Part shown: piece by piece, positions 1 to 55,784 of the stretch | Position numbering within the stretch: the first letter of the stretch is position 1 | How the letters are laid out: each line of letters opens with the position of its first letter | Assembly (NCBI GenBank): GCA_903944895.1 | Contig: CAJATL010000108.1 | Location: forward strand, 1 to 55,784 | From: an uncultured Bacteroidota bacterium | Lineage (GTDB): Bacteria > Bacteroidota > Bacteroidia > Bacteroidales > 4484-276 | Direction: 5' to 3' | Length of the DNA stretch: 55,784 nt | Position numbers and translations under genes: made by a program | Notes under the pieces: model-generated | Told to the model about the DNA's origin: nothing | The model's input: the letters and a program-made list of their open reading frames with translations, nothing else | Databases searched by the model: none

Positions 1-78
1 GTTCAAAATCCGGATTAAAGAAATAAATATATTGTAAAATAAAATAATAAATTTTTAGTAAACAAAATTTCAGGATTT

Positions 79-3000
79 ATGAAAAACTACACACTGCTCT
101 TAATCTTGGCTTTCAGCCTTTTTTCTGCAAGGCTTTCTTCTCAAACTTTCATGGTTACCAACACCGGAAACGCAGGACCCGGCTCACTCAGGCAGGCAAT
201 TACCGACGCCAATGCTTATTCCGGCGCTCCTACAATTACATTTGAAATACCAGTTTCGAGTGTCCTCCAGTTTACTACTGATTTGCCTCAGTTGAATCAT
301 GCCGACCTTACTATTGATGGTACCACTGCACCCGGATATTCTTATCCCGAAGCAATTGTTACCCTTAACTGGACTGGCAGAGACGATTGTTTTGAACAAA
401 AATTGAATAATGTAACAATCCGTGGTCTTGCCTTTACGAATGATTTAAATGGATCAGGAGAAGCATCCATCCGCGCCATTAGCGGAAGCAATTTACTTAT
501 TGAAAACTGCCGGGCATTTAATCAAAACCGAAGATTTGTAAGCGCTCAGGGCGGAACCGGAATACAGGTTAAAAACTGCATGGTTGAAAATTTTAATAAT
601 GATGGCAATGCAAAAGTATTTGAAGTTGCCAGCGGCGGTTTTTCATTAATAAGTGGTTGCATTATTACGAATATTCCAAGGAAAATTCTTGAAATCAATT
701 CATCAGGTGCTGCAGTTACAACGTTTTCGGACAATATCATCACCAACGTTGGTTATGAAGACAATTCATCGTCTGGTGGCAGGGGAGCGCATGTCATCCA
801 AACCAACGACATAACTACCCGGCTTGTGATAAAATACAATATCATAAACGGCTGCAAATCGAAGTTTATGGAAATCAGCAGAGGAACGACACTTGCTACC
901 AGAATGGATTCGATTTACAACAACGCAGTTATCAATTGTACCGGCCAGCATGGGATTTATCTTCAGGGCAAAGCTTCATCTTATGCCTACATTGCCGACA
1001 ATTATTTTGATGGCGATGGCGGAGTTTATGGGATGGATCAGGTGATTGAACTGAATATGGCACAATTTGCAAAAATCAAAGGAAATGTGATAAAAAACGC
1101 CAAATCCAGAGGTATAATGGCAAAAGATTCTGACGGAACCCTTATTAAAGGAAATGTAATGTACAATCTGAACAACAGCTCCATTATTGAGTTAAATGAT
1201 GATTGCGACAACATTATTATCAGGGCAAATATCATCGGCACCGACAGTCTGAACACACCAGGTTTATCCTTATCTACGGATGATGTAATTAGATTTAATG
1301 ATTGTGATGACTGCTCAATCGGTGGCGATTTTACCTTAGAATTAGGAAATCAGATTATTGCCGCTCCCGAAAAGAAAGCGATTCAAATAAGCGGCTCATG
1401 TTCCGGAATCAATACTATCCAGGGCAACGATATCAACGTAAGTTCCGATGGTCTTACAAATCTGTCAACATCTACCGAACCTGCACTTGAAATTTCGACC
1501 ACAAATGTGGTTATCGGCGGCGAAAGCAATATTTATCGAAACAGGATTTCTGGCTTGGGAACTGGTATTAAGGTCACCGGACAAAATACATCAATTCAGG
1601 GCAATCTGATAGGCTGCACGCAATTTGGTTCTCCGATTTCCGGAAGCGCCATGCCTGTAGGAATTTTAGTAGAAGCAGATAATGTAACCATCGGAAGTAA
1701 AACAACGGCGGGGCTTTCAAATTTACTTGGTTATTGCGCTGAGGCCATTCGCAATAATAATAAAGCCAATGTTTTATGGTCGGGTAACAGGTTTTTTAAT
1801 AATACTGGTCCTGTGGTGGTAAATAACGAAGGAGGAGGCGCGAACGGAGGAATAGCCGCTCCAGTAATTAGTGGAGGATCACTTCCTAATACAGTTTTCG
1901 GTACATCCCTGGCCAATGCACGGGTTGAAGTGTATCACTGGAATCCTGCGAAACCTGCTCAGGGTTATGAATATCTGGGATTTGCTATTGCCGATGGCAG
2001 CGGCACCTGGTCTTTTACTTCTCCTGTTGCATTAAATGACGAGGTTGCAGCTTTACAAATTGATAATTTAAACTCTTCTGAATTTTCCTCATACAGTGGA
2101 TTGGGTATTTTGGCTCCAACTGCCAATCACGACAATTCATCCGGCAATGTGGTGGGTTTAAATGCTGTAATTGATATCCTGGCGAACGATTTTCTTTCTA
2201 ACGGAAACCCTGCAACGGCCAGCCTTGTCGCAGTTGACCTTGACCTGAATATGGCAGGAGTTCAAAATACTTTAACCTTTGCAGGTGAAGGAATATGGGC
2301 TTACAACAATTCAAACGGTTTATTGACTTTTGATCCTCAGCCCGGTTTTACAACTGACCCATCAATTATCCAATATCAATTAACCGATAACTCTTCCGGA
2401 TATTCTGATTTGGCCGTAGTTTGGGCTGGTTACAATGAAGTTCCACCTGTTGCAAATGACGATTCCAGCAATGGAAACACTCCTGGAGTGAATGCCATTG
2501 TTAATATTCTTTCCAACGATATTTTATCGGATGGAAGCCCGGCAACTCCGGAAACCGTAAACATTGATGTCAATACTGCAATACACGGAATACAGACAAG
2601 TAATATCATTCAGGGAAAAGGAACCTGGACGTACAACACGCTAACAGGTGTCATTACGTTTGATCCGCTGCCGGGTTTTTCATTTAGTCCTCCGGTTTTG
2701 AATTACAACTTATTGGAAATCTGCTCAGGATTATCTGATGTTGCAACTGTGACTGTCACCTATAACACCTCACCGCCGGTTGCCAACAATGATGTTAGCG
2801 GGAATAATTTTTTCGGTTCTGCGGCGGTGGTTCAAATCCTGGCAAACGACCATTTATCTGATGGCAGCGTTCCGGCACCAGCTTTAGTATCTGTTGATAT
2901 AAATCAGGCTACACCTGGAATTCAAGCAACTTTGACTGTTCCGGGCCAGGGCGTCTGGACCTATTCTTCCGTTAATGGGGATCTTACTTTTTCACCTGAA

Positions 3001-6000
3001 TCCGGCTTTATGGCAAACCCATTGGTTATAACCTATACTTTGATCGAAAATGCCACAACCCTTTCCGATCAGGCAACGGTTACAGTAACCTACATCTCGG
3101 GACCTGAAATAACAATAAGCCCACTATCAATAGTGGAAACCCATTCTACTCCTCCACAAATAACAACAAAACAGGTTTTGGTGACTAATACCGGATCAAC
3201 AGCGCTTTCATTCAACCTTGAAGTTTTGATTAACAGCCAATTATTGAAAAACACATCACCTGAAGAAAAAATCTCACAGGAAATTGCTTCTAATCCTACC
3301 GTTATTTCAAACCTTGTTGCTTCTGGCAAAATCATTGGCGGCCACTCACCTTATCAGACAGATGATGCCTTGATAAGATATGATAACGGCGAAAATGAAA
3401 TGGGAATGGGTTTGTCAGGCGCAGGCAATTTTGAAGCTGCAGCCTATTTCCCTGCTGCAACAATGGCTCAGTATTCAGGAATGCAATTGACAAAAATCGA
3501 GTTTTTTATTAATGATGCGCCGTCACAATGTATTTTAAAAGTTTACGGACAAGGAACTTCATCGGTTCCGGGCACTTTGTTACACCAACAATCGGTAACT
3601 CCAACCATTAATTCATGGAATCTGATAGAACTTACAACCCCGGTTGCTATAAGCGGTGGCGATATTTGGTTTGGATATCAGGTAATACAAACTGCAGCAT
3701 ATTATCCGGCTGGTGTAGATCCTGGACCCGCAATAGCAGGATTTGGCGATAGACTTAAAATAAATGGCAGCTGGACAACCCTTTCAGGCAATGGCCTCAA
3801 CAATAACTGGAACCTGGCAGGACATCTTACCGGAACAAGTTGGCTTTCTGCTTCGCCACTTTCCGGTAACCTCAATGCCGGAGAATCGGTTTCTGTTGAA
3901 GTTACACTCAACTCCGCCGGTCTCAGCAATGGCATTCATGCCGGCACGCTTAATTTCACCAGCAACGATCCCACAAATCCTGTGATAAATGTGCCAGTAA
4001 CCCTAAACGTTGGTGAAAACGTACTTAATCCTCCGCAGAACCTGCAGGCAGTGGTAATCAATACCAATGATGTTGACCTAAACTGGGATGCTCCAGGCGG
4101 CATCCCCGGTGAATTGCTTAACTGGGATGACGGGGTTAATAATGATGGCATCGGATTGACATCAGGGGGAACTTTCTCGGTTGCAGCACGCTGGGAACCT
4201 CAGCATCTTAGCCCTTTTGATGACTGGTACCTGACACGGGTTAATATATTCCCGAAAAGTAATGCCGGTACTACTTTCATCCTTAAAGTATGGTCAGGAG
4301 CCAATGCAGGAACCTTACTCGTATCTCAAACTCTAAATGGACTTATCCAGGATTCATGGAATGAGATCATCCTTGATAATCCTGTAGTGATTAATGCCGG
4401 TACTGAACTTTGGGTAGGTTATACGGTACAAAACCAGCCGGCAGGCGATTATCCAGCCGGTTGCGATGATGGCCCAGCAATTGCAGGCTTTGGCGATAAA
4501 ATCTCACTTAACGGATCAAGCTGGGATAACCTTTCTGGTTTAGGTTTAAATTTCAACTGGAATATACAAGCTTATGTGCAGCCATCTGCTGACGGAGCAA
4601 CTGCGGCAGTGCCACTGACGATTCAATCAGAAAATTTCGATAACAATAATAGTATTCCGGTTGCAGGAAATCTGAAACCTTCGGCTTCTTCTGCTATCAA
4701 TAAGCAAAGAGGATTCCTGGGTTATAATGTTTATCGTAACAACATTAAAATTAATACCAGTACGGTTCTCGAAACTTCCTACCTTGATGCCGACCTTGCC
4801 AATGGAATTTATAACTACGGAGTAACTGCAGTGTACGATGAAGGAGAAAGCCTTCCTGCCGGACCCGTTCAGGTAACAGTACCTTCTGGGTCAGCACCCG
4901 AAATAGCCATAGACCCGCTATTGTTGCAGGAAACCCATTCCAATCCCCCTCAAGTAACCGAAAAAATAATTACAGTTACAAATACCGGAACTTCAAGCCT
5001 TGCCTTCGACCTTGAAGTTTTGACCGGTGGTGAATTATCAAAAAATTTATTACCTGCGTCCCAGGTTTCAATTGAAAGTTTTTCGAAACAATCCGAAATT
5101 TCAACCCTGTTGGCTTCCGCAAAAACCCATGGCGGCAAATCTCCTTATCAGACCGATGATGCAGTTATCAGGTATGATAACGGTGAAAACTACCAGGGAT
5201 TAGGAACGAACGGGACTATTGAAGCATCGGCATATTTCCCGGCAACAACCATGGCGCAGTATGTTGGAATGAATCTGACACAAATTGAATTTTACATTGT
5301 GGATGCTCCAACAACATGTATTTTGAAAGTTTATGGACAGGGAACTCCATCGGTTCCCGGCCCTTTGTTACATCAGCAAGCAGTAACTCCAACCGGCAAT
5401 TTCTGGAATCTGATAACACTTACAACGCCGGTTCCGATTACCGGCGAAGCCTTATGGTTTGGCTACCAGATAACAAATGCGGCAAGCACTTATCCGGCAG
5501 GAGTAGATCCGGGTCCCGCTGTCGCTGGATTTGGCGATATGCTTAAAATAAACGGAAGCTGGACAACGCTCTCGGCAAATGGTTTCGACAGCAACTGGAA
5601 CCTTGCAGGATATCTTTCTGACGGCGGCACCACCCCTACATGGCTTTCAGCTGAACCACAGTCGGGAAACCTCAACCCGGGGCAATCGGCTTCAATTTCT
5701 GTTACCTTCAACAGTGCCAACCTCAATAATGGCATTTATAACGGAACCCTTCGCTTTACAAGCAACGACACTGGAAATCCACAAATTGATGTTCCCGTAA
5801 TACTGAATGTTGGCGGCAGCGGATTGTATCCTCCTCAAAACTTACAGGCAAATGTGGTTAACTTCAATGATGTATCGCTAACCTGGGATTCTCCTTCAGG
5901 AATGGCTGCCGAATACCTACACTGGGATGACGGGCTAAATAATGATGGTATCGGGATTACCACAGGAGGAACTTTCACAGTTGCTGCCCGCTGGGAACCT

Positions 6001-7812
6001 CAGCATCTGGAATCCTTTGATGGCTGGTTCCTCACTAAGGTTAATATTTTCCCGAGAAGTGAGTTAGGAACAACCTTCATCCTAAAAGTTTGGTCAGGTG
6101 CAAATGCAGGCACACTGCTTGTTTCACAAAATCTGAGTAATCTTACTCAAAATAACTGGAATGAAATCGTGCTTGACAACCCGGTAATTATCAATGCAGG
6201 CACCGAACTATGGGTAGGCTACACGTGCCAGAATCAGCCTGCCGGCGATTATCCTGCCGGCGCTGATGCAGGTCCTGCCGTTGCTGGATTTGGGGACAAA
6301 ATTACAACGAATGGTACCACCTGGAATAACCTTTCAGCTTTAGGTTTGGATTACAACTGGAATATTCAGGCATACATTCAACCTACTGCTGATGATGATG
6401 CAACACCGGCAGTGCCACTGGCGATTAAATCAGACAATTACAGCACCAACAATAACAGTATTCCGGCAGCCGGAAAACTGGAACCTTCTGCCAATTCTGC
6501 CTTCCGGAATGCAAAAGGACTTTTGGGTTATAACGTTTACCGTGATGGAACCGTCATCAACCAGAATCCAATTCCGGAAACTACCTTCCTCGATCCAGCC
6601 CTTGCAAACGGGACTTACTCCTATGATGTTACCGCAGTTTATGATGAAGGCGAGTCAACAGGTGCCGGAGCAATTGAAGTAACAATCGGCTGCCCTTTGC
6701 CTGTTCCTGCAAACCTTCTTGCTGAAGGTTCCGGTCCTGATGAAGTTTACCTCACCTGGGAGGAACCTGTAAATCCGGGAGGCATAATTCGCTGGGATGA
6801 CGGAATAAACAATGATGGAATTGGTTTGACCACAGGAGGCTCATTCAAGGTAGCCGCCCGCTGGGATGCCAACCAAATTACCGATTATGATGGATTATAC
6901 CTGACAATGGCCGATATTTTCCCGCGAAGTGAATTGGGAACTAATTTTACCCTGAAGGTATGGAGTGGAACAAATGCCTCAACTTTGCTCGTAAGCCAGC
7001 CATTAACAGGTCTTCTACCGAATGAATGGAATACAGTGATTTTAGATACTCCTGTGCCCATTGACGCTACAAAAGACCTCTGGATAGGTTATGAATTATC
7101 AAATCAGCCCGTAGGCGATTACCCTGCAGGTACCGATATAGGCCCTGCAGTAGCTGGTTATGGAGATAAGATTTCGCTAAACGGAACAAGTTGGGATAAT
7201 CTTTCAGCGCTTGGCCTCGATTACAACTGGAATATTGCAGGAACTATCGGTTTGGATGCTTCCGGTAAGCCACTGGCACAACCAATTGCTCTCGGGCATC
7301 AGACCTATTCCGGAAACGGCAGTACCATTAACCAGGGTCATCTCCCAATGGCTGTCAATCCGGTAAATACTTCTGGTCTGAACCGCGATTTGCTTGGTTA
7401 TAATATTTACAGGGATAATCAACAAGTAAACACTTCAATGGTTACACTCACCGAATATTCCGATACAGGAGTTCCTGGCGGTTATCATGAATATTTTGTG
7501 ACAGCAATTTACACCCAATGCGAAAGCGACCCATCCAACATAGCAACAATTACTGTTGATATTGATGAGCTTCAAAAGGAAAAAATGTCACTGAACCTGC
7601 TGCCAAATCCGGCAACGACAGAGGTGGAATTTGTGTCGGACAGTAAGATGAACCGAATCACAATAATTAATAGTTTTGGAACGGAAATATTTCTGGGTAA
7701 CATAAACCAGAAGTATTTTAAGTTGGGCGTTTCTTCCTTTCCCAGCGGATTGTACATTGTTGCAATAGAATTTGACGAGGGGAAAGTTTTTAAAAAATTG
7801 ATAATACGGTAG
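79..7812 (+). CDS. Giant T9SS-secreted beta-helix / Ig-like / FN3 repeat protein (paralog A)
   Basis: This 2577-aa protein is probably exported and anchored at the cell surface; no enzymatic motif is visible. It starts with a signal peptide (residues 1-22, ending SARLSSQ). Residues about 25-620 carry a G-P-G-S-L-R-Q-A-I motif and degenerate repeats rich in N, I and G typical of right-handed parallel beta-helix proteins. Three cadherin/Ig-like repeats (about 678-1007) each start near V-A-N-x-D and contain I-L-x-N-D. Then come alternating Ig-like (THSxPPQ...VTNTG; ending FTSNDP) and FN3 repeats (PPQNLQA...LGYNVYR). Five are interrupted by a roughly 150-aa module that begins [RW]-[YD]-D-[ND]-G and ends N-W-N-[LI]. 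Residues 2500-2577 are a type-A T9SS sorting domain (LPNPATTEV...KKLIIR). A paralog lies 78 bp downstream. Cell adhesion or polysaccharide binding is an inference from the architecture only. Confidence 0.9.
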   Translation: MKNYTLLLILAFSLFSARLSSQTFMVTNTGNAGPGSLRQAITDANAYSGAPTITFEIPVSSVLQFTTDLPQLNHADLTIDGTTAPGYSYPEAIVTLNWTGRDDCFEQKLNNVTIRGLAFTNDLNGSGEASIRAISGSNLLIENCRAFNQNRRFVSAQGGTGIQVKNCMVENFNNDGNAKVFEVASGGFSLISGCIITNIPRKILEINSSGAAVTTFSDNIITNVGYEDNSSSGGRGAHVIQTNDITTRLVIKYNIINGCKSKFMEISRGTTLATRMDSIYNNAVINCTGQHGIYLQGKASSYAYIADNYFDGDGGVYGMDQVIELNMAQFAKIKGNVIKNAKSRGIMAKDSDGTLIKGNVMYNLNNSSIIELNDDCDNIIIRANIIGTDSLNTPGLSLSTDDVIRFNDCDDCSIGGDFTLELGNQIIAAPEKKAIQISGSCSGINTIQGNDINVSSDGLTNLSTSTEPALEISTTNVVIGGESNIYRNRISGLGTGIKVTGQNTSIQGNLIGCTQFGSPISGSAMPVGILVEADNVTIGSKTTAGLSNLLGYCAEAIRNNNKANVLWSGNRFFNNTGPVVVNNEGGGANGGIAAPVISGGSLPNTVFGTSLANARVEVYHWNPAKPAQGYEYLGFAIADGSGTWSFTSPVALNDEVAALQIDNLNSSEFSSYSGLGILAPTANHDNSSGNVVGLNAVIDILANDFLSNGNPATASLVAVDLDLNMAGVQNTLTFAGEGIWAYNNSNGLLTFDPQPGFTTDPSIIQYQLTDNSSGYSDLAVVWAGYNEVPPVANDDSSNGNTPGVNAIVNILSNDILSDGSPATPETVNIDVNTAIHGIQTSNIIQGKGTWTYNTLTGVITFDPLPGFSFSPPVLNYNLLEICSGLSDVATVTVTYNTSPPVANNDVSGNNFFGSAAVVQILANDHLSDGSVPAPALVSVDINQATPGIQATLTVPGQGVWTYSSVNGDLTFSPESGFMANPLVITYTLIENATTLSDQATVTVTYISGPEITISPLSIVETHSTPPQITTKQVLVTNTGSTALSFNLEVLINSQLLKNTSPEEKISQEIASNPTVISNLVASGKIIGGHSPYQTDDALIRYDNGENEMGMGLSGAGNFEAAAYFPAATMAQYSGMQLTKIEFFINDAPSQCILKVYGQGTSSVPGTLLHQQSVTPTINSWNLIELTTPVAISGGDIWFGYQVIQTAAYYPAGVDPGPAIAGFGDRLKINGSWTTLSGNGLNNNWNLAGHLTGTSWLSASPLSGNLNAGESVSVEVTLNSAGLSNGIHAGTLNFTSNDPTNPVINVPVTLNVGENVLNPPQNLQAVVINTNDVDLNWDAPGGIPGELLNWDDGVNNDGIGLTSGGTFSVAARWEPQHLSPFDDWYLTRVNIFPKSNAGTTFILKVWSGANAGTLLVSQTLNGLIQDSWNEIILDNPVVINAGTELWVGYTVQNQPAGDYPAGCDDGPAIAGFGDKISLNGSSWDNLSGLGLNFNWNIQAYVQPSADGATAAVPLTIQSENFDNNNSIPVAGNLKPSASSAINKQRGFLGYNVYRNNIKINTSTVLETSYLDADLANGIYNYGVTAVYDEGESLPAGPVQVTVPSGSAPEIAIDPLLLQETHSNPPQVTEKIITVTNTGTSSLAFDLEVLTGGELSKNLLPASQVSIESFSKQSEISTLLASAKTHGGKSPYQTDDAVIRYDNGENYQGLGTNGTIEASAYFPATTMAQYVGMNLTQIEFYIVDAPTTCILKVYGQGTPSVPGPLLHQQAVTPTGNFWNLITLTTPVPITGEALWFGYQITNAASTYPAGVDPGPAVAGFGDMLKINGSWTTLSANGFDSNWNLAGYLSDGGTTPTWLSAEPQSGNLNPGQSASISVTFNSANLNNGIYNGTLRFTSNDTGNPQIDVPVILNVGGSGLYPPQNLQANVVNFNDVSLTWDSPSGMAAEYLHWDDGLNNDGIGITTGGTFTVAARWEPQHLESFDGWFLTKVNIFPRSELGTTFILKVWSGANAGTLLVSQNLSNLTQNNWNEIVLDNPVIINAGTELWVGYTCQNQPAGDYPAGADAGPAVAGFGDKITTNGTTWNNLSALGLDYNWNIQAYIQPTADDDATPAVPLAIKSDNYSTNNNSIPAAGKLEPSANSAFRNAKGLLGYNVYRDGTVINQNPIPETTFLDPALANGTYSYDVTAVYDEGESTGAGAIEVTIGCPLPVPANLLAEGSGPDEVYLTWEEPVNPGGIIRWDDGINNDGIGLTTGGSFKVAARWDANQITDYDGLYLTMADIFPRSELGTNFTLKVWSGTNASTLLVSQPLTGLLPNEWNTVILDTPVPIDATKDLWIGYELSNQPVGDYPAGTDIGPAVAGYGDKISLNGTSWDNLSALGLDYNWNIAGTIGLDASGKPLAQPIALGHQTYSGNGSTINQGHLPMAVNPVNTSGLNRDLLGYNIYRDNQQVNTSMVTLTEYSDTGVPGGYHEYFVTAIYTQCESDPSNIATITVDIDELQKEKMSLNLLPNPATTEVEFVSDSKMNRITIINSFGTEIFLGNINQKYFKLGVSSFPSGLYIVAIEFDEGKVFKKLIIR
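3100..7560 (+). repeat. Alternating Ig-like/FN3 repeat block with five inserted ~150-aa modules
   Basis: Within paralog A the repeat pair (Ig-like host, then FN3 host) occurs twice and is followed by one more FN3 host. The inserted modules lie at approximately 3376-3830, 4120-4580, 5168-5630, 5920-6385 and 6790-7245. Those in Ig-like hosts start R-Y-D-N-G-E-N and carry Y-P-A-G-V-D-P-G-P-A. Those in FN3 hosts start W-D-D-G-x-N-N-D-G-I-G and carry Y-P-A-G-x-D-x-G-P-A. Both end with G-F/Y-G-D, a short loop and N-W-N. The two module types are clearly homologous to each other although their hosts are not. Boundaries are by eye and are good to about 20 residues. Confidence 0.75.
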
Positions 7813-7847
7813 TTTGTTTTTAGTTAAGGATTAGTTAATAAGAAGAA

Positions 7848-7869
7848 AAAGGGGGCACCTGCTCCCTTT
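7848..7869 (+). terminator. Hairpin after paralog A
   Basis: The arms AAAGGGGGCA (7848-7857) and TGCTCCCTTT (7860-7869) pair with one G-T wobble around a short loop. A T/A-rich tail follows rather than a clean T-run, so termination may be partial. It sits 35 bp after the stop codon and ends about 20 bp before the next start. Essentially the same hairpin follows the next gene. Confidence 0.6.
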
Positions 7870-7890
7870 ATTCTATTAAAAAAAAAGTTT

Positions 7891-10800
7891 ATGAAAAAGA
7901 GTTTTTTTTCTTTATTAATTGTTTTCAGCCTTTTTTCGGTTAGGTTGTTTTCTCAGTGTTACATCCCGATAACCAGCACTTCCGACAGTGGCCCGGGCTC
8001 ACTAAGGCAGGCCATTATCAGCGCCAATGCCTGTTTGGGAACTCCGGTGATTACCTTTGAAATTCCATCTTCGGCTGTAATTGAACTTCTTTCAGATTTA
8101 CCGGTGCTGAATTACGCCAGCCTGACTATTGATGGCTCCGTGGCGCCGGGTTATTCATATCCGGATGCATTGGTTACAATCAACTGGAGCGGCAGGGACG
8201 ATTGCCTCGAACTAAATCAGGATAATGTCACCATCAGAGGAATAGCTTTCACGAATAATTTTAACGGATCAGGGTATGCCGCCATCCGGGCTTCAGGTGG
8301 CAACAATTTACTTGTCGAATATTGTTGCGCCTATAATCAAAACCGGCATTTTGTATATTCTAATGAAGGAACAGAAATCAGATTAGAGAATTGCACAGCA
8401 GAAGATTTCAGTAACGACGGCAGTGCAACAGTATTTTCATGTTATGACAACGGCGGTTTTTCATTAATAAGTTACTGTAATATCAGGAATATAGCCAGCC
8501 GTTCAATCGACATTAGCAACTCAGGTGCACCAGTTACAACTATCGAAGAAAATGTATTTACCAACGTCGGCTACGAAGATAATTCATCATTAGGAGGACG
8601 CGGTCAACACATCGTCAATTGCGAAAGTGCAGCTACACGGCTGACAATCAGGAACAACATTATAATCGGATGCAAGTCAAAATTTGTTAACATCAGCAGA
8701 GGCTCGACATTTTTAACAACGAGGGATTCGATTTTTAACAACTCGGTTGTTAATTGTACTGGTAAGCATGTCATTTATATCGAAGGAATGGCTTCATCCT
8801 TTGCGTACATTGCAGAAAACAATATTGCTGGCGATGGAGGAGTTTATAACATGGATCAGGTAATCGAACTTAATGGCGCCCAATACGGAAAAATTAAAGG
8901 AAACGTAATAAAAAATTCCAAATCCAGAGGCATCATGGCCAAAAATTCAGACGGGACCATCATCAAAGATAATATCATGTACAACCTTAGCAATAGTTCC
9001 AATATTGAACTTAATGATGACTGCGATAATGTAATTATCAGAGGAAATATCCTTGGTACCGACAGTTTAAACACACCGGGGTTATCTTTAGCAACCGATG
9101 CAACTATCAGACTGAACGATTGCGATAATTGCTATGTTGGTGGGGATGTTTCTTTGAATCTCGGCAATCAGATTATTGCTGCCGTCAACAAGTCAGCTTT
9201 AACGGTAGCCAACAGTTGCGAAGGAACAACCACCATTCAGGGCAACGATTTCAACATCAGTTCCGATGGATTGACAAACCTAACAGCCTCCAATAGTGCA
9301 GTGCTTGCTGTCTATCCAGCAAATGCAATCATTGGCGGAGAAAGTGAATTGTACAGAAACAGGATTTCAGGATTGGGAACAGGCATTCAGCTTGATGGAC
9401 AAAATGCTGCAATTCAGGGTAACTTTATCGGTTGTACCCGGTTTGGTTCACCGGTAGCGGGAAGCGCGATGCCTTACGGGATTTATGTAAACGCCAACAA
9501 CACAACCATCGGAAGCAAAACAACGGTTGCTTTAAGAAACAAGATTGGTTATTGTGAAGAAGCAATTCGCAACAACGATAAAGATAACGTGTTGTGGTCG
9601 GGCAATGAATTTTATAAAAATACTGCTACTGTTGTGGTGAATAATGTTGGAAGCAGTCCCAACGGCGGAATATTGCCTCCGGTAATTAGCGGCGGCACTT
9701 TGCCTTCAACGGTTTTTGGCAATTCCCAGCCCAACGCCCGCGTTGAAGTGTATCACCAGAATCCGGCGACATCTGTTCAAGGATATCAATACCTGGGATT
9801 TGCTACTGCGAATGCAAGTGGTGCCTGGACATTTACTTCTCCGGTTGCGCTAAACGACCAGGTGGCTGCTTTGCAGATTGACAATTTAAACGCTTCTGAA
9901 TTCGCCACTTACACAAGCCTGCCAATTCAGGCACCCACCGCTAATTTCGACTATTCGCCAGCAAACGTGGTTGGAACAAATGCTGTAATTAACATTTTGA
10001 ACAACGATCTTTTATCGAACGGGAATCCTGCTATCGCTGCTCTGGTGTCAGTTGATCTTGACCTTTCAATATCAGGGATACAAACAACACTCACAGCAGG
10101 CGGCGAAGGCACATGGACTTACAATTCCTCCAACGGAAATCTAACGTTTGATCCGCAAGCCGGTTTCACCCGCGACCCTTCAATTATTCAGTACAAATTG
10201 ATCCAAAACAGCAACGGTTACTCAGATTTGGCTGTAGTTTGGGTTGGTTATACCGAAATACCACCCATCGCAAATGACGATGCAAGCAACGGAAATCTTA
10301 CCGGTTGGAACACAATAATTAATATCCTTTCCAACGATTTATTATCCGATGGAAGCTCTGCATCTGCGGCAAATGTAAGCGTTGACATTAATTCCGCAAT
10401 TCCCGGTATTCAGACAATCCTAACCATCCCGGGACAAGGAATCTGGATTTACAATGTTTTGACTGGTGAACTCACCTTTGATCCACAAACTGGCTTTTCT
10501 TTAAATCCACCTGTCTTAAAATACATCCTTATAGAAACCATTACCGGCTATACAGATATGGCTGAAGTAACAGTTACCTACATCCCGCCGCCACCGCCAG
10601 TTGCCAACGACGATGTGAGTAGCGGACATTTTTTTGGCACCATTGCTGAAGTTCAGATTATGGCCAACGACCATTTATCGGATGGAAGTGTTCCCTTGCC
10701 AGGATTAGTTTTGATAGATATTGATCAGGCAATACCCGGAATCCAGATTAAATTGATTGTTCCGAATGAAGGAGTTTGGAATTATTACTTTTTGACTGGG

Positions 10801-13800
10801 ATATTATCGTTTGATCCGGTTGCGGGCTTTTTGTCCAATCCTTCGGTGATTAATTATACCCTTACCGAAAACAGCACCGGTTTCTCCGATGGAGCATCGG
10901 TTACACTAAACTACTCCCTGGGTACAGACCTTTTTCCTCCTTTAAATCTTAAGGCCGGGGTTAGAAATAATAATGATGTGCAATTATTCTGGGAACCTCC
11001 GGTAGGATTTCCCGGCCAATACATTCAATGGGACAATGGCGCAAATTTTGAAGGTATCGGGCTTACCTCCGGAGGGACTTTTTCGGTGGCTGCGCATTGG
11101 AAACCTTCACAGCTTACTCAGTATGACACCTGGTTGCTCACCCATGTTCAATTGTTTCCAAGAGATGTTTCCCAAATCGTTTTCACACTTAAAGTGTGGA
11201 GTGGCGCAGGTGGTTCAACGCTTTTGTATTCGCAACCATTAAACAACCTGGTTCCGAACCAGTGGAACACGATTATTTTGGATACCCCTGTCGAGATCAT
11301 TTCTTTACAGGATTTATGGGTTGGATATTCCGTGGAAAATCATCCTGCCGGAACATATCCGGCAGGATGCGACGAAGGCCCGGCTCAGCCTGGTCATGGC
11401 GATATGATCCGGTTGGACGGTGCTAATTGGAAAGACCTGAAAGATTTTGGCTATAATTATAACTGGAATATCCATGCCGGCATTGAACCTGCCGGAGAAT
11501 ATAAAGTCCTGGCACAAACTTTTGATAAAGAATTGTCTTTAGAAACCAATGCTTCCGACCAAATATCAAGAAGTTTTATTGTAAGTGATGATGGAAAAAA
11601 CGCTGGAATTAGAGCAAATGTAATCGAATACAATATTTTCAGGAATGAAGAATTTTTAACCTCAGTTCCGGGAAATAAAACCACCTGTTTTGACAATAAC
11701 CTGCCCGTCGGCGTTTATTCGTACAAAATATCAGCGAATTATACCGGAGGCGAATCGTTGCCAGCCGGTCCTATCGAAATAAGTATTCCCGGCGGTACCG
11801 GTCCTGTAATTGTGCTGAACACAAATCCAATTGAAGAAACCCATCTTATGCCACCCCAATCATCCTCACTGCCTTTCAGCATTACAAATACAGGTTCTTC
11901 GATGTTGGATTTTAATGTCAAAGTTTTACCTCCTGAAAACAGAAAATCAATTAAACTCAGGAAAAACAACGATACAAAATCCATCCCTGCAACACGGACG
12001 GAAAACACTAAATCACCCCTGTGGAAATCAATAAAAACCGAATCAAATATTCCCACCCCCGTCAGGAGTAATGAAGTGATTATCCGTTACGATAATGGCG
12101 TGAACTATGGCGCTCTTGGTTTAAGTGACCCGGGAGGGACATTTGAAGTAGCCGCCTATTTCCCTGCATCTACCATGGCAAATTACACAGGGATGTTGCT
12201 TAAACAAATGGATGTATTTATTTTTCATGTACCAACAACTTTTAAAATTAAGGTCTATAGTGAAGGAACAGCTACCCAACCCGGAGATCTGATTTATGAA
12301 CAGGAAGTTGGCGAGGTTCCGGCAGGTGATGTTTGGTCGTTGATAACCCTAAATGACGAAATTCCGATTACCGGAGATGACCTGTGGATAGGCTACGAAG
12401 TTTCGCACGGCCCGGGAGTTATGCCGGCAAGTTATGATAATGGTCCGGCAGTAGCGGGATTTGGTGACTGGGTTTATACTGATGGTGTGTGGTCATCAAT
12501 GACTGATTTTGGTTTCGACCTTAACTGGAACATTGCCGGCTATCTGTTTGCCCCATCTCCTGATTATACCTGGGTTCAGGCAGTGCCTGTTCATGGTTCA
12601 GTCAGTCCGGACGAAACCTTTAATATGGAATTAACCTTCGATTCGGAGAATCTTTCGATTGGCATACATGAAGCAATTCTTCAATTTAATTCAAACGATC
12701 CGGCAAATCCTGCGGTTGACATACCTGTTTCACTCAACGTGGGTGGTGTGGTGCTTGATCCTCCAGTAAATCTGGCGGCAACGGTAACCGGCAATGACGT
12801 TTCTCTCACCTGGTATGTTCCTGTAAATGACTCCAAATCCAGTAAAATTAAGGGAAGCAGAGCCTTGTTAGGCTACAAAATTTACCGTGAAGGATTGTTT
12901 TTGGAACAGGTTGCCGAAACAAGTTATACTGATGAAAATCTGATTTCAGGAACTTATGAATATTATGTAAAAGCGGTTTATGACCTTGGAAGTTCACCTC
13001 CTTCCGATACTGCCGAAGCTATTATTTTGCCATCGGGAAGCGACCCGCACATCCTGGTTTCGCCCGGGCAGCTTTATGAAGCGCATTTTAGTCCGCCGCA
13101 AACAACATTTCGCCAGATCACTATTTCAAATGCTGGTGAAATACCGCTCGATTTCAACATTGATGTTGTGATTGATTCAAAAAAAATACCTGTAACCGGT
13201 TTTATTCCAAAACTTACTTCTGAGTCTTTTTCGGATAAAAATACGGGTAAAATACTACTCACAAAAGGCAATGCCTATCCTGGAGAATATCCATCAAAAC
13301 AAAAGGATGAAGAGGTTATCAGGTATGACAATGGCGAAAATTTCAGTTGGGTTGGCCTTAGCAACGGAGGAACATTCCAGGCGGCAACTTACTTTCCGTA
13401 TTCAACTATCTGGCAATACACCGGAATGGAAATTTCGCAGATTGAGTTTTTCATCAAAGAAGCGATTACTGATTGCAGGATACAGGTATTTGGCCAGGGT
13501 TCAGCAAGTATTCCAGGTCCATTGCTTTATGAGGAGGTCGTAGAAGTCACTCCGGATTCCTGGAACCTGATTGAATTGTCAACACCGGTTATCATCAGCG
13601 AAGGTGATCTTTGGATAGGCTATCAGGTGACGCATGATGCAGGTTTTTATCCGGGAGGTATTGACGCAGGTCCAGCTGTAGCAGGATTTGGTGATATGGT
13701 AAATTTTTCCGGATCATGGGCAACGCTTTCCGGCTATGGCATCAACAATAACTGGAATATTGCCGGGTATCTTACCGGAACCCCATTTTTTACCTGGCTG

Positions 13801-15519
13801 AAAACAGATACTACATCAGGTACGATTAACCAAAATCAGTCACAAACCATCAATATTTCCATTAACTCTTTGGGGCTGAGCCAGGGAATTCATGAAGCAT
13901 CGCTGATCTTAACCAGCAACGACCCGTTAACTCCGGAAGTGATTGTACCGGTCACCCTGAATGTAGGCACAACCGAACTTAATCCTCCACAAAATTTGCA
14001 AGCTAACCTGATAAGCCTCAACGATGTGCTACTCACCTGGGATAATCCTTCAAAATCATCTTCCATCAATTCCGGAAACAATAAAAATTTTCCGGCTTCC
14101 GGGAAATCAGAATCCTTAGCCTCATTTCCCAATGATAAACAAAGAGGTTTCCTCGGTTATAATGTTTATCGTGATGGTGTGATAATTAATAACAATGCTG
14201 TTTTAGAAACCTCTTACACCGATACTGACCTGGCGATTGGAACTTACAATTACGAAGTTACTGCACTTTATGTCGAAGGGGAAAGCCTTCCTTCAGTGCC
14301 TGTTCAGATAATCATTCCTTCCGGGGCAGAAATAACAATTGATCCGACCTTCATGGAAGAAACACACACAACCCCACCCCAAATTACAACACAACAGCTT
14401 TTGGTAACAAATACCGGAACTTCTATTCTAAACTTTAATCTTGAAGTATTAATAGGAAAAGGCTCAGCTATTCCTGAGCCAGAACCTGGACTGAGAACTT
14501 CATGGCTATCCGCTCAACCATTGACAGGTAATCTTAACCCGGGACTATCGGCTACGATAACGGTTATTTACAATTCCGCTGACCTGAGTTTTGGAGTTTA
14601 TAACGGAACGCTGCACTTTACCAGCAACGACCCTGTAAATCCGGTGGTGAATATCCCAGTTACACTCAATGTTACAACAGAAGAACTTAATCCACCGCAA
14701 AACCTGCAGGCAGAAGTAATCAATAGCAATGATGTTTTGCTTACATGGGAATCGCCTGCAATAAGGCCGGCAAAAAAATCAGGAAATTCAGATTTCGGCA
14801 TCGGAAAAGGTTTCCTGGGCTACAACGTTTACCGTGATGGTGTTGTTATTAATCAAAATCCAATACAAGAAACCACTTTTATTGATTCCGCACTTGAAAA
14901 TGGCTTTTACACTTACGATGTTACCGCCGCTTACGACGAAGGCGAATCACCAGGTGCCGGGGCAGTTGAGGTAATGATAGGATGCCCGCTTCCACCTCCA
15001 CAAAATCTCCTGGCGCAAGATACCGGACCCGAAGAAGTTTACCTTACTTGGGAGGAACCTGAAATTCCGGTAATTATGTCACAACCGGATCGTGATTTAC
15101 TGGGTTATAATGTTTACAGGGACAGCCTAAAGATTAACGAATCATTGGTCACCCTCACCGAATATTATGATACAAGTGTTCCGGCTGGTTATCATGAATA
15201 TTATGTAACGGCATCTTATTCCCAGTGCGAAAGTGAGCCATCCAATACTGCCACGATTATTGTTGGTTTCAGCGAGCTGTCGCAGGAAAACATGTCTCTG
15301 GTCATCTTGCCAAATCCGGCAGCTACTCAGGTGGATTTTGCGTCAAACAGTAAAATGATTCGAATTACCATCAAAAACAGCATTGGCAAAAATTTTTATA
15401 AAGAAGCTATAAATCAAAGCAAGTTTCAACTGGATGTTTCTTCCTTCCCTAAGGGTTTGTATTTGGTAGAAATCGAATTTGGCGAGGGCAGGGTTATCAA
15501 AAAATTAGTAATCAAATAG
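7891..15519 (+). CDS. Giant T9SS-secreted beta-helix / Ig-like / FN3 repeat protein (paralog B)
   Basis: This 2542-aa protein is a full-length paralog of the upstream gene, with the same order of parts. It has a signal peptide (residues 1-22), the G-P-G-S-L-R-Q-A-I motif and a beta-helix head to about residue 620, and three cadherin/Ig-like repeats (about 681-1009). A repeat block follows to about 2456, and a type-A T9SS sorting domain (about 2464-2542, LPNPAATQV...KKLVIK) ends the protein. Its repeat block differs from that of paralog A. One FN3 (insert about 1045-1200) and two Ig-like repeats (inserts about 1398-1555 and 1810-1963) carry the roughly 150-aa module, whereas four FN3 repeats and one Ig-like repeat (about 2147-2261) are uninterrupted. 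A surface-exposed structural or adhesive role is inferred; no catalytic residues are apparent. Confidence 0.9.
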   Translation: MKKSFFSLLIVFSLFSVRLFSQCYIPITSTSDSGPGSLRQAIISANACLGTPVITFEIPSSAVIELLSDLPVLNYASLTIDGSVAPGYSYPDALVTINWSGRDDCLELNQDNVTIRGIAFTNNFNGSGYAAIRASGGNNLLVEYCCAYNQNRHFVYSNEGTEIRLENCTAEDFSNDGSATVFSCYDNGGFSLISYCNIRNIASRSIDISNSGAPVTTIEENVFTNVGYEDNSSLGGRGQHIVNCESAATRLTIRNNIIIGCKSKFVNISRGSTFLTTRDSIFNNSVVNCTGKHVIYIEGMASSFAYIAENNIAGDGGVYNMDQVIELNGAQYGKIKGNVIKNSKSRGIMAKNSDGTIIKDNIMYNLSNSSNIELNDDCDNVIIRGNILGTDSLNTPGLSLATDATIRLNDCDNCYVGGDVSLNLGNQIIAAVNKSALTVANSCEGTTTIQGNDFNISSDGLTNLTASNSAVLAVYPANAIIGGESELYRNRISGLGTGIQLDGQNAAIQGNFIGCTRFGSPVAGSAMPYGIYVNANNTTIGSKTTVALRNKIGYCEEAIRNNDKDNVLWSGNEFYKNTATVVVNNVGSSPNGGILPPVISGGTLPSTVFGNSQPNARVEVYHQNPATSVQGYQYLGFATANASGAWTFTSPVALNDQVAALQIDNLNASEFATYTSLPIQAPTANFDYSPANVVGTNAVINILNNDLLSNGNPAIAALVSVDLDLSISGIQTTLTAGGEGTWTYNSSNGNLTFDPQAGFTRDPSIIQYKLIQNSNGYSDLAVVWVGYTEIPPIANDDASNGNLTGWNTIINILSNDLLSDGSSASAANVSVDINSAIPGIQTILTIPGQGIWIYNVLTGELTFDPQTGFSLNPPVLKYILIETITGYTDMAEVTVTYIPPPPPVANDDVSSGHFFGTIAEVQIMANDHLSDGSVPLPGLVLIDIDQAIPGIQIKLIVPNEGVWNYYFLTGILSFDPVAGFLSNPSVINYTLTENSTGFSDGASVTLNYSLGTDLFPPLNLKAGVRNNNDVQLFWEPPVGFPGQYIQWDNGANFEGIGLTSGGTFSVAAHWKPSQLTQYDTWLLTHVQLFPRDVSQIVFTLKVWSGAGGSTLLYSQPLNNLVPNQWNTIILDTPVEIISLQDLWVGYSVENHPAGTYPAGCDEGPAQPGHGDMIRLDGANWKDLKDFGYNYNWNIHAGIEPAGEYKVLAQTFDKELSLETNASDQISRSFIVSDDGKNAGIRANVIEYNIFRNEEFLTSVPGNKTTCFDNNLPVGVYSYKISANYTGGESLPAGPIEISIPGGTGPVIVLNTNPIEETHLMPPQSSSLPFSITNTGSSMLDFNVKVLPPENRKSIKLRKNNDTKSIPATRTENTKSPLWKSIKTESNIPTPVRSNEVIIRYDNGVNYGALGLSDPGGTFEVAAYFPASTMANYTGMLLKQMDVFIFHVPTTFKIKVYSEGTATQPGDLIYEQEVGEVPAGDVWSLITLNDEIPITGDDLWIGYEVSHGPGVMPASYDNGPAVAGFGDWVYTDGVWSSMTDFGFDLNWNIAGYLFAPSPDYTWVQAVPVHGSVSPDETFNMELTFDSENLSIGIHEAILQFNSNDPANPAVDIPVSLNVGGVVLDPPVNLAATVTGNDVSLTWYVPVNDSKSSKIKGSRALLGYKIYREGLFLEQVAETSYTDENLISGTYEYYVKAVYDLGSSPPSDTAEAIILPSGSDPHILVSPGQLYEAHFSPPQTTFRQITISNAGEIPLDFNIDVVIDSKKIPVTGFIPKLTSESFSDKNTGKILLTKGNAYPGEYPSKQKDEEVIRYDNGENFSWVGLSNGGTFQAATYFPYSTIWQYTGMEISQIEFFIKEAITDCRIQVFGQGSASIPGPLLYEEVVEVTPDSWNLIELSTPVIISEGDLWIGYQVTHDAGFYPGGIDAGPAVAGFGDMVNFSGSWATLSGYGINNNWNIAGYLTGTPFFTWLKTDTTSGTINQNQSQTINISINSLGLSQGIHEASLILTSNDPLTPEVIVPVTLNVGTTELNPPQNLQANLISLNDVLLTWDNPSKSSSINSGNNKNFPASGKSESLASFPNDKQRGFLGYNVYRDGVIINNNAVLETSYTDTDLAIGTYNYEVTALYVEGESLPSVPVQIIIPSGAEITIDPTFMEETHTTPPQITTQQLLVTNTGTSILNFNLEVLIGKGSAIPEPEPGLRTSWLSAQPLTGNLNPGLSATITVIYNSADLSFGVYNGTLHFTSNDPVNPVVNIPVTLNVTTEELNPPQNLQAEVINSNDVLLTWESPAIRPAKKSGNSDFGIGKGFLGYNVYRDGVVINQNPIQETTFIDSALENGFYTYDVTAAYDEGESPGAGAVEVMIGCPLPPPQNLLAQDTGPEEVYLTWEEPEIPVIMSQPDRDLLGYNVYRDSLKINESLVTLTEYYDTSVPAGYHEYYVTASYSQCESEPSNTATIIVGFSELSQENMSLVILPNPAATQVDFASNSKMIRITIKNSIGKNFYKEAINQSKFQLDVSSFPKGLYLVEIEFGEGRVIKKLVIK

Positions 15520-15554
15520 TGTGGTTTTAGTAAATGATTAGTTTAATGGATGGG

Positions 15555-15576
15555 AAAGGGGGCATTTGCTCCCTTT
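15555..15576 (+). terminator. Hairpin after paralog B, copy of the one after paralog A
   Basis: AAAGGGGGCA (15555-15564) pairs with TGCTCCCTTT (15567-15576). Both arms are identical to the hairpin at 7848-7869; only the loop differs (TT here, CC there). It lies 35 bp after the stop codon, the same distance as in the first copy. The following sequence is AT-rich without a long T-run. Confidence 0.6.
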
Positions 15577-15748
15577 ACTCAAATCTTAGAAAAAATTGGT
15601 TTCAAACCTTGCAGAAAAAAGAAAGTAAAATGGATTCATTTTGAAATACGGCACACAATGCATTTTTTTATTCTGAACCCAAAATTATAATACTAATAAT
15701 CATTAAACTTGTACATTAAAGTTGTTTCATCTTGAATGCAAATCTGTT

Positions 15749-18700
15749 ATGAAGAGTTTTACAGTTACTTTCATCATTGTTCTGTCATTTTTTTCGGCAT
15801 TTGCTCAAAAAAGCTGGGTTCCTTTTACAAGCAGTCAGGCGCAAACTCCACTGGTAACAATTGATCGTTCCGATCGTTCATCCATTATTTTCGATGTTAC
15901 GCTAACGGGAATGTTCAGTGAATTGATCACACGGGAAGGTTTAACATTTCAGAGGATTAGCCTGAACGAGAACCAGACAACACAGGAAATTGGTAAGCCC
16001 GAATTGCCGGCGCTTCACCAACTCATTGGAATTCCTGATAACCAATTGATTTCATTTGTGGTTTCAGATATCGAAACCATGAAACTGACAGGGTTCAACA
16101 TTTATCCGTTTCAAACGCCCACTACCGATAATCCCGGAGGCCAGTCAAAGGCATTTGTTATGGATAAAAGTTTTTATGGGCAAGATGTAAATTTTCCATT
16201 AGAAAATGTAAATGTGGATCAGCCGGAAATATGGCGGGATATTAGAATCAGCGGAATTCATATCACCCCTTTCACCTTCAACCCGGCTAAACAGGAGCTT
16301 ACGGTGATAACCCGCATGAAAGTAAAGGTTGAATTCACAGGAAACGATACAAAAACGGCTTTAATCCGAGGCAAAGAACTTACTCCAAAGTTTTACAACA
16401 TGTACAAACATGCTATCGTAAACTTTGATGACCTGGGTTATACCCAAACCCTGAAAGAAACATCTGGCATTAAATATCTTATCATTACCAATACCGAGGC
16501 TCTCAATGCCATCCAGCCTTTGGTGGACTTCAAAAACCGGCAAGGGATGAAAGTTGAAGTAAAAATTTTGGAAACCGGTTTTAATACTCCACAACTGTTC
16601 AAGAATTATATTACTCAGCTTTATAACAGCGATGGACTTGAATATGTACTTATGGTAGGTGATGCCTATCCTAATGGTGGTACAGGTGGTGGTCCTAATA
16701 TTGTCCCAATGTATTGGTGGGAACCTTCCGGCGAAGACCCATCCTATTCTGATTCCTGGTACACTTGTCTTCAGGGAGACGATGACCACTTTGCCGACCT
16801 GGCCATCGGAAGATTGGTTTATGATTTTAATTCACTAAATGAACTCGAACTACAGATTCAGAAAACCATGACGCATTATCTTGCTCCGGATGTCACCAGC
16901 AACTGGGCCGAAAACGCGCTCCTTATCGCCCACAAGGAAGAATATCCTTTAAAATTCACACAATGCTGTGAAGAAATCAGAACTTACCCTTATTCAGTTC
17001 AGGTACCTATTTTTGAAAAAGCGTATGGTGGTGAGGGCGCATCAAACCAACAGGTGATAAACTTCGTGAATAATACTGCCTGTGGTATTTTTGGGTATCG
17101 GGGTCATGGAAGTTCTACCGACCTTTGGCAGTGGGGATCATCAGGCAATTTCAGTGCCTCTCATGTGGCTCAACTAAACAATATGAATAAATTGTTTGTA
17201 TTTTTTGATGTCTGTTGCGAAAACATGAACATTGTATCCTACAACGGTGATTGCCTGACCGAATCATTTATGAAACACCAATCAGCTTCAGTTGCAGTTA
17301 ACGGAGCGATTATCCCGTCATTTACCATACCAAATCATGATTACGACAAGGAAATGTTCAAAGCCATTTATGACGAAGACATTACCAATATTGGTTATGT
17401 AACCAATTTTGCAAACATTACTGTCCTCAACGTTCATGGCACCATGGGGCGTTCAAACGTCAGAACTTATCTCTGGCTTGGAGATGCATCCCTTGAACCC
17501 TGGACCAAACAACCAGCCAACCTCACAGTCGCTCATGATCCTCAGTTATTTCTGGGTGTTTCGGAGTTTTCTTTACAGGTTACAGGCGAAGGTGGTGCAG
17601 CCAAAAATGCACTTGTCTGCGTGAGCAATCAGGATGGGACAATCTATTCGGCTGGTTACACCGATGCTTTAGGCGTGGTTACGCTTACTTTTGATGACCC
17701 CGTTCAAACCCTTGGTGAGGCAATGGTTACGGTAACTTTACACAATTATTTACCGTACCAGGTAGTAATTCCTGTTATTCCAAAATCAGTCCCCTTTGTA
17801 GGCAGAGACACCTGGCTGATTAACGATACAGCCGGCGGTAATGGAAACGGTCTGTTAGATTGCGGTGAAGCTGTGTTATTATCACTGGCTGTAAAAAATT
17901 TTGGAGCAATAGTAGCTAAAAATGTTGTCGTTACGATTTCGACAAATGATGATTATACCACAATCACCGATAGTACCGAAAATTATGGCAACATCCAACC
18001 TTTGCAGGCTGTTTCTGTTGCTGATGGTTTTTCTTTTAATGTTGCAAACTCAATGCCTGATAGCCATTCTGTCTTGTTTGAAGTTACCGCAACAAATGGC
18101 CTGGAGGTCTGGACAAGCAGTTTCGTAATCGTCGGACATGCACCGGTACTCGACATTTTTTCATTCATTATTGATGATACCTCCGGAAATAATAACGGAC
18201 TACTTGATCCAGGTGAAACTGTAGCACTGGTAGTTTCTGTTGGAAATAATGGAACGGCAACAGCCTATAATGTTATGGGACTTCTTACCACCACCAATCC
18301 TTTTGTTTCGGTTCTTACTAATGAAGGGCAATCCTTTGGAAATATTTCACCTTCTTCAAACGCTACTTTAGCGTTTACTATTTCGGCAGCTTCAAATACA
18401 CCTTACGGCTATTCGGCACTGCTAAATTTTGCTTTTACAGCCAGCATGGGAATCACTGCGCAGGAGTTTATCCAAATAATACTTGCTGATTATTGTGATG
18501 CTTCAATAAACACCAAAAATGAATTTATTTCTAAAGTTGTTTGTGGCACCATCAGCAACTCAAGCGACTGGCAAAGTGATGTTGCCGATTATACAAACAT
18601 TACTGCAGTTCTGGTTCCTGGAGTACCCAAACCCATAACAGTTACCAATGGAGCGCCATGGTCAGGCGACAAGGTTACTGTTTGGATAGATTGGAATCTT

Positions 18701-20197
18701 AATGTAGTTTTAGGCGATGCCAACGAAACCAATATTTTAACCAACGTTGGTGGGGCTGGTGCTTCATTCACCGGTAACATCACCGCACCGGCTAATCAGG
18801 CACCAGGCTCATACCGCATGAGAATAAGGATGACTCCAAGTTTATCTCCAACACCATGTGGCACTACACAGTATGGTGAAATCGAAGACTTTGTTGTAAT
18901 TATCGAAAGTTTTACGGCCATTTTTACTTCAAATATCACTTCGGTTTGTAAAAACGGACAGGTTCAGTTCACCGACAACTCAACGGGTGTCCCCACATCC
19001 TGGTTATGGACTTTCCCTGGCGGAACTCCTGCCACTTCCACCAAAAAGAATCCGCTTGTAACTTACAACACTGCCGGGACATTCGATGTAACTCTAAAAA
19101 TTACCAAAGGAACATTAACAAATACACTAACAAAAACCGGCTATATCACTGTGATGCCACCGCCAGTTCAGGCAGGACCAATTTCTGGCAATGGTATGGT
19201 CATTTCTGGACAAACGGAAACCTATTCCGTTTCGCCACTTGCTCAATTTACAAATTATGAGTGGGTACTTACCCCGGTAGCTGCAGGCTCGATGGTAGTC
19301 GCGATGAATACTGCAACAATCACCTGGGGTAATTCCTGGACTGGACTTGCTACGCTTAAGGTACGTGGTGGAAACGTGTGCGGTATAGGTGCTTACTCCT
19401 CTGGATTTGAAGTGACAGTAACAGCACCATGTTACGCTCCAAACAGCATATCGGCTAATAATATTAAATCAGAATCCGCCGAATTAATTTGGTCTCCGGG
19501 GTACATTGAAGCCGGATGGAACATTCTTTACGATTCATCAGGCTTTAATCCAAATACGGATGGAACACTAATTCAGGGAATTAATGAAACCTCTTATATC
19601 TTAACTGATTTAACCAGTGCAACAACTTATGATTTTTATATCCGCTCCGATTGCGGAAATGGGAATTATAGCAGCTGGGCAGGCCCCGCTACATTTACAA
19701 CTTTAACAAGGCAAATCATTAACCTAACCGCAGGATGGAGTGGTTTATCGTCATTTTTGACACCATCAGACCAAAACATCGAATCCCTTTTCAATCCGAT
19801 AATTTCAGATCTTATCATTTTTCAGGATGAAACCGGTATCTATTGGCCTGGTCAGAATGTAAATACAATTGGAGTCTGGGACACACATCAGGGTTACAAA
19901 ATCAAAATGGCCACGGCAGTTGACTTGATTATCGAAGGCACACAGCCAAATAACAGAAATCTGACTTTCTCAAATGGGTGGAACCTGATTCCCGTCCTTA
20001 GTAACTGTAATGTTGATGTTGAAACGCTGTTTCCAGGAATAAACCTGGTAATGTTAAAAGAAGTGGCTGGCTCGCGTATTTATTGGCCGGCAATGGGCAT
20101 CAACAATCTTGGTTACCTTGAGCCGGGCAAAGCCTATTTTGTGTTAATGAATGGTGAAGGGACAATCGGGTTTCCAGAGTGTGGTAATATGAAATAA
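15749..20197 (+). CDS. Gingipain-like C25 family cysteine peptidase, multidomain, no visible T9SS sorting domain
   Basis: This is probably a secreted cysteine endopeptidase of family C25. I chose the ATG at 15749 (1482 aa) because it places a signal peptide (MKSFTV...SAFAQ) at the N-terminus; an upstream TTG at 15722 would only prepend nine residues. The propeptide covers about 20-230 and the catalytic domain about 240-620. Its likely catalytic His is in G-Y-R-G-H-G-S (about residue 453) and its Cys in F-F-D-V-C-C-E-N (489/490). Downstream come two domains with D-T/D-x-x-G-N-x-N-G-L-L-D-x-G-E openings, a GEVED-type domain (YGEIEDFVV), one PKD domain (WLWTFPGGTP), one FN3 domain and a C-terminal W-x-x-I/L-S repeat pair. 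The protein ends GFPECGNMK with no sorting domain, unlike the other secreted proteins here. It may be truncated, use another anchor, or rely on another route. Confidence 0.85.
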   Translation: MKSFTVTFIIVLSFFSAFAQKSWVPFTSSQAQTPLVTIDRSDRSSIIFDVTLTGMFSELITREGLTFQRISLNENQTTQEIGKPELPALHQLIGIPDNQLISFVVSDIETMKLTGFNIYPFQTPTTDNPGGQSKAFVMDKSFYGQDVNFPLENVNVDQPEIWRDIRISGIHITPFTFNPAKQELTVITRMKVKVEFTGNDTKTALIRGKELTPKFYNMYKHAIVNFDDLGYTQTLKETSGIKYLIITNTEALNAIQPLVDFKNRQGMKVEVKILETGFNTPQLFKNYITQLYNSDGLEYVLMVGDAYPNGGTGGGPNIVPMYWWEPSGEDPSYSDSWYTCLQGDDDHFADLAIGRLVYDFNSLNELELQIQKTMTHYLAPDVTSNWAENALLIAHKEEYPLKFTQCCEEIRTYPYSVQVPIFEKAYGGEGASNQQVINFVNNTACGIFGYRGHGSSTDLWQWGSSGNFSASHVAQLNNMNKLFVFFDVCCENMNIVSYNGDCLTESFMKHQSASVAVNGAIIPSFTIPNHDYDKEMFKAIYDEDITNIGYVTNFANITVLNVHGTMGRSNVRTYLWLGDASLEPWTKQPANLTVAHDPQLFLGVSEFSLQVTGEGGAAKNALVCVSNQDGTIYSAGYTDALGVVTLTFDDPVQTLGEAMVTVTLHNYLPYQVVIPVIPKSVPFVGRDTWLINDTAGGNGNGLLDCGEAVLLSLAVKNFGAIVAKNVVVTISTNDDYTTITDSTENYGNIQPLQAVSVADGFSFNVANSMPDSHSVLFEVTATNGLEVWTSSFVIVGHAPVLDIFSFIIDDTSGNNNGLLDPGETVALVVSVGNNGTATAYNVMGLLTTTNPFVSVLTNEGQSFGNISPSSNATLAFTISAASNTPYGYSALLNFAFTASMGITAQEFIQIILADYCDASINTKNEFISKVVCGTISNSSDWQSDVADYTNITAVLVPGVPKPITVTNGAPWSGDKVTVWIDWNLNVVLGDANETNILTNVGGAGASFTGNITAPANQAPGSYRMRIRMTPSLSPTPCGTTQYGEIEDFVVIIESFTAIFTSNITSVCKNGQVQFTDNSTGVPTSWLWTFPGGTPATSTKKNPLVTYNTAGTFDVTLKITKGTLTNTLTKTGYITVMPPPVQAGPISGNGMVISGQTETYSVSPLAQFTNYEWVLTPVAAGSMVVAMNTATITWGNSWTGLATLKVRGGNVCGIGAYSSGFEVTVTAPCYAPNSISANNIKSESAELIWSPGYIEAGWNILYDSSGFNPNTDGTLIQGINETSYILTDLTSATTYDFYIRSDCGNGNYSSWAGPATFTTLTRQIINLTAGWSGLSSFLTPSDQNIESLFNPIISDLIIFQDETGIYWPGQNVNTIGVWDTHQGYKIKMATAVDLIIEGTQPNNRNLTFSNGWNLIPVLSNCNVDVETLFPGINLVMLKEVAGSRIYWPAMGINNLGYLEPGKAYFVLMNGEGTIGFPECGNMK

Positions 20198-20465
20198 GAC
20201 ACTATCAGGTTCAGGTAAACCAACAAGTTCAACTTGTCGAATGATTGAAATCTTAGACATATCCGTCAGCCTGCGGAAGAAAGCCAACTACTATTTTGGC
20301 CTGGTTTTCAATGGTACCGCCTGTTGGTTTCAGTTCGTGGAAATTATGGGTTTGCTAATTTGAACCCATGGCATTGATGGCTTTTGCCCGAATAATTGTT
20401 TTATTTGATCTATGTCAGCCAAACTCAGTAATAACAAAAATTAAAACTTCAAATCGAATATTATT

Positions 20466-21260
20466 ATGAAAACAAAAACATTAAAAATTCATATTATAGG
20501 AGGTGGAAATTTAGGTGCTGCCTTAGCAACAGGCCTCACAAAGTTTTCTCCAAATACTGAAATCACAGTTACCCGACGTGCTATTCAACAAATTCAGTAT
20601 TTAGAAAGCAAAAATATCAAGGTATCCTATGACAATACATTTGAAATTAGCCAGTCAGACATCATCCTGCTAACAGTAAAGCCATATCAGGTAGAGGTTG
20701 TTCTTATTGAAATCCTGCCTCATATATCAGGCAAAATTATTGTATCTGCAGTAAGTGGTTTAAGCATCAATACGCTGGAGCAAAAAACAAATCATGACCA
20801 TTCAATTGTAAGGATTATGCCAAATATTGCTGTTCAGTTTGGCGAATCAGCAACATGTATTTCATTTTCAGAAAAATACGATGAAGCTGGCCAAAAAGTT
20901 TTTGAATTATTCAGTCTTCTGGGAACGGCTTTAATCGTCGAAGAAAAACTCATGGATGCAGCCACAATTTTAGGCGCTTGTGGCACTGCTTATGCATTAC
21001 GCTATATCCGGGCATCTATGCAAGCAGGTATTGAAATTGGATTTGATGCAAAAACGGCTTTGGCTATTGCCTCACAAACTGTTAAAGGCGCTGCACAAAT
21101 GACACTTGAAGAAAAAATTCACCCCGAACAATTAATTGATAGAGTCACCACCCCTCAAGGTTGCACTATTGTAGGTCTGAATGAAATGGAACATCAGGGT
21201 TTTAGTTCCTCACTAATAAAAGGAATAAAAACTTCGTTCGGGAAGATTAAGGAATTATAA
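20466..21260 (+). CDS. proC: Pyrroline-5-carboxylate reductase
   Basis: This cytoplasmic enzyme reduces 1-pyrroline-5-carboxylate to proline with NAD(P)H, the last step of proline synthesis. The 264-aa length is normal for the family. An N-terminal Rossmann fold is shown by IIGGGNLGAALATGL (residues 10-24), then LLTVKPYQVEVVL and VSAVSGL. The C-terminal dimerisation domain has the family signature around TTPQGCTIVGLNEME, followed by a short helix. It stands alone, 268 bp after the peptidase gene and 323 bp before lysC, so it may have its own promoter. Sequences around it show no obvious terminator. Confidence 0.93.
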   Translation: MKTKTLKIHIIGGGNLGAALATGLTKFSPNTEITVTRRAIQQIQYLESKNIKVSYDNTFEISQSDIILLTVKPYQVEVVLIEILPHISGKIIVSAVSGLSINTLEQKTNHDHSIVRIMPNIAVQFGESATCISFSEKYDEAGQKVFELFSLLGTALIVEEKLMDAATILGACGTAYALRYIRASMQAGIEIGFDAKTALAIASQTVKGAAQMTLEEKIHPEQLIDRVTTPQGCTIVGLNEMEHQGFSSSLIKGIKTSFGKIKEL

Positions 21261-21583
21261 AATATTAAAAGCATATTCAATAAAATGTTTCTTACTTTAA
21301 GAGATTTCCCACTTGTTTATTAAAGTTGATAAATGAAATGATAAGAACCGCCAGATATCAAAATCAAAAGAAGACTTGCAGCGAAAAGCCAGACTGTTTT
21401 TAGCAAAATGTAAATCCCTGATTAGAACCATTAGTTTGCTCAAATGTGTGCTTTATTTACAAACTTGTGCGCTTACTAACTTAAACGGATTGAGAAAATG
21501 AAAATAAACCGGTGAGTACTAAAGTCGGATGAACAAAAACAAATATTTTAGGCTTAACTTATTCTTAATGAAAATTTTATCTA
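21261..21583. other. Intergenic spacer proC-lysC, no gene seen
   Basis: This 323-bp AT-rich spacer has no credible open reading frame, no strong hairpin with a T-run and no amino-acid-rich leader peptide that would suggest attenuation of the lysine genes. The promoter for lysC-lysA presumably lies here, but I could not pick a convincing Bacteroidota -33/-7 pair. Confidence 0.5.
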
Positions 21584-22903
21584 ATGAAAATAATGAAATT
21601 TGGAGGTACCTCAGTTGGAACTTCACAACGGATGCATGATCTTGTTGATATTATTAATGATGATGAAACTAAAATCGTGGTTTTATCGGCCATGAGCGGC
21701 ACTACAAACGATCTGGTCGAAATAAGTCAGACACTTTACAGCAAGGACAATGACCTGGCCGGAAAACTAATAAATGACCTGGAAGAAAAATACCGGGATG
21801 TTGTTTACGAAACTTATAACGAAAAATCAAGTATTTACATAGGGATCGAATTAATTAAGCTTCATTTTGAATTCCTGCGCTCATTTACGCGCGATCTGTT
21901 CACAATTAATGAGGAGAAAGCCATATTGGCCCAGGGTGAATTACTTTCGACTGCCATTTTTCATCTTCTGTTGCAGGAGCGAAAAATTGAATCGGTGCTA
22001 CTGCCTGCTTTAAATTATATGCGCATTAAAGAGAATGGCGAACCTGATATGCCATTCATTTCCGAAAATCTAAATAAGGAACTGTGCAAATTTGCAGGAA
22101 AAGGCCTATTTATTACACAAGGGTACATTTGCAGAAATGCTTTCGGCGAAATCGACAATTTGCAGCGAGGCGGAAGCGATTACTCTGCAACCATTATTGG
22201 TGCGGTTTTGCAGGCAAACGAAATACAAATCTGGACTGATATTGATGGCATGCACAACAACGACCCACGGATCGTCCAAAACACCTATCCACTGGCTGAA
22301 CTAACATTTGATGAAGCTGCTGAACTGGCCTATTTTGGCGCTAAAATCCTTCATCCAACATGCATTTTGCCGGCGCAAAACCGGAATATCCCGGTAAGAT
22401 TGTTGAACACACTGCACCCGGATGCTCCAGGTACATTGATTTCGGCTAAAAAAACAACGGTTGGAATAAAAGCTGTGGCGGCAAAAGATGGCATTACTGC
22501 AATCAAAATCAAGTCGGGACGGATGTTGATGGCTTACGGGTTTTTGCGTGCGGTTTTTGAAGTTTTCGAGCATTACCACAAACCCATCGACATGATTACC
22601 ACCTCTGAAGTTGCGGTTTCGCTAACCATTGATAATGATTCGGATCTTGACAGCATTACTGAGGAATTGCGAACCTTTGGGGTTGTAGAAGTAAAGTCGA
22701 ATCTCAGCATTGTGAGTATCGTGGGCGTTTTCCCTGCCAATAAACCAAGTTATGTTAATTCCATTTTCGGTCCCCTCAGTGAAATTCCTATCCACATGAT
22801 TTCTTATGGCGGAAGCGAGAATAATATTTCAATTCTTGTGGAAACCAAATTGAAAAACGAAACCCTAAAAGCATTAAACAAAGGCATTTTTAATCTGGAA
22901 TAA
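21584..22903 (+). CDS. lysC: Aspartate kinase, monofunctional
   Basis: This enzyme phosphorylates aspartate to 4-phosphoaspartate, the committed step to lysine, threonine and methionine. The 439-aa protein carries the N-terminal kinase motif K-F-G-G-T-S-V-G (residues 5-12) and the substrate-site segment R-G-G-S-D-Y-S-A-T (about 194-202). A C-terminal ACT regulatory region runs from about 310 (MITTSEVAVSLT) to the end (MISYGGSENNISILV). There is no homoserine dehydrogenase domain, so it is not a ThrA/MetL fusion. The stop codon overlaps the lysA start (TAATG), showing translational coupling and dedication to lysine synthesis. The ACT region suggests allosteric feedback, most likely by lysine, though the effector cannot be read from sequence. 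Confidence 0.93.
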   Translation: MKIMKFGGTSVGTSQRMHDLVDIINDDETKIVVLSAMSGTTNDLVEISQTLYSKDNDLAGKLINDLEEKYRDVVYETYNEKSSIYIGIELIKLHFEFLRSFTRDLFTINEEKAILAQGELLSTAIFHLLLQERKIESVLLPALNYMRIKENGEPDMPFISENLNKELCKFAGKGLFITQGYICRNAFGEIDNLQRGGSDYSATIIGAVLQANEIQIWTDIDGMHNNDPRIVQNTYPLAELTFDEAAELAYFGAKILHPTCILPAQNRNIPVRLLNTLHPDAPGTLISAKKTTVGIKAVAAKDGITAIKIKSGRMLMAYGFLRAVFEVFEHYHKPIDMITTSEVAVSLTIDNDSDLDSITEELRTFGVVEVKSNLSIVSIVGVFPANKPSYVNSIFGPLSEIPIHMISYGGSENNISILVETKLKNETLKALNKGIFNLE

Positions 22904-24088
22904 TGGATACCCAATCTCAACAAAAGATGTTTTCAAAAGAGCTGATACGTAAATTCCAAATAACACCCACTCCTTTCTATTTCTATGATCAGGATTTACT
23001 GAACAAAACACTGGACATCGTGAAAAAGGAAGCAAGTGAATGTGGGTATATGGTACATTACGCGATTAAAGCCAATGCCAACCCACCTTTGCTTAAACAA
23101 ATATTTAATTATGGTTTTGGTGCTGATTGTGTGAGTGGTAATGAAGTTTTGAGGGCTAGAGAAATTGGGTTCCCACCCGAAAATATCGTTTTTGCCGGAG
23201 TAGGGAAAAGTGACCGGGAAATTATAACAGCATTGCAAAATAATATTCATAGCTTTAATTGCGAAAGCTCCCAGGAACTGGAAATTATCAACCAGTTGGC
23301 ATCAGGTATGAATAAAATTGCACCCGTTGCTTTACGGCTAAATCCAAATGTTCATGCAAATACTCATAAATATATAACTACCGGCCTGGAGGAAAATAAA
23401 TTTGGGATTAATCCATGGGAATTGGAACCCATCATTGAAAAACTAAAAGAATATAAAAATATCAAACTTGTCGGATTGCATTTTCATATTGGCTCGCAGA
23501 TTACCAACCTGAATGTTTTTAAATCTTTGTGTATAAAGGTAAATGAATTTCAAAAGCAGTTCCGGCAACAACGGATTTCAATAGCTCATCTTAATTTGGG
23601 TGGAGGGTTAGGTGTTGATTATCATGATCCTGATGGAGGAAAGATTGTTGATTTCGTATCGTTTTTTTAAGCTGTTTCACGATTTCCTTGAGACTTACCC
23701 CGGGCAACAGGTTCATTTTGAATTAGGCCGCTCATTAATAGCCCAGTGCGGATCGCTTATTTCAAAGGTTCTTTACATAAAAAATGGCGTTAATACCGAT
23801 TTTATGATCCTCGATGCAGGTATGACAGAACTTATCCGCCCAGCCTTGTATCAATCTTATCATAAAATCGAAAACCTTACCAATCTATCCGAACAAATGC
23901 AGCGTTACGATGTATTCGGGCCAATTTGTGAGAGTTCTGATTGTTTTGGTAAAGCCATTCAGATGCCTTTGACTAAAAGAGGTGATATTATTGCCATTAG
24001 AAGCACCGGTGCTTATGGTGAGGTGATGTCATCACAGTACAACCTGCGAGAAAAGGTTCAATCTTACTATTCGGAAGGGTTTGATTAA
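22903..24088 (+). pseudogene. lysA: Diaminopimelate decarboxylase split by a +1 frameshift in a T7 run
   Basis: The family decarboxylates meso-diaminopimelate to lysine using PLP. The first frame (22903-23670) gives 255 aa with the PLP lysine in HYAIKANANPP (K56), the HFHIGSQ motif and the glycine-rich LGGGLGVDY. It then stops inside a run of seven Ts (23662-23668). Removing one T joins it directly to the second frame: ...VSFF-KLFHDFLETYPG..., with ELGRSLIAQCG, the active-site segment CESSDCFGKA and a normal C-terminus (QSYYSEGFD). The repaired protein would be 394 aa, a normal family length. All catalytic motifs are intact on both sides, so this may be a recent mutation, a base-calling or assembly error in a homopolymer, or slippage that restores the frame. 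The only other lysA-like sequence in the window is a degenerate 3' fragment near 35.6 kb. Confidence 0.85.
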
Positions 24089-24178
24089 CCTCAAGATTGG
24101 AATTTTTATGTTTTGTAAGCCAAAATCATTTATTTTTGCACAGTTAAGCAGGTCTTCCGGACTAAAAAAATACAACAG

Positions 24179-25045
24179 ATGAATAACATTTTTGCTATTG
24201 GTGGATTAGGTGGCAGCGGCACAAGAGTCGTTGCAGAGGTTTTATTAGCAGCAAATGTTTATCTTGGTGATGACCTGACAGATCAAAGCGATAATCTCAT
24301 CTTTGCCCGTTTATTTAAAAATCCTCACTGGGTGATGAATTCCAGCGATTCTGATTTAAGAAGGCGCCTTAGAATATTTGAAAAGTACATGAGCGGCGAA
24401 AAATGGACATTTTCCGAATCGCTTGAGTATTATCACGCATCACAGGCAAACCCGCAAAGGGATAAAACCAAACGTTACCATCTTTTGCTTGCCGCAAAAA
24501 AATTATTCCCCGATAATCAACTTAGGCAATTCTGGGGATGGAAAGAGCCTAATACGGTGATTTTCCTTAAAACTCTCTTCGGATATTTTGAAAACTTAAA
24601 ATACATTCATGTTATCAGGCACGGATTGGATATGGCATTTTCAGATAATCGCCAGCAGTTGCTTAACTGGGGTGTTTTGTTTGGATTACAAATCGAAAAT
24701 GTTGATTCGCCTGAAGAATTAATTGCTAAACAACTCGATTATTGGATCAAAACAAATAAACACATTTCTAAAATATGCAGTGACCAGGCTGTCGACCGGT
24801 ACTTAGTTATCAATTATTCAGACTTTTGCCATCACCCTGAAATTGAAATTCCCAGGTTGCTAAAGTTTTTAAATATTAATGTGGGTGATGTTTTATTAAA
24901 ACGGATCATTCAAATCCCGAAAATTCCACAAAGTGAAGGAAGGTATAAAGAAAAAAATATTTCTATGTTTTCAGAAAGCCAATTAAATCAAGTCAGTGAA
25001 TTAGGTTTTGAGGTAGGTTGCACTTTAGAAAAAAACTCAATTTGA
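24179..25045 (+). CDS. Sulfotransferase family protein (PAPS-dependent), first of two
   Basis: This is probably a cytoplasmic enzyme that moves a sulfate group from PAPS to a sugar or other glycan acceptor. The 288-aa protein opens with a P-loop-like 5'-phosphosulfate-binding segment, G-G-L-G-G-S-G-T-R (about residues 7-15). It has a W-G-W-K-E-P-N segment (about 119-125) and the 3'-phosphate-binding region IHVIRHGLDMAFSDNRQ (about 142-158). These match the Sulfotransfer_3 type; the acceptor cannot be told. The gene opens the glycan cluster, 90 bp after lysA. A TATTTTTG sequence at 24131-24138 fits the Bacteroidota -7 box, but no well-spaced -33 TTTG accompanies it. Confidence 0.75.
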   Translation: MNNIFAIGGLGGSGTRVVAEVLLAANVYLGDDLTDQSDNLIFARLFKNPHWVMNSSDSDLRRRLRIFEKYMSGEKWTFSESLEYYHASQANPQRDKTKRYHLLLAAKKLFPDNQLRQFWGWKEPNTVIFLKTLFGYFENLKYIHVIRHGLDMAFSDNRQQLLNWGVLFGLQIENVDSPEELIAKQLDYWIKTNKHISKICSDQAVDRYLVINYSDFCHHPEIEIPRLLKFLNINVGDVLLKRIIQIPKIPQSEGRYKEKNISMFSESQLNQVSELGFEVGCTLEKNSI

Positions 25046-25093
25046 TCCAAACAACTTTATGATTTTAGAAAAATTGATAATTACAAGGAAAAA

Positions 25094-26620
25094 ATGAATT
25101 CCGGTGAGAAAATAATGACGACTGGTAAATCATATCAATCAGAGATTGTTTTGATAACTAAAAATGCAGGTATTACCGCTTTCGGATTTCTCTTCCTGAA
25201 CCTTATTTCCTTGGTAAGTAATGCTTTGATAACAAGGTATCTCGGATCTGGTCAGTATGGTTTATTTGTACTATTAACAAGGATTTTGGAGATTTTGACA
25301 ATAATTTCATCTTTGGGGTTCTCCAATACAATCGTACGTTATGTGGCCTCCTATTTTTCCAGGGGTGACTATCAAAGAGTAAAAGGGACTGTTTTTTACA
25401 GTTTGAAAATGGTATTGATTTTCTCCATATTTTTGGCAGCGGCCATTATTCTTTTTAGCCAAACAATCTCAGAGCGTTTATTCGACACTTCTGAATTAAG
25501 CCGCTTCTTTAGTATTTTGATGTTATCTCTGCCATTTTCAGTTATTTCCATGGTTTATTTGTCAACACTAAATGGCCTGAAACAGGTAAAACACGTGGTA
25601 ATCATTAAAAATTTTATTAATCCCGTCATTTACATCCTAATGATCGGCATTGTACTGTTTTTTGACTGTGGTTTAAATGGAATGATCTGGATTTATCTTC
25701 TTACAGGTAGTTTTACGGCAATGCTTGCCTATAGTCAGGTTCGAAGTGTTTTCTTTAAAAAGAAGACCGGAATTATTCCCCTCACTGAGAAAAAAAAGCT
25801 CTGGGAATTTTCGTTACCCATGCTTTTTATACAAATATTCAACAGCACTATTCGGCTGGTTCCCATTTTTATCATGGGGGTTTATCTGCCAACATCAGAC
25901 ATAGGAATTTTTAATATATGCTTAAAGATTGCTTTGATAGTAAGTTTTTCGCTTGAAGCATTCTATATGATTTTTGCCCCGGTAATATCAGAATTGTTCT
26001 CAAAGAATGATCTCCTGATGGTAGAAAATCTTTACAAAACAGTAACAAAATGGATTTTTACTTTCAGTCTTGTTGTGTTTTTTATAATAGTTCTGTTTCC
26101 ATACTCACTGTTGATTGTTTTTGGCGCTGAATTTATCACTGGAACGGGCATATTAATTATCATGGCGGCAGGTGAACTGATTAATGCAAGCGTTGGACTG
26201 GTTGGAATTGTGATTATGATGAGCGGAAGGCCAAAGATTATTCTTTACAATTCAATTCTCTCCTTTCTTATTGTCAGCTTGTTATGTGTTGTTTTAATCC
26301 CCCGGTATGGTGCAGTCGGAGCGGCTTTATCGGTGGCGGTTACTGTTGCATTGATAAATATTATCAGGCTTGTTGAACTTTACTGGTTTGAAAAAATCCA
26401 TCCGTTTAAAAAAAGCTATTTTAAACCACTTATTTCTGGGTTCGTGTCTTTTATAATAACTTATTTTATCTTTGCACAATTAGGGCTCGCCCTATATTTT
26501 GAGTTATGTATTGGCTCACTCTTTTTCCTGATTGTATTTGTCCTTTGCAATTGGATTTTACGGTTGGATGAAGAAGATAAGTATATTCTGAAAACGCTTC
26601 TTAACCAAATTAAGAGATGA
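25094..26620 (+). CDS. Oligosaccharide flippase, Wzx/MATE-like
   Basis: This integral inner-membrane protein likely flips a lipid-linked oligosaccharide to the periplasmic face. The 508-aa sequence has about 12-14 hydrophobic segments spread along its length. Near its N-terminus is the family-typical pattern N-A-x-I-T-R-Y-L-G-x-x-x-Y-G-x-F. The middle SLPMLFIQIFNST segment and the conserved GRPKIILYNS loop also fit polysaccharide-synthesis exporters. It begins 48 bp after the first sulfotransferase and its stop overlaps the next start by four bases (ATGA), so the genes are one operon. The first Met at 25094 is used; M8 is an alternative start. No polymerase or initiating phosphoglycosyl transferase was found nearby. 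Confidence 0.85.
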   Translation: MNSGEKIMTTGKSYQSEIVLITKNAGITAFGFLFLNLISLVSNALITRYLGSGQYGLFVLLTRILEILTIISSLGFSNTIVRYVASYFSRGDYQRVKGTVFYSLKMVLIFSIFLAAAIILFSQTISERLFDTSELSRFFSILMLSLPFSVISMVYLSTLNGLKQVKHVVIIKNFINPVIYILMIGIVLFFDCGLNGMIWIYLLTGSFTAMLAYSQVRSVFFKKKTGIIPLTEKKKLWEFSLPMLFIQIFNSTIRLVPIFIMGVYLPTSDIGIFNICLKIALIVSFSLEAFYMIFAPVISELFSKNDLLMVENLYKTVTKWIFTFSLVVFFIIVLFPYSLLIVFGAEFITGTGILIIMAAGELINASVGLVGIVIMMSGRPKIILYNSILSFLIVSLLCVVLIPRYGAVGAALSVAVTVALINIIRLVELYWFEKIHPFKKSYFKPLISGFVSFIITYFIFAQLGLALYFELCIGSLFFLIVFVLCNWILRLDEEDKYILKTLLNQIKR

Positions 26621-27489
26621 TAGAAAAAAAAATATCGCCAGTTATTGTCATCGGGATGCACCGATCAGGAACCTCTTTGCTTAGCAAGTTATTAGAAGGG
26701 ATGGGAGTTTTTATGGGAGCGGACTGGGAAGAAAACAATGAATCTGAATTTTTTATTGAGATCAACGACTGGCTGCTCAAACAAGCTGGTGTTTGTTGGC
26801 TGGAGCCTGCAAGTTTTAATTACATTTCGGATGATTTCAAATCGGTTATGACTGAAATTGTGAGAAACCGGTTAAAAACTTACCATAGGAATAAATACCT
26901 CGGTAAACATAAAAAAAATAAGAATCTCGCTGATTTGGATTTTGCCTGGGGATGGAAAGACCCCAGAAATACCTTTACATGGGAAATCTGGAAAGAGATA
27001 TTTCCTGAAGCCAAAATCATCCATTTATACAGAAATCCTGTTGATGTAGTAAGCAGCCTGAATATCAGAGAACCCAAGTCAATTTTTTTCACTGGAAATC
27101 CAACAAGAACCGGGTTAAAAAAGAAACTTTTGGGTTACTTTCTTCCATCAAAAAGGATATTCATCCATTCTTTCCGTTCGATGAGCCTTTATGGATCCTT
27201 TGAATTTTGGAAAGAATATGTCAGCAAGGCTCTGACTGTTAATGAGAAGTGTCCCGACAAGATTTTGCATCTGAAATATGAAGACCTTTTAAGTAATCCG
27301 GAGAAATCATTGGTTTGTATTTTATCATTTTTACAAATGGAACTCGATTCACCAACTTTAAAAAAACTTACAAGCTTTATTAATCCAGAACGAAGGTTTG
27401 CCTTTAGAGGTAATGAGAAATATGAAACCTTCTACCTGGAAATTAAAAATGACCCCCTGCTGGTAAGACTAAAATATAATAATATTTGA
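26617..27489 (+). CDS. Sulfotransferase family protein (PAPS-dependent), second of two
   Basis: The 290-aa protein has a clear sulfotransferase P-loop, VIGMHRSGTSLLSKLL (about residues 11-26). This is followed by a W-G-W-K-D-P-R segment (about 109-115) and the 3'-phosphate-binding region IIHLYRNPVDVVSSL (about 130-144). A late LKYEDLLSNPEKSL segment is typical of the family. It probably sulfates a glycan made by this cluster. It differs strongly from the first sulfotransferase, so the two may act on different positions or sugars. Its ATG overlaps the flippase stop codon, indicating translational coupling. The reaction class is well supported; the acceptor is unknown. Confidence 0.8.
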   Translation: MIEKKISPVIVIGMHRSGTSLLSKLLEGMGVFMGADWEENNESEFFIEINDWLLKQAGVCWLEPASFNYISDDFKSVMTEIVRNRLKTYHRNKYLGKHKKNKNLADLDFAWGWKDPRNTFTWEIWKEIFPEAKIIHLYRNPVDVVSSLNIREPKSIFFTGNPTRTGLKKKLLGYFLPSKRIFIHSFRSMSLYGSFEFWKEYVSKALTVNEKCPDKILHLKYEDLLSNPEKSLVCILSFLQMELDSPTLKKLTSFINPERRFAFRGNEKYETFYLEIKNDPLLVRLKYNNI

Positions 27490-27503
27490 TTTTTTAAAAT
27501 CTA

Positions 27504-28379
27504 ATGAATAATTATCCGCTCATATCAATACTGCTTCCGGCTTATAACCATGAGCAATTCATTTCAAGAACACTCGACAGTATTCTTGCGGACAATTATC
27601 CTAACAAAGAGCTTATTATTATTGATGATGGATCAACGGATAATACAGGAAAGATACTGGAAAAATGGATAGAAGAGCATAAAAATCATTTTAAAATAAT
27701 CTTTGAATCCAGAAATAACAAGGGTGTTACCAGCACACTTAATGACCTTATAAATTTATGCTCGGGAGAATATCTTGTTTTTATTCATAGCGACGATTAT
27801 TTGCTACAGGATGGGATCATCAAAAGATATTTGTATTTATGTCGTAATACCGATAAATCAGCTGTATTTGCTGATTGTATTGTTGTTGATGGAGAAAACA
27901 GGTTGATAACTGAAAGTGGCCTGACTGGATTCTATAATGCTGATAAAAGGAAACTTTACGCTGATGAATCACTCAAAAAAGAAATAATTTCCAATTGGTC
28001 AGTTCCTGGCGGAACATTAATGGTAAAAAAGAAAGTTTACGATAGTTTTAAATATAACCCACATTATCTTGTCGAGGATCTCGATTTTTACCTTCGCATG
28101 TCTTCTTTAAATCAAATTGGGTTTTTAGACGAAAAAGTCAGCGCTTACAGGGTACATGGCAATAATACCTGTTTATTGGATGAGAATTTTGTTAAGGTCA
28201 GAAAAGCATTGGTTCATTCGCTTATTCGAAATTCGAAATATTTTCCATTAAATTACAAATTGTTGAGCTATCTGAGCATGATAAAATATTATAAGAGAAT
28301 ACTTTATTATCAATTTAAAAAGGAAATTAAAAAGACACTAAAACTATTTACCCAGGATAAAAAATGTCTAACACTTTAA
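27504..28379 (+). CDS. Glycosyltransferase family 2
   Basis: This is an inverting GT-A glycosyltransferase that adds a sugar to a growing oligosaccharide on the cytoplasmic side of the membrane. The 291-aa protein begins with the GT2 opening SILLPAYNHEQFISRTLDSI, has the nucleotide-binding I-I-I-D-D-G-S-T-D (about residues 35-43) and the metal-binding D-x-D-type motif in IHSDDYLL (about 94-101). A VEDLDFYLRMS segment around 190-200 supplies the likely catalytic ED pair. The C-terminus is basic and rich in K and Y, suggesting peripheral membrane contact. It starts 14 bp after the sulfotransferase and overlaps the next gene by 16 bp. Donor and acceptor are not predictable. Confidence 0.87.
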   Translation: MNNYPLISILLPAYNHEQFISRTLDSILADNYPNKELIIIDDGSTDNTGKILEKWIEEHKNHFKIIFESRNNKGVTSTLNDLINLCSGEYLVFIHSDDYLLQDGIIKRYLYLCRNTDKSAVFADCIVVDGENRLITESGLTGFYNADKRKLYADESLKKEIISNWSVPGGTLMVKKKVYDSFKYNPHYLVEDLDFYLRMSSLNQIGFLDEKVSAYRVHGNNTCLLDENFVKVRKALVHSLIRNSKYFPLNYKLLSYLSMIKYYKRILYYQFKKEIKKTLKLFTQDKKCLTL

Positions 28380-29662
28380 ATCAATTATTCTTCAAAATGC
28401 GACAGCAATTCTTTAGGGCAGTGTTCAGATGGTTGCCAGCCAATTTTTTAAACCCCTCTGAATCATTAAAAAAAAGAACTTTGGTGCCTTGCGATTTCAT
28501 GAATTGCGGATCAGTTTTATTTGTCGGACATGATGCTAACCTTGCCGGTGCGCAGGTTTTGCTTCTCAGTTTAATCAAATGGATAAATCAGAACACAGGA
28601 ATAACCATAAAGCTTATTTTACTTGACGGAGGACTGCTTTTTAATCAATTTGAGCAACTTGCAAAAACAGTTGTCTGGAAGGATTTACTAAAACAACATC
28701 CTGATATCATAAAAAGGAAAAAATGGTTAACCGGATTCGTTGGTAAAACTGATATCATTTACGGAAATTCAATCCTTTCGGCAGCCATTTATGATGAGCT
28801 AAAATTCCTGGATGTTCCGTACATTTCTCATATTCATGAACTCGAAAAATCTATTCAATCTTATGTTGGTAAAAGTACCATTCAAAAAATGATTCGTTAC
28901 ACTGGTAAATATATAGCCTGCTCAACCCCGGTGAGTATTAATCTTCACAAGAATCACCATATCAATCCAAAAAAAATCTCAATCGTACATGAATTTATTG
29001 AGAGAATGGAATTAAAATTTAATAGCCCTATCAACATTTGCCGCAAAAAATTAGGGCTTGTTGAAGATGGTTTAATTGTATTTGGGTGCGGGACAGTTTG
29101 CTGGAGAAAAGGTGTTGATATTTTTATTGATACTGCATCATTACTCAAAACACGTGGATTGAAAAATTTTCATTTCTATTGGATCGGCAAAAACCTCTGG
29201 GATGTTGATCCGGTTTCATCCAGCCGCTATTCCTGGAGTAGCCTGGCAAAAAAGATGGAGGACAATGGCCTTACCGGCTGCATTACCTTTTTAGGGGTTA
29301 AGGAAAATGTTATGGAATATTTTCTGGCTGGCGATGTGTTTTATTTACCTTCACGAGAAGATCCGTTTCCTTTGGTCTGCCTTGAAGCAGCACAATGTGG
29401 CCTGCCTGTTATTTGTTTTGAGGAAGCCGGTGGAATGCCTGATTTCGTTGAAAACAATGCAGGTTACACAGTGCCATTTGAAAATATAAGTATAGTCATC
29501 GAGAAGCTTATGTTTTTACATGAAAACAAGCAAAAGCTCGAAGAACTTGGTATTGCTGCCCGACATAAGTTACTCAACCGACATCTGGTTGAAATCGCAG
29601 CACCTCAAATTTTAGACATTTGTCAGAATCTTTACAATCAGCATTATAAACTTTTATCTTAA
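28364..29662 (+). CDS. Glycosyltransferase family 4 (GT-B fold)
   Basis: The 432-aa protein is a retaining GT-B glycosyltransferase. An N-terminal acceptor-side domain starts around residue 45 (GSVLFVGHDANLAGAQ). The donor-side domain has GCGTVCWRKGVDIFIDTA (about 244-261) and the family phosphate/sugar-binding stretch REDPFPLVCLEAAQCGLP, a D-x7-E form of the E-x7-E motif. The first 40 residues are basic and amphipathic and may touch the membrane. Its start lies inside the end of the upstream GT2 gene. The neighbour downstream has a related GT4 domain with the same REDPFPxVxLEA motif, so this pair may add successive residues of the same glycan. Confidence 0.85.
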   Translation: MSNTLNQLFFKMRQQFFRAVFRWLPANFLNPSESLKKRTLVPCDFMNCGSVLFVGHDANLAGAQVLLLSLIKWINQNTGITIKLILLDGGLLFNQFEQLAKTVVWKDLLKQHPDIIKRKKWLTGFVGKTDIIYGNSILSAAIYDELKFLDVPYISHIHELEKSIQSYVGKSTIQKMIRYTGKYIACSTPVSINLHKNHHINPKKISIVHEFIERMELKFNSPINICRKKLGLVEDGLIVFGCGTVCWRKGVDIFIDTASLLKTRGLKNFHFYWIGKNLWDVDPVSSSRYSWSSLAKKMEDNGLTGCITFLGVKENVMEYFLAGDVFYLPSREDPFPLVCLEAAQCGLPVICFEEAGGMPDFVENNAGYTVPFENISIVIEKLMFLHENKQKLEELGIAARHKLLNRHLVEIAAPQILDICQNLYNQHYKLLS

Positions 29663-29681
29663 AAATTAGTGACGATGAATT

Positions 29682-31733
29682 ATGAATAAAAATAAACACG
29701 TTGTTTGGGGTGGATTGGCCATAATTATTACCCATGCAGCCGACAGAACAGGAGCGCCTCAAATAATTTATAATGTGGCCAGGCATTTAAATGAAAGGTT
29801 TGGAATCAAATGCATTACTTTTTCTTTACAATCAGGACCATTGCTTGCAGATTTTAAAAAACTCGGGGAAGCATGGGTGGTTGAAAACAACACAATAAAA
29901 GAAAAAGGCATACCGGTTAATTCCTATATCGGAAGTTTAAAGGTCAAACCCGGCTTTGCACTGATCAACACGGCTTGCTGTGGCAGCATTATGGGCGAAA
30001 TCAATAAGTGCAAAATACCGGCCATTACTTTCATTCACGATTACACCTATATTTTTGATAAACAATATCTGCAAAATCTTTACCATCTTTCCGATCATAT
30101 TGTTTACTCAGTTCAATTTATGATTGAGCAGAATATGATTGATTATCCTTTCGATCTGGATAAGACCTCTGTCATCCCACAGGGGCTTTATAAAGCCGAA
30201 ATGCTGGATGCAGATTATGAGTCGCTGAGGATCAAATTCCGAAATAAATACAATGTCCCCGATGATGCTTTTGTAATTCTTGGAAGTGGTTTTATCCACC
30301 CCCGCAAAGGAATTGATATATTTATTAATACCGCAACTCAAGTTCTGTCTGATTTAAACCATAAAATTCCATTGTATTTTTTCTGGCTTGGCGGTGAATT
30401 AAGTCCCAATTCAAGTGATGAATATATACGTTTTCTTTCCCGCGACATCACCAACACAAATAATAGCGAATATATCAGGTTCATCGGTGAGGTTAAAGAT
30501 GTACTTCCCTATTATTCAATGGCTGATTTGTTTTTCCTTTCATCTCGTGAAGACCCTTTCCCGACGGTAGTTTTAGAAGCTTTTGCTGCTACTTTACCTG
30601 TAATTGGTATCGAAGGCAGTACAGGTTCAATTGAAATTATTAAAAATACCGGGAATTTTTACGTTCCGTATAATAAACGAGGAGAGTTGGCAAAGGAATT
30701 ATTAAAACTGATCAATGACCGACATCTGCTTTCTGATGCAGGAGAAAGAGGAAGAAAATTGGTAATCAGGGATTACAACTTTGATGATTATGTTGATAAA
30801 ATTGTGGATTTGCTGGAATCTAAAATTGATTTCAGCCCTGGGAGCCGACCTGTCATAATAAAGGTCAGTATTAGAAACAGATTATTTGATTTTTTGAAAA
30901 AATTCATAAAGAAAATCATTAGCAAACCCATACCACGGAATGGTATAACTTATGCTGAAGCGATAAACAGCTCAATCGAAAAGATGTTTTCTTTTTGGAA
31001 GAAAGGGCAATCTCGTTCAGATTGGCATCAATCTGTTTGGAAAAAGATGTTACCAGATGAAAAGGATTATTGGAATAGGTGGCTTGAAGATAAAAGTAAT
31101 AAATCGTTAACCTTTAGATTGGATCCAGATTCAAAAATTCAAGATTGGCTGGCTGTTTATCTTAATAGTGACCTTAAGGTAAATCGAATTCTGGATGTTG
31201 GATCCGGTCCGCTGTCAAATATTGGAAAGCAATGCGAATTTTGTGACCTTGAAATTGTGTGCTGCGATGTTTTGGCTGATGAGTATAATGAGCTTTTACT
31301 TAGCCACGGAATCAAGCCACCCTTTGAAATCCGCAAGGCTGAGGGTGAACGATTAACTTTTGTCTATCCGGAAAATGAATTTGATATCGTATTTTCTAAT
31401 AATGCCGTTGATCATACTTATGACGCTATCAAGACTATTCAAGAAATGATTAAAACCGCAAAGGTGGGTGGGTTTGTTGTTATTCAGGTATCAGAAAAAG
31501 AAGGGCAAAGGAATCTTTATCGGGGGTTACATCAATGGGATTGCTATGTTAAAGACTCCCGTTTTTTGATTAAAAGGCGATATATGGATGAAGTGGATGT
31601 GGGGGATAAATTTAAACTTCTGGCAGAAGTAACCGAACTTTCGTATGTTTATGAGAATCCTGCCGGATTACCATGGGATCATCAGCACATTCGGTTCGTT
31701 TTAAAAAAGACGACAAATCGAACAATTAACTAA
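29682..31733 (+). CDS. Two-domain protein: GT4 glycosyltransferase fused to a SAM-dependent methyltransferase
   Basis: The 683-aa protein joins two enzyme domains. Residues about 10-390 form a GT-B glycosyltransferase with AADRTGAPQIIYNVARHL near the N-terminus, GSGFIHPRKGIDIFINTA in the donor domain and REDPFPTVVLEAFA as the catalytic-loop signature. A basic linker (about 395-440) leads to a class I methyltransferase (about 455-683) with motif I, R-I-L-D-V-G-S-G-P-L-S (about 501-511), an acidic strand-2 end and the post-motif DIVFSNNAVDHT. Methylation of a terminal sugar could cap the chain and set its length, as known for some O-antigen systems, but that role here is inference. This is the last intact + strand gene of the cluster, 19 bp after its neighbour. 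No clear terminator follows. Confidence 0.83.
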   Translation: MNKNKHVVWGGLAIIITHAADRTGAPQIIYNVARHLNERFGIKCITFSLQSGPLLADFKKLGEAWVVENNTIKEKGIPVNSYIGSLKVKPGFALINTACCGSIMGEINKCKIPAITFIHDYTYIFDKQYLQNLYHLSDHIVYSVQFMIEQNMIDYPFDLDKTSVIPQGLYKAEMLDADYESLRIKFRNKYNVPDDAFVILGSGFIHPRKGIDIFINTATQVLSDLNHKIPLYFFWLGGELSPNSSDEYIRFLSRDITNTNNSEYIRFIGEVKDVLPYYSMADLFFLSSREDPFPTVVLEAFAATLPVIGIEGSTGSIEIIKNTGNFYVPYNKRGELAKELLKLINDRHLLSDAGERGRKLVIRDYNFDDYVDKIVDLLESKIDFSPGSRPVIIKVSIRNRLFDFLKKFIKKIISKPIPRNGITYAEAINSSIEKMFSFWKKGQSRSDWHQSVWKKMLPDEKDYWNRWLEDKSNKSLTFRLDPDSKIQDWLAVYLNSDLKVNRILDVGSGPLSNIGKQCEFCDLEIVCCDVLADEYNELLLSHGIKPPFEIRKAEGERLTFVYPENEFDIVFSNNAVDHTYDAIKTIQEMIKTAKVGGFVVIQVSEKEGQRNLYRGLHQWDCYVKDSRFLIKRRYMDEVDVGDKFKLLAEVTELSYVYENPAGLPWDHQHIRFVLKKTTNRTIN

Positions 31734-31878
31734 AATTCCACTGATATTAACGCGATTTTTTTCAATTCTCAGGCTTATCAAACAAAAATTTCAAATTGAA
31801 CCCCCATAGCGCTTCGAGCCAAAAAACCATAATTTTTCAAATCCGGAGGCATTTAGGTACAGGTCATCCCGTTTCCTG

Positions 31879-32208
31879 CTATTCCCCCCCACAGTCATCA
31901 TGCAATTTCCGCATCACCGCCTCCGGAATCTCTTTTATGTTGCATGCCTCAGCCTTAATAAAATCAATCGTCGTTTTTGGCTCATTTTTGTAATTAATCT
32001 GTCTCTGTTTTGGTACAATGTATCCTTTACTAAGAATCAGATCAGGATCAGGAAAAAGGAAAAATTCATTTTGTTCTTTTTCTACCCTTTGTTCGAAGAC
32101 AGTTACCTGATTCGTCGTAGTTGGAAACAGGATACCAAATGCGCCCAAATGAAGTTTTAGCTGCCTGAAAAACTTTTGTTCATGGATACTTAATGTAATC
32201 TTCTTCAT
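31879..32208 (-). CDS. Hypothetical small protein
   Basis: The 109-aa protein is not recognised. It begins MKKITLSIHEQKFFRQLKLH, a basic amphipathic N-terminus, and has no signal peptide, membrane segment or familiar motif. It lies on the same strand and 232 bp downstream of the sigma-like gene, which favours this strand over an overlapping + strand reading frame. The bases before its start are A-rich, as is usual here. It could be a real accessory gene of the sigma-like locus or part of the decayed sequence around it. Confidence 0.4.
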   Translation of the reverse strand: MKKITLSIHEQKFFRQLKLHLGAFGILFPTTTNQVTVFEQRVEKEQNEFFLFPDPDLILSKGYIVPKQRQINYKNEPKTTIDFIKAEACNIKEIPEAVMRKLHDDCGGE

Positions 32209-32440
32209 AATTTAGCTTTTATTGTTCGTTTGTTCAGTTAGTTAGATAAAAATAACATGAAATGAAATCATGTTTATAAGATGTCGAAAATTTTGACATT
32301 TTTGGATTTGCTGTTTATGATTATGATGATTTATCTCAACATCACTCTTTTTGCATGGTTGGAAGCACAAAGTAATAATATGTTTTGCCTGCCATTTTTC
32401 CAGGTGTTTTTCATTAAGGCTATCTTCTGGCATAAACGCA

Positions 32441-33145
32441 TTAAGTGTAGCTCTTTGCTAGTTTTTCTAATTTTTTAAATGCCCTATGCTTGATCACACG
32501 AAGATTAACTTTTAGTATATCCCAGCGTTCACACAACTCACTTATCACTTCATCAGGTAAATCTTTTCCATCCACTTGATAGCGTGTGCACTCTATCAGA
32601 ATATCCCGTTCCCTTTCTGTCAGGACTGTGAGTCCATAATTGATAGCCTCGGCTTCTATACTACTGAAACCTGTTTTAGCTTCTTCGGCTTCTTCGGCGT
32701 CTGCACAATCAAACTGTTGCATTAGTGTCATGTCGTCAATAAATACATGCTGTTTATTAAATTGATTTGCCTGCCGTTTATACAACCAAAGTTCATTATT
32801 GGCCATTTTTCCAAGGTATGCGCGGAGTTTCTTTTGAAAAAAAACCTCATCACCGTCTTTATGATTTTCCATGGCTAAAAGTAATACATCTACCTTTTCA
32901 TACAGTCTTTTAAATGTATTATTAAAGATATCATTTACAATTTCACGGCCATAATCCCTGATGAACTTATTACATACTTTTCGTGATATCTTCATCAGGT
33001 ATTCTTTGTGTCTGTTGTAAAAATCCCTGAATGCATCAGATGCATCTGGTCCCATTTCAGTGTCTTTTTTCCGGGTCATCATCACCAATAATTCATAATC
33101 AATTGGTAACGAAATTTTAATTTCAGTTTTTAATGGATTAATCAT
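32441..33145 (-). CDS. RNA polymerase sigma-70-like factor (ECF type)
   Basis: This 234-aa protein probably redirects RNA polymerase to a small set of promoters. An N-terminal region-2-like helix set (about 38-115) includes FRDFYNRHKEYLMKISRKVC and aromatic/basic residues suited to -10 recognition. A C-terminal region-4-like helix-turn-helix (about 172-230) opens with LTERERDILIEC and ends RVIKHRAFKKLEKL. The linker carries a Glu/Ala-rich stretch. It is divergent from the usual Bacteroidota ECF factor, and there is no adjacent anti-sigma gene. The oppositely oriented 310-aa gene starts 630 bp away. A real but distant member of the family is the best reading; a phage or plasmid-type regulator is possible. 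Confidence 0.65.
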   Translation of the reverse strand: MINPLKTEIKISLPIDYELLVMMTRKKDTEMGPDASDAFRDFYNRHKEYLMKISRKVCNKFIRDYGREIVNDIFNNTFKRLYEKVDVLLLAMENHKDGDEVFFQKKLRAYLGKMANNELWLYKRQANQFNKQHVFIDDMTLMQQFDCADAEEAEEAKTGFSSIEAEAINYGLTVLTERERDILIECTRYQVDGKDLPDEVISELCERWDILKVNLRVIKHRAFKKLEKLAKSYT

Positions 33146-33259
33146 TGTACCAAATTTAATGAATACCTAAGCAATTACTTTAATAGATGCTGAACCGTTA
33201 CAAATAATCTTTATTACAGTTAATATTTGAGGAAAGGTACAAACTATTCCTCACAACCT

Positions 33260-33707
33260 TTAGCTCAGCCTACTCTCCATTTCTTGTTGATAGAAAGTAA
33301 GATTAATAACAACAAGGCTAATTATAACGTAAACAGCATTTGCAACAACATTTCCAAAGGTAATAATTATCTGGATAAAGGTTACTTGGTTGTCACCAGT
33401 CAAAAAAAACACTTGCCCGAACATTGCTAAGATATATCCGAATAAATAAATCACTTCACCATTACTTGCTATTTTTTATCCGGCATAATAAAACACCATT
33501 CCACTATTTAGTGCGAGTCTTCCAGAGAAAAAAACAATTTATCCAGAGATAAAAAAAACTTTTCCAACTACTAGACTAAAGGCTTCTTGTACTTCTGGCC
33601 ATTCCACAATCATATCAGTAACCATCATGCTTCTATTACCAACAGTCAAACACAACCCAATACTCAAAACCCGGATCCCGAAACCTTACTTTGTAACGCT
33701 TCCTCAT
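33260..33707 (-). pseudogene. Decayed ORF for a small membrane protein
   Basis: Read on the - strand from an ATG at 33707, the sequence gives MRKRYKVRFRDPGFEYWVVF and then breaks. A second frame carries on from there with two in-frame TAA codons, both after a Gly codon, and finishes as a hydrophobic tail ending QQEMESRLS at 33260. Between and around the stops, the translation keeps a regular pattern of F/V-rich strands ending in Ser/Thr-Gly or Ala-Gly (VFFISG, VFFSG, VFYYAG, VFFLTG), then about 30 strongly hydrophobic residues (IIITFGNVVANAVYVIISLV). This continuity across stops argues for a once-functional gene. The family is not recognised. Confidence 0.5.
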
Positions 33708-33775
33708 TATAAAATGTAATAGTTCAACAATTTGAGCAGATAATTAATAGTTTTTTAACACAAACAATTATTTAA

Positions 33776-34708
33776 ATGAAAAAATTAATTTTTGCAACAC
33801 AGAAATTCAAGGCCATCCAGCGTGTGTTGGAGACCCATGATGAAGCTTTTATTGGTAAGGCTCAGGCATTGGCAGCACGACAGAGCTTCACAGACCTGGT
33901 AACTGAAATGTCTACACTTATTACTGATCTTACAATCCCGCTCACCTCGGTGTATTACAACAGAGTTAAAGCCCGTGACGGTCTTGCCGCAGGGTTAGGT
34001 AATGCACTTCATATAGGGATTATGTTTGCCAGCAGGATAGGCGATGATGTTCTAATGAACACTTTAAAGAACCACCTGAGACGTTACAGATCTGTCTCAG
34101 CCAATGAGATGCTCCAGTTTAGTTTTTATTTCATTAATACGATCACACAAAAGATGGAACAAGCTGCCGAGGTTGGGCTGACGCATGAGGATATCACTCA
34201 GCTTCAGGTGTTGACTGAGGCCTACCAACAGGCAGCAGAAGCAGTATCCAATACACTAGGCGACAGGCGCTCACGTCATAATCGGCTCGATCAACTGATC
34301 AAAGATGGCACCAAACTCCTCATTAACGATCTTGACCGCTTTGTAAACTACAACAGCACCGGATTCCCTGGCCTTAACTTTGCTTACAATCGCGTACGAT
34401 GGAGCCGTCGTCGCCGTTCATCAATCAACAACCTGACATCAGAGTCAGATATTTCCGGAATGATCACCAACGCAATAACAGGTTTGCCTGTCGTTGGAGC
34501 GACCATCAACATCATTGAACAGGCGCACGCAATCAATTCCGATGTCGATGGTTATTATATCATCGATGAACTCGAACAGGGTGAATTCACAGTAACTTGT
34601 CATGCCACTGGATTCGCCGTACCTGAACCATTTGTAATCACGCTCGGTGTAAACGATAGTGTTATTCACAACTTTGCGCTTTCTCCAATCCCGCAAGCAA
34701 CAAGCTAA
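33776..34708 (+). CDS. Unrecognised helical domain with C-terminal carboxypeptidase-regulatory-like (Ig) domain
   Basis: The 310-aa protein has no signal peptide. Residues 1-205 are predominantly helical (long stretches rich in A, L, Q and R), without a family I recognise. A basic RWSRRRRSS segment (about 214-222) joins it to a beta-rich domain (about 232-305) of the carboxypeptidase-regulatory/transthyretin-like type: ISGMITNAITGLPVVGATI, DVDGYYIIDELEQGEFTVT and a final FALSPI. Such domains usually occur on exported proteins, so finding one on a protein with no export signal is odd. It is divergent from the sigma-like gene across 630 bp and is followed by a good terminator. It may belong to the same accessory unit as the sigma factor; its function is unknown. 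Confidence 0.7.
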   Translation: MKKLIFATQKFKAIQRVLETHDEAFIGKAQALAARQSFTDLVTEMSTLITDLTIPLTSVYYNRVKARDGLAAGLGNALHIGIMFASRIGDDVLMNTLKNHLRRYRSVSANEMLQFSFYFINTITQKMEQAAEVGLTHEDITQLQVLTEAYQQAAEAVSNTLGDRRSRHNRLDQLIKDGTKLLINDLDRFVNYNSTGFPGLNFAYNRVRWSRRRRSSINNLTSESDISGMITNAITGLPVVGATINIIEQAHAINSDVDGYYIIDELEQGEFTVTCHATGFAVPEPFVITLGVNDSVIHNFALSPIPQATS

Positions 34709-34734
34709 AACCTTCTTCTATTCTATACTCTGAT

Positions 34735-34770
34735 TGCAGGTTTTCGGTTTCGGTGACCTGCATTTTTTTT
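34735..34770 (+). terminator. Rho-independent terminator of the 310-aa gene
   Basis: TGCAGGT (34735-34741) pairs perfectly with ACCTGCA (34756-34762) across a 14-base loop, and eight Ts follow (34763-34770). It lies 27 bp after the stop codon, on the correct strand. Confidence 0.75.
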
Positions 34771-35590
34771 ATAAAATCCTGTAAGACAAATAATCTGGTT
34801 TTTTAAAGAGATAACATCATTGATCATAAATTTGTTTCGTCACGATAGCTCCTTCAACAGTTTCTATGTCAAACGAAATACGGACCTTGCAGTCTCGATA
34901 AACCTGATTAGCTCAAATTTATTTTTATTCGAAATTCTAAAATGATTTTGTCCCTCAGCAAACTCACATTGATTTAGTCCTAATGCTACGAAGGTTTTGT
35001 TACCAAAAAAAATTATGCACTGCAGAAATTGAACTCCGGATATGTAAGAATTGGTTGAGTAATGGCAAATTTAGGGAATTAGCGAAAAGCAATTTAGTTC
35101 TGACCACAAGATTAAACATACAACATTTATGTATTGTGTAACAAAACCGGATAATATCCATTTAGAACAAATTTTTTCCATGGTTGTTATTAACCAGCAC
35201 ATTTTGTCATCCACCATGGATAGAAATTGGGTTGCCGATGGCTGGGTGATCTGAATGTTCTAAAATAACATGCTATCAATGCTTTTTTGAATTTCAGGTA
35301 AGGCCCACATCTTTATATATTCAGAATCGGCCGATATGTGCAAATACTTCGATGGCTTCTGTGGTTTGAATATCTTCAAACTCAAGCATGGACCTCTATC
35401 ATGGTGATGTCCTCATTACTATTAACCTTAATAGAAACCCTATGAAACTATTAATGTTGGATCAAAGTGGTTTTGCCAACTATCTATTACACCTAAAAAC
35501 AAATCATTTCCTAAGTGGACAAAAGATATGAATTGGGATTAGTGGATACAAAAAACCGACTGGCATTGGAGTACATTATGCCTCGATTGG
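34771..35590. other. Long stretch without a recognisable gene
   Basis: About 820 bp with no credible open frame on either strand. It is AT-rich and shows no tandem repeats or strong hairpins. The right part (about 35400-35590) reads for short stretches like coding sequence but is interrupted by stops and is not recognisable. It lies between the 310-aa gene and the degenerate lysA fragment and is probably decayed accessory DNA. Confidence 0.5.
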
Positions 35591-35760
35591 GCAAGAGTTC
35601 GAAAAGTGCCGACTGTTTTAGAAAATTCATGCAAATTCGATTAACTAAAAGAAGTGATATTATTGCCATTAGAACCACCGGTGCTAGTGGGGAGGTGATG
35701 TCATCACACTACAACGTGCACGAAAAGGTTCAATCTTATTATTCGGGAGGGTTTGATTAG
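35591..35760 (+). pseudogene. Degenerate copy of the lysA 3' end
   Basis: The last roughly 50 codons match the end of the lysA gene at 23930-24088. SADCFRKFMQIRLTKRSD aligns with SSDCFGKAIQMPLTKRGD, and IIAIRTTGASGEVMSSHYNV aligns with IIAIRSTGAYGEVMSSQYNL, then VQSYYSGGFD aligns with VQSYYSEGFD. At the DNA level the shared block includes long identical runs (for example GATATTATTGCCATTAGAA). The active-site Cys-Glu-Ser-Ser of the true gene is lost (K-S-S-K-S-A), and no N-terminal or PLP-binding part is present. It is a non-functional remnant, in the same orientation as lysA, about 11.7 kb away. The surrounding frame, open from 35515, is otherwise unrelated to lysA. Confidence 0.85.
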
Positions 35761-35824
35761 TATTTGATTGCAATAATCCTGATAAAATGAAATGTATTTT
35801 ATGATTTGTTTCAAGTGAAAACAC

Positions 35825-36826
35825 CTATGCAAATACCTGATTTAATGTCCTTTCACCATGATTTACTAGGTACTTTCTCAATAATCTTGAGCCGAAAAAT
35901 ACAACAGGTGCTTTCAGCATTTTTCTTCGGGCTTTGTAGCAGATTTTTAACCACCGGTTAAAAACAACTTCCAGTAATTGTTCCTGATCATATACCTTCA
36001 GCCTACGATTATTGTTCAGAATTTCCAATAGAAATGCTTCTGTCTTCAATACCATTTCAGAATCCTCAATTAAAACATCATTTTTGATCAAAAAATGACA
36101 ATCCAGTTGTTCTTTTGTCAAATCCATTTCAAGGTTATTAAAAAGGATGCGGAAAATCTTTTCCTCCTGAAGTGCTAAATTGTAAGGATAAGATTTGGTG
36201 ATACTTGTCTGATGAAATCTGTATTTTAAAAGGTATTACGGAAAATTCCACACCTTCCATTTCCTGGCCACATCACAACACAATTTATAGTCCTCCACCA
36301 TGTCAAATCCTGATTTGTATCCTTCCTTAGGAATAGCATCTCGCCGCAAGATAATAGCCGAATGTGTAAAATAGTTCTTGAACAACATCAGCGATGGCAC
36401 CATGTTTTGATTGGCGTTTAGCTTCCAGTGTTGTTTCATGGTATGGCCCTCCTGGTTTATTAGAAGCACCCATGATCCAAGTAATCCAATTTCAGGGTGT
36501 TTTTTCAAATAAGCAATTTGCCTCATAAACTTTTCTGGCATCGCTACATCGTCCGAATCAAAAGGTGCAATGAATTTTCCCTGTGCTACTTCTAATCCTT
36601 TATTTCTTGAATAAACGATACCTTCGTTAACCTCATTGTTCAAAATCTTAATTCGGGGATCGTTAAAATTCTTCACCACTTCAAGGCTGCTATCTGTTGA
36701 ACAATCGTTAACCACAATCAGTTCAAAATCACCAAAGCTTTGTGCCAATAAACTTCCGATAGCTTCGCCAACATACTTTTCGTTGTTGTACAATGGCATA
36801 ATTATACTTAATTCAGGATTAGTCAT
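35825..36826 (-). pseudogene. Glycosyltransferase family 2 gene broken by one in-frame stop
   Basis: The N-terminal two thirds start at the ATG at 36826 (MTNPELSIIMPLYNNEKYVG), with VVNDCSTDSS and the D-x-D-type FDSDD motif. They stop at a TAA at 36236-36238 right after KVWNFP. The same frame then continues without interruption: YLLKYRFHQTSITKSYPYNL through NNLEMDLTKEQLDCHF to the natural end at 35825. Replacing the single stop codon would restore a protein of about 333 aa, normal for the family. No other damage is visible, so the mutation is recent or is a sequencing error. The gene faces the glycan operon from the other side of the decayed region and may once have been part of it. Confidence 0.85.
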
Positions 36827-36928
36827 AAAGCTACAATAAACTAACATTTGATGGCGAAAATAAATAAAAAAAATTCATTAAGCAAAGCCTAAATAAATAG
36901 ATTAAAAAAATTAGCAATTTTGATAAAT

Positions 36929-37219
36929 TCACATTAAAATATGTGGACAAAATAAATTAGTTTTTATTTGAGTAAAACAGTGGAATTCATCTTCATAGCC
37001 TGCAGCTATTTGAATGATTTGCTGACTGAGTAATGATTTGATATCATGTTGTACATGTCCCTGATGACGGGGGTCAATAATACATGAGGCAAGTCTGCCA
37101 ATTATACCAATCTGATTTTCAACTTCTTTGAGCAAAAACAAACCACCATCGATTGATGTTTGGGCTAAACTGAATCGAACTTCAATGGGTTTACTTTGAA
37201 TTTCTGACAGGTTGAACAA
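36929..37219 (-). mobile_element. N-terminal fragment of an IS1380-family transposase
   Basis: The 96-aa frame carries the characteristic N-terminal pattern of IS1380-type DDE transposases: SIDGGLFLLKEVENQIGIIG, CIIDPRHQGHVQHDIKSLLS, then QQIIQIAAGYED. In intact elements this is followed by a further several hundred residues with the DDE triad. Here the match ends soon after A-G-Y-E-D and the remaining residues are unrelated. No convincing terminal inverted repeats or target duplication were found by eye. It is a remnant, marking past transposition at the edge of the glycan/decay region. The right-hand 170 bp (37220-37391) hold no gene. Confidence 0.75.
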
Positions 37220-37391
37220 TGTTGGTCAAAAAAATCTGCCGATTTTTCATTGCTACTTGAATTATCTTGGCTAAATTTTCTAATGGGAATTATTCAGTGA
37301 TTCTTACGCCGAAAAGATATTGATTATCAATGAGTAAACCAAATATAATTCCCTCATTTCTTGTAATTTATAATAATTCAGGTTAACTAAA

Positions 37392-39092
37392 TCAATACTT
37401 TACAGCATGTAAAACATCATACTTTCCGTTGTAAATCACCTTTACAAAGTAAAGCCCTGCCTGAAGCTGTCGAAAACCATTTAGTTCAATATCTGTGATT
37501 AATCCTGCATCGAATTTTGAAACAAAAAGTTGTTTTCCACCAAAAGCATAAGCCTCCACTGTCACCGGACTTTCAATCAGCGTGTTAGCCGTAAGAAAAG
37601 TTGTTCCGGAAAAAGGATTTGGTGACAAGGTGAAAACAGGTAATTCATTTTCCAGGTCTTTGCCTAATGAAACATAAAGCAGTACATTGTATGTTGCCAT
37701 GATGTCGGGAATGCCCCATCCCATGAAATTATCGGGGGAAGTGGATTGAGAAGCGTTTGCTTTCAATGCTGAGCTTATGTTTTCGGCAGAAACATTGGGT
37801 ACCGCCTGCCAGAGGCAAGCCAATGCACCGGCAACAATGGGTGTTGAAAACGAAGTTCCTGTGCCAACTGTTAGTACTCCGTTTCCATAAATGATAGCAG
37901 TGTTGTATCCTTGAGCCATCACATCAGGTTTAATTCTTCCATCGGCGGTTGGCCCCTTTCCGGTTAATTCCTGGTAAATTCCGCTTTCATTCACTGCACC
38001 AATGGCCAAAACGCTATCGCCATCAGCGGGAGTGCAAACATGAAACCATGGGCTTTCACCATCATTTCCAGCACAATTTAAAACAAGAATACCCCTGCTG
38101 GCTGCAATGTCTCCTGCACGGGCAATTGGTGTTGTGTTGCCGTCGAGATCGGAATAGGAATGGTTATAAGCAGGATTGTCGAATAACGTGTATCCCAGTG
38201 AAGAAGTGATGATATCCACGCCGGCACTGTCAGCAAGTTCTGCGCCTGCAACCCAGTTATATTCTTCCAGTAAATACTCCCCGCCCCAGCCATCTTCGGT
38301 ACGAATCAACCAATAAGCAGCATCGGGAGCTGTACCGATAATCTGACCCGGAAGATTTGCCCCCATAATTGACAATACGCTCTCACCATGTGTATGATTT
38401 TGAAATACATTACCGCCGGGTGTCGCAAAATCACGGGTTCCGGCAATCAGATTTTGTTGCCACAAATAGGCAAATGCTTCCCCCTGATCCACATCCCAAA
38501 AGCCGGCATCAAGAACAGCTACCATCATACCCTGACCTGTAAAACCCAGGTCGTGTAATTGATTAACACCAATCATCGAAACCTGATTCCAGGCATTTCC
38601 ATAATCCAGGCTGCCTGTTGATTTATTGCCTGATGGAATTGTTGGCTGGCCAATTTTATGAGGTGGGATTGCATCTAACTCATTAAGATTATTAACTCCC
38701 GAACTACCTTTTACACCATCTTGCCCCCCTTTACTGGCCAGATTGATAGAATCAACAAAAGGAAGTGCCAAAATTGCCCCGAGTACAGAAGGGCTATCTG
38801 TGCTGATGGCAACCGCATTTAACCACTTTATCGGATAGAGAAAAACTGCTCCTGTTGCACTAATCTGACTGATGTATGAAGGTGTGACTGGCAAATCCTT
38901 TTCATCGAGGGCAATGTTATACTTGATGCGTCGGTCAATGGCCCGTGCTGAAAGGAATTCCTCCGGATTGTTCAATGAGTATGGAGAATTGTTTTTATCC
39001 GTAAGAAATACAACATGTTTTTCCAATACTTTCTGGGCATTTAAAATGTAGAATGAGGCCAGCAGAAAAATTAAGGTAAAGAAGTGTTTCAT
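37392..39092 (-). CDS. Subtilisin-like serine peptidase (S8) with T9SS sorting domain
   Basis: This is a secreted serine endopeptidase. The ATG at 39092 (566 aa) is preferred because it gives a signal peptide (MKHFFTLIFLLASFYILNAQ); a longer frame from 39164 would bury it. Residues about 21-120 form a propeptide (HVVFLTDKNN...FLSARAIDRRIKY). The catalytic domain has Asp in VAVLDAGFWDVD (D195), His in NHTHGES (H235), the oxyanion Asn in NCAGNDG, and Ser in GTSFSTPIVAGAL (S414), so the triad is intact. The C-terminal 75 residues are a type-A T9SS sorting domain (FTLSPNPFSGTTFL...GLYFVKVIYNGK) ending in HAVKY. It is transcribed away from the ECF sigma gene, with 281 bp between starts. It could process or degrade extracellular proteins; the substrate is unknown. 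Confidence 0.92.
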   Translation of the reverse strand: MKHFFTLIFLLASFYILNAQKVLEKHVVFLTDKNNSPYSLNNPEEFLSARAIDRRIKYNIALDEKDLPVTPSYISQISATGAVFLYPIKWLNAVAISTDSPSVLGAILALPFVDSINLASKGGQDGVKGSSGVNNLNELDAIPPHKIGQPTIPSGNKSTGSLDYGNAWNQVSMIGVNQLHDLGFTGQGMMVAVLDAGFWDVDQGEAFAYLWQQNLIAGTRDFATPGGNVFQNHTHGESVLSIMGANLPGQIIGTAPDAAYWLIRTEDGWGGEYLLEEYNWVAGAELADSAGVDIITSSLGYTLFDNPAYNHSYSDLDGNTTPIARAGDIAASRGILVLNCAGNDGESPWFHVCTPADGDSVLAIGAVNESGIYQELTGKGPTADGRIKPDVMAQGYNTAIIYGNGVLTVGTGTSFSTPIVAGALACLWQAVPNVSAENISSALKANASQSTSPDNFMGWGIPDIMATYNVLLYVSLGKDLENELPVFTLSPNPFSGTTFLTANTLIESPVTVEAYAFGGKQLFVSKFDAGLITDIELNGFRQLQAGLYFVKVIYNGKYDVLHAVKY

Positions 39093-39373
39093 AATAAAAG
39101 CATAACAAAGTAAATAGTTAAGTGAAAAACCAAAGCAAAAATTATCAATTAATGAAGCTTTCATCCTAATCTATCAGCAAAAATAGGTGTTTATGAAATT
39201 CAATATCAATAAATTGTGTTTATGATTCAATTAACACAACATATTTCCCAGAAATGATAAAGGGAAACTAATTTCTCAGACCAGTGATAGTTTGTCCTGG
39301 AAATGTATTTTTTGGTTTATTTTGCAGCAGGATGCAACCATTTTGCTCAATCTGCACCTATTAAGCCGGAAGC

Positions 39374-40012
39374 ATGGACGAAAAAACACTTATCAACGCA
39401 TGTAAAAAGGCAGAAGTTTCTGCACTAAAAATTCTTTACGAACGATATTATGCGATGATGTTTGGAATTTGTCTGCGCTATGTGAGAAACAAAGCAGATG
39501 CTGAAGACCTTGTTCAGGAAGGCTTTATGAAGGTTTTTAAAGACATCGGTGCATTTGAAGGGAAAGGCTCATTTGAAGGTTGGCTGAAAAGGGTGATGAT
39601 TAATCATACATTATCCTCATTAAGGAAAACCAAAAAAGAATTTGCCCATGATAACATCGATTCGATAGCCGGAAATGAGGCAGAACAAATTGAAGAAGAT
39701 GATATTACGATAGAAAGTCAGATTAAAAATACAGATTTTACAAAAGAAGAGTTGATTGAAATTATTCAAAGTTTGCCACCAGGATATCAGCAGGTATTAA
39801 ACCTGTACATTATCGATGGTTACAAACATCACGAAATTGCCAAAATGCTCAATATTAGTGAGGGGACATCGAAGTCGCAACTTAACAGGGGCCGGAAACT
39901 GGCCGTAAGCAAGTTGTACAAAAAGGTCAGCGAAAAGGAATTGATGAAAAACGGCAACTCAGATTTTGAAGAAAACCTCAACTCGGTTAAACTTGCACAT
40001 CATGAAAGATAA
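39374..40012 (+). CDS. ECF-family RNA polymerase sigma factor
   Basis: The 212-aa protein is a typical Bacteroidota ECF sigma factor. Region 2 (about 20-90) has YAMMFGICLRYVRNKADAEDLVQEGFMKVF and FEGWLKRVMINHTL. Region 4 (about 133-185) has IIQSLPPGYQQVLNLYIIDGYKHHEIAKMLNISEGTSKSQLNRGR, a complete helix-turn-helix. A 25-residue C-terminal tail extends past the usual end. The next gene starts inside its last codons (11-bp overlap), as for a sigma/anti-sigma pair. It probably transcribes the downstream surface-protein genes and possibly itself. A TTTG at 39291 and a TATTTTG at 39318-39324 are a possible vegetative promoter but do not match the consensus spacing well. Confidence 0.92.
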   Translation: MDEKTLINACKKAEVSALKILYERYYAMMFGICLRYVRNKADAEDLVQEGFMKVFKDIGAFEGKGSFEGWLKRVMINHTLSSLRKTKKEFAHDNIDSIAGNEAEQIEEDDITIESQIKNTDFTKEELIEIIQSLPPGYQQVLNLYIIDGYKHHEIAKMLNISEGTSKSQLNRGRKLAVSKLYKKVSEKELMKNGNSDFEENLNSVKLAHHER

Positions 40013-40589
40013 TAACAAATATGTTGACGATAAACTCCGGGAATTGGCCGATTTTAAGCCAAAAGTGGATCCTGACTGGGATGCATTCTATTTAAAAAAC
40101 CAGGAAGAAATCACGATTTTAGGCCAGGGATCCGGCAAAACAACAATTGATAAAATTGCTTCATCAGCTACACTCAAAAACACCATTATCATACTATCGG
40201 TAATTACGGTTTTTGTGGTTGGAATTTTTTTTATTACCGACAATTCCAACAAAACAGCGCCTGCTACCAAAACCAATGAAATTGAGGTTTACAAGTCAAA
40301 CGAAGAAATTATCCAGGTTGCACCATCAAACGAAAACCAGAACAATCAGCTTCCGATAAATGAGATCATCAGCCCAGCAGCGATCGAAAAAGTAACCGGT
40401 AAAACCGAAATTCAGCAATCAGAAAAACCTGCCTTGATTATCGAAGAGCAGAATCTGACCAACGTCCCGGGTGAAAAAGTCATGGAGAATTCGACCAAAC
40501 AGGATTCATTAACCGAAAAGCCGGTGATTATCAGGAAAACAGTCATTGTCAAGGATACCATCAGCATAAAACGCCCGGGCAGCAGGTGA
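40002..40589 (+). CDS. Single-pass membrane protein, probable anti-sigma factor
   Basis: The chosen ATG at 40002 (195 aa) overlaps the sigma gene end; a frame from 39966 would only add twelve residues. A charged cytoplasmic N-terminus of about 60 residues (MKDNNKYVDDKLRELADFKP) precedes one transmembrane helix (about 62-82, TIIILSVITVFVVGIFFI). The periplasmic part is rich in N, E, Q and K and ends with VIVKDTISIKRPGSR. Size, topology and position fit an anti-sigma protein that holds the ECF factor at the membrane, but no zinc-binding or known anti-sigma domain is visible. The C-terminal D-T-I pattern recurs in the next protein. Confidence 0.65.
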   Translation: MKDNNKYVDDKLRELADFKPKVDPDWDAFYLKNQEEITILGQGSGKTTIDKIASSATLKNTIIILSVITVFVVGIFFITDNSNKTAPATKTNEIEVYKSNEEIIQVAPSNENQNNQLPINEIISPAAIEKVTGKTEIQQSEKPALIIEEQNLTNVPGEKVMENSTKQDSLTEKPVIIRKTVIVKDTISIKRPGSR

Positions 40590-40678
40590 TTTCTACCGGA
40601 GATTAGACACAGATTAACGTAACTAACATTTAATATTCACTAAAATTACTGACAAAGTACTGGAATTCATCATTTTAA

Positions 40679-42385
40679 ATGAGTAAAGTACAACTTGCTA
40701 TTATTTTAATTTCACTTTTGATATCTCCTGCATTTGCCAAAATTTGTCAGGCCAAGGTTGTTTTGTCTCCGGCCAACTGCGCTGCTTTGCCTGATCCTTC
40801 AACGGATACCATTTTTATTTACGACACCATTTATCAGGTTCATTACGTTTACGACACCATTTTTTATGACGATTCGACTTCCCATTTTCAAATAAAGGAT
40901 TTTGAAGACACGCTCACTTTAAAGCAGAACAGCGCTTCTTACACCAAAAAAGTTTCAGGCACCAGTAAGCCTGATTCTAATCAGGATTCAACCGGTGTTA
41001 TTTTCAAAACATCCTATACTTCTCATTTGGATTTCAATACTATCGGAAAACCGGATGAATTGCCAAAACCCAAAAGGTCGGATGAACCGGAAGGTGTTGG
41101 AGCATCAAAGCCGGCAAATCGTTTACAAACCGATCAGGACAGCAGAATTGCGATGAAACTTCCGTTTATTTTTTATGTCCGCGACACCCTTTATCATGCT
41201 GATACGATTGTAATCATCGAAAATCTTTCGGATACCGTTTTTTACTACAAACTTGCACCCAGGGTCGACACCACCGTTTACCATCAGACCATTATCGAAA
41301 AAAGACAAAATGTTGTTATTGTAAACAATGTGGTTAACGTTAGTATTCGAAAGAAAAGCTACGTGATTGTTGATGATCCGGAAGTTTCAGACTTCAGAAA
41401 TTATCTTTTTAGTGGTGATCCACGATTAAGTAACGGCTCGGTTGATGATTTAAGCGAATCCCAAAAAACAATGGAGACCAGACGAATAAAAAGAAATGCT
41501 CAAAAATTAAACTTCAAAAGTGTAAACACCAGAGCATCGCACCGTGATTTGAATAACCCTTCCAGAACAATTTCTGATACCAGAAACCTGAAACATCAGG
41601 CGTTCATTGAAGCTGGTGCATCATTGCTCATTCCGACAATCACGTTTACTTCAAAAAATGAAGATTCCGGCGAAAATGTTGGTTTGTTAAACGAAAATCT
41701 TAGCCCACAGCTTTCTTACGGAATATCTGCCGGATTGAAATATTACCGCAAAAATGTTGGGTTTGAAACCGGCCTTAACTTCATCCGTCAGAACTTTAAG
41801 TACCTGCACCAAAGTTCGGTTTACGAAAAAGATTCATCCTATTACTGGGATTATTTTGATAACGAAAAATACATTAACGACACAACCTGGTACCTCGATC
41901 TGGACTGGTATTTATCAACCGGCCAAACACGATTCCTGCCAAATGTCGATTCGACCCTGACCCTTTTTACGGATTCGATTTTAGCCTTAAAATACGATTC
42001 GTCGGCAGTGCAACGCCAAACAACCTATAAAAATTCATTTTCGTACCTCGAAATACCGCTCATCGTGCGTTACCCGCTTGTCAGTGGGAATTTGTTTTGC
42101 GATGCAGCCGTTGGCCTGATCCCTTCATTTCTGATTGCCCGAACCGGAAATATTTTATCGGATAAAAATGATGAGATGATCAAAACCAGGGACCTGGAAT
42201 TCGATTCCGGGTTTAACCTTGCCTTTTACGGGGCCGTAACGCTTGGATATAAAATGAATGAAAAGTACGCCCTGCTGGCAGAACCATTTATTAAAAGGAC
42301 AATTTATTCCGGACTTGAAAATGACAATATTTCGATGAAATCAAATTCATGGGGCATTAAATTTACTGTTTCGTGTTGTTTTTAA
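40679..42385 (+). CDS. Outer-membrane beta-barrel protein with repeated D-T-I motifs
   Basis: The 568-aa protein has a signal peptide (MSKVQLAIILISLLISPAFA). Residues about 40-220 contain repeated short beta-like elements with the pattern D-T-[IL]-[FY] (DTIFIYDTIYQ, VYDTIFYDD, VRDTLYHADT). From about 300 onward alternating hydrophobic residues, aromatic-ended strands and turns (EAGASLLIPTITF, SYGISAGLKYYRKNVGFETG, SYLEIPLIVRYPL, WGIKFTVSCCF) look like a small beta-barrel of the outer-membrane (OMP_b-brl/PorT-like) type. The last residue is Phe, as common in barrels. It sits between the sigma/anti-sigma pair and two PKD proteins, all in the same direction, and could sense or anchor the cell-surface proteins. 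Specific function is unknown. Confidence 0.7.
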   Translation: MSKVQLAIILISLLISPAFAKICQAKVVLSPANCAALPDPSTDTIFIYDTIYQVHYVYDTIFYDDSTSHFQIKDFEDTLTLKQNSASYTKKVSGTSKPDSNQDSTGVIFKTSYTSHLDFNTIGKPDELPKPKRSDEPEGVGASKPANRLQTDQDSRIAMKLPFIFYVRDTLYHADTIVIIENLSDTVFYYKLAPRVDTTVYHQTIIEKRQNVVIVNNVVNVSIRKKSYVIVDDPEVSDFRNYLFSGDPRLSNGSVDDLSESQKTMETRRIKRNAQKLNFKSVNTRASHRDLNNPSRTISDTRNLKHQAFIEAGASLLIPTITFTSKNEDSGENVGLLNENLSPQLSYGISAGLKYYRKNVGFETGLNFIRQNFKYLHQSSVYEKDSSYYWDYFDNEKYINDTTWYLDLDWYLSTGQTRFLPNVDSTLTLFTDSILALKYDSSAVQRQTTYKNSFSYLEIPLIVRYPLVSGNLFCDAAVGLIPSFLIARTGNILSDKNDEMIKTRDLEFDSGFNLAFYGAVTLGYKMNEKYALLAEPFIKRTIYSGLENDNISMKSNSWGIKFTVSCCF

Positions 42386-42408
42386 TAAATTCAAAATCAG
42401 AATTTAAA

Positions 42409-45400
42409 ATGAAAATTCAAATACAAATAATTGCTTTTCTGATGGTATTACTGATGATACCCGGGAAGTTGATATTTGCCGAAAACTACCATATTGCTGG
42501 CTACGTGCTTCAGGAAAACGACAGCACGCCGGTGCGCAACGAAATTGTCGAAATCCACGACCAGTCTGGTGCAAATATCACCTCGTTTTTAACCAACGAT
42601 CACGGGCTTTATTCAGGCTTTTTTGAAATTTCACCAGCCAGCTCACCTTTCGTTATTGTCGAATTATCGCGCCATTGCGGAGATTCGATTTTTAATTATA
42701 ATGAAGAAATCAACCTGCTTAACCCTTATCTCACCTGTAACTTTTTTGTTTGCAACGATCATCCCTGCAAAGCAAATTTTGCCTGGCAACAGATGTTCCT
42801 CGATAGCCTTTTGTACCAGTTTACCGATGTTTCGGAGGGTGACTTTACCGGGTGGCTGTGGGATTTTGAAGACGGAACATTTTCGACCGAACAAAACCCA
42901 TCGCACAAGTTTGAGGAAGAAGGAACTTACCACGTGAAACTTACCATTAGCGGCGAGAATTGCGATCATACCCGGATGAAAGTCATCTTTGCGCATTTTG
43001 ATGATTGTGTCGCCCAGTTTTCGTACCAGCAATTAAACCAGGGAAATAACCTTGTGGTGCAGTTTACCGACGAATCACTCGGAAATCATGATGAATGGTT
43101 TTGGGAATTTGACGATGGAGCGACTTCAAACGAGCAGAACCCAATCCATGAATACGATCATCCTGGCAGTTATGATGTTAAACTCAGTATTTTTGGCCAG
43201 AGCTGTCCGGGAAATACCAATACCCACCAACCAGTTTTGGTTAAACCAGGACCTGAGTGTTTTGCACTTTTTAATTCGTACCAGCAAAATGACCCGGAGT
43301 TAAAGGTTACATTTACTGATTTATCCATTGGTCAGGCCAGTTACTGGCTTTGGGATTTTGGCGATGGAAACATGAGCAACCTCCAAAATCCGGTTCATAT
43401 TTACGAAAATCCGGGTGATTTTGAGGTTTCGTTTGCTATTTCAAACCCAACCTGCAACGATACTTATTCCCGCTTTCTAACTATTGAGCAGGATACAACA
43501 TGCTTTGCTGATTTCGATTATCAGCAAAACCCGGTTCAGGAGCCGGTTATTGAGTTTACAAACTTATCGGTTGGTGAAAACCTGGTGTTTTACTGGGATT
43601 TTGGCGATGGTGCCACCTCTCAGGAAACCTCGCCGGTGCATGAGTTTGAATCGTTCGGAGTTTATAATGTGGCACTGAAAATTGTTGGGCTGGGCTGCTC
43701 AGATTCGTTAACAAAGCAAATCGAAGTTAGCGAGACAATCCCCTGCCAGGCGGATTTTTCGTTTTCAAGCCAAAACCCTGAAGCCCTCGAAATTTCATTC
43801 ATCAACGAATCAACAGGCGCGATAAACAGCTTTGCCTGGAATTTTGGCGACGGTAATTTTTCGACCGAAGAAAATCCGGTTCACACCTATGCTCAGTCAG
43901 GGATTTATATTGCAGGGCTAACTGTTTTTGCTGAAGGCTGCACCGATTCAATCCAGAAGACTATCGAAATTACCGAACCTGTTTTTTGTGAAGCCGGTTT
44001 TTCGTTCTCAAGCCAAAGCCCCGAAGCCCTCGAAATTTCCTTCATCAACCAATCAACAGGCCCAATAAATAGCTTTAGCTGGGATTTTGGTGATGGTAAT
44101 TTTTCGATAGAAGAAAATCCGGTTCACACCTACGCTCAATCAGGAATGTATATTGTCGAACTTGCCGTTTTTGCTGATGGTTGCAGCGATTCGATCCAAA
44201 AAACCGTCGAAATTACCGAAACGGTTTTTTGTGATGCCGGTTTTTCGTTTTCAAGCCAAAGTCCCGAAGCCCTCGAAATTTCCTTCACCAGCCAATCAAC
44301 AGGTGCAATCGATAGTTTTGCCTGGGATTTTGGTGATGGCAGTTTTTCTGAACAAGAAAATCCGGTTCACACCTATACTCAATCAGGAATTTATATTGTC
44401 GAACTTGCCGTTTTTGCTGTTGGCTGCGCTGATTCGGTCCAAAAGTCTGTCGAAATTACCGAACCGGTTTTTTGTGATGCCGCTTTTACCATCGAACAGG
44501 AATATCCGCAATGCAGGCTGGCTTCCTTTGTCAATCAATCGATCGGGAATAATTTTACTTCAAGCTGGGATTTTGGAGATGGTACAATCTCGACAGAAAC
44601 CAACCCTCAGCACGAGTATGCCGGACCAGGTTTTTTCACGGTGACGCTCAGCATCTCAACTTCCGACCTTTGCGGCGATACCTTGAGTCGCAATCTTGAA
44701 GTTCTGCCACCGCTTAAATTGTCGGGAAGCGTGATGGCAGGTTCAAACAAACTAAAACTGGGGAATGTTTTTCTTTACAAAAAAGAAGCTTCCGGCGAGT
44801 TGAGCATTTTTGACCAATCAACACTCGAAACCGGCAATTTTGATTTTTCAGGGCTAACTCCAGGTAATTATTTTGTTCAGGCTATTCCCGATTTCGATTT
44901 TCCCTACCCGGTGATTCCCAACTATTTTCCGACGTATGCCGGCGAAAAGACAAACTGGCCGGAAGCCACGATTTTTGAAACCGGCAGTTTGCCCGACAGT
45001 GTGCAAATAGATCTTTTGCATTTTGATGATTTTTTCGACGGAGAAGCTTCGATAAGCGGTAAAGTTGTTCGAAATCAAGGAACTCAGAACTTCCCCGTAA
45101 TAATTTATCTTACAGATGAAACGAACACTTTATTGAGTTATAAAATCACCGACGAACAAAATCAGTTCGATTTTTTGGAAATCCCTTACGGGAATTACAA
45201 AATTTATCCCGAAAAAGCAGGAAAAGCCGGACAGGCTTTTTGGGTTGATCTTACCGAAGAAAAACCCGGGAGCCACGGCATCATCTTCACCGAAACCGAA
45301 ACTGCGATCGTTCCTGATTTAACAGCCATTGGGGAATTGGCAAAGGCAAATATTCTGATAAATCCAAATCCTGCCAGCAGTTTCGTTAGCATCCAACTTA

Positions 45401-45585
45401 ACGAATTGTCTCAAAAACAAAATCAGGTTTTAATCTATAAAACCGACATGACTTTAGCTGCGACCTATTCCTTTGCTGGCAATAATTACTTAATTAATGT
45501 TTCAAATTTGGATAACGGGCTATACATTTTAGACATCAATTCCGACACAGGAAAAGTCCATAAAAAACTTATCATTCAACATTGA
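42409..45585 (+). CDS. Large T9SS-secreted protein with eight PKD repeats
   Basis: The start at 42409 (1058 aa) is preferred because it begins with a signal peptide (MKIQIQIIAFLMVLLMIPGK); the frame is open from a GTG at 42373. A carboxypeptidase-regulatory-like domain (about 22-110) is followed by eight PKD domains (about 119-766). Each has W-[DE/N]-F-[GE]-D-G near its centre and a conserved Cys at the start and another late in the domain, presumably forming disulfides. Two B-repeat-like Ig domains follow (LKLSGSVMAGSNKLKLGNV; ASISGKVVRNQG), then a type-A T9SS sorting domain (INPNPASSFV...KKLIIQH). PKD repeats 5-7 are nearly identical. No catalytic domain is seen, so a surface structural or binding role is likely. 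The gene starts 23 bp after its neighbour's stop. Confidence 0.9.
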   Translation: MKIQIQIIAFLMVLLMIPGKLIFAENYHIAGYVLQENDSTPVRNEIVEIHDQSGANITSFLTNDHGLYSGFFEISPASSPFVIVELSRHCGDSIFNYNEEINLLNPYLTCNFFVCNDHPCKANFAWQQMFLDSLLYQFTDVSEGDFTGWLWDFEDGTFSTEQNPSHKFEEEGTYHVKLTISGENCDHTRMKVIFAHFDDCVAQFSYQQLNQGNNLVVQFTDESLGNHDEWFWEFDDGATSNEQNPIHEYDHPGSYDVKLSIFGQSCPGNTNTHQPVLVKPGPECFALFNSYQQNDPELKVTFTDLSIGQASYWLWDFGDGNMSNLQNPVHIYENPGDFEVSFAISNPTCNDTYSRFLTIEQDTTCFADFDYQQNPVQEPVIEFTNLSVGENLVFYWDFGDGATSQETSPVHEFESFGVYNVALKIVGLGCSDSLTKQIEVSETIPCQADFSFSSQNPEALEISFINESTGAINSFAWNFGDGNFSTEENPVHTYAQSGIYIAGLTVFAEGCTDSIQKTIEITEPVFCEAGFSFSSQSPEALEISFINQSTGPINSFSWDFGDGNFSIEENPVHTYAQSGMYIVELAVFADGCSDSIQKTVEITETVFCDAGFSFSSQSPEALEISFTSQSTGAIDSFAWDFGDGSFSEQENPVHTYTQSGIYIVELAVFAVGCADSVQKSVEITEPVFCDAAFTIEQEYPQCRLASFVNQSIGNNFTSSWDFGDGTISTETNPQHEYAGPGFFTVTLSISTSDLCGDTLSRNLEVLPPLKLSGSVMAGSNKLKLGNVFLYKKEASGELSIFDQSTLETGNFDFSGLTPGNYFVQAIPDFDFPYPVIPNYFPTYAGEKTNWPEATIFETGSLPDSVQIDLLHFDDFFDGEASISGKVVRNQGTQNFPVIIYLTDETNTLLSYKITDEQNQFDFLEIPYGNYKIYPEKAGKAGQAFWVDLTEEKPGSHGIIFTETETAIVPDLTAIGELAKANILINPNPASSFVSIQLNELSQKQNQVLIYKTDMTLAATYSFAGNNYLINVSNLDNGLYILDINSDTGKVHKKLIIQH
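43744..44472 (+). repeat. Three tandem 243-bp units encoding PKD domains
   Basis: Units start at 43744, 43987 and 44230; each is exactly 243 bp and 81 codons. Each opens with a Cys codon and encodes the pattern C-x-A-x-F-S-F-S-S-Q-x-P-E-A-L-E-I-S-F. Substitutions between units are scattered, so the copies have either diverged a little or are being homogenised. The next PKD domain (from 44473) is in phase but clearly different. Confidence 0.85.
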
Positions 45586-45601
45586 TTTTATATTATTGAA
45601 G

Positions 45602-45621
45602 ATGCAACCATTTGCATTTTT
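45602..45621 (+). terminator. Weak hairpin between the two PKD-protein genes
   Basis: ATGCAA (45602-45607) pairs with TTGCAT (45612-45617) around a 4-base loop and is followed by a short T-run (45617-45621). The stem is short and AT-rich, so it may give only partial termination. It starts 17 bp after the stop codon of the eight-PKD gene. Confidence 0.35.
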
Positions 45622-45678
45622 AGCACCTTGTTGTTGTAAAATAAATTAGGTTTAACTAAATTTTAATTAATTATTATC

Positions 45679-48099
45679 ATGAAAAGATTATTACAGACCA
45701 CATTAGCATTATTGCTGATTTTGTTTGGGGCTCAAAACCTGCAGGCTTACGATTTTAATGTGAGCGGACAGATTTTGATGACCGCAGCTCAGGTTCCTGC
45801 TCCCGGTGTAGAGGCTAAATTACACATCATGGGAACCGGCATTTTCGAAACAACCTTATCGGGCGAAGATGGTGGCTATTCGATTACTATTGCCATTGAA
45901 GACAGTATGCCACACATGTACAAGGTTATTGTTTTTGATGCCTGCACCGGGCATTATCTGTGGAAAACAGGAAATGTCACACCGGAAGGCGCAGTCGAAA
46001 ACTTTTTAATTTGTGATTCGGTACCACAAAATTGTCATGCCGATTTCATGTTTCATCACAACCACCAAAGCACCAACCCACTCGAAATCGAATTTCATTC
46101 GACTTCACATGGTTTTGGACCAATTGCAACATTTGCATGGGATTTTGGCGACGGAAACACCTCAGATGAAGAAAACCCAACCTACACTTTTGCTGCTTTT
46201 GGCAGTTATGATGTGACCTTAACAATCACAACCGAAAGCGGTTGCACCGATAGTAAAACCAAAACAGTAGTTATCGAAGAAACCATTTATGGTTGCGAAG
46301 CCAATTTTGACGCTCACCAATCACATCATACCGCTTTGATGGTTTGCTTTTTCGACAAATCAGATTTCCAGCCAGGAACATGGTATTGGGAATTCGGTGA
46401 TGGCGAAACTGCCGTAGAGAAGAATGTTGACCACACCTACGCTGCTGCCGGCGAATACACTGTAACGCTCACCATCAATGGTGCCGATTCGACCTGCGTT
46501 GATACCTACAGCGAAGTTGTTGTAGTAACCGAAGGTGGCGGCGGTGGCCAAACCGGCTGTGAAGCCAAATTTGATGCTCACCAGTCACATCATACCGCTT
46601 TGATGGTTTGCTTTTTCGACAAATCAGATTTCCAGCCAGGAACATGGTACTGGGAATTCGGTGATGGCGAAACTGCCGTAGAGAAAAATGTTGATCACAC
46701 CTACGCTGCTGCCGGCGAATACACTGTAACCCTCACTATCAATGGTGCCGACTCGACCTGTGTTGATACTTACAGCGAAGTTGTAGTTGTAACCGAAGGT
46801 GGCGGTGGTGGACAAACCGGCTGCGAAGCAAATTTTGACGCTCACCAGTCGCATCATACCGCTTTGTTGGTTCACTTTATCGATAAATCACAATTCCAGC
46901 CAGGAACATGGTACTGGGAATTCGGTGATGGCGAAACTTCAGGCGACAGACATCCTGACCACACCTACGCTGCTGCCGGCATATACACTGTTAATCTCAC
47001 CATCAATGGTGCCGATTCGACCTGTGTTGATACTTACAGCGAAGTTATCGAGGTTGTTGGTGGAGGCGGTGGCCAGTTTGGTTGCGAAGCCGATTTCTCT
47101 GCTCACCAATCACATCATACCGCACTTCTAGTTCATTTCTTCGATAAATCAGATTTCCAGCCAGGAACATGGTACTGGGAATTTGGTGATGGCGAAACTT
47201 CAGGCGACAGAAATCCTGACCATACCTACGCTGCTGGCGGCGAATACACTGTTAATCTCACCATCAATGGTGCCGACTCGACTTGTTACGATACTTACAG
47301 CGAAATTGTTGTTGTTGAAGATGGTACGATGAACTGCCAGGCTAATTTCTGGTGGCATCACAATTGCCAAAGCGGCGATCCGCTCGAAATTAAATTCATG
47401 AACAATTCGTATGCTTATGGCGATATTACCGAATTTGCATGGGATTTTGGTGATGGCGCAACTTCAAACGAAGAAGACCCAACCCACCTTTATGCAGGAT
47501 TTGGTCTGTACAATGTAACTTTAGGAATTACTACCGAAAATGGCTGCACCAGTGCTAAAACACTCGAGGTTCTTGTTAGCGACCCGTCAATGAATTGCCT
47601 GGCTTTGTTTTTCCCGGTAATTGACTCTCTCAACCCACTGCAGGTTTACTTCCAGGATTTATCGGTAGGACCAATCACTGAATGGTTGTATGATTTTGGC
47701 GATGGAAACACTTCTACCGAGCAAAACCCAGTACATCTTTATGCCGAAGAAGCCATCTATGAAGTTAGTCTTACTGTACAAACCAATACTTGCACAAGTT
47801 CGTTCTATTACGAAATTGACCTTATCAACGGACAAGTGGTTGTAAGTCCTGGTCCTTTTACCGGAATTTCTGAAAATCAGGCAACCGAAATCAGCCTTTA
47901 TCCAAATCCTGTAAACGAAGTTTTAAATATTCGATTAAACGTAAATGCACCGATTGAGGTTAAGATTATTAATCTTACCGGGCAGACACTCATAACATCA
48001 ACAAGCTCAATCATTGATGTTTCATCTTTACCAAGGGGAATCTATTTTGCAAGCATCAAAATTGACGGGCAAAATATCTCCAGGAAATTTATTAAATAA
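45679..48099 (+). CDS. T9SS-secreted protein with seven PKD repeats and His-rich motifs
   Basis: The 806-aa protein has a signal peptide (MKRLLQTTLALLLILFGAQN) and a carboxypeptidase-regulatory-like domain (about 25-115). Seven PKD domains begin at about residues 119, 206, 294, 382, 469, 553 and 640; all have W-[DE]-F-G-D-G or Y-D-F-G-D-G. Domains 2-5 are almost identical to each other and are joined by G-G-G-G-G linkers. A type-A T9SS sorting domain (about 735-806, LYPNPVNEVL...SRKFIK) ends the protein. Domains 2-5 share A-H-Q-S-H-H-T-A-L, and domains 1 and 6 have H-H-N-[HC]-Q-S at the same place, so a row of His clusters decorates the molecule. A binding or adhesive role is likely; metal binding is a guess. 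A strong terminator follows. Confidence 0.9.
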   Translation: MKRLLQTTLALLLILFGAQNLQAYDFNVSGQILMTAAQVPAPGVEAKLHIMGTGIFETTLSGEDGGYSITIAIEDSMPHMYKVIVFDACTGHYLWKTGNVTPEGAVENFLICDSVPQNCHADFMFHHNHQSTNPLEIEFHSTSHGFGPIATFAWDFGDGNTSDEENPTYTFAAFGSYDVTLTITTESGCTDSKTKTVVIEETIYGCEANFDAHQSHHTALMVCFFDKSDFQPGTWYWEFGDGETAVEKNVDHTYAAAGEYTVTLTINGADSTCVDTYSEVVVVTEGGGGGQTGCEAKFDAHQSHHTALMVCFFDKSDFQPGTWYWEFGDGETAVEKNVDHTYAAAGEYTVTLTINGADSTCVDTYSEVVVVTEGGGGGQTGCEANFDAHQSHHTALLVHFIDKSQFQPGTWYWEFGDGETSGDRHPDHTYAAAGIYTVNLTINGADSTCVDTYSEVIEVVGGGGGQFGCEADFSAHQSHHTALLVHFFDKSDFQPGTWYWEFGDGETSGDRNPDHTYAAGGEYTVNLTINGADSTCYDTYSEIVVVEDGTMNCQANFWWHHNCQSGDPLEIKFMNNSYAYGDITEFAWDFGDGATSNEEDPTHLYAGFGLYNVTLGITTENGCTSAKTLEVLVSDPSMNCLALFFPVIDSLNPLQVYFQDLSVGPITEWLYDFGDGNTSTEQNPVHLYAEEAIYEVSLTVQTNTCTSSFYYEIDLINGQVVVSPGPFTGISENQATEISLYPNPVNEVLNIRLNVNAPIEVKIINLTGQTLITSTSSIIDVSSLPRGIYFASIKIDGQNISRKFIK
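46294..47334 (+). repeat. Four tandem PKD-encoding units (264, 264, 261, 252 bp)
   Basis: Units start at the Cys codons at 46294, 46558, 46822 and 47083. The first two are almost identical over their whole length. Differences in length lie in the Gly-codon-rich linker (E-G-G-G-G-G-Q-T-G, V-G-G-G-G-Q-F-G, E-D-G). All changes keep the frame. Units 3 and 4 share SGDR...PDHTYAA where units 1 and 2 have AVEKNVDHTYAA, so the four copies form two sub-types. Confidence 0.9.
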
Positions 48100-48122
48100 A
48101 AAGTTGGTTTAAATGTTTTTAG

Positions 48123-48154
48123 AAGAGGCTGCCCGTAGATTTGGGCAGCCTCTT
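48123..48154 (+). terminator. Strong rho-independent terminator closing the PKD operon
   Basis: AAGAGGCTGCCC (48123-48134) pairs perfectly over 12 bp with GGGCAGCCTCTT (48143-48154), with an 8-base loop and T-rich sequence at the end of the right arm. It lies 23 bp after the stop codon of the seven-PKD gene. Confidence 0.85.
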
Positions 48155-48236
48155 TTGCATTTTATGAAACATAAAAACTATTAGTTTCAGACTCTGATAA
48201 ATTGGGGTTGCTGAAAAAGTAATACGGTTTCATTTC

Positions 48237-48303
48237 GACCTCAAAGAGGTCGCATATTTATAAAAAATGATGATTTGAAGGACTGTTCGACTCCAAAGGG
48301 GTC
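48237..48303. repeat. Pair of REP-like palindromes
   Basis: GACCTCAAAGAGGTC (48237-48251) and GACTCCAAAGGGGTC (48289-48303) are two copies of the same design: 6-bp arms, an AAA centre, TTC in front and GCAT behind. They are 52 bp apart in the gene-free 350 bp between the PKD operon terminator and the kinase gene. The rest of this spacer is AT-rich with nothing else recognisable. Confidence 0.6.
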
Positions 48304-48503
48304 GCATCTCCGGACGTTTGAACCATTTTCTATAAACATTTTATCCCTCTGGGATAATCTTTAGAACGGACTAAAATTTCAAGTGCAAGCTTTTTAAGTC
48401 TGTGTGCAAAATAAGCTTGCATAAAGTTCATTTTAATAATTAATTATTTTGCTCATTATCAATTTATTATCGTTTATTCAGCAAGCCCTAAGTAAACTGC
48501 TGT

Positions 48504-50090
48504 TCAGCAATTTCTAAACTGAAGTTTTTCTTCCAGGCTTTCTGGTCGGAAAGGCTTACTAATGTAATCGTCCATGCCCAAATCGATACATTTATCCATT
48601 TCACCTTTTTCGGCATTTGCAGTCATGGCAATAATCCGGATGGGATCGAGATTGTCTTCCTGCTCCATTCGTCTGATTTCACGGGTTGCCTCATAACCGT
48701 CCATAACCGGCATCATAATGTCCATCAGGATAACATCAAAATCGCCTGTATTAAATTTAACCACAGCTTCGGCACCGTTTTCGGCTGATTCGACACGATG
48801 ACCCAATTTTTGAAGATTAAAAAGTGCAACTTTACGATTGATGATATTGTCGTCAACCAGCAAAACATTGAGTGATTTTGAAGGCAGTTTTATCGCTTTT
48901 TGTTTCAATTCCTTTTTTACATCTCCTGCTTTTACTATCGCAAATTCGGCTGTAAACCAAAACTCTGAACCTTTCCCAGGGATACTTTCAACACCAATCT
49001 CGCCCTTCATCAGTTCGGTTAGTTTTTTTGAAATTGCCAAACCAAGTCCTGTGCCACCAAACTTACGGGAAGTTGACTTTTCGGTTTGTGAAAATTCCTT
49101 AAAAAGCCTGGCTTTTCCATCAGTCGAAATGCCAATTCCACTATCGTTGACCTTGAAAATCAGCATAATTTTCTCTTCAGTTGAATGCTTCAACTCCAGG
49201 CAAATTTTCACAAAACCATATTCGGTAAATTTTATCGAATTGTTGGCCAGATTTATCAGGATTTGCTTAAGACGGGTCGGGTCGCCATTTAACAATTCAG
49301 GAATATTTTCGCTAACAAATGCAGTGAAATCAAGGCCTTTACCCTTGGCTTTAAGTCCGAGGAGCTTAATAACGGTGTTTACTTCTTCCCTGATATTAAA
49401 ATTAATCTTTTCGATCTCGATCTGATTGGATTCGATTTTGGAAAAATCCAGAATATCGTTGATAATATTCAAGAGGTTATCAGCAGAAATCTCGATGATT
49501 TCGAGATATTCCGAAAATTTTTCGTGGCTTTGTGTATGTTTCAAAATATCGATCATCCCCACGATTCCATTCAGAGGAGTTCTGATTTCATGGCTCATAC
49601 TGGCCAGAAACATTGATTTGGCGCGGGTTGCATTTTCTGCTTTTGCCTTTTCAACTTCAAGGCGCTCCCGTGTGGCTTCGAGTTGATTGATGAGATCTTC
49701 GCGCTCACGGTTTTGCAGATACATCTCCAGAAAAATCCTGACTTTACCGCGCAGCACATCGTCGTTTATTGGTTTCGAAATAAAATCAATGGCTCCACTT
49801 TCGATGCCACGCAAAATATGGTCGGGTTTGCGGTAAATTGCTGAAACAAAAATTACCGGAATATGCCGTGTTTTGCGGCTTTCGTGCATAATCGAGACCA
49901 TTTCAAATCCATCCATCCCAGGCATTTGAACATCAACAATGGCCAGGGCGTAATCATGCTTTAGCGAAAGCATCAGCCCTTCATTTCCGGAGAATGCCCG
50001 CATAAACTCCACATCCAGGTCCTCAAGGATTATTTCGAGAGCTATCAGGTTTTCAACCCTATCATCAACGATGAGTATTTTTGGCTTCAA
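48504..50090 (-). CDS. Soluble hybrid histidine kinase (REC-HisKA-HATPase-REC)
   Basis: The 528-aa protein has no membrane segment and is probably cytoplasmic. Its N-terminal receiver domain (about 3-120) has acceptor Asp D53 (AIVDVQMPGMDG) and a Lys near FISKPIN. A coiled-coil (about 122-160) connects to HisKA with the phosphorylatable H167 (SMSHEIRTPLNG), then an ATPase domain with GDPTRLKQILINLANNSIKF, NDSGIGIS and RKFGGTGLGLAISKKL. A second receiver follows with D457 (VILMDIMMPVMDG) and ISKPF. The layout suggests input through the first receiver, phosphorylated by another kinase, and output through the second. The kinase with three receivers just upstream is the obvious partner. No DNA-binding output domain is present. 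Confidence 0.92.
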   Translation of the reverse strand: MKPKILIVDDRVENLIALEIILEDLDVEFMRAFSGNEGLMLSLKHDYALAIVDVQMPGMDGFEMVSIMHESRKTRHIPVIFVSAIYRKPDHILRGIESGAIDFISKPINDDVLRGKVRIFLEMYLQNREREDLINQLEATRERLEVEKAKAENATRAKSMFLASMSHEIRTPLNGIVGMIDILKHTQSHEKFSEYLEIIEISADNLLNIINDILDFSKIESNQIEIEKINFNIREEVNTVIKLLGLKAKGKGLDFTAFVSENIPELLNGDPTRLKQILINLANNSIKFTEYGFVKICLELKHSTEEKIMLIFKVNDSGIGISTDGKARLFKEFSQTEKSTSRKFGGTGLGLAISKKLTELMKGEIGVESIPGKGSEFWFTAEFAIVKAGDVKKELKQKAIKLPSKSLNVLLVDDNIINRKVALFNLQKLGHRVESAENGAEAVVKFNTGDFDVILMDIMMPVMDGYEATREIRRMEQEDNLDPIRIIAMTANAEKGEMDKCIDLGMDDYISKPFRPESLEEKLQFRNC

Positions 50091-50149
50091 AATATTTCAT
50101 TTTTTATGGTCAATCAAACTTTATCTTATGCTGTTTTATTTTACATAGC

Positions 50150-50170
50150 GCTATGCGCAAAGCGCATAGC
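50150..50170. repeat. Perfect inverted repeat upstream of the soluble kinase
   Basis: GCTATGCGC (50150-50158) and GCGCATAGC (50162-50170) form a perfect 9-bp inverted repeat with an AAA centre, 60 bp upstream of the kinase start on the - strand. It could be a hairpin in mRNA, a protein-binding site or a REP-like relic. There is no T-run on either side. Confidence 0.55.
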
Positions 50171-50430
50171 ATCCATTCTTCCATTCTTCCATCCTTCTCC
50201 CGCTGAAGCGGGATTTCAGCTAACGCCTCAACATTCAATCTTTCCCTCATTCCATCATTCCATTCTTCCATCCTTCTCCCGTTGAAGCGGGATTTCGGCT
50301 AACACCTCAACATTCCCTCATTCCATCTTTCCATTCTTCCATTGTAGAATTGCCGAATTGTCGAATTGTCACATTCTTCCATTTTTCCATCATTCCATCT
50401 TTCCCTTCTTCCATTCTTCCATTCTTCTTG
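50171..50430. repeat. Low-complexity CCATTCTT-type tract with a duplicated 55-bp hairpin unit
   Basis: The tract is dominated by degenerate repeats of CCATTCTTCC / CCCTCATT on the + strand (GGAAGAATGG on the - strand). Embedded are two copies of a unit of about 55 bp (50182-50236 and 50261-50315). Each unit contains CCCG[CT]TGAAGCGGG, a small hairpin, followed by a GGATTTC[AG]GCTAAC[GA]CCTCAACATTC segment that differs at two positions. A short GAATTGCCGAATTGTCGAATTGTC repeat also occurs (50346-50370). The tract separates the two kinase genes and contains no gene; read on the - strand it is GGAAGAATGG-rich and immediately follows the end of the larger kinase gene. The same motif recurs at the right end of the window. 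Confidence 0.75.
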
Positions 50431-50432
50431 TT

Positions 50433-53400
50433 TTACCGATACAACCACACATTCATCAGCGAAACCAATTTGTCGATGTCGAGCGGTTTGGTAAGATAGT
50501 CGTTGGCTCCGGCCTTGATGCACCTTTCGTGGTCGTCTTTCATGGCTTTAGCCGTAAGCGCGATGATGGGCAGGTTTTTAAATTCCTTTTTGAGCCTTAC
50601 CTGCCGCATGGTTTCGTATCCATCCATGACTGGCATCATAATATCCATCAAAACGATATCAATATCGGATTCTTTTTCAAGCTTCTCAAGGGCAACCTTA
50701 CCATTTTCGGCTTCTCGCACGATCATCCCTTTGTCGTCCAAAACTTTTGAAAGCGCAAAAAGATTTCGCATATCATCATCCACAATCAACACCTTTTTCC
50801 CTCTGAAAATGGCGTCTTTATCGTGAAGTGACGAAATGATCTGTTGTTTGTCTTTAGGCAGGTTATCCACAACGCGATGAAGGAAAAGCGCGGTTTCATC
50901 CAACAGCCGCTCTTCTGATTTTACACCTTTGATAATGATGGAATCGGTATGTTTTTTAAGCTCGGCATTTTCTTCCAGGGTAAGTTCCTTGCCAGTGTAA
51001 ATAATTACGGGTGGCAAATTCTGCCTATGCTCATTTTCTAGCTTTTTAAGAAGTTCAAAGCCAGTCATATCGGGAAGACCAAGGTCCATCACGATGCAAT
51101 CAAATTTCATCAGACGCAGCATTTCGATGGCTTCTTCACCCGTTGCCACACCGGTAGGATTCACCTCTTCCCTTCCGATAACATCGATAATCTGCTGGCG
51201 CATGGTGTTGTCATCTTCAATAATCAGAAGGTCTTTTACCTTGTGATTGATAAAATCTTCCATCTTTGTAAAGGCGTCATCGAGTTTTTCGGGTGAGATG
51301 GGTTTGGTGAGATAACCGATGGCCCCTTTTTGAAAAACATCAATGGTCTCTTCAAGTGCCGACATCATGTGTACCGGAATATGGCGGATTTTCGGATTTT
51401 CTTTGATTCTGTCGAGTACCGTAATACCATCAATTCCGGGAAGTTTAATATCGAGGATCATGGCGTTGGGCAAGTACTTTTCGGCCATCATTAATCCGGC
51501 TTCTCCGGAGGCAGCATATAAAAACTTAAACCCTTTTTCGTGGCATTGCTTTTTCAAAATCCTGGCAAAATTCTCGTCATCTTCGACGATGAGAATAGTG
51601 CGGTCGCCAGGTAAAAAATTATTACGGTCGTCACCGACTTTAGCAGATTGAAGGTCGGCAAGCTGGACTAATTTTTCGTCGACAACAGGTTTTACTACGC
51701 TTTGAATAATGGGTTTGGGAGCTTCTTTTGGGTTTACACTTTCAAGTGAAGCGGAATCAGCATAATTTACAGGAAGAAAAACTTTAAACGTAGAACCTGA
51801 TCCTGGCTGACTTTCGAGATGAATTTCGCCACCAAACAATTTGGCAATTTCCTTGGTGATGGACAAGCCCAAACCTGTTCCGCCATAATTGCGTGATGTG
51901 CTGCCATCGGCCTGTTGAAAGGCTTCAAAAATAATTTGTTGCTTTTCTTTGGGTATCCCGATTCCGGTATCTTTTACCGAAAGCATAAACGAGTTTTTGT
52001 GGGTTAATCCGCTTCTGAAAAACTGAATTTCGTGTGGTGTAGGTTTAAAACTTACACTTATCGTTCCCTGTACCGTAAATTTTATTGCGTTCGAAACGAG
52101 GTTCTTGATTACTTGCTCGATGCGCTGGATGTCGGTGGAGATATACCCGGGCATGTTTTCGCCGACTTCCACATTAAGTTTCAGTCCTTTTTCCTCGATA
52201 ACATGGCCAAAATTCCGCCTGATATTTGAGGCAAGAACTTCCACTTTGATGTTTTCGACATGGAGCGACATTTTACCGGATTCGATTTTTGAAAGGTCGA
52301 GGATTTCGTTGATCAGGTTGAGCAAATCATCACCGCTTTTGCGGATAATTTCAACCGATTCGAGCTGATCCTCAGTAAGGTTTCCCTTTTTGTTCTGCAT
52401 CAGGTTTTTCGATAAAATAAGCAAACTGTTGAGTGGAGTACGCAGTTCGTGCGACATATTTGCCAGAAACTCAGATTTGTACTTGCTTGTAATTTCGAGT
52501 TCACTGGCTTTAATTTCAACTTCTTCTTTTGCCTTGCCTAACTCATTATTTTTTATGGTTATCTCCTTTTTCTGAATTTCCAGCGAATGGGTTTTTTCTT
52601 CCAGTTCCTCGTTAATTACCCGCAATTCCTCCTGCTGGGTCTGAAGTTCTTTTTCGCTTTGCTTTAAGGCGCGGGTTTGTTCTTCAAGTTCTTCGTTCGA
52701 CACCCTGAGTTCTTCCTGCTGCTGACGCAGTTCCTCGGCCTGATTCTGGGTTTGAAGCAGCAGATCGTTTACCTTTTGTCGTGAACGTGCCGAATTGATG
52801 CTGATGGCAATATTTTCGGAGACAGCGATCAGAAAATCAAGCTTCTGGTCGTTTAAGACTTCTTTTGAAGCCAGTTCGATAACTCCGAGCAATTTATTAT
52901 CGTATAAAAGTGGCTGAACAACCACGTTTCGTGGCATCATGTCTCCGGTTGACGAAGTAATTCGGGTGTAGTCCTCCGGAAGTTCTGTTAGCGAAATCAT
53001 TTGCCGGCCAAATGCAGCCTGGCCAACCATGCCTTCGCCAACCCTGAATTCTTCGTTAAGTCTTTTGCGCTTGATAAATGCGTAACTCCCATAAAGCCGG
53101 AGTGTTTTTTCATCATTTTCGAGCAAATATAAAGTTCCCATCTGCGAATGAAGATATTCGGCAACAAAGGTTACTATTTGTGTCGAAAGTGTTTGTAAAT
53201 CAAGATCGCCGCGCATTTTTTCGTTAAGAAGGTTCTGGCCTGATTTGGCCCAGTTCTGCGCCTGGTTTTGGGTGGAGGTTTCATCCAGTGCCTTTGTCAT
53301 TTTGTTGAGTGCCAGCGAAAGCTTATCATTCTCTGATTTTGGTTCCAGAAAACTTGAATAATCGCCATCAGCCACACTTATTGTTTGCTCGACAATTTTT

Positions 53401-54245
53401 TTAAGGCCTTGCTGCATTTCGTTAAAGGATTCCGATAAAAGCCCAACCTCGTCTTTTGAAAGAACATCAATTTTAACATCAACATTACCATTTACGATTT
53501 CTTTAAAGTTGCCAATGAGTTGATGCAACGAACCTGTAATTAGTTTTGAAATATATGTGGACAATAAAAAGGTTAAGATAGCTAACAAAATGGTAATGAG
53601 TAAAATACCCCAGATGAGAAGTCGGTTTGCAAAAGCAGTAATTGCACTAATTGAAGCTGCAAATCCTTTATAAAAAATGTGCATGTCGGCAACAGCAACA
53701 TTCAGAGAAACAAGTTTGGCCGGGCTGGGCGATTTTACATAATCCTGAATAATTTCAATAATCTTTTCACCCTTTTCAGCGCCTTGAGTGGCGATGTTAA
53801 GACTCGTTTTCAACTCCGGATTGTTAATCCAGAGGAGCAGTTTAACCCGGTTTACCAGCAAATCAGCATTTGAGCGGTCAAAGTCGAGGCCTTCGGTTAC
53901 AGCATTGTAAAGCAGCTCCGAAAATTCAGCATCTGATTTGGTTTTGAGATAAAATTCAGAATTGCCAAAGGATTTTGCCATCAGGTTGGCGCGGGCAATA
54001 CTTTTATAACAATTTTCCAGATGAGATGAATCGCCGCTTTGAAGATATTGGTAAAATTCTTCGATACCTAACTGGAAATCAAGGGTGTGCGTTCGCTCTG
54101 AGTTGATGATGATAGCCATAACCCGGGATGTCTTAAAAAAGTAATTTGCTGTAAAGCCCATCAATATGATGCTTACAATTGCAATGGTACTTATAATTGA
54201 AAGTTTTCTTCCGATTTTCAGGTTGGAAAGCCATTTTTTTATCAT
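50433..54245 (-). CDS. Membrane hybrid histidine kinase with HAMP, GAF and three receiver domains
   Basis: The 1270-aa protein begins with a transmembrane helix (about 17-36), a periplasmic sensor region rich in helices (about 37-205) and a second transmembrane helix (about 208-230). A HAMP domain (about 231-285) and a GAF domain (about 345-490, VGEGMVGQAAFGRQM) follow, then a long Glu/Gln-rich coiled coil (about 495-590). HisKA has H599 (NMSHELRTPLNS), and the ATPase domain has the N box NLVSNAIKF and the G boxes DTGIGIP and YGGTGLGLSI. Three receivers follow, with acceptor Asp in AMILDIKLPGIDG, CIVMDLGLPDMTG and IVLMDIMMPVMDG (D1201). The third receiver resembles that of the neighbouring soluble kinase. 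Multi-receiver proteins of this kind usually feed a phosphorelay. It starts 254 bp from the phosphatase gene on the same strand. Confidence 0.93.
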   Translation of the reverse strand: MIKKWLSNLKIGRKLSIISTIAIVSIILMGFTANYFFKTSRVMAIIINSERTHTLDFQLGIEEFYQYLQSGDSSHLENCYKSIARANLMAKSFGNSEFYLKTKSDAEFSELLYNAVTEGLDFDRSNADLLVNRVKLLLWINNPELKTSLNIATQGAEKGEKIIEIIQDYVKSPSPAKLVSLNVAVADMHIFYKGFAASISAITAFANRLLIWGILLITILLAILTFLLSTYISKLITGSLHQLIGNFKEIVNGNVDVKIDVLSKDEVGLLSESFNEMQQGLKKIVEQTISVADGDYSSFLEPKSENDKLSLALNKMTKALDETSTQNQAQNWAKSGQNLLNEKMRGDLDLQTLSTQIVTFVAEYLHSQMGTLYLLENDEKTLRLYGSYAFIKRKRLNEEFRVGEGMVGQAAFGRQMISLTELPEDYTRITSSTGDMMPRNVVVQPLLYDNKLLGVIELASKEVLNDQKLDFLIAVSENIAISINSARSRQKVNDLLLQTQNQAEELRQQQEELRVSNEELEEQTRALKQSEKELQTQQEELRVINEELEEKTHSLEIQKKEITIKNNELGKAKEEVEIKASELEITSKYKSEFLANMSHELRTPLNSLLILSKNLMQNKKGNLTEDQLESVEIIRKSGDDLLNLINEILDLSKIESGKMSLHVENIKVEVLASNIRRNFGHVIEEKGLKLNVEVGENMPGYISTDIQRIEQVIKNLVSNAIKFTVQGTISVSFKPTPHEIQFFRSGLTHKNSFMLSVKDTGIGIPKEKQQIIFEAFQQADGSTSRNYGGTGLGLSITKEIAKLFGGEIHLESQPGSGSTFKVFLPVNYADSASLESVNPKEAPKPIIQSVVKPVVDEKLVQLADLQSAKVGDDRNNFLPGDRTILIVEDDENFARILKKQCHEKGFKFLYAASGEAGLMMAEKYLPNAMILDIKLPGIDGITVLDRIKENPKIRHIPVHMMSALEETIDVFQKGAIGYLTKPISPEKLDDAFTKMEDFINHKVKDLLIIEDDNTMRQQIIDVIGREEVNPTGVATGEEAIEMLRLMKFDCIVMDLGLPDMTGFELLKKLENEHRQNLPPVIIYTGKELTLEENAELKKHTDSIIIKGVKSEERLLDETALFLHRVVDNLPKDKQQIISSLHDKDAIFRGKKVLIVDDDMRNLFALSKVLDDKGMIVREAENGKVALEKLEKESDIDIVLMDIMMPVMDGYETMRQVRLKKEFKNLPIIALTAKAMKDDHERCIKAGANDYLTKPLDIDKLVSLMNVWLYR

Positions 54246-54499
54246 CTCTACAATGTTTTAATTCAGGAAGTTGTTATAAAATCCCATAAAAATTGAAGGG
54301 TTAAAAGTACCATTTTTTAGAATTATTCAGTCGAAAAAACCAAACGGATGTCCAAATTTATTTTCAAAAATGATATGACTAAAATTTGTGTTTATAAAAC
54401 CAATATTATCCAAATCAGAAAATCCAGATTATTTTAGTCAATTCTCACATTACCTGTTTCAAATTGCTTTTGAATTTCCTGCAATGCATCTTCTTAAAA

Positions 54500-55684
54500 T
54501 TACAGAAATTCAATGTTGACTTCTTTTAAAAATTTCTCTTCCAGAAGCGCTGCAATACGTTTAACAACGGTCCTTCTGATCTCAAGTTCGATAGGCAGGC
54601 TTGGATCCTGATGAGCAATATTGATGCGGGTTCCAACGATAAAATCAATTTCGTCACTCTGAAGGATCATTTTTACAATCAGGTCGGCAGGGCCTTTATC
54701 AAGAGCTGTTTGGTGATTATAATCTCTCAGGATATTCGAAACTTTTGTCAGCGTGAGGATTCCTTCAGTAATCAGATCAACACCTTCCATGTGTGAAATG
54801 GGTGGAAGTTCCGGGTCATCAAAATCGAAGGTATCGGTAATTTCCTTCGCCCATTCGCGTGCAATAATATCGCCGGTAGTTGCGCCGCATAGCACCTTTT
54901 TTCCAACGAAAGTTTTAACTTTTTCGGCGTAAACCTTGTCGTTTTCCTGCTCATAGGGTGGACCGGTACAGATGAGCATTTTGCGGGGTTCACGGAAATA
55001 AATAACGGCGCAGCTTGTATCATCCTTCGAAACAAACCCATCATTCTGAACTGCTTTTTTAACAACCCTTTCGCCCAGATCCTGCGCTGAGATGGTATTA
55101 TTTTTCTTAATCTCGCCAATTACGAAATCAACCAGATTTTCCCTTCCCCATCCCAATAAAAACTGGTCGCTGCCAAGGCCTGATTGAGTAATTCCGTCGC
55201 TGCAAAATATTATCCGGTCTTCTTTTTGAGGCACGAAGGAGCAACTTCGAAGTTCTTTTCCCTGGTTTTTTTCGGTATTTAGGATGATACATTGCCAGCC
55301 AGGTTCAAAAACCTGGTTTTCGCGAACGATAAAAGTTTCAGGATTATCGTATTCTAAAATACTAACCCTGCCTTCGATTTCGATGTCAACAATTGTAAAT
55401 GTCGAATAGCTGATTCTCCGTTCACTGCAAACTGGCAAGGTATTCATGATGATCTCAGCAATTTTCACAAAATCTTTGTGCTCCTCTGTAAAATTCACAG
55501 CCATCGTCGAAGTAAGCGTCGCGAGCATATTGGCTTTCACGCCATGTCCCATTCCATCCGAAAGTACGGCAACGATGCGGTTTTCCTCCTTTACACGTTT
55601 ATGAATAAAAACATCGCCGCAAATACGTTCCCCATCATGGTTTCGCTGCTGACAATTAACTTCTATGTGAAAATCTTTTTGCAT
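54500..55684 (-). CDS. SpoIIE-type PP2C serine phosphatase with C-terminal domain
   Basis: This 394-aa cytoplasmic protein probably dephosphorylates phospho-Ser/Thr on a regulatory protein. The N-terminal phosphatase domain (about 1-230) has metal-binding Asp residues in C-G-D-V-F (D24), L-S-D-G-M-G-H-G (D43), CSDGITQSGLG and SKDDTSCAVIYF. A C-terminal region (about 231-394) starts KMLICTGPPYEQENDKVYAEK and has GKKVLCGATTGDIIAREW and EGVDLITEGILTL; it is not a domain I can name. Phosphatases with this two-part layout are often encoded beside [FeFe]-hydrogenases and related iron-sulfur proteins in anaerobic Clostridia and Bacteroidota, from memory of such loci. Here the next gene upstream would lie outside the window. 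It precedes the large hybrid kinase by 254 bp on the same strand and could act with it. Confidence 0.85.
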   Translation of the reverse strand: MQKDFHIEVNCQQRNHDGERICGDVFIHKRVKEENRIVAVLSDGMGHGVKANMLATLTSTMAVNFTEEHKDFVKIAEIIMNTLPVCSERRISYSTFTIVDIEIEGRVSILEYDNPETFIVRENQVFEPGWQCIILNTEKNQGKELRSCSFVPQKEDRIIFCSDGITQSGLGSDQFLLGWGRENLVDFVIGEIKKNNTISAQDLGERVVKKAVQNDGFVSKDDTSCAVIYFREPRKMLICTGPPYEQENDKVYAEKVKTFVGKKVLCGATTGDIIAREWAKEITDTFDFDDPELPPISHMEGVDLITEGILTLTKVSNILRDYNHQTALDKGPADLIVKMILQSDEIDFIVGTRINIAHQDPSLPIELEIRRTVVKRIAALLEEKFLKEVNIEFL

Positions 55685-55710
55685 GGTTTTGTTTGTTAAG
55701 ATTTAATTTT

Positions 55711-55784
55711 TTGCAGAGCGAAAAGCGCAGAGGGCAAAGCGCAAAGAGAAGAAACATATTCCACCAATTTTTTCCATTCTTCCA
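55711..55784. repeat. Purine-rich repeat and CCATTCTT motif at the right edge
   Basis: Upstream of the phosphatase start, the + strand carries repeated AGCG(C)AAAG-like units (GCGAAAAGCGCAGAGGGCAAAGCGCAAAGAG spans about 55716-55750 as overlapping short units), then TTCCATTCTTCCA at the very end. The latter is the same motif as the tract at 50171-50430. The window ends inside it, so its extent is unknown. Confidence 0.6.

Follow-up and report, generated by a model that had tools for sequence, protein, structure and literature searches.

FN3 and ASH/HYDIN-type Ig domains as probable sockets for nested guest domains in T9SS-type surface proteins of an uncultured Bacteroidota bacterium

In a stretch of 55,784 nucleotides from an uncultured Bacteroidota bacterium (hereafter the window), two adjoining paralogs, A and B, of 2577 and 2542 amino acids according to the open reading frame listing, carry the same lectin-like module at fixed positions in two beta-sandwich hosts, FN3 and Ig-like domains, and both hosts occur with and without the insert. 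This arrangement had been put forward in an initial annotation of the DNA, and it is supported here by sequence comparison and predicted structures. We consider it probable that FN3 and ASH/HYDIN-type Ig domains of T9SS-type surface proteins act as sockets for folded guests in one loop, the ligands and the function of the guests being inferred.

Host domains split around a module

The two paralogs share one plan (Table 1). Their N-termini read as signal-peptide-like, their beta-helix regions gave only weak Pfam matches below the cut-off, and their C-terminal sorting domains matched PF18962 (35.9 and 38.4 bits in the two paralogs, cut-off 27) and TIGR04183 (25.5 and 33.3 bits, cut-off 23). Together they hold eight copies of the module, each of 151-156 amino acids (about 153), four in FN3 and four in Ig-like (ASH/HYDIN-type) repeats. 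The repeats of A follow the order Ig, FN3, Ig, FN3, FN3, and all five are filled, as the initial annotation had said in describing five Ig or FN3 repeats split by a module of about 150 residues; its second statement, that four FN3 repeats and one Ig repeat run uninterrupted in B, was confirmed as well, the Ig repeat lying at about 14326-14673. In addition, B holds three filled repeats (one FN3, two Ig) that it had not mentioned, so that the order in B is filled FN3, filled Ig, empty FN3, filled Ig, and then FN3, Ig, FN3 and FN3, all empty. The identical pattern of filled and empty repeats was found for B on a single contig of G001, a separately assembled and very similar genome of the same genus.

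Table 1. Positions in the window of the two paralogs, their sorting domains, and their filled and empty repeats
Feature	Position	Strand	Description
Paralog A	79..7812	+	beta-helix region, CshA-like repeats, 2 Ig and 3 FN3 all filled, T9SS type A tail
T9SS sorting domain of A	7603..7806	+	Por_Secre_tail match
A Ig1 host, N-half	3103..3225	+	half-domain match
Lectin-like module in A Ig1	3373..3831	+	module profile; model and structural match
A Ig1 host, C-half	3838..4011	+	half-domain profile
A FN1 host, N-half (strands A, B)	4024..4101	+	half-domain match; model
Lectin-like module in A FN1	4117..4581	+	module profile; model and structural match
A FN1 post-module linker	4582..4707	+	homologous to linker retained in empty B FN3
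A FN1 host, C-half (strands C to G)	4708..4881	+	half-domain profile
A Ig2 cassette	4897..5811	+	module 5167-5619
A FN2 cassette	5824..6687	+	module 5917-6381; partial DUF4082 match
A FN3 cassette	6697..7557	+	module 6787-7251
Paralog B	7891..15519	+	same plan as A; 3 Ig and 5 FN3, 3 filled, 5 empty; T9SS type A tail
T9SS sorting domain of B	15307..15513	+	Por_Secre_tail match
B FN1 cassette (filled)	10930..11787	+	module 11023-11487
B Ig1 cassette (filled)	11803..12741	+	module 12082-12549
B FN2, empty FN3 host	12754..13026	+	near full-length fn3 match, aa 1623-1709
B Ig2 cassette (filled)	13045..13965	+	module 13318-13776
B FN3, empty FN3 host	13978..14316	+	31-residue filled-type linker retained at 14050-14142
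B Ig3, empty Ig host	14326..14673	+	HYDIN_VesB_CFA65-like_Ig match, aa 2166-2253
B FN4, empty FN3 host	14686..14979	+	half-domain profile
B FN5, empty FN3 host	14989..15264	+	nearest host is filled A FN3, 70% protein, 74% DNA

Two cassettes were modelled with AlphaFold: A FN1 from 50 sequences (mean pLDDT 90.9) and A Ig1 from 26 sequences (mean pLDDT 84.9, with linker residues 49-71 under 50). Only seven of the 26 rows behind the A Ig1 model carry host sequence, and in one of these seven, L140, the C-terminal part comes from a multi-domain train (see below) and not from an Ig C-half. Foldseek's own tables gave low TM-scores with PAPP-A and tandem-repeat chains at the top, hence all structural matches reported here come only from re-alignment of Foldseek candidates with VIA-align. 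In the predicted A FN1 model the two split halves form the seven-strand beta-sandwich of FN3 (PF00041), and within residues 1-293 both host halves together matched the titin Fn3 domain 8oiy_B (Z 13.4, 94 aligned residues, rmsd 2.6). Likewise, both halves of the A Ig1 model matched the ASH/PapD-like 7n6g_4C (Z 13.3, 103 aligned), and this model also matched 2qsv from Porphyromonas gingivalis (Z 13.2, 102 aligned); HYDIN 2ys4 (Z 11.3), MSP and OCRL scored lower. By the DSSP strands of the two models, the FN3 slot is the B-C loop, and the Ig slot follows the fourth strand of the ASH/HYDIN-type domain.

Separate host halves, which would have refuted the nesting proposed in the initial annotation, were not found: in the predicted structures both halves of a host belong to a single domain, FN3 in one model and ASH/PapD-like in the other, with the module in one loop. 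The uninterrupted copies gave sequence matches to the host families. An uninterrupted FN3 of B (amino acids 1623-1709) covers positions 1-82 of 84 of PF00041, for which the protein gave E 1.2e-10 and 41.9 bits (cut-off 25), and the uninterrupted Ig of B (amino acids 2166-2253) covers positions 21-93 of 100 of PF22544, for which the protein scored 35.0 bits (cut-off 25.5); PF15780 stayed below its cut-off in A and was not listed for B, and a PDB sequence search with the empty Ig alone gave no match at E <= 0.1. Sequence order alone, without structures, would also allow each half-domain to be a small domain in its own right, with the module placed between the two as a normal member of the tandem, but since the halves co-fold in both models, the uninterrupted copies match the fn3 and HYDIN-type Ig families, and 79 of 88 Ig N-halves in three genomes pair with a C-half, we regard this as extremely improbable. 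Co-folding was modelled only for these two lectin-like cassettes, and the nesting of other cargo rests on paired half-domain matches.

Beyond the window, the loci that we fetched contained 230 module matches, 214 of them full length, which left 158 distinct full-length modules after removal of duplicates. Both FN3 halves surround 88 of the 158 and both Ig halves surround 20 (half-domains at E <= 0.01), the remaining 50 having one half, a cut contig or a different setting. The module can exist outside a host, because in L014, L123 and L125 it lies at the C-terminus, behind an apparently complete FN3-like domain. Two single cases were also seen: in L017 (G000:C248) an FN3 cassette follows the apparent end of a papain-like or streptopain-like peptidase, and in G008:C77:3790-3960 an FN3 C-half contains one in-frame TAG and is possibly a decaying copy.

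Fold and spread of the lectin-like module

The eight window modules are clearly homologous by their sequences, with identities of 46-73% among Ig-lodged and 54-78% among FN3-lodged copies and of 36-43% between the two classes. Their recurrence is not due to chance, because a search of the window's own genome with the module profile gave 23 places, two of them partial. In the predicted models the best structural match of the module is the putative carbohydrate-binding 'lectin-like' domain of Cwp84: residues 30-192 of the A FN1 model matched 4d59_A (Z 15.8, 149 aligned, rmsd 2.3), and residues 67-249 of the A Ig1 model matched 4ci7_A (Z 18.5, 170 aligned, rmsd 2.7). Carbohydrate binding is only putative in Cwp84 as well, according to the part of the source available (PMC4089489), which places its lectin-like domain in line after the cysteine protease, whereas the window modules are nested in FN3 or Ig hosts. 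The same excerpt gives Leu339, Glu448, Lys460 and Asn487 as the calcium site of Cwp84 (PMC4089489). In the module, residues D117, G126 and N147 are invariant and D127 is near-invariant; they are calcium-site candidates by chain order only, without a residue-level superposition. Phage baseplate or fibre chains also resemble the module fold (9euj_G and 8zdp_v, Z 11.5 to 13.1), with the phi812 baseplate chain 9euj_G matching the module in the A FN1 model at Z 13.1; as far as the model goes, this likeness hints at a wider family of sandwich domains.

Searching profile databases with the module gave a mixed answer. PF18560, the family of the Cwp84 lectin-like domain, matched three of 45 modules at E <= 0.01 (best 9.8e-5) and none of the eight window modules at E <= 0.5. 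DUF4082 (PF13313) matched 12 of 45 modules at E <= 0.01 (best E 4.4e-6), but the likeness is partial, reaching only over profile positions 29-95 or 29-99 of 143; one module alone scored 25.0 bits, under the cut-off of 28.4, and the 54.5 bits obtained for the whole of protein A are summed over more than one stretch. A sequence search of the PDB found no match to the module, either with eight rows at E <= 1 or with 45 rows at E <= 10.

Of 59 genomes searched, counting the one that the window comes from, 29 gave matches to a wider module profile. The same genus or family contributed all of its 12 genomes and the same order 17 of 47, with some of the order-level matches weak (E 1e-4 to 1e-8). In a scan of GTDB contigs, the best 78 of 107 loci hold 90 modules, which belong to Bacteroidota (69), Cloacimonadota (19), Chlorobiota (1) and Fidelibacterota (1); within these best 78 of 107 loci only two modules are Ig-lodged, both in Bacteroidota.

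Duplication, loss and change of host

For a tree of the 158 modules, the copies were labelled as 122 FN3, 28 Ig and eight other, by a looser rule than that of the half-domain count and with one row set by hand. Leaving out the eight other rows, only two changes between FN3 and Ig were counted; with the Ig group set against all other rows there were three (26.0 on average for shuffled labels). Twenty-seven of the 28 Ig-lodged copies form a single group together with one other copy (SH-aLRT 98), and the Ig-labelled L040 falls outside it. The initial annotation had the module inserted into, or lost from, two hosts at fixed positions; the fixed positions hold, but free jumping from host to host does not, and with two changes over 158 copies we consider it ruled out. 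Because there are only these two changes, filled cassettes appear mostly to multiply as units, some of which were later emptied. Host and module identity are correlated among 80 FN3 cassettes (r 0.33), a value reached in none of 2000 permutations, the highest of which gave 0.27.

Host trees rest on few columns (81 and 99), with mostly unsupported forks: the 24 and 13 changes of occupancy counted on them are weak, and supported branches force only two or three per state. B FN3-Ig3-FN4-FN5, all empty, stand in the same order as A FN1-Ig2-FN2-FN3, all filled, with protein identities of 66, 76 and 70% for the FN3 pairs of this series; the nearest host to the empty B Ig3 is A Ig1 (68% protein, 65% DNA), followed by A Ig2 (61% protein, 66% DNA). 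The 31-residue linker of B FN3 could be aligned to the linker that follows the module in A FN1 (DNA score 58) and in A FN2 (39), and for each of the two none of 1000 codon shuffles scored as high. The empty B FN3 keeps a linker of the filled type, therefore loss of the module there is supported, and the sequence suggests that the module was lost from this host. Linker relics proposed for B2e, B4e and B5e were unconvincing and were dropped, 16, 54 and 29 of 1000 codon shuffles being as good as the best of 16 comparisons. The same-genus genome G001 could not give the polarity of these changes, its pattern being identical to that of B. In our reading of this history, cassettes were duplicated and guests were afterwards lost or, occasionally, replaced.

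Other cargo, guest replacement and a proposed role

In a first data set, gaps of 150-399 residues between host halves contained other cargo in 12 FN3 and 11 Ig cases; ten Ig gaps of at least 400 residues, five of them with the module, were left out. We then took a census of three genomes, the window's own and two of the same family (G002 and G008), in which host C-halves were searched irrespective of the module and weak C-half matches in G002 and G008 were left out. Among 91 Ig C-halves, 79 were paired with an N-half, and 61 of these 79 paired hosts were occupied: 14 contained the lectin-like module, four contained trains including it and 43 contained other cargo, with 18 empty. For FN3, 53 of 80 C-halves were paired and 24 of the 53 were occupied, 16 by the lectin-like module and eight by other cargo, with 29 empty. 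Unpaired C-halves (12 Ig, 27 FN3) enter neither census count. Occupancy depends on thresholds; with looser ones and shorter gaps, the Ig hosts of the window's own genome come to eight with the module, 15 with other cargo, 13 empty and ten without an N-half. As a control, the four half-domain profiles gave one match on reversed sequences as against 314 on forward ones (55, 88, 80 and 91).

Clustering of the cargo (blastp, E 1e-4) gave 13 clusters with Ig members and four with FN3 members, a MAM cluster being represented in both. One of the 13 Ig clusters is doubtful, namely that of L168_812 in G000, which looks mispaired, with another Ig-like stretch in its gap. The Ig cargo includes matches over the Pfam cut-off to InhA-like MAM, Cleaved_Adhesin, GEVED, P_proprotein, Laminin_G_3, PA14, DUF4394 and DUF7408, together with a weak one to ThuA; the FN3 cargo includes Cleaved_Adhesin, InhA-like MAM and 3keto-disac_hyd over the Pfam cut-off and choice-of-anchor J by NCBIfam. 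Several clusters have no Pfam match, and the number of clusters is not a shown number of folds. The term 'propeller-like', used for some cargo, is our reading of sequence repeats, and no Pfam match for such cargo was found in L089 and L152. With cargo lacking detectable sequence similarity to the module in the same two positions, generality lies, at the level of sequence, with the slot rather than with the module, and both positions look like general cargo slots.

Five Ig slots of the window's own genome hold a train of domains in the same order, a first cargo followed by a CARDB-like domain and GEVED, where the CARDB-like identity of the middle domain is again a reading. Such trains, propeller-like or lectin-like at their start, lie inside a single Ig domain in L157, L158 and L167, and a further slot of L167 holds the last two train domains only. 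Two very long Ig pairings in L169 were discarded, as they span other Ig domains.

The collinear paralogs L157 (contig C102) and L167 (C334) differ in the first cargo of one such train: one of them carries a propeller-like cargo there, the other a lectin-like one. By blastn their DNA is 82.9% identical over 199 nt before the first cargo and 80.2% identical over 935 nt after it, with nothing significant between these flanks, and blastp found no significant similarity between the two first cargos (best E 1.0). The hosts are 66% identical in protein sequence over the N-half and linker and 86% over the C-half, closer to each other than either is to other trains; in its lectin-like cargo, L167 shows 62-65% identity to two other trains. 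Farther on in the whole-ORF alignment, 264 residues in L157 stand against three in L167. As judged from these alignments, the pair is a replacement of one guest by another, the single clear swap dissected. Two other trains, in L157 and L158, offer a second sign that cargo and host may part: their lectin-like cargo is 86% identical (87% in DNA), and the N-half with linker and the C-half are 52% and 51% identical.

Might the pattern in B or the swap be an artefact of metagenome assembly? The assembly consists of 424 contigs, and L167 comes from a short one of 3817 bases. Against this stand the pattern of B, intact in the G001 assembly, and the L157/L167 similarity, which breaks at domain borders or in a linker; moreover, one open frame on contig C667 of G001 matches both the propeller-like and the lectin-like train. 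We rate an artefact as hardly credible, and regard it as ruled out by the G001 pattern and by the G001 frame with both trains.

A further alternative is a single ancient insertion per host class, followed by duplication of cassettes and simple losses, in which case the slots would not be general sockets. The two host changes on the 158-module tree, the modest correlation of host and module identity (r 0.33), the linker relic in B FN3 and the shared order of A FN1-Ig2-FN2-FN3 (filled) and B FN3-Ig3-FN4-FN5 (empty) all agree with it. It does not account, however, for 12 further cargo clusters in the Ig slot (the doubtful one excluded) and four in the FN3 slot of three genomes, nor for a guest that differs between the otherwise similar sister genes L157 and L167, and we consider it unlikely, although not negligible.

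In the socket model that we prefer, an FN3 domain (in its B-C loop) or an ASH-type Ig domain (after its fourth strand) can accept a folded guest and keep its own fold. Sequence or models show the fixed position, the co-folding of the host halves around the lectin-like guest, the filled and empty states, and the exchange of cargo, whereas the steps that follow are inferred. Filled cassettes would mostly multiply by whole-cassette duplication, and recombination at the slot borders, where long linkers may tolerate imprecise joints, would remove guests or put others in their place. The resulting fibre is inferred to be exported by T9SS and anchored on the cell surface, without secretion data, and a guest fixed by both of its ends would project laterally from the repeat fibre and serve as a binding head. 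Its ligands would probably be glycans or other surface ligands, the glycan class resting on fold resemblance only. From the predicted lectin-like fold it is plausible that guests are binding units, but this is not shown, and there are no binding data. Guests might instead serve as spacers or stabilisers, making the fibre stiffer or protecting it from proteases; we find this doubtful in view of guest families such as LamG, PA14 and MAM, which are known mostly for ligand binding, and of guests that change while the host stays. No evidence in favour of spacers is at hand beyond this lack of binding data.

We are less sure of a broader version, to which we would give slightly less than an even chance, namely a general plug-in display whose evolved sockets, the ASH-type Ig domain and FN3, take in one loop almost any guest with neighbouring termini and whose heads are swapped by recombination at the linkers. 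If true, a conserved fibre backbone would present changing heads (lectin-like, propeller-like, LamG, PA14, MAM, P-domain and three-domain trains), and diversity would arise as entire domains are exchanged within a host fold.

The insertion of one domain into another is already known and has usually been described in individual cases, with one guest per host. Choice-of-anchor J/Cleaved_Adhesin and GEVED domains of secreted Bacteroidota proteins usually lie in line; here, in contrast, several members of the same families are enclosed by the two halves of an FN3 or Ig domain. Among nested binding modules, the portion of the literature source available describes CBM4 in Bacteroidota GH10 xylanases (Pm25, Xyn10C) and CBM58 in SusG, each in a loop of another domain (PMC7848910); there the hosts are enzymes and the guests CBMs, whereas in the present proteins beta-sandwich scaffolds receive guests from several families. 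A beta-sheet insertion is described for sialidases (PMC11525138) and an in-line arrangement for the domains of cytophagalysin (PMC11674741), in both cases as far as the accessible text extends. In the open-access literature, with most subscription papers outside its scope, we found no account of FN3 or ASH-type Ig domains serving repeatedly as multi-guest sockets, nor of a slot that takes many guests and swaps them, which is not proof of novelty.

Two scaffold folds reused as sockets, and filled, empty or swapped in sister genes, make the evolution of nested domains directly testable. They reveal FN3 and ASH loops that tolerate large folded guests and suggest natural display scaffolds. For annotation, profile searches tend to see half-domains only (PF22544, fn3 stretches), so that repeat counts and domain orders of such proteins may be misread.

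Several neighbouring genes of the window deserve mention. Directly after both paralogs, at 15722-20197, lies a C25 (gingipain family) peptidase gene with propeptide, GEVED, PKD and fn3 matches, in an order also kept in G001. Two more T9SS-tailed proteins, mostly of PKD repeats (eight and seven PKD_4 stretches), are encoded at 42373-45585 and 45679-48099. Genes for polysaccharide biosynthesis (flippase-like) and glycosyltransferases occupy 25094-31733, a possible surface-glycan locus beside T9SS cargo.
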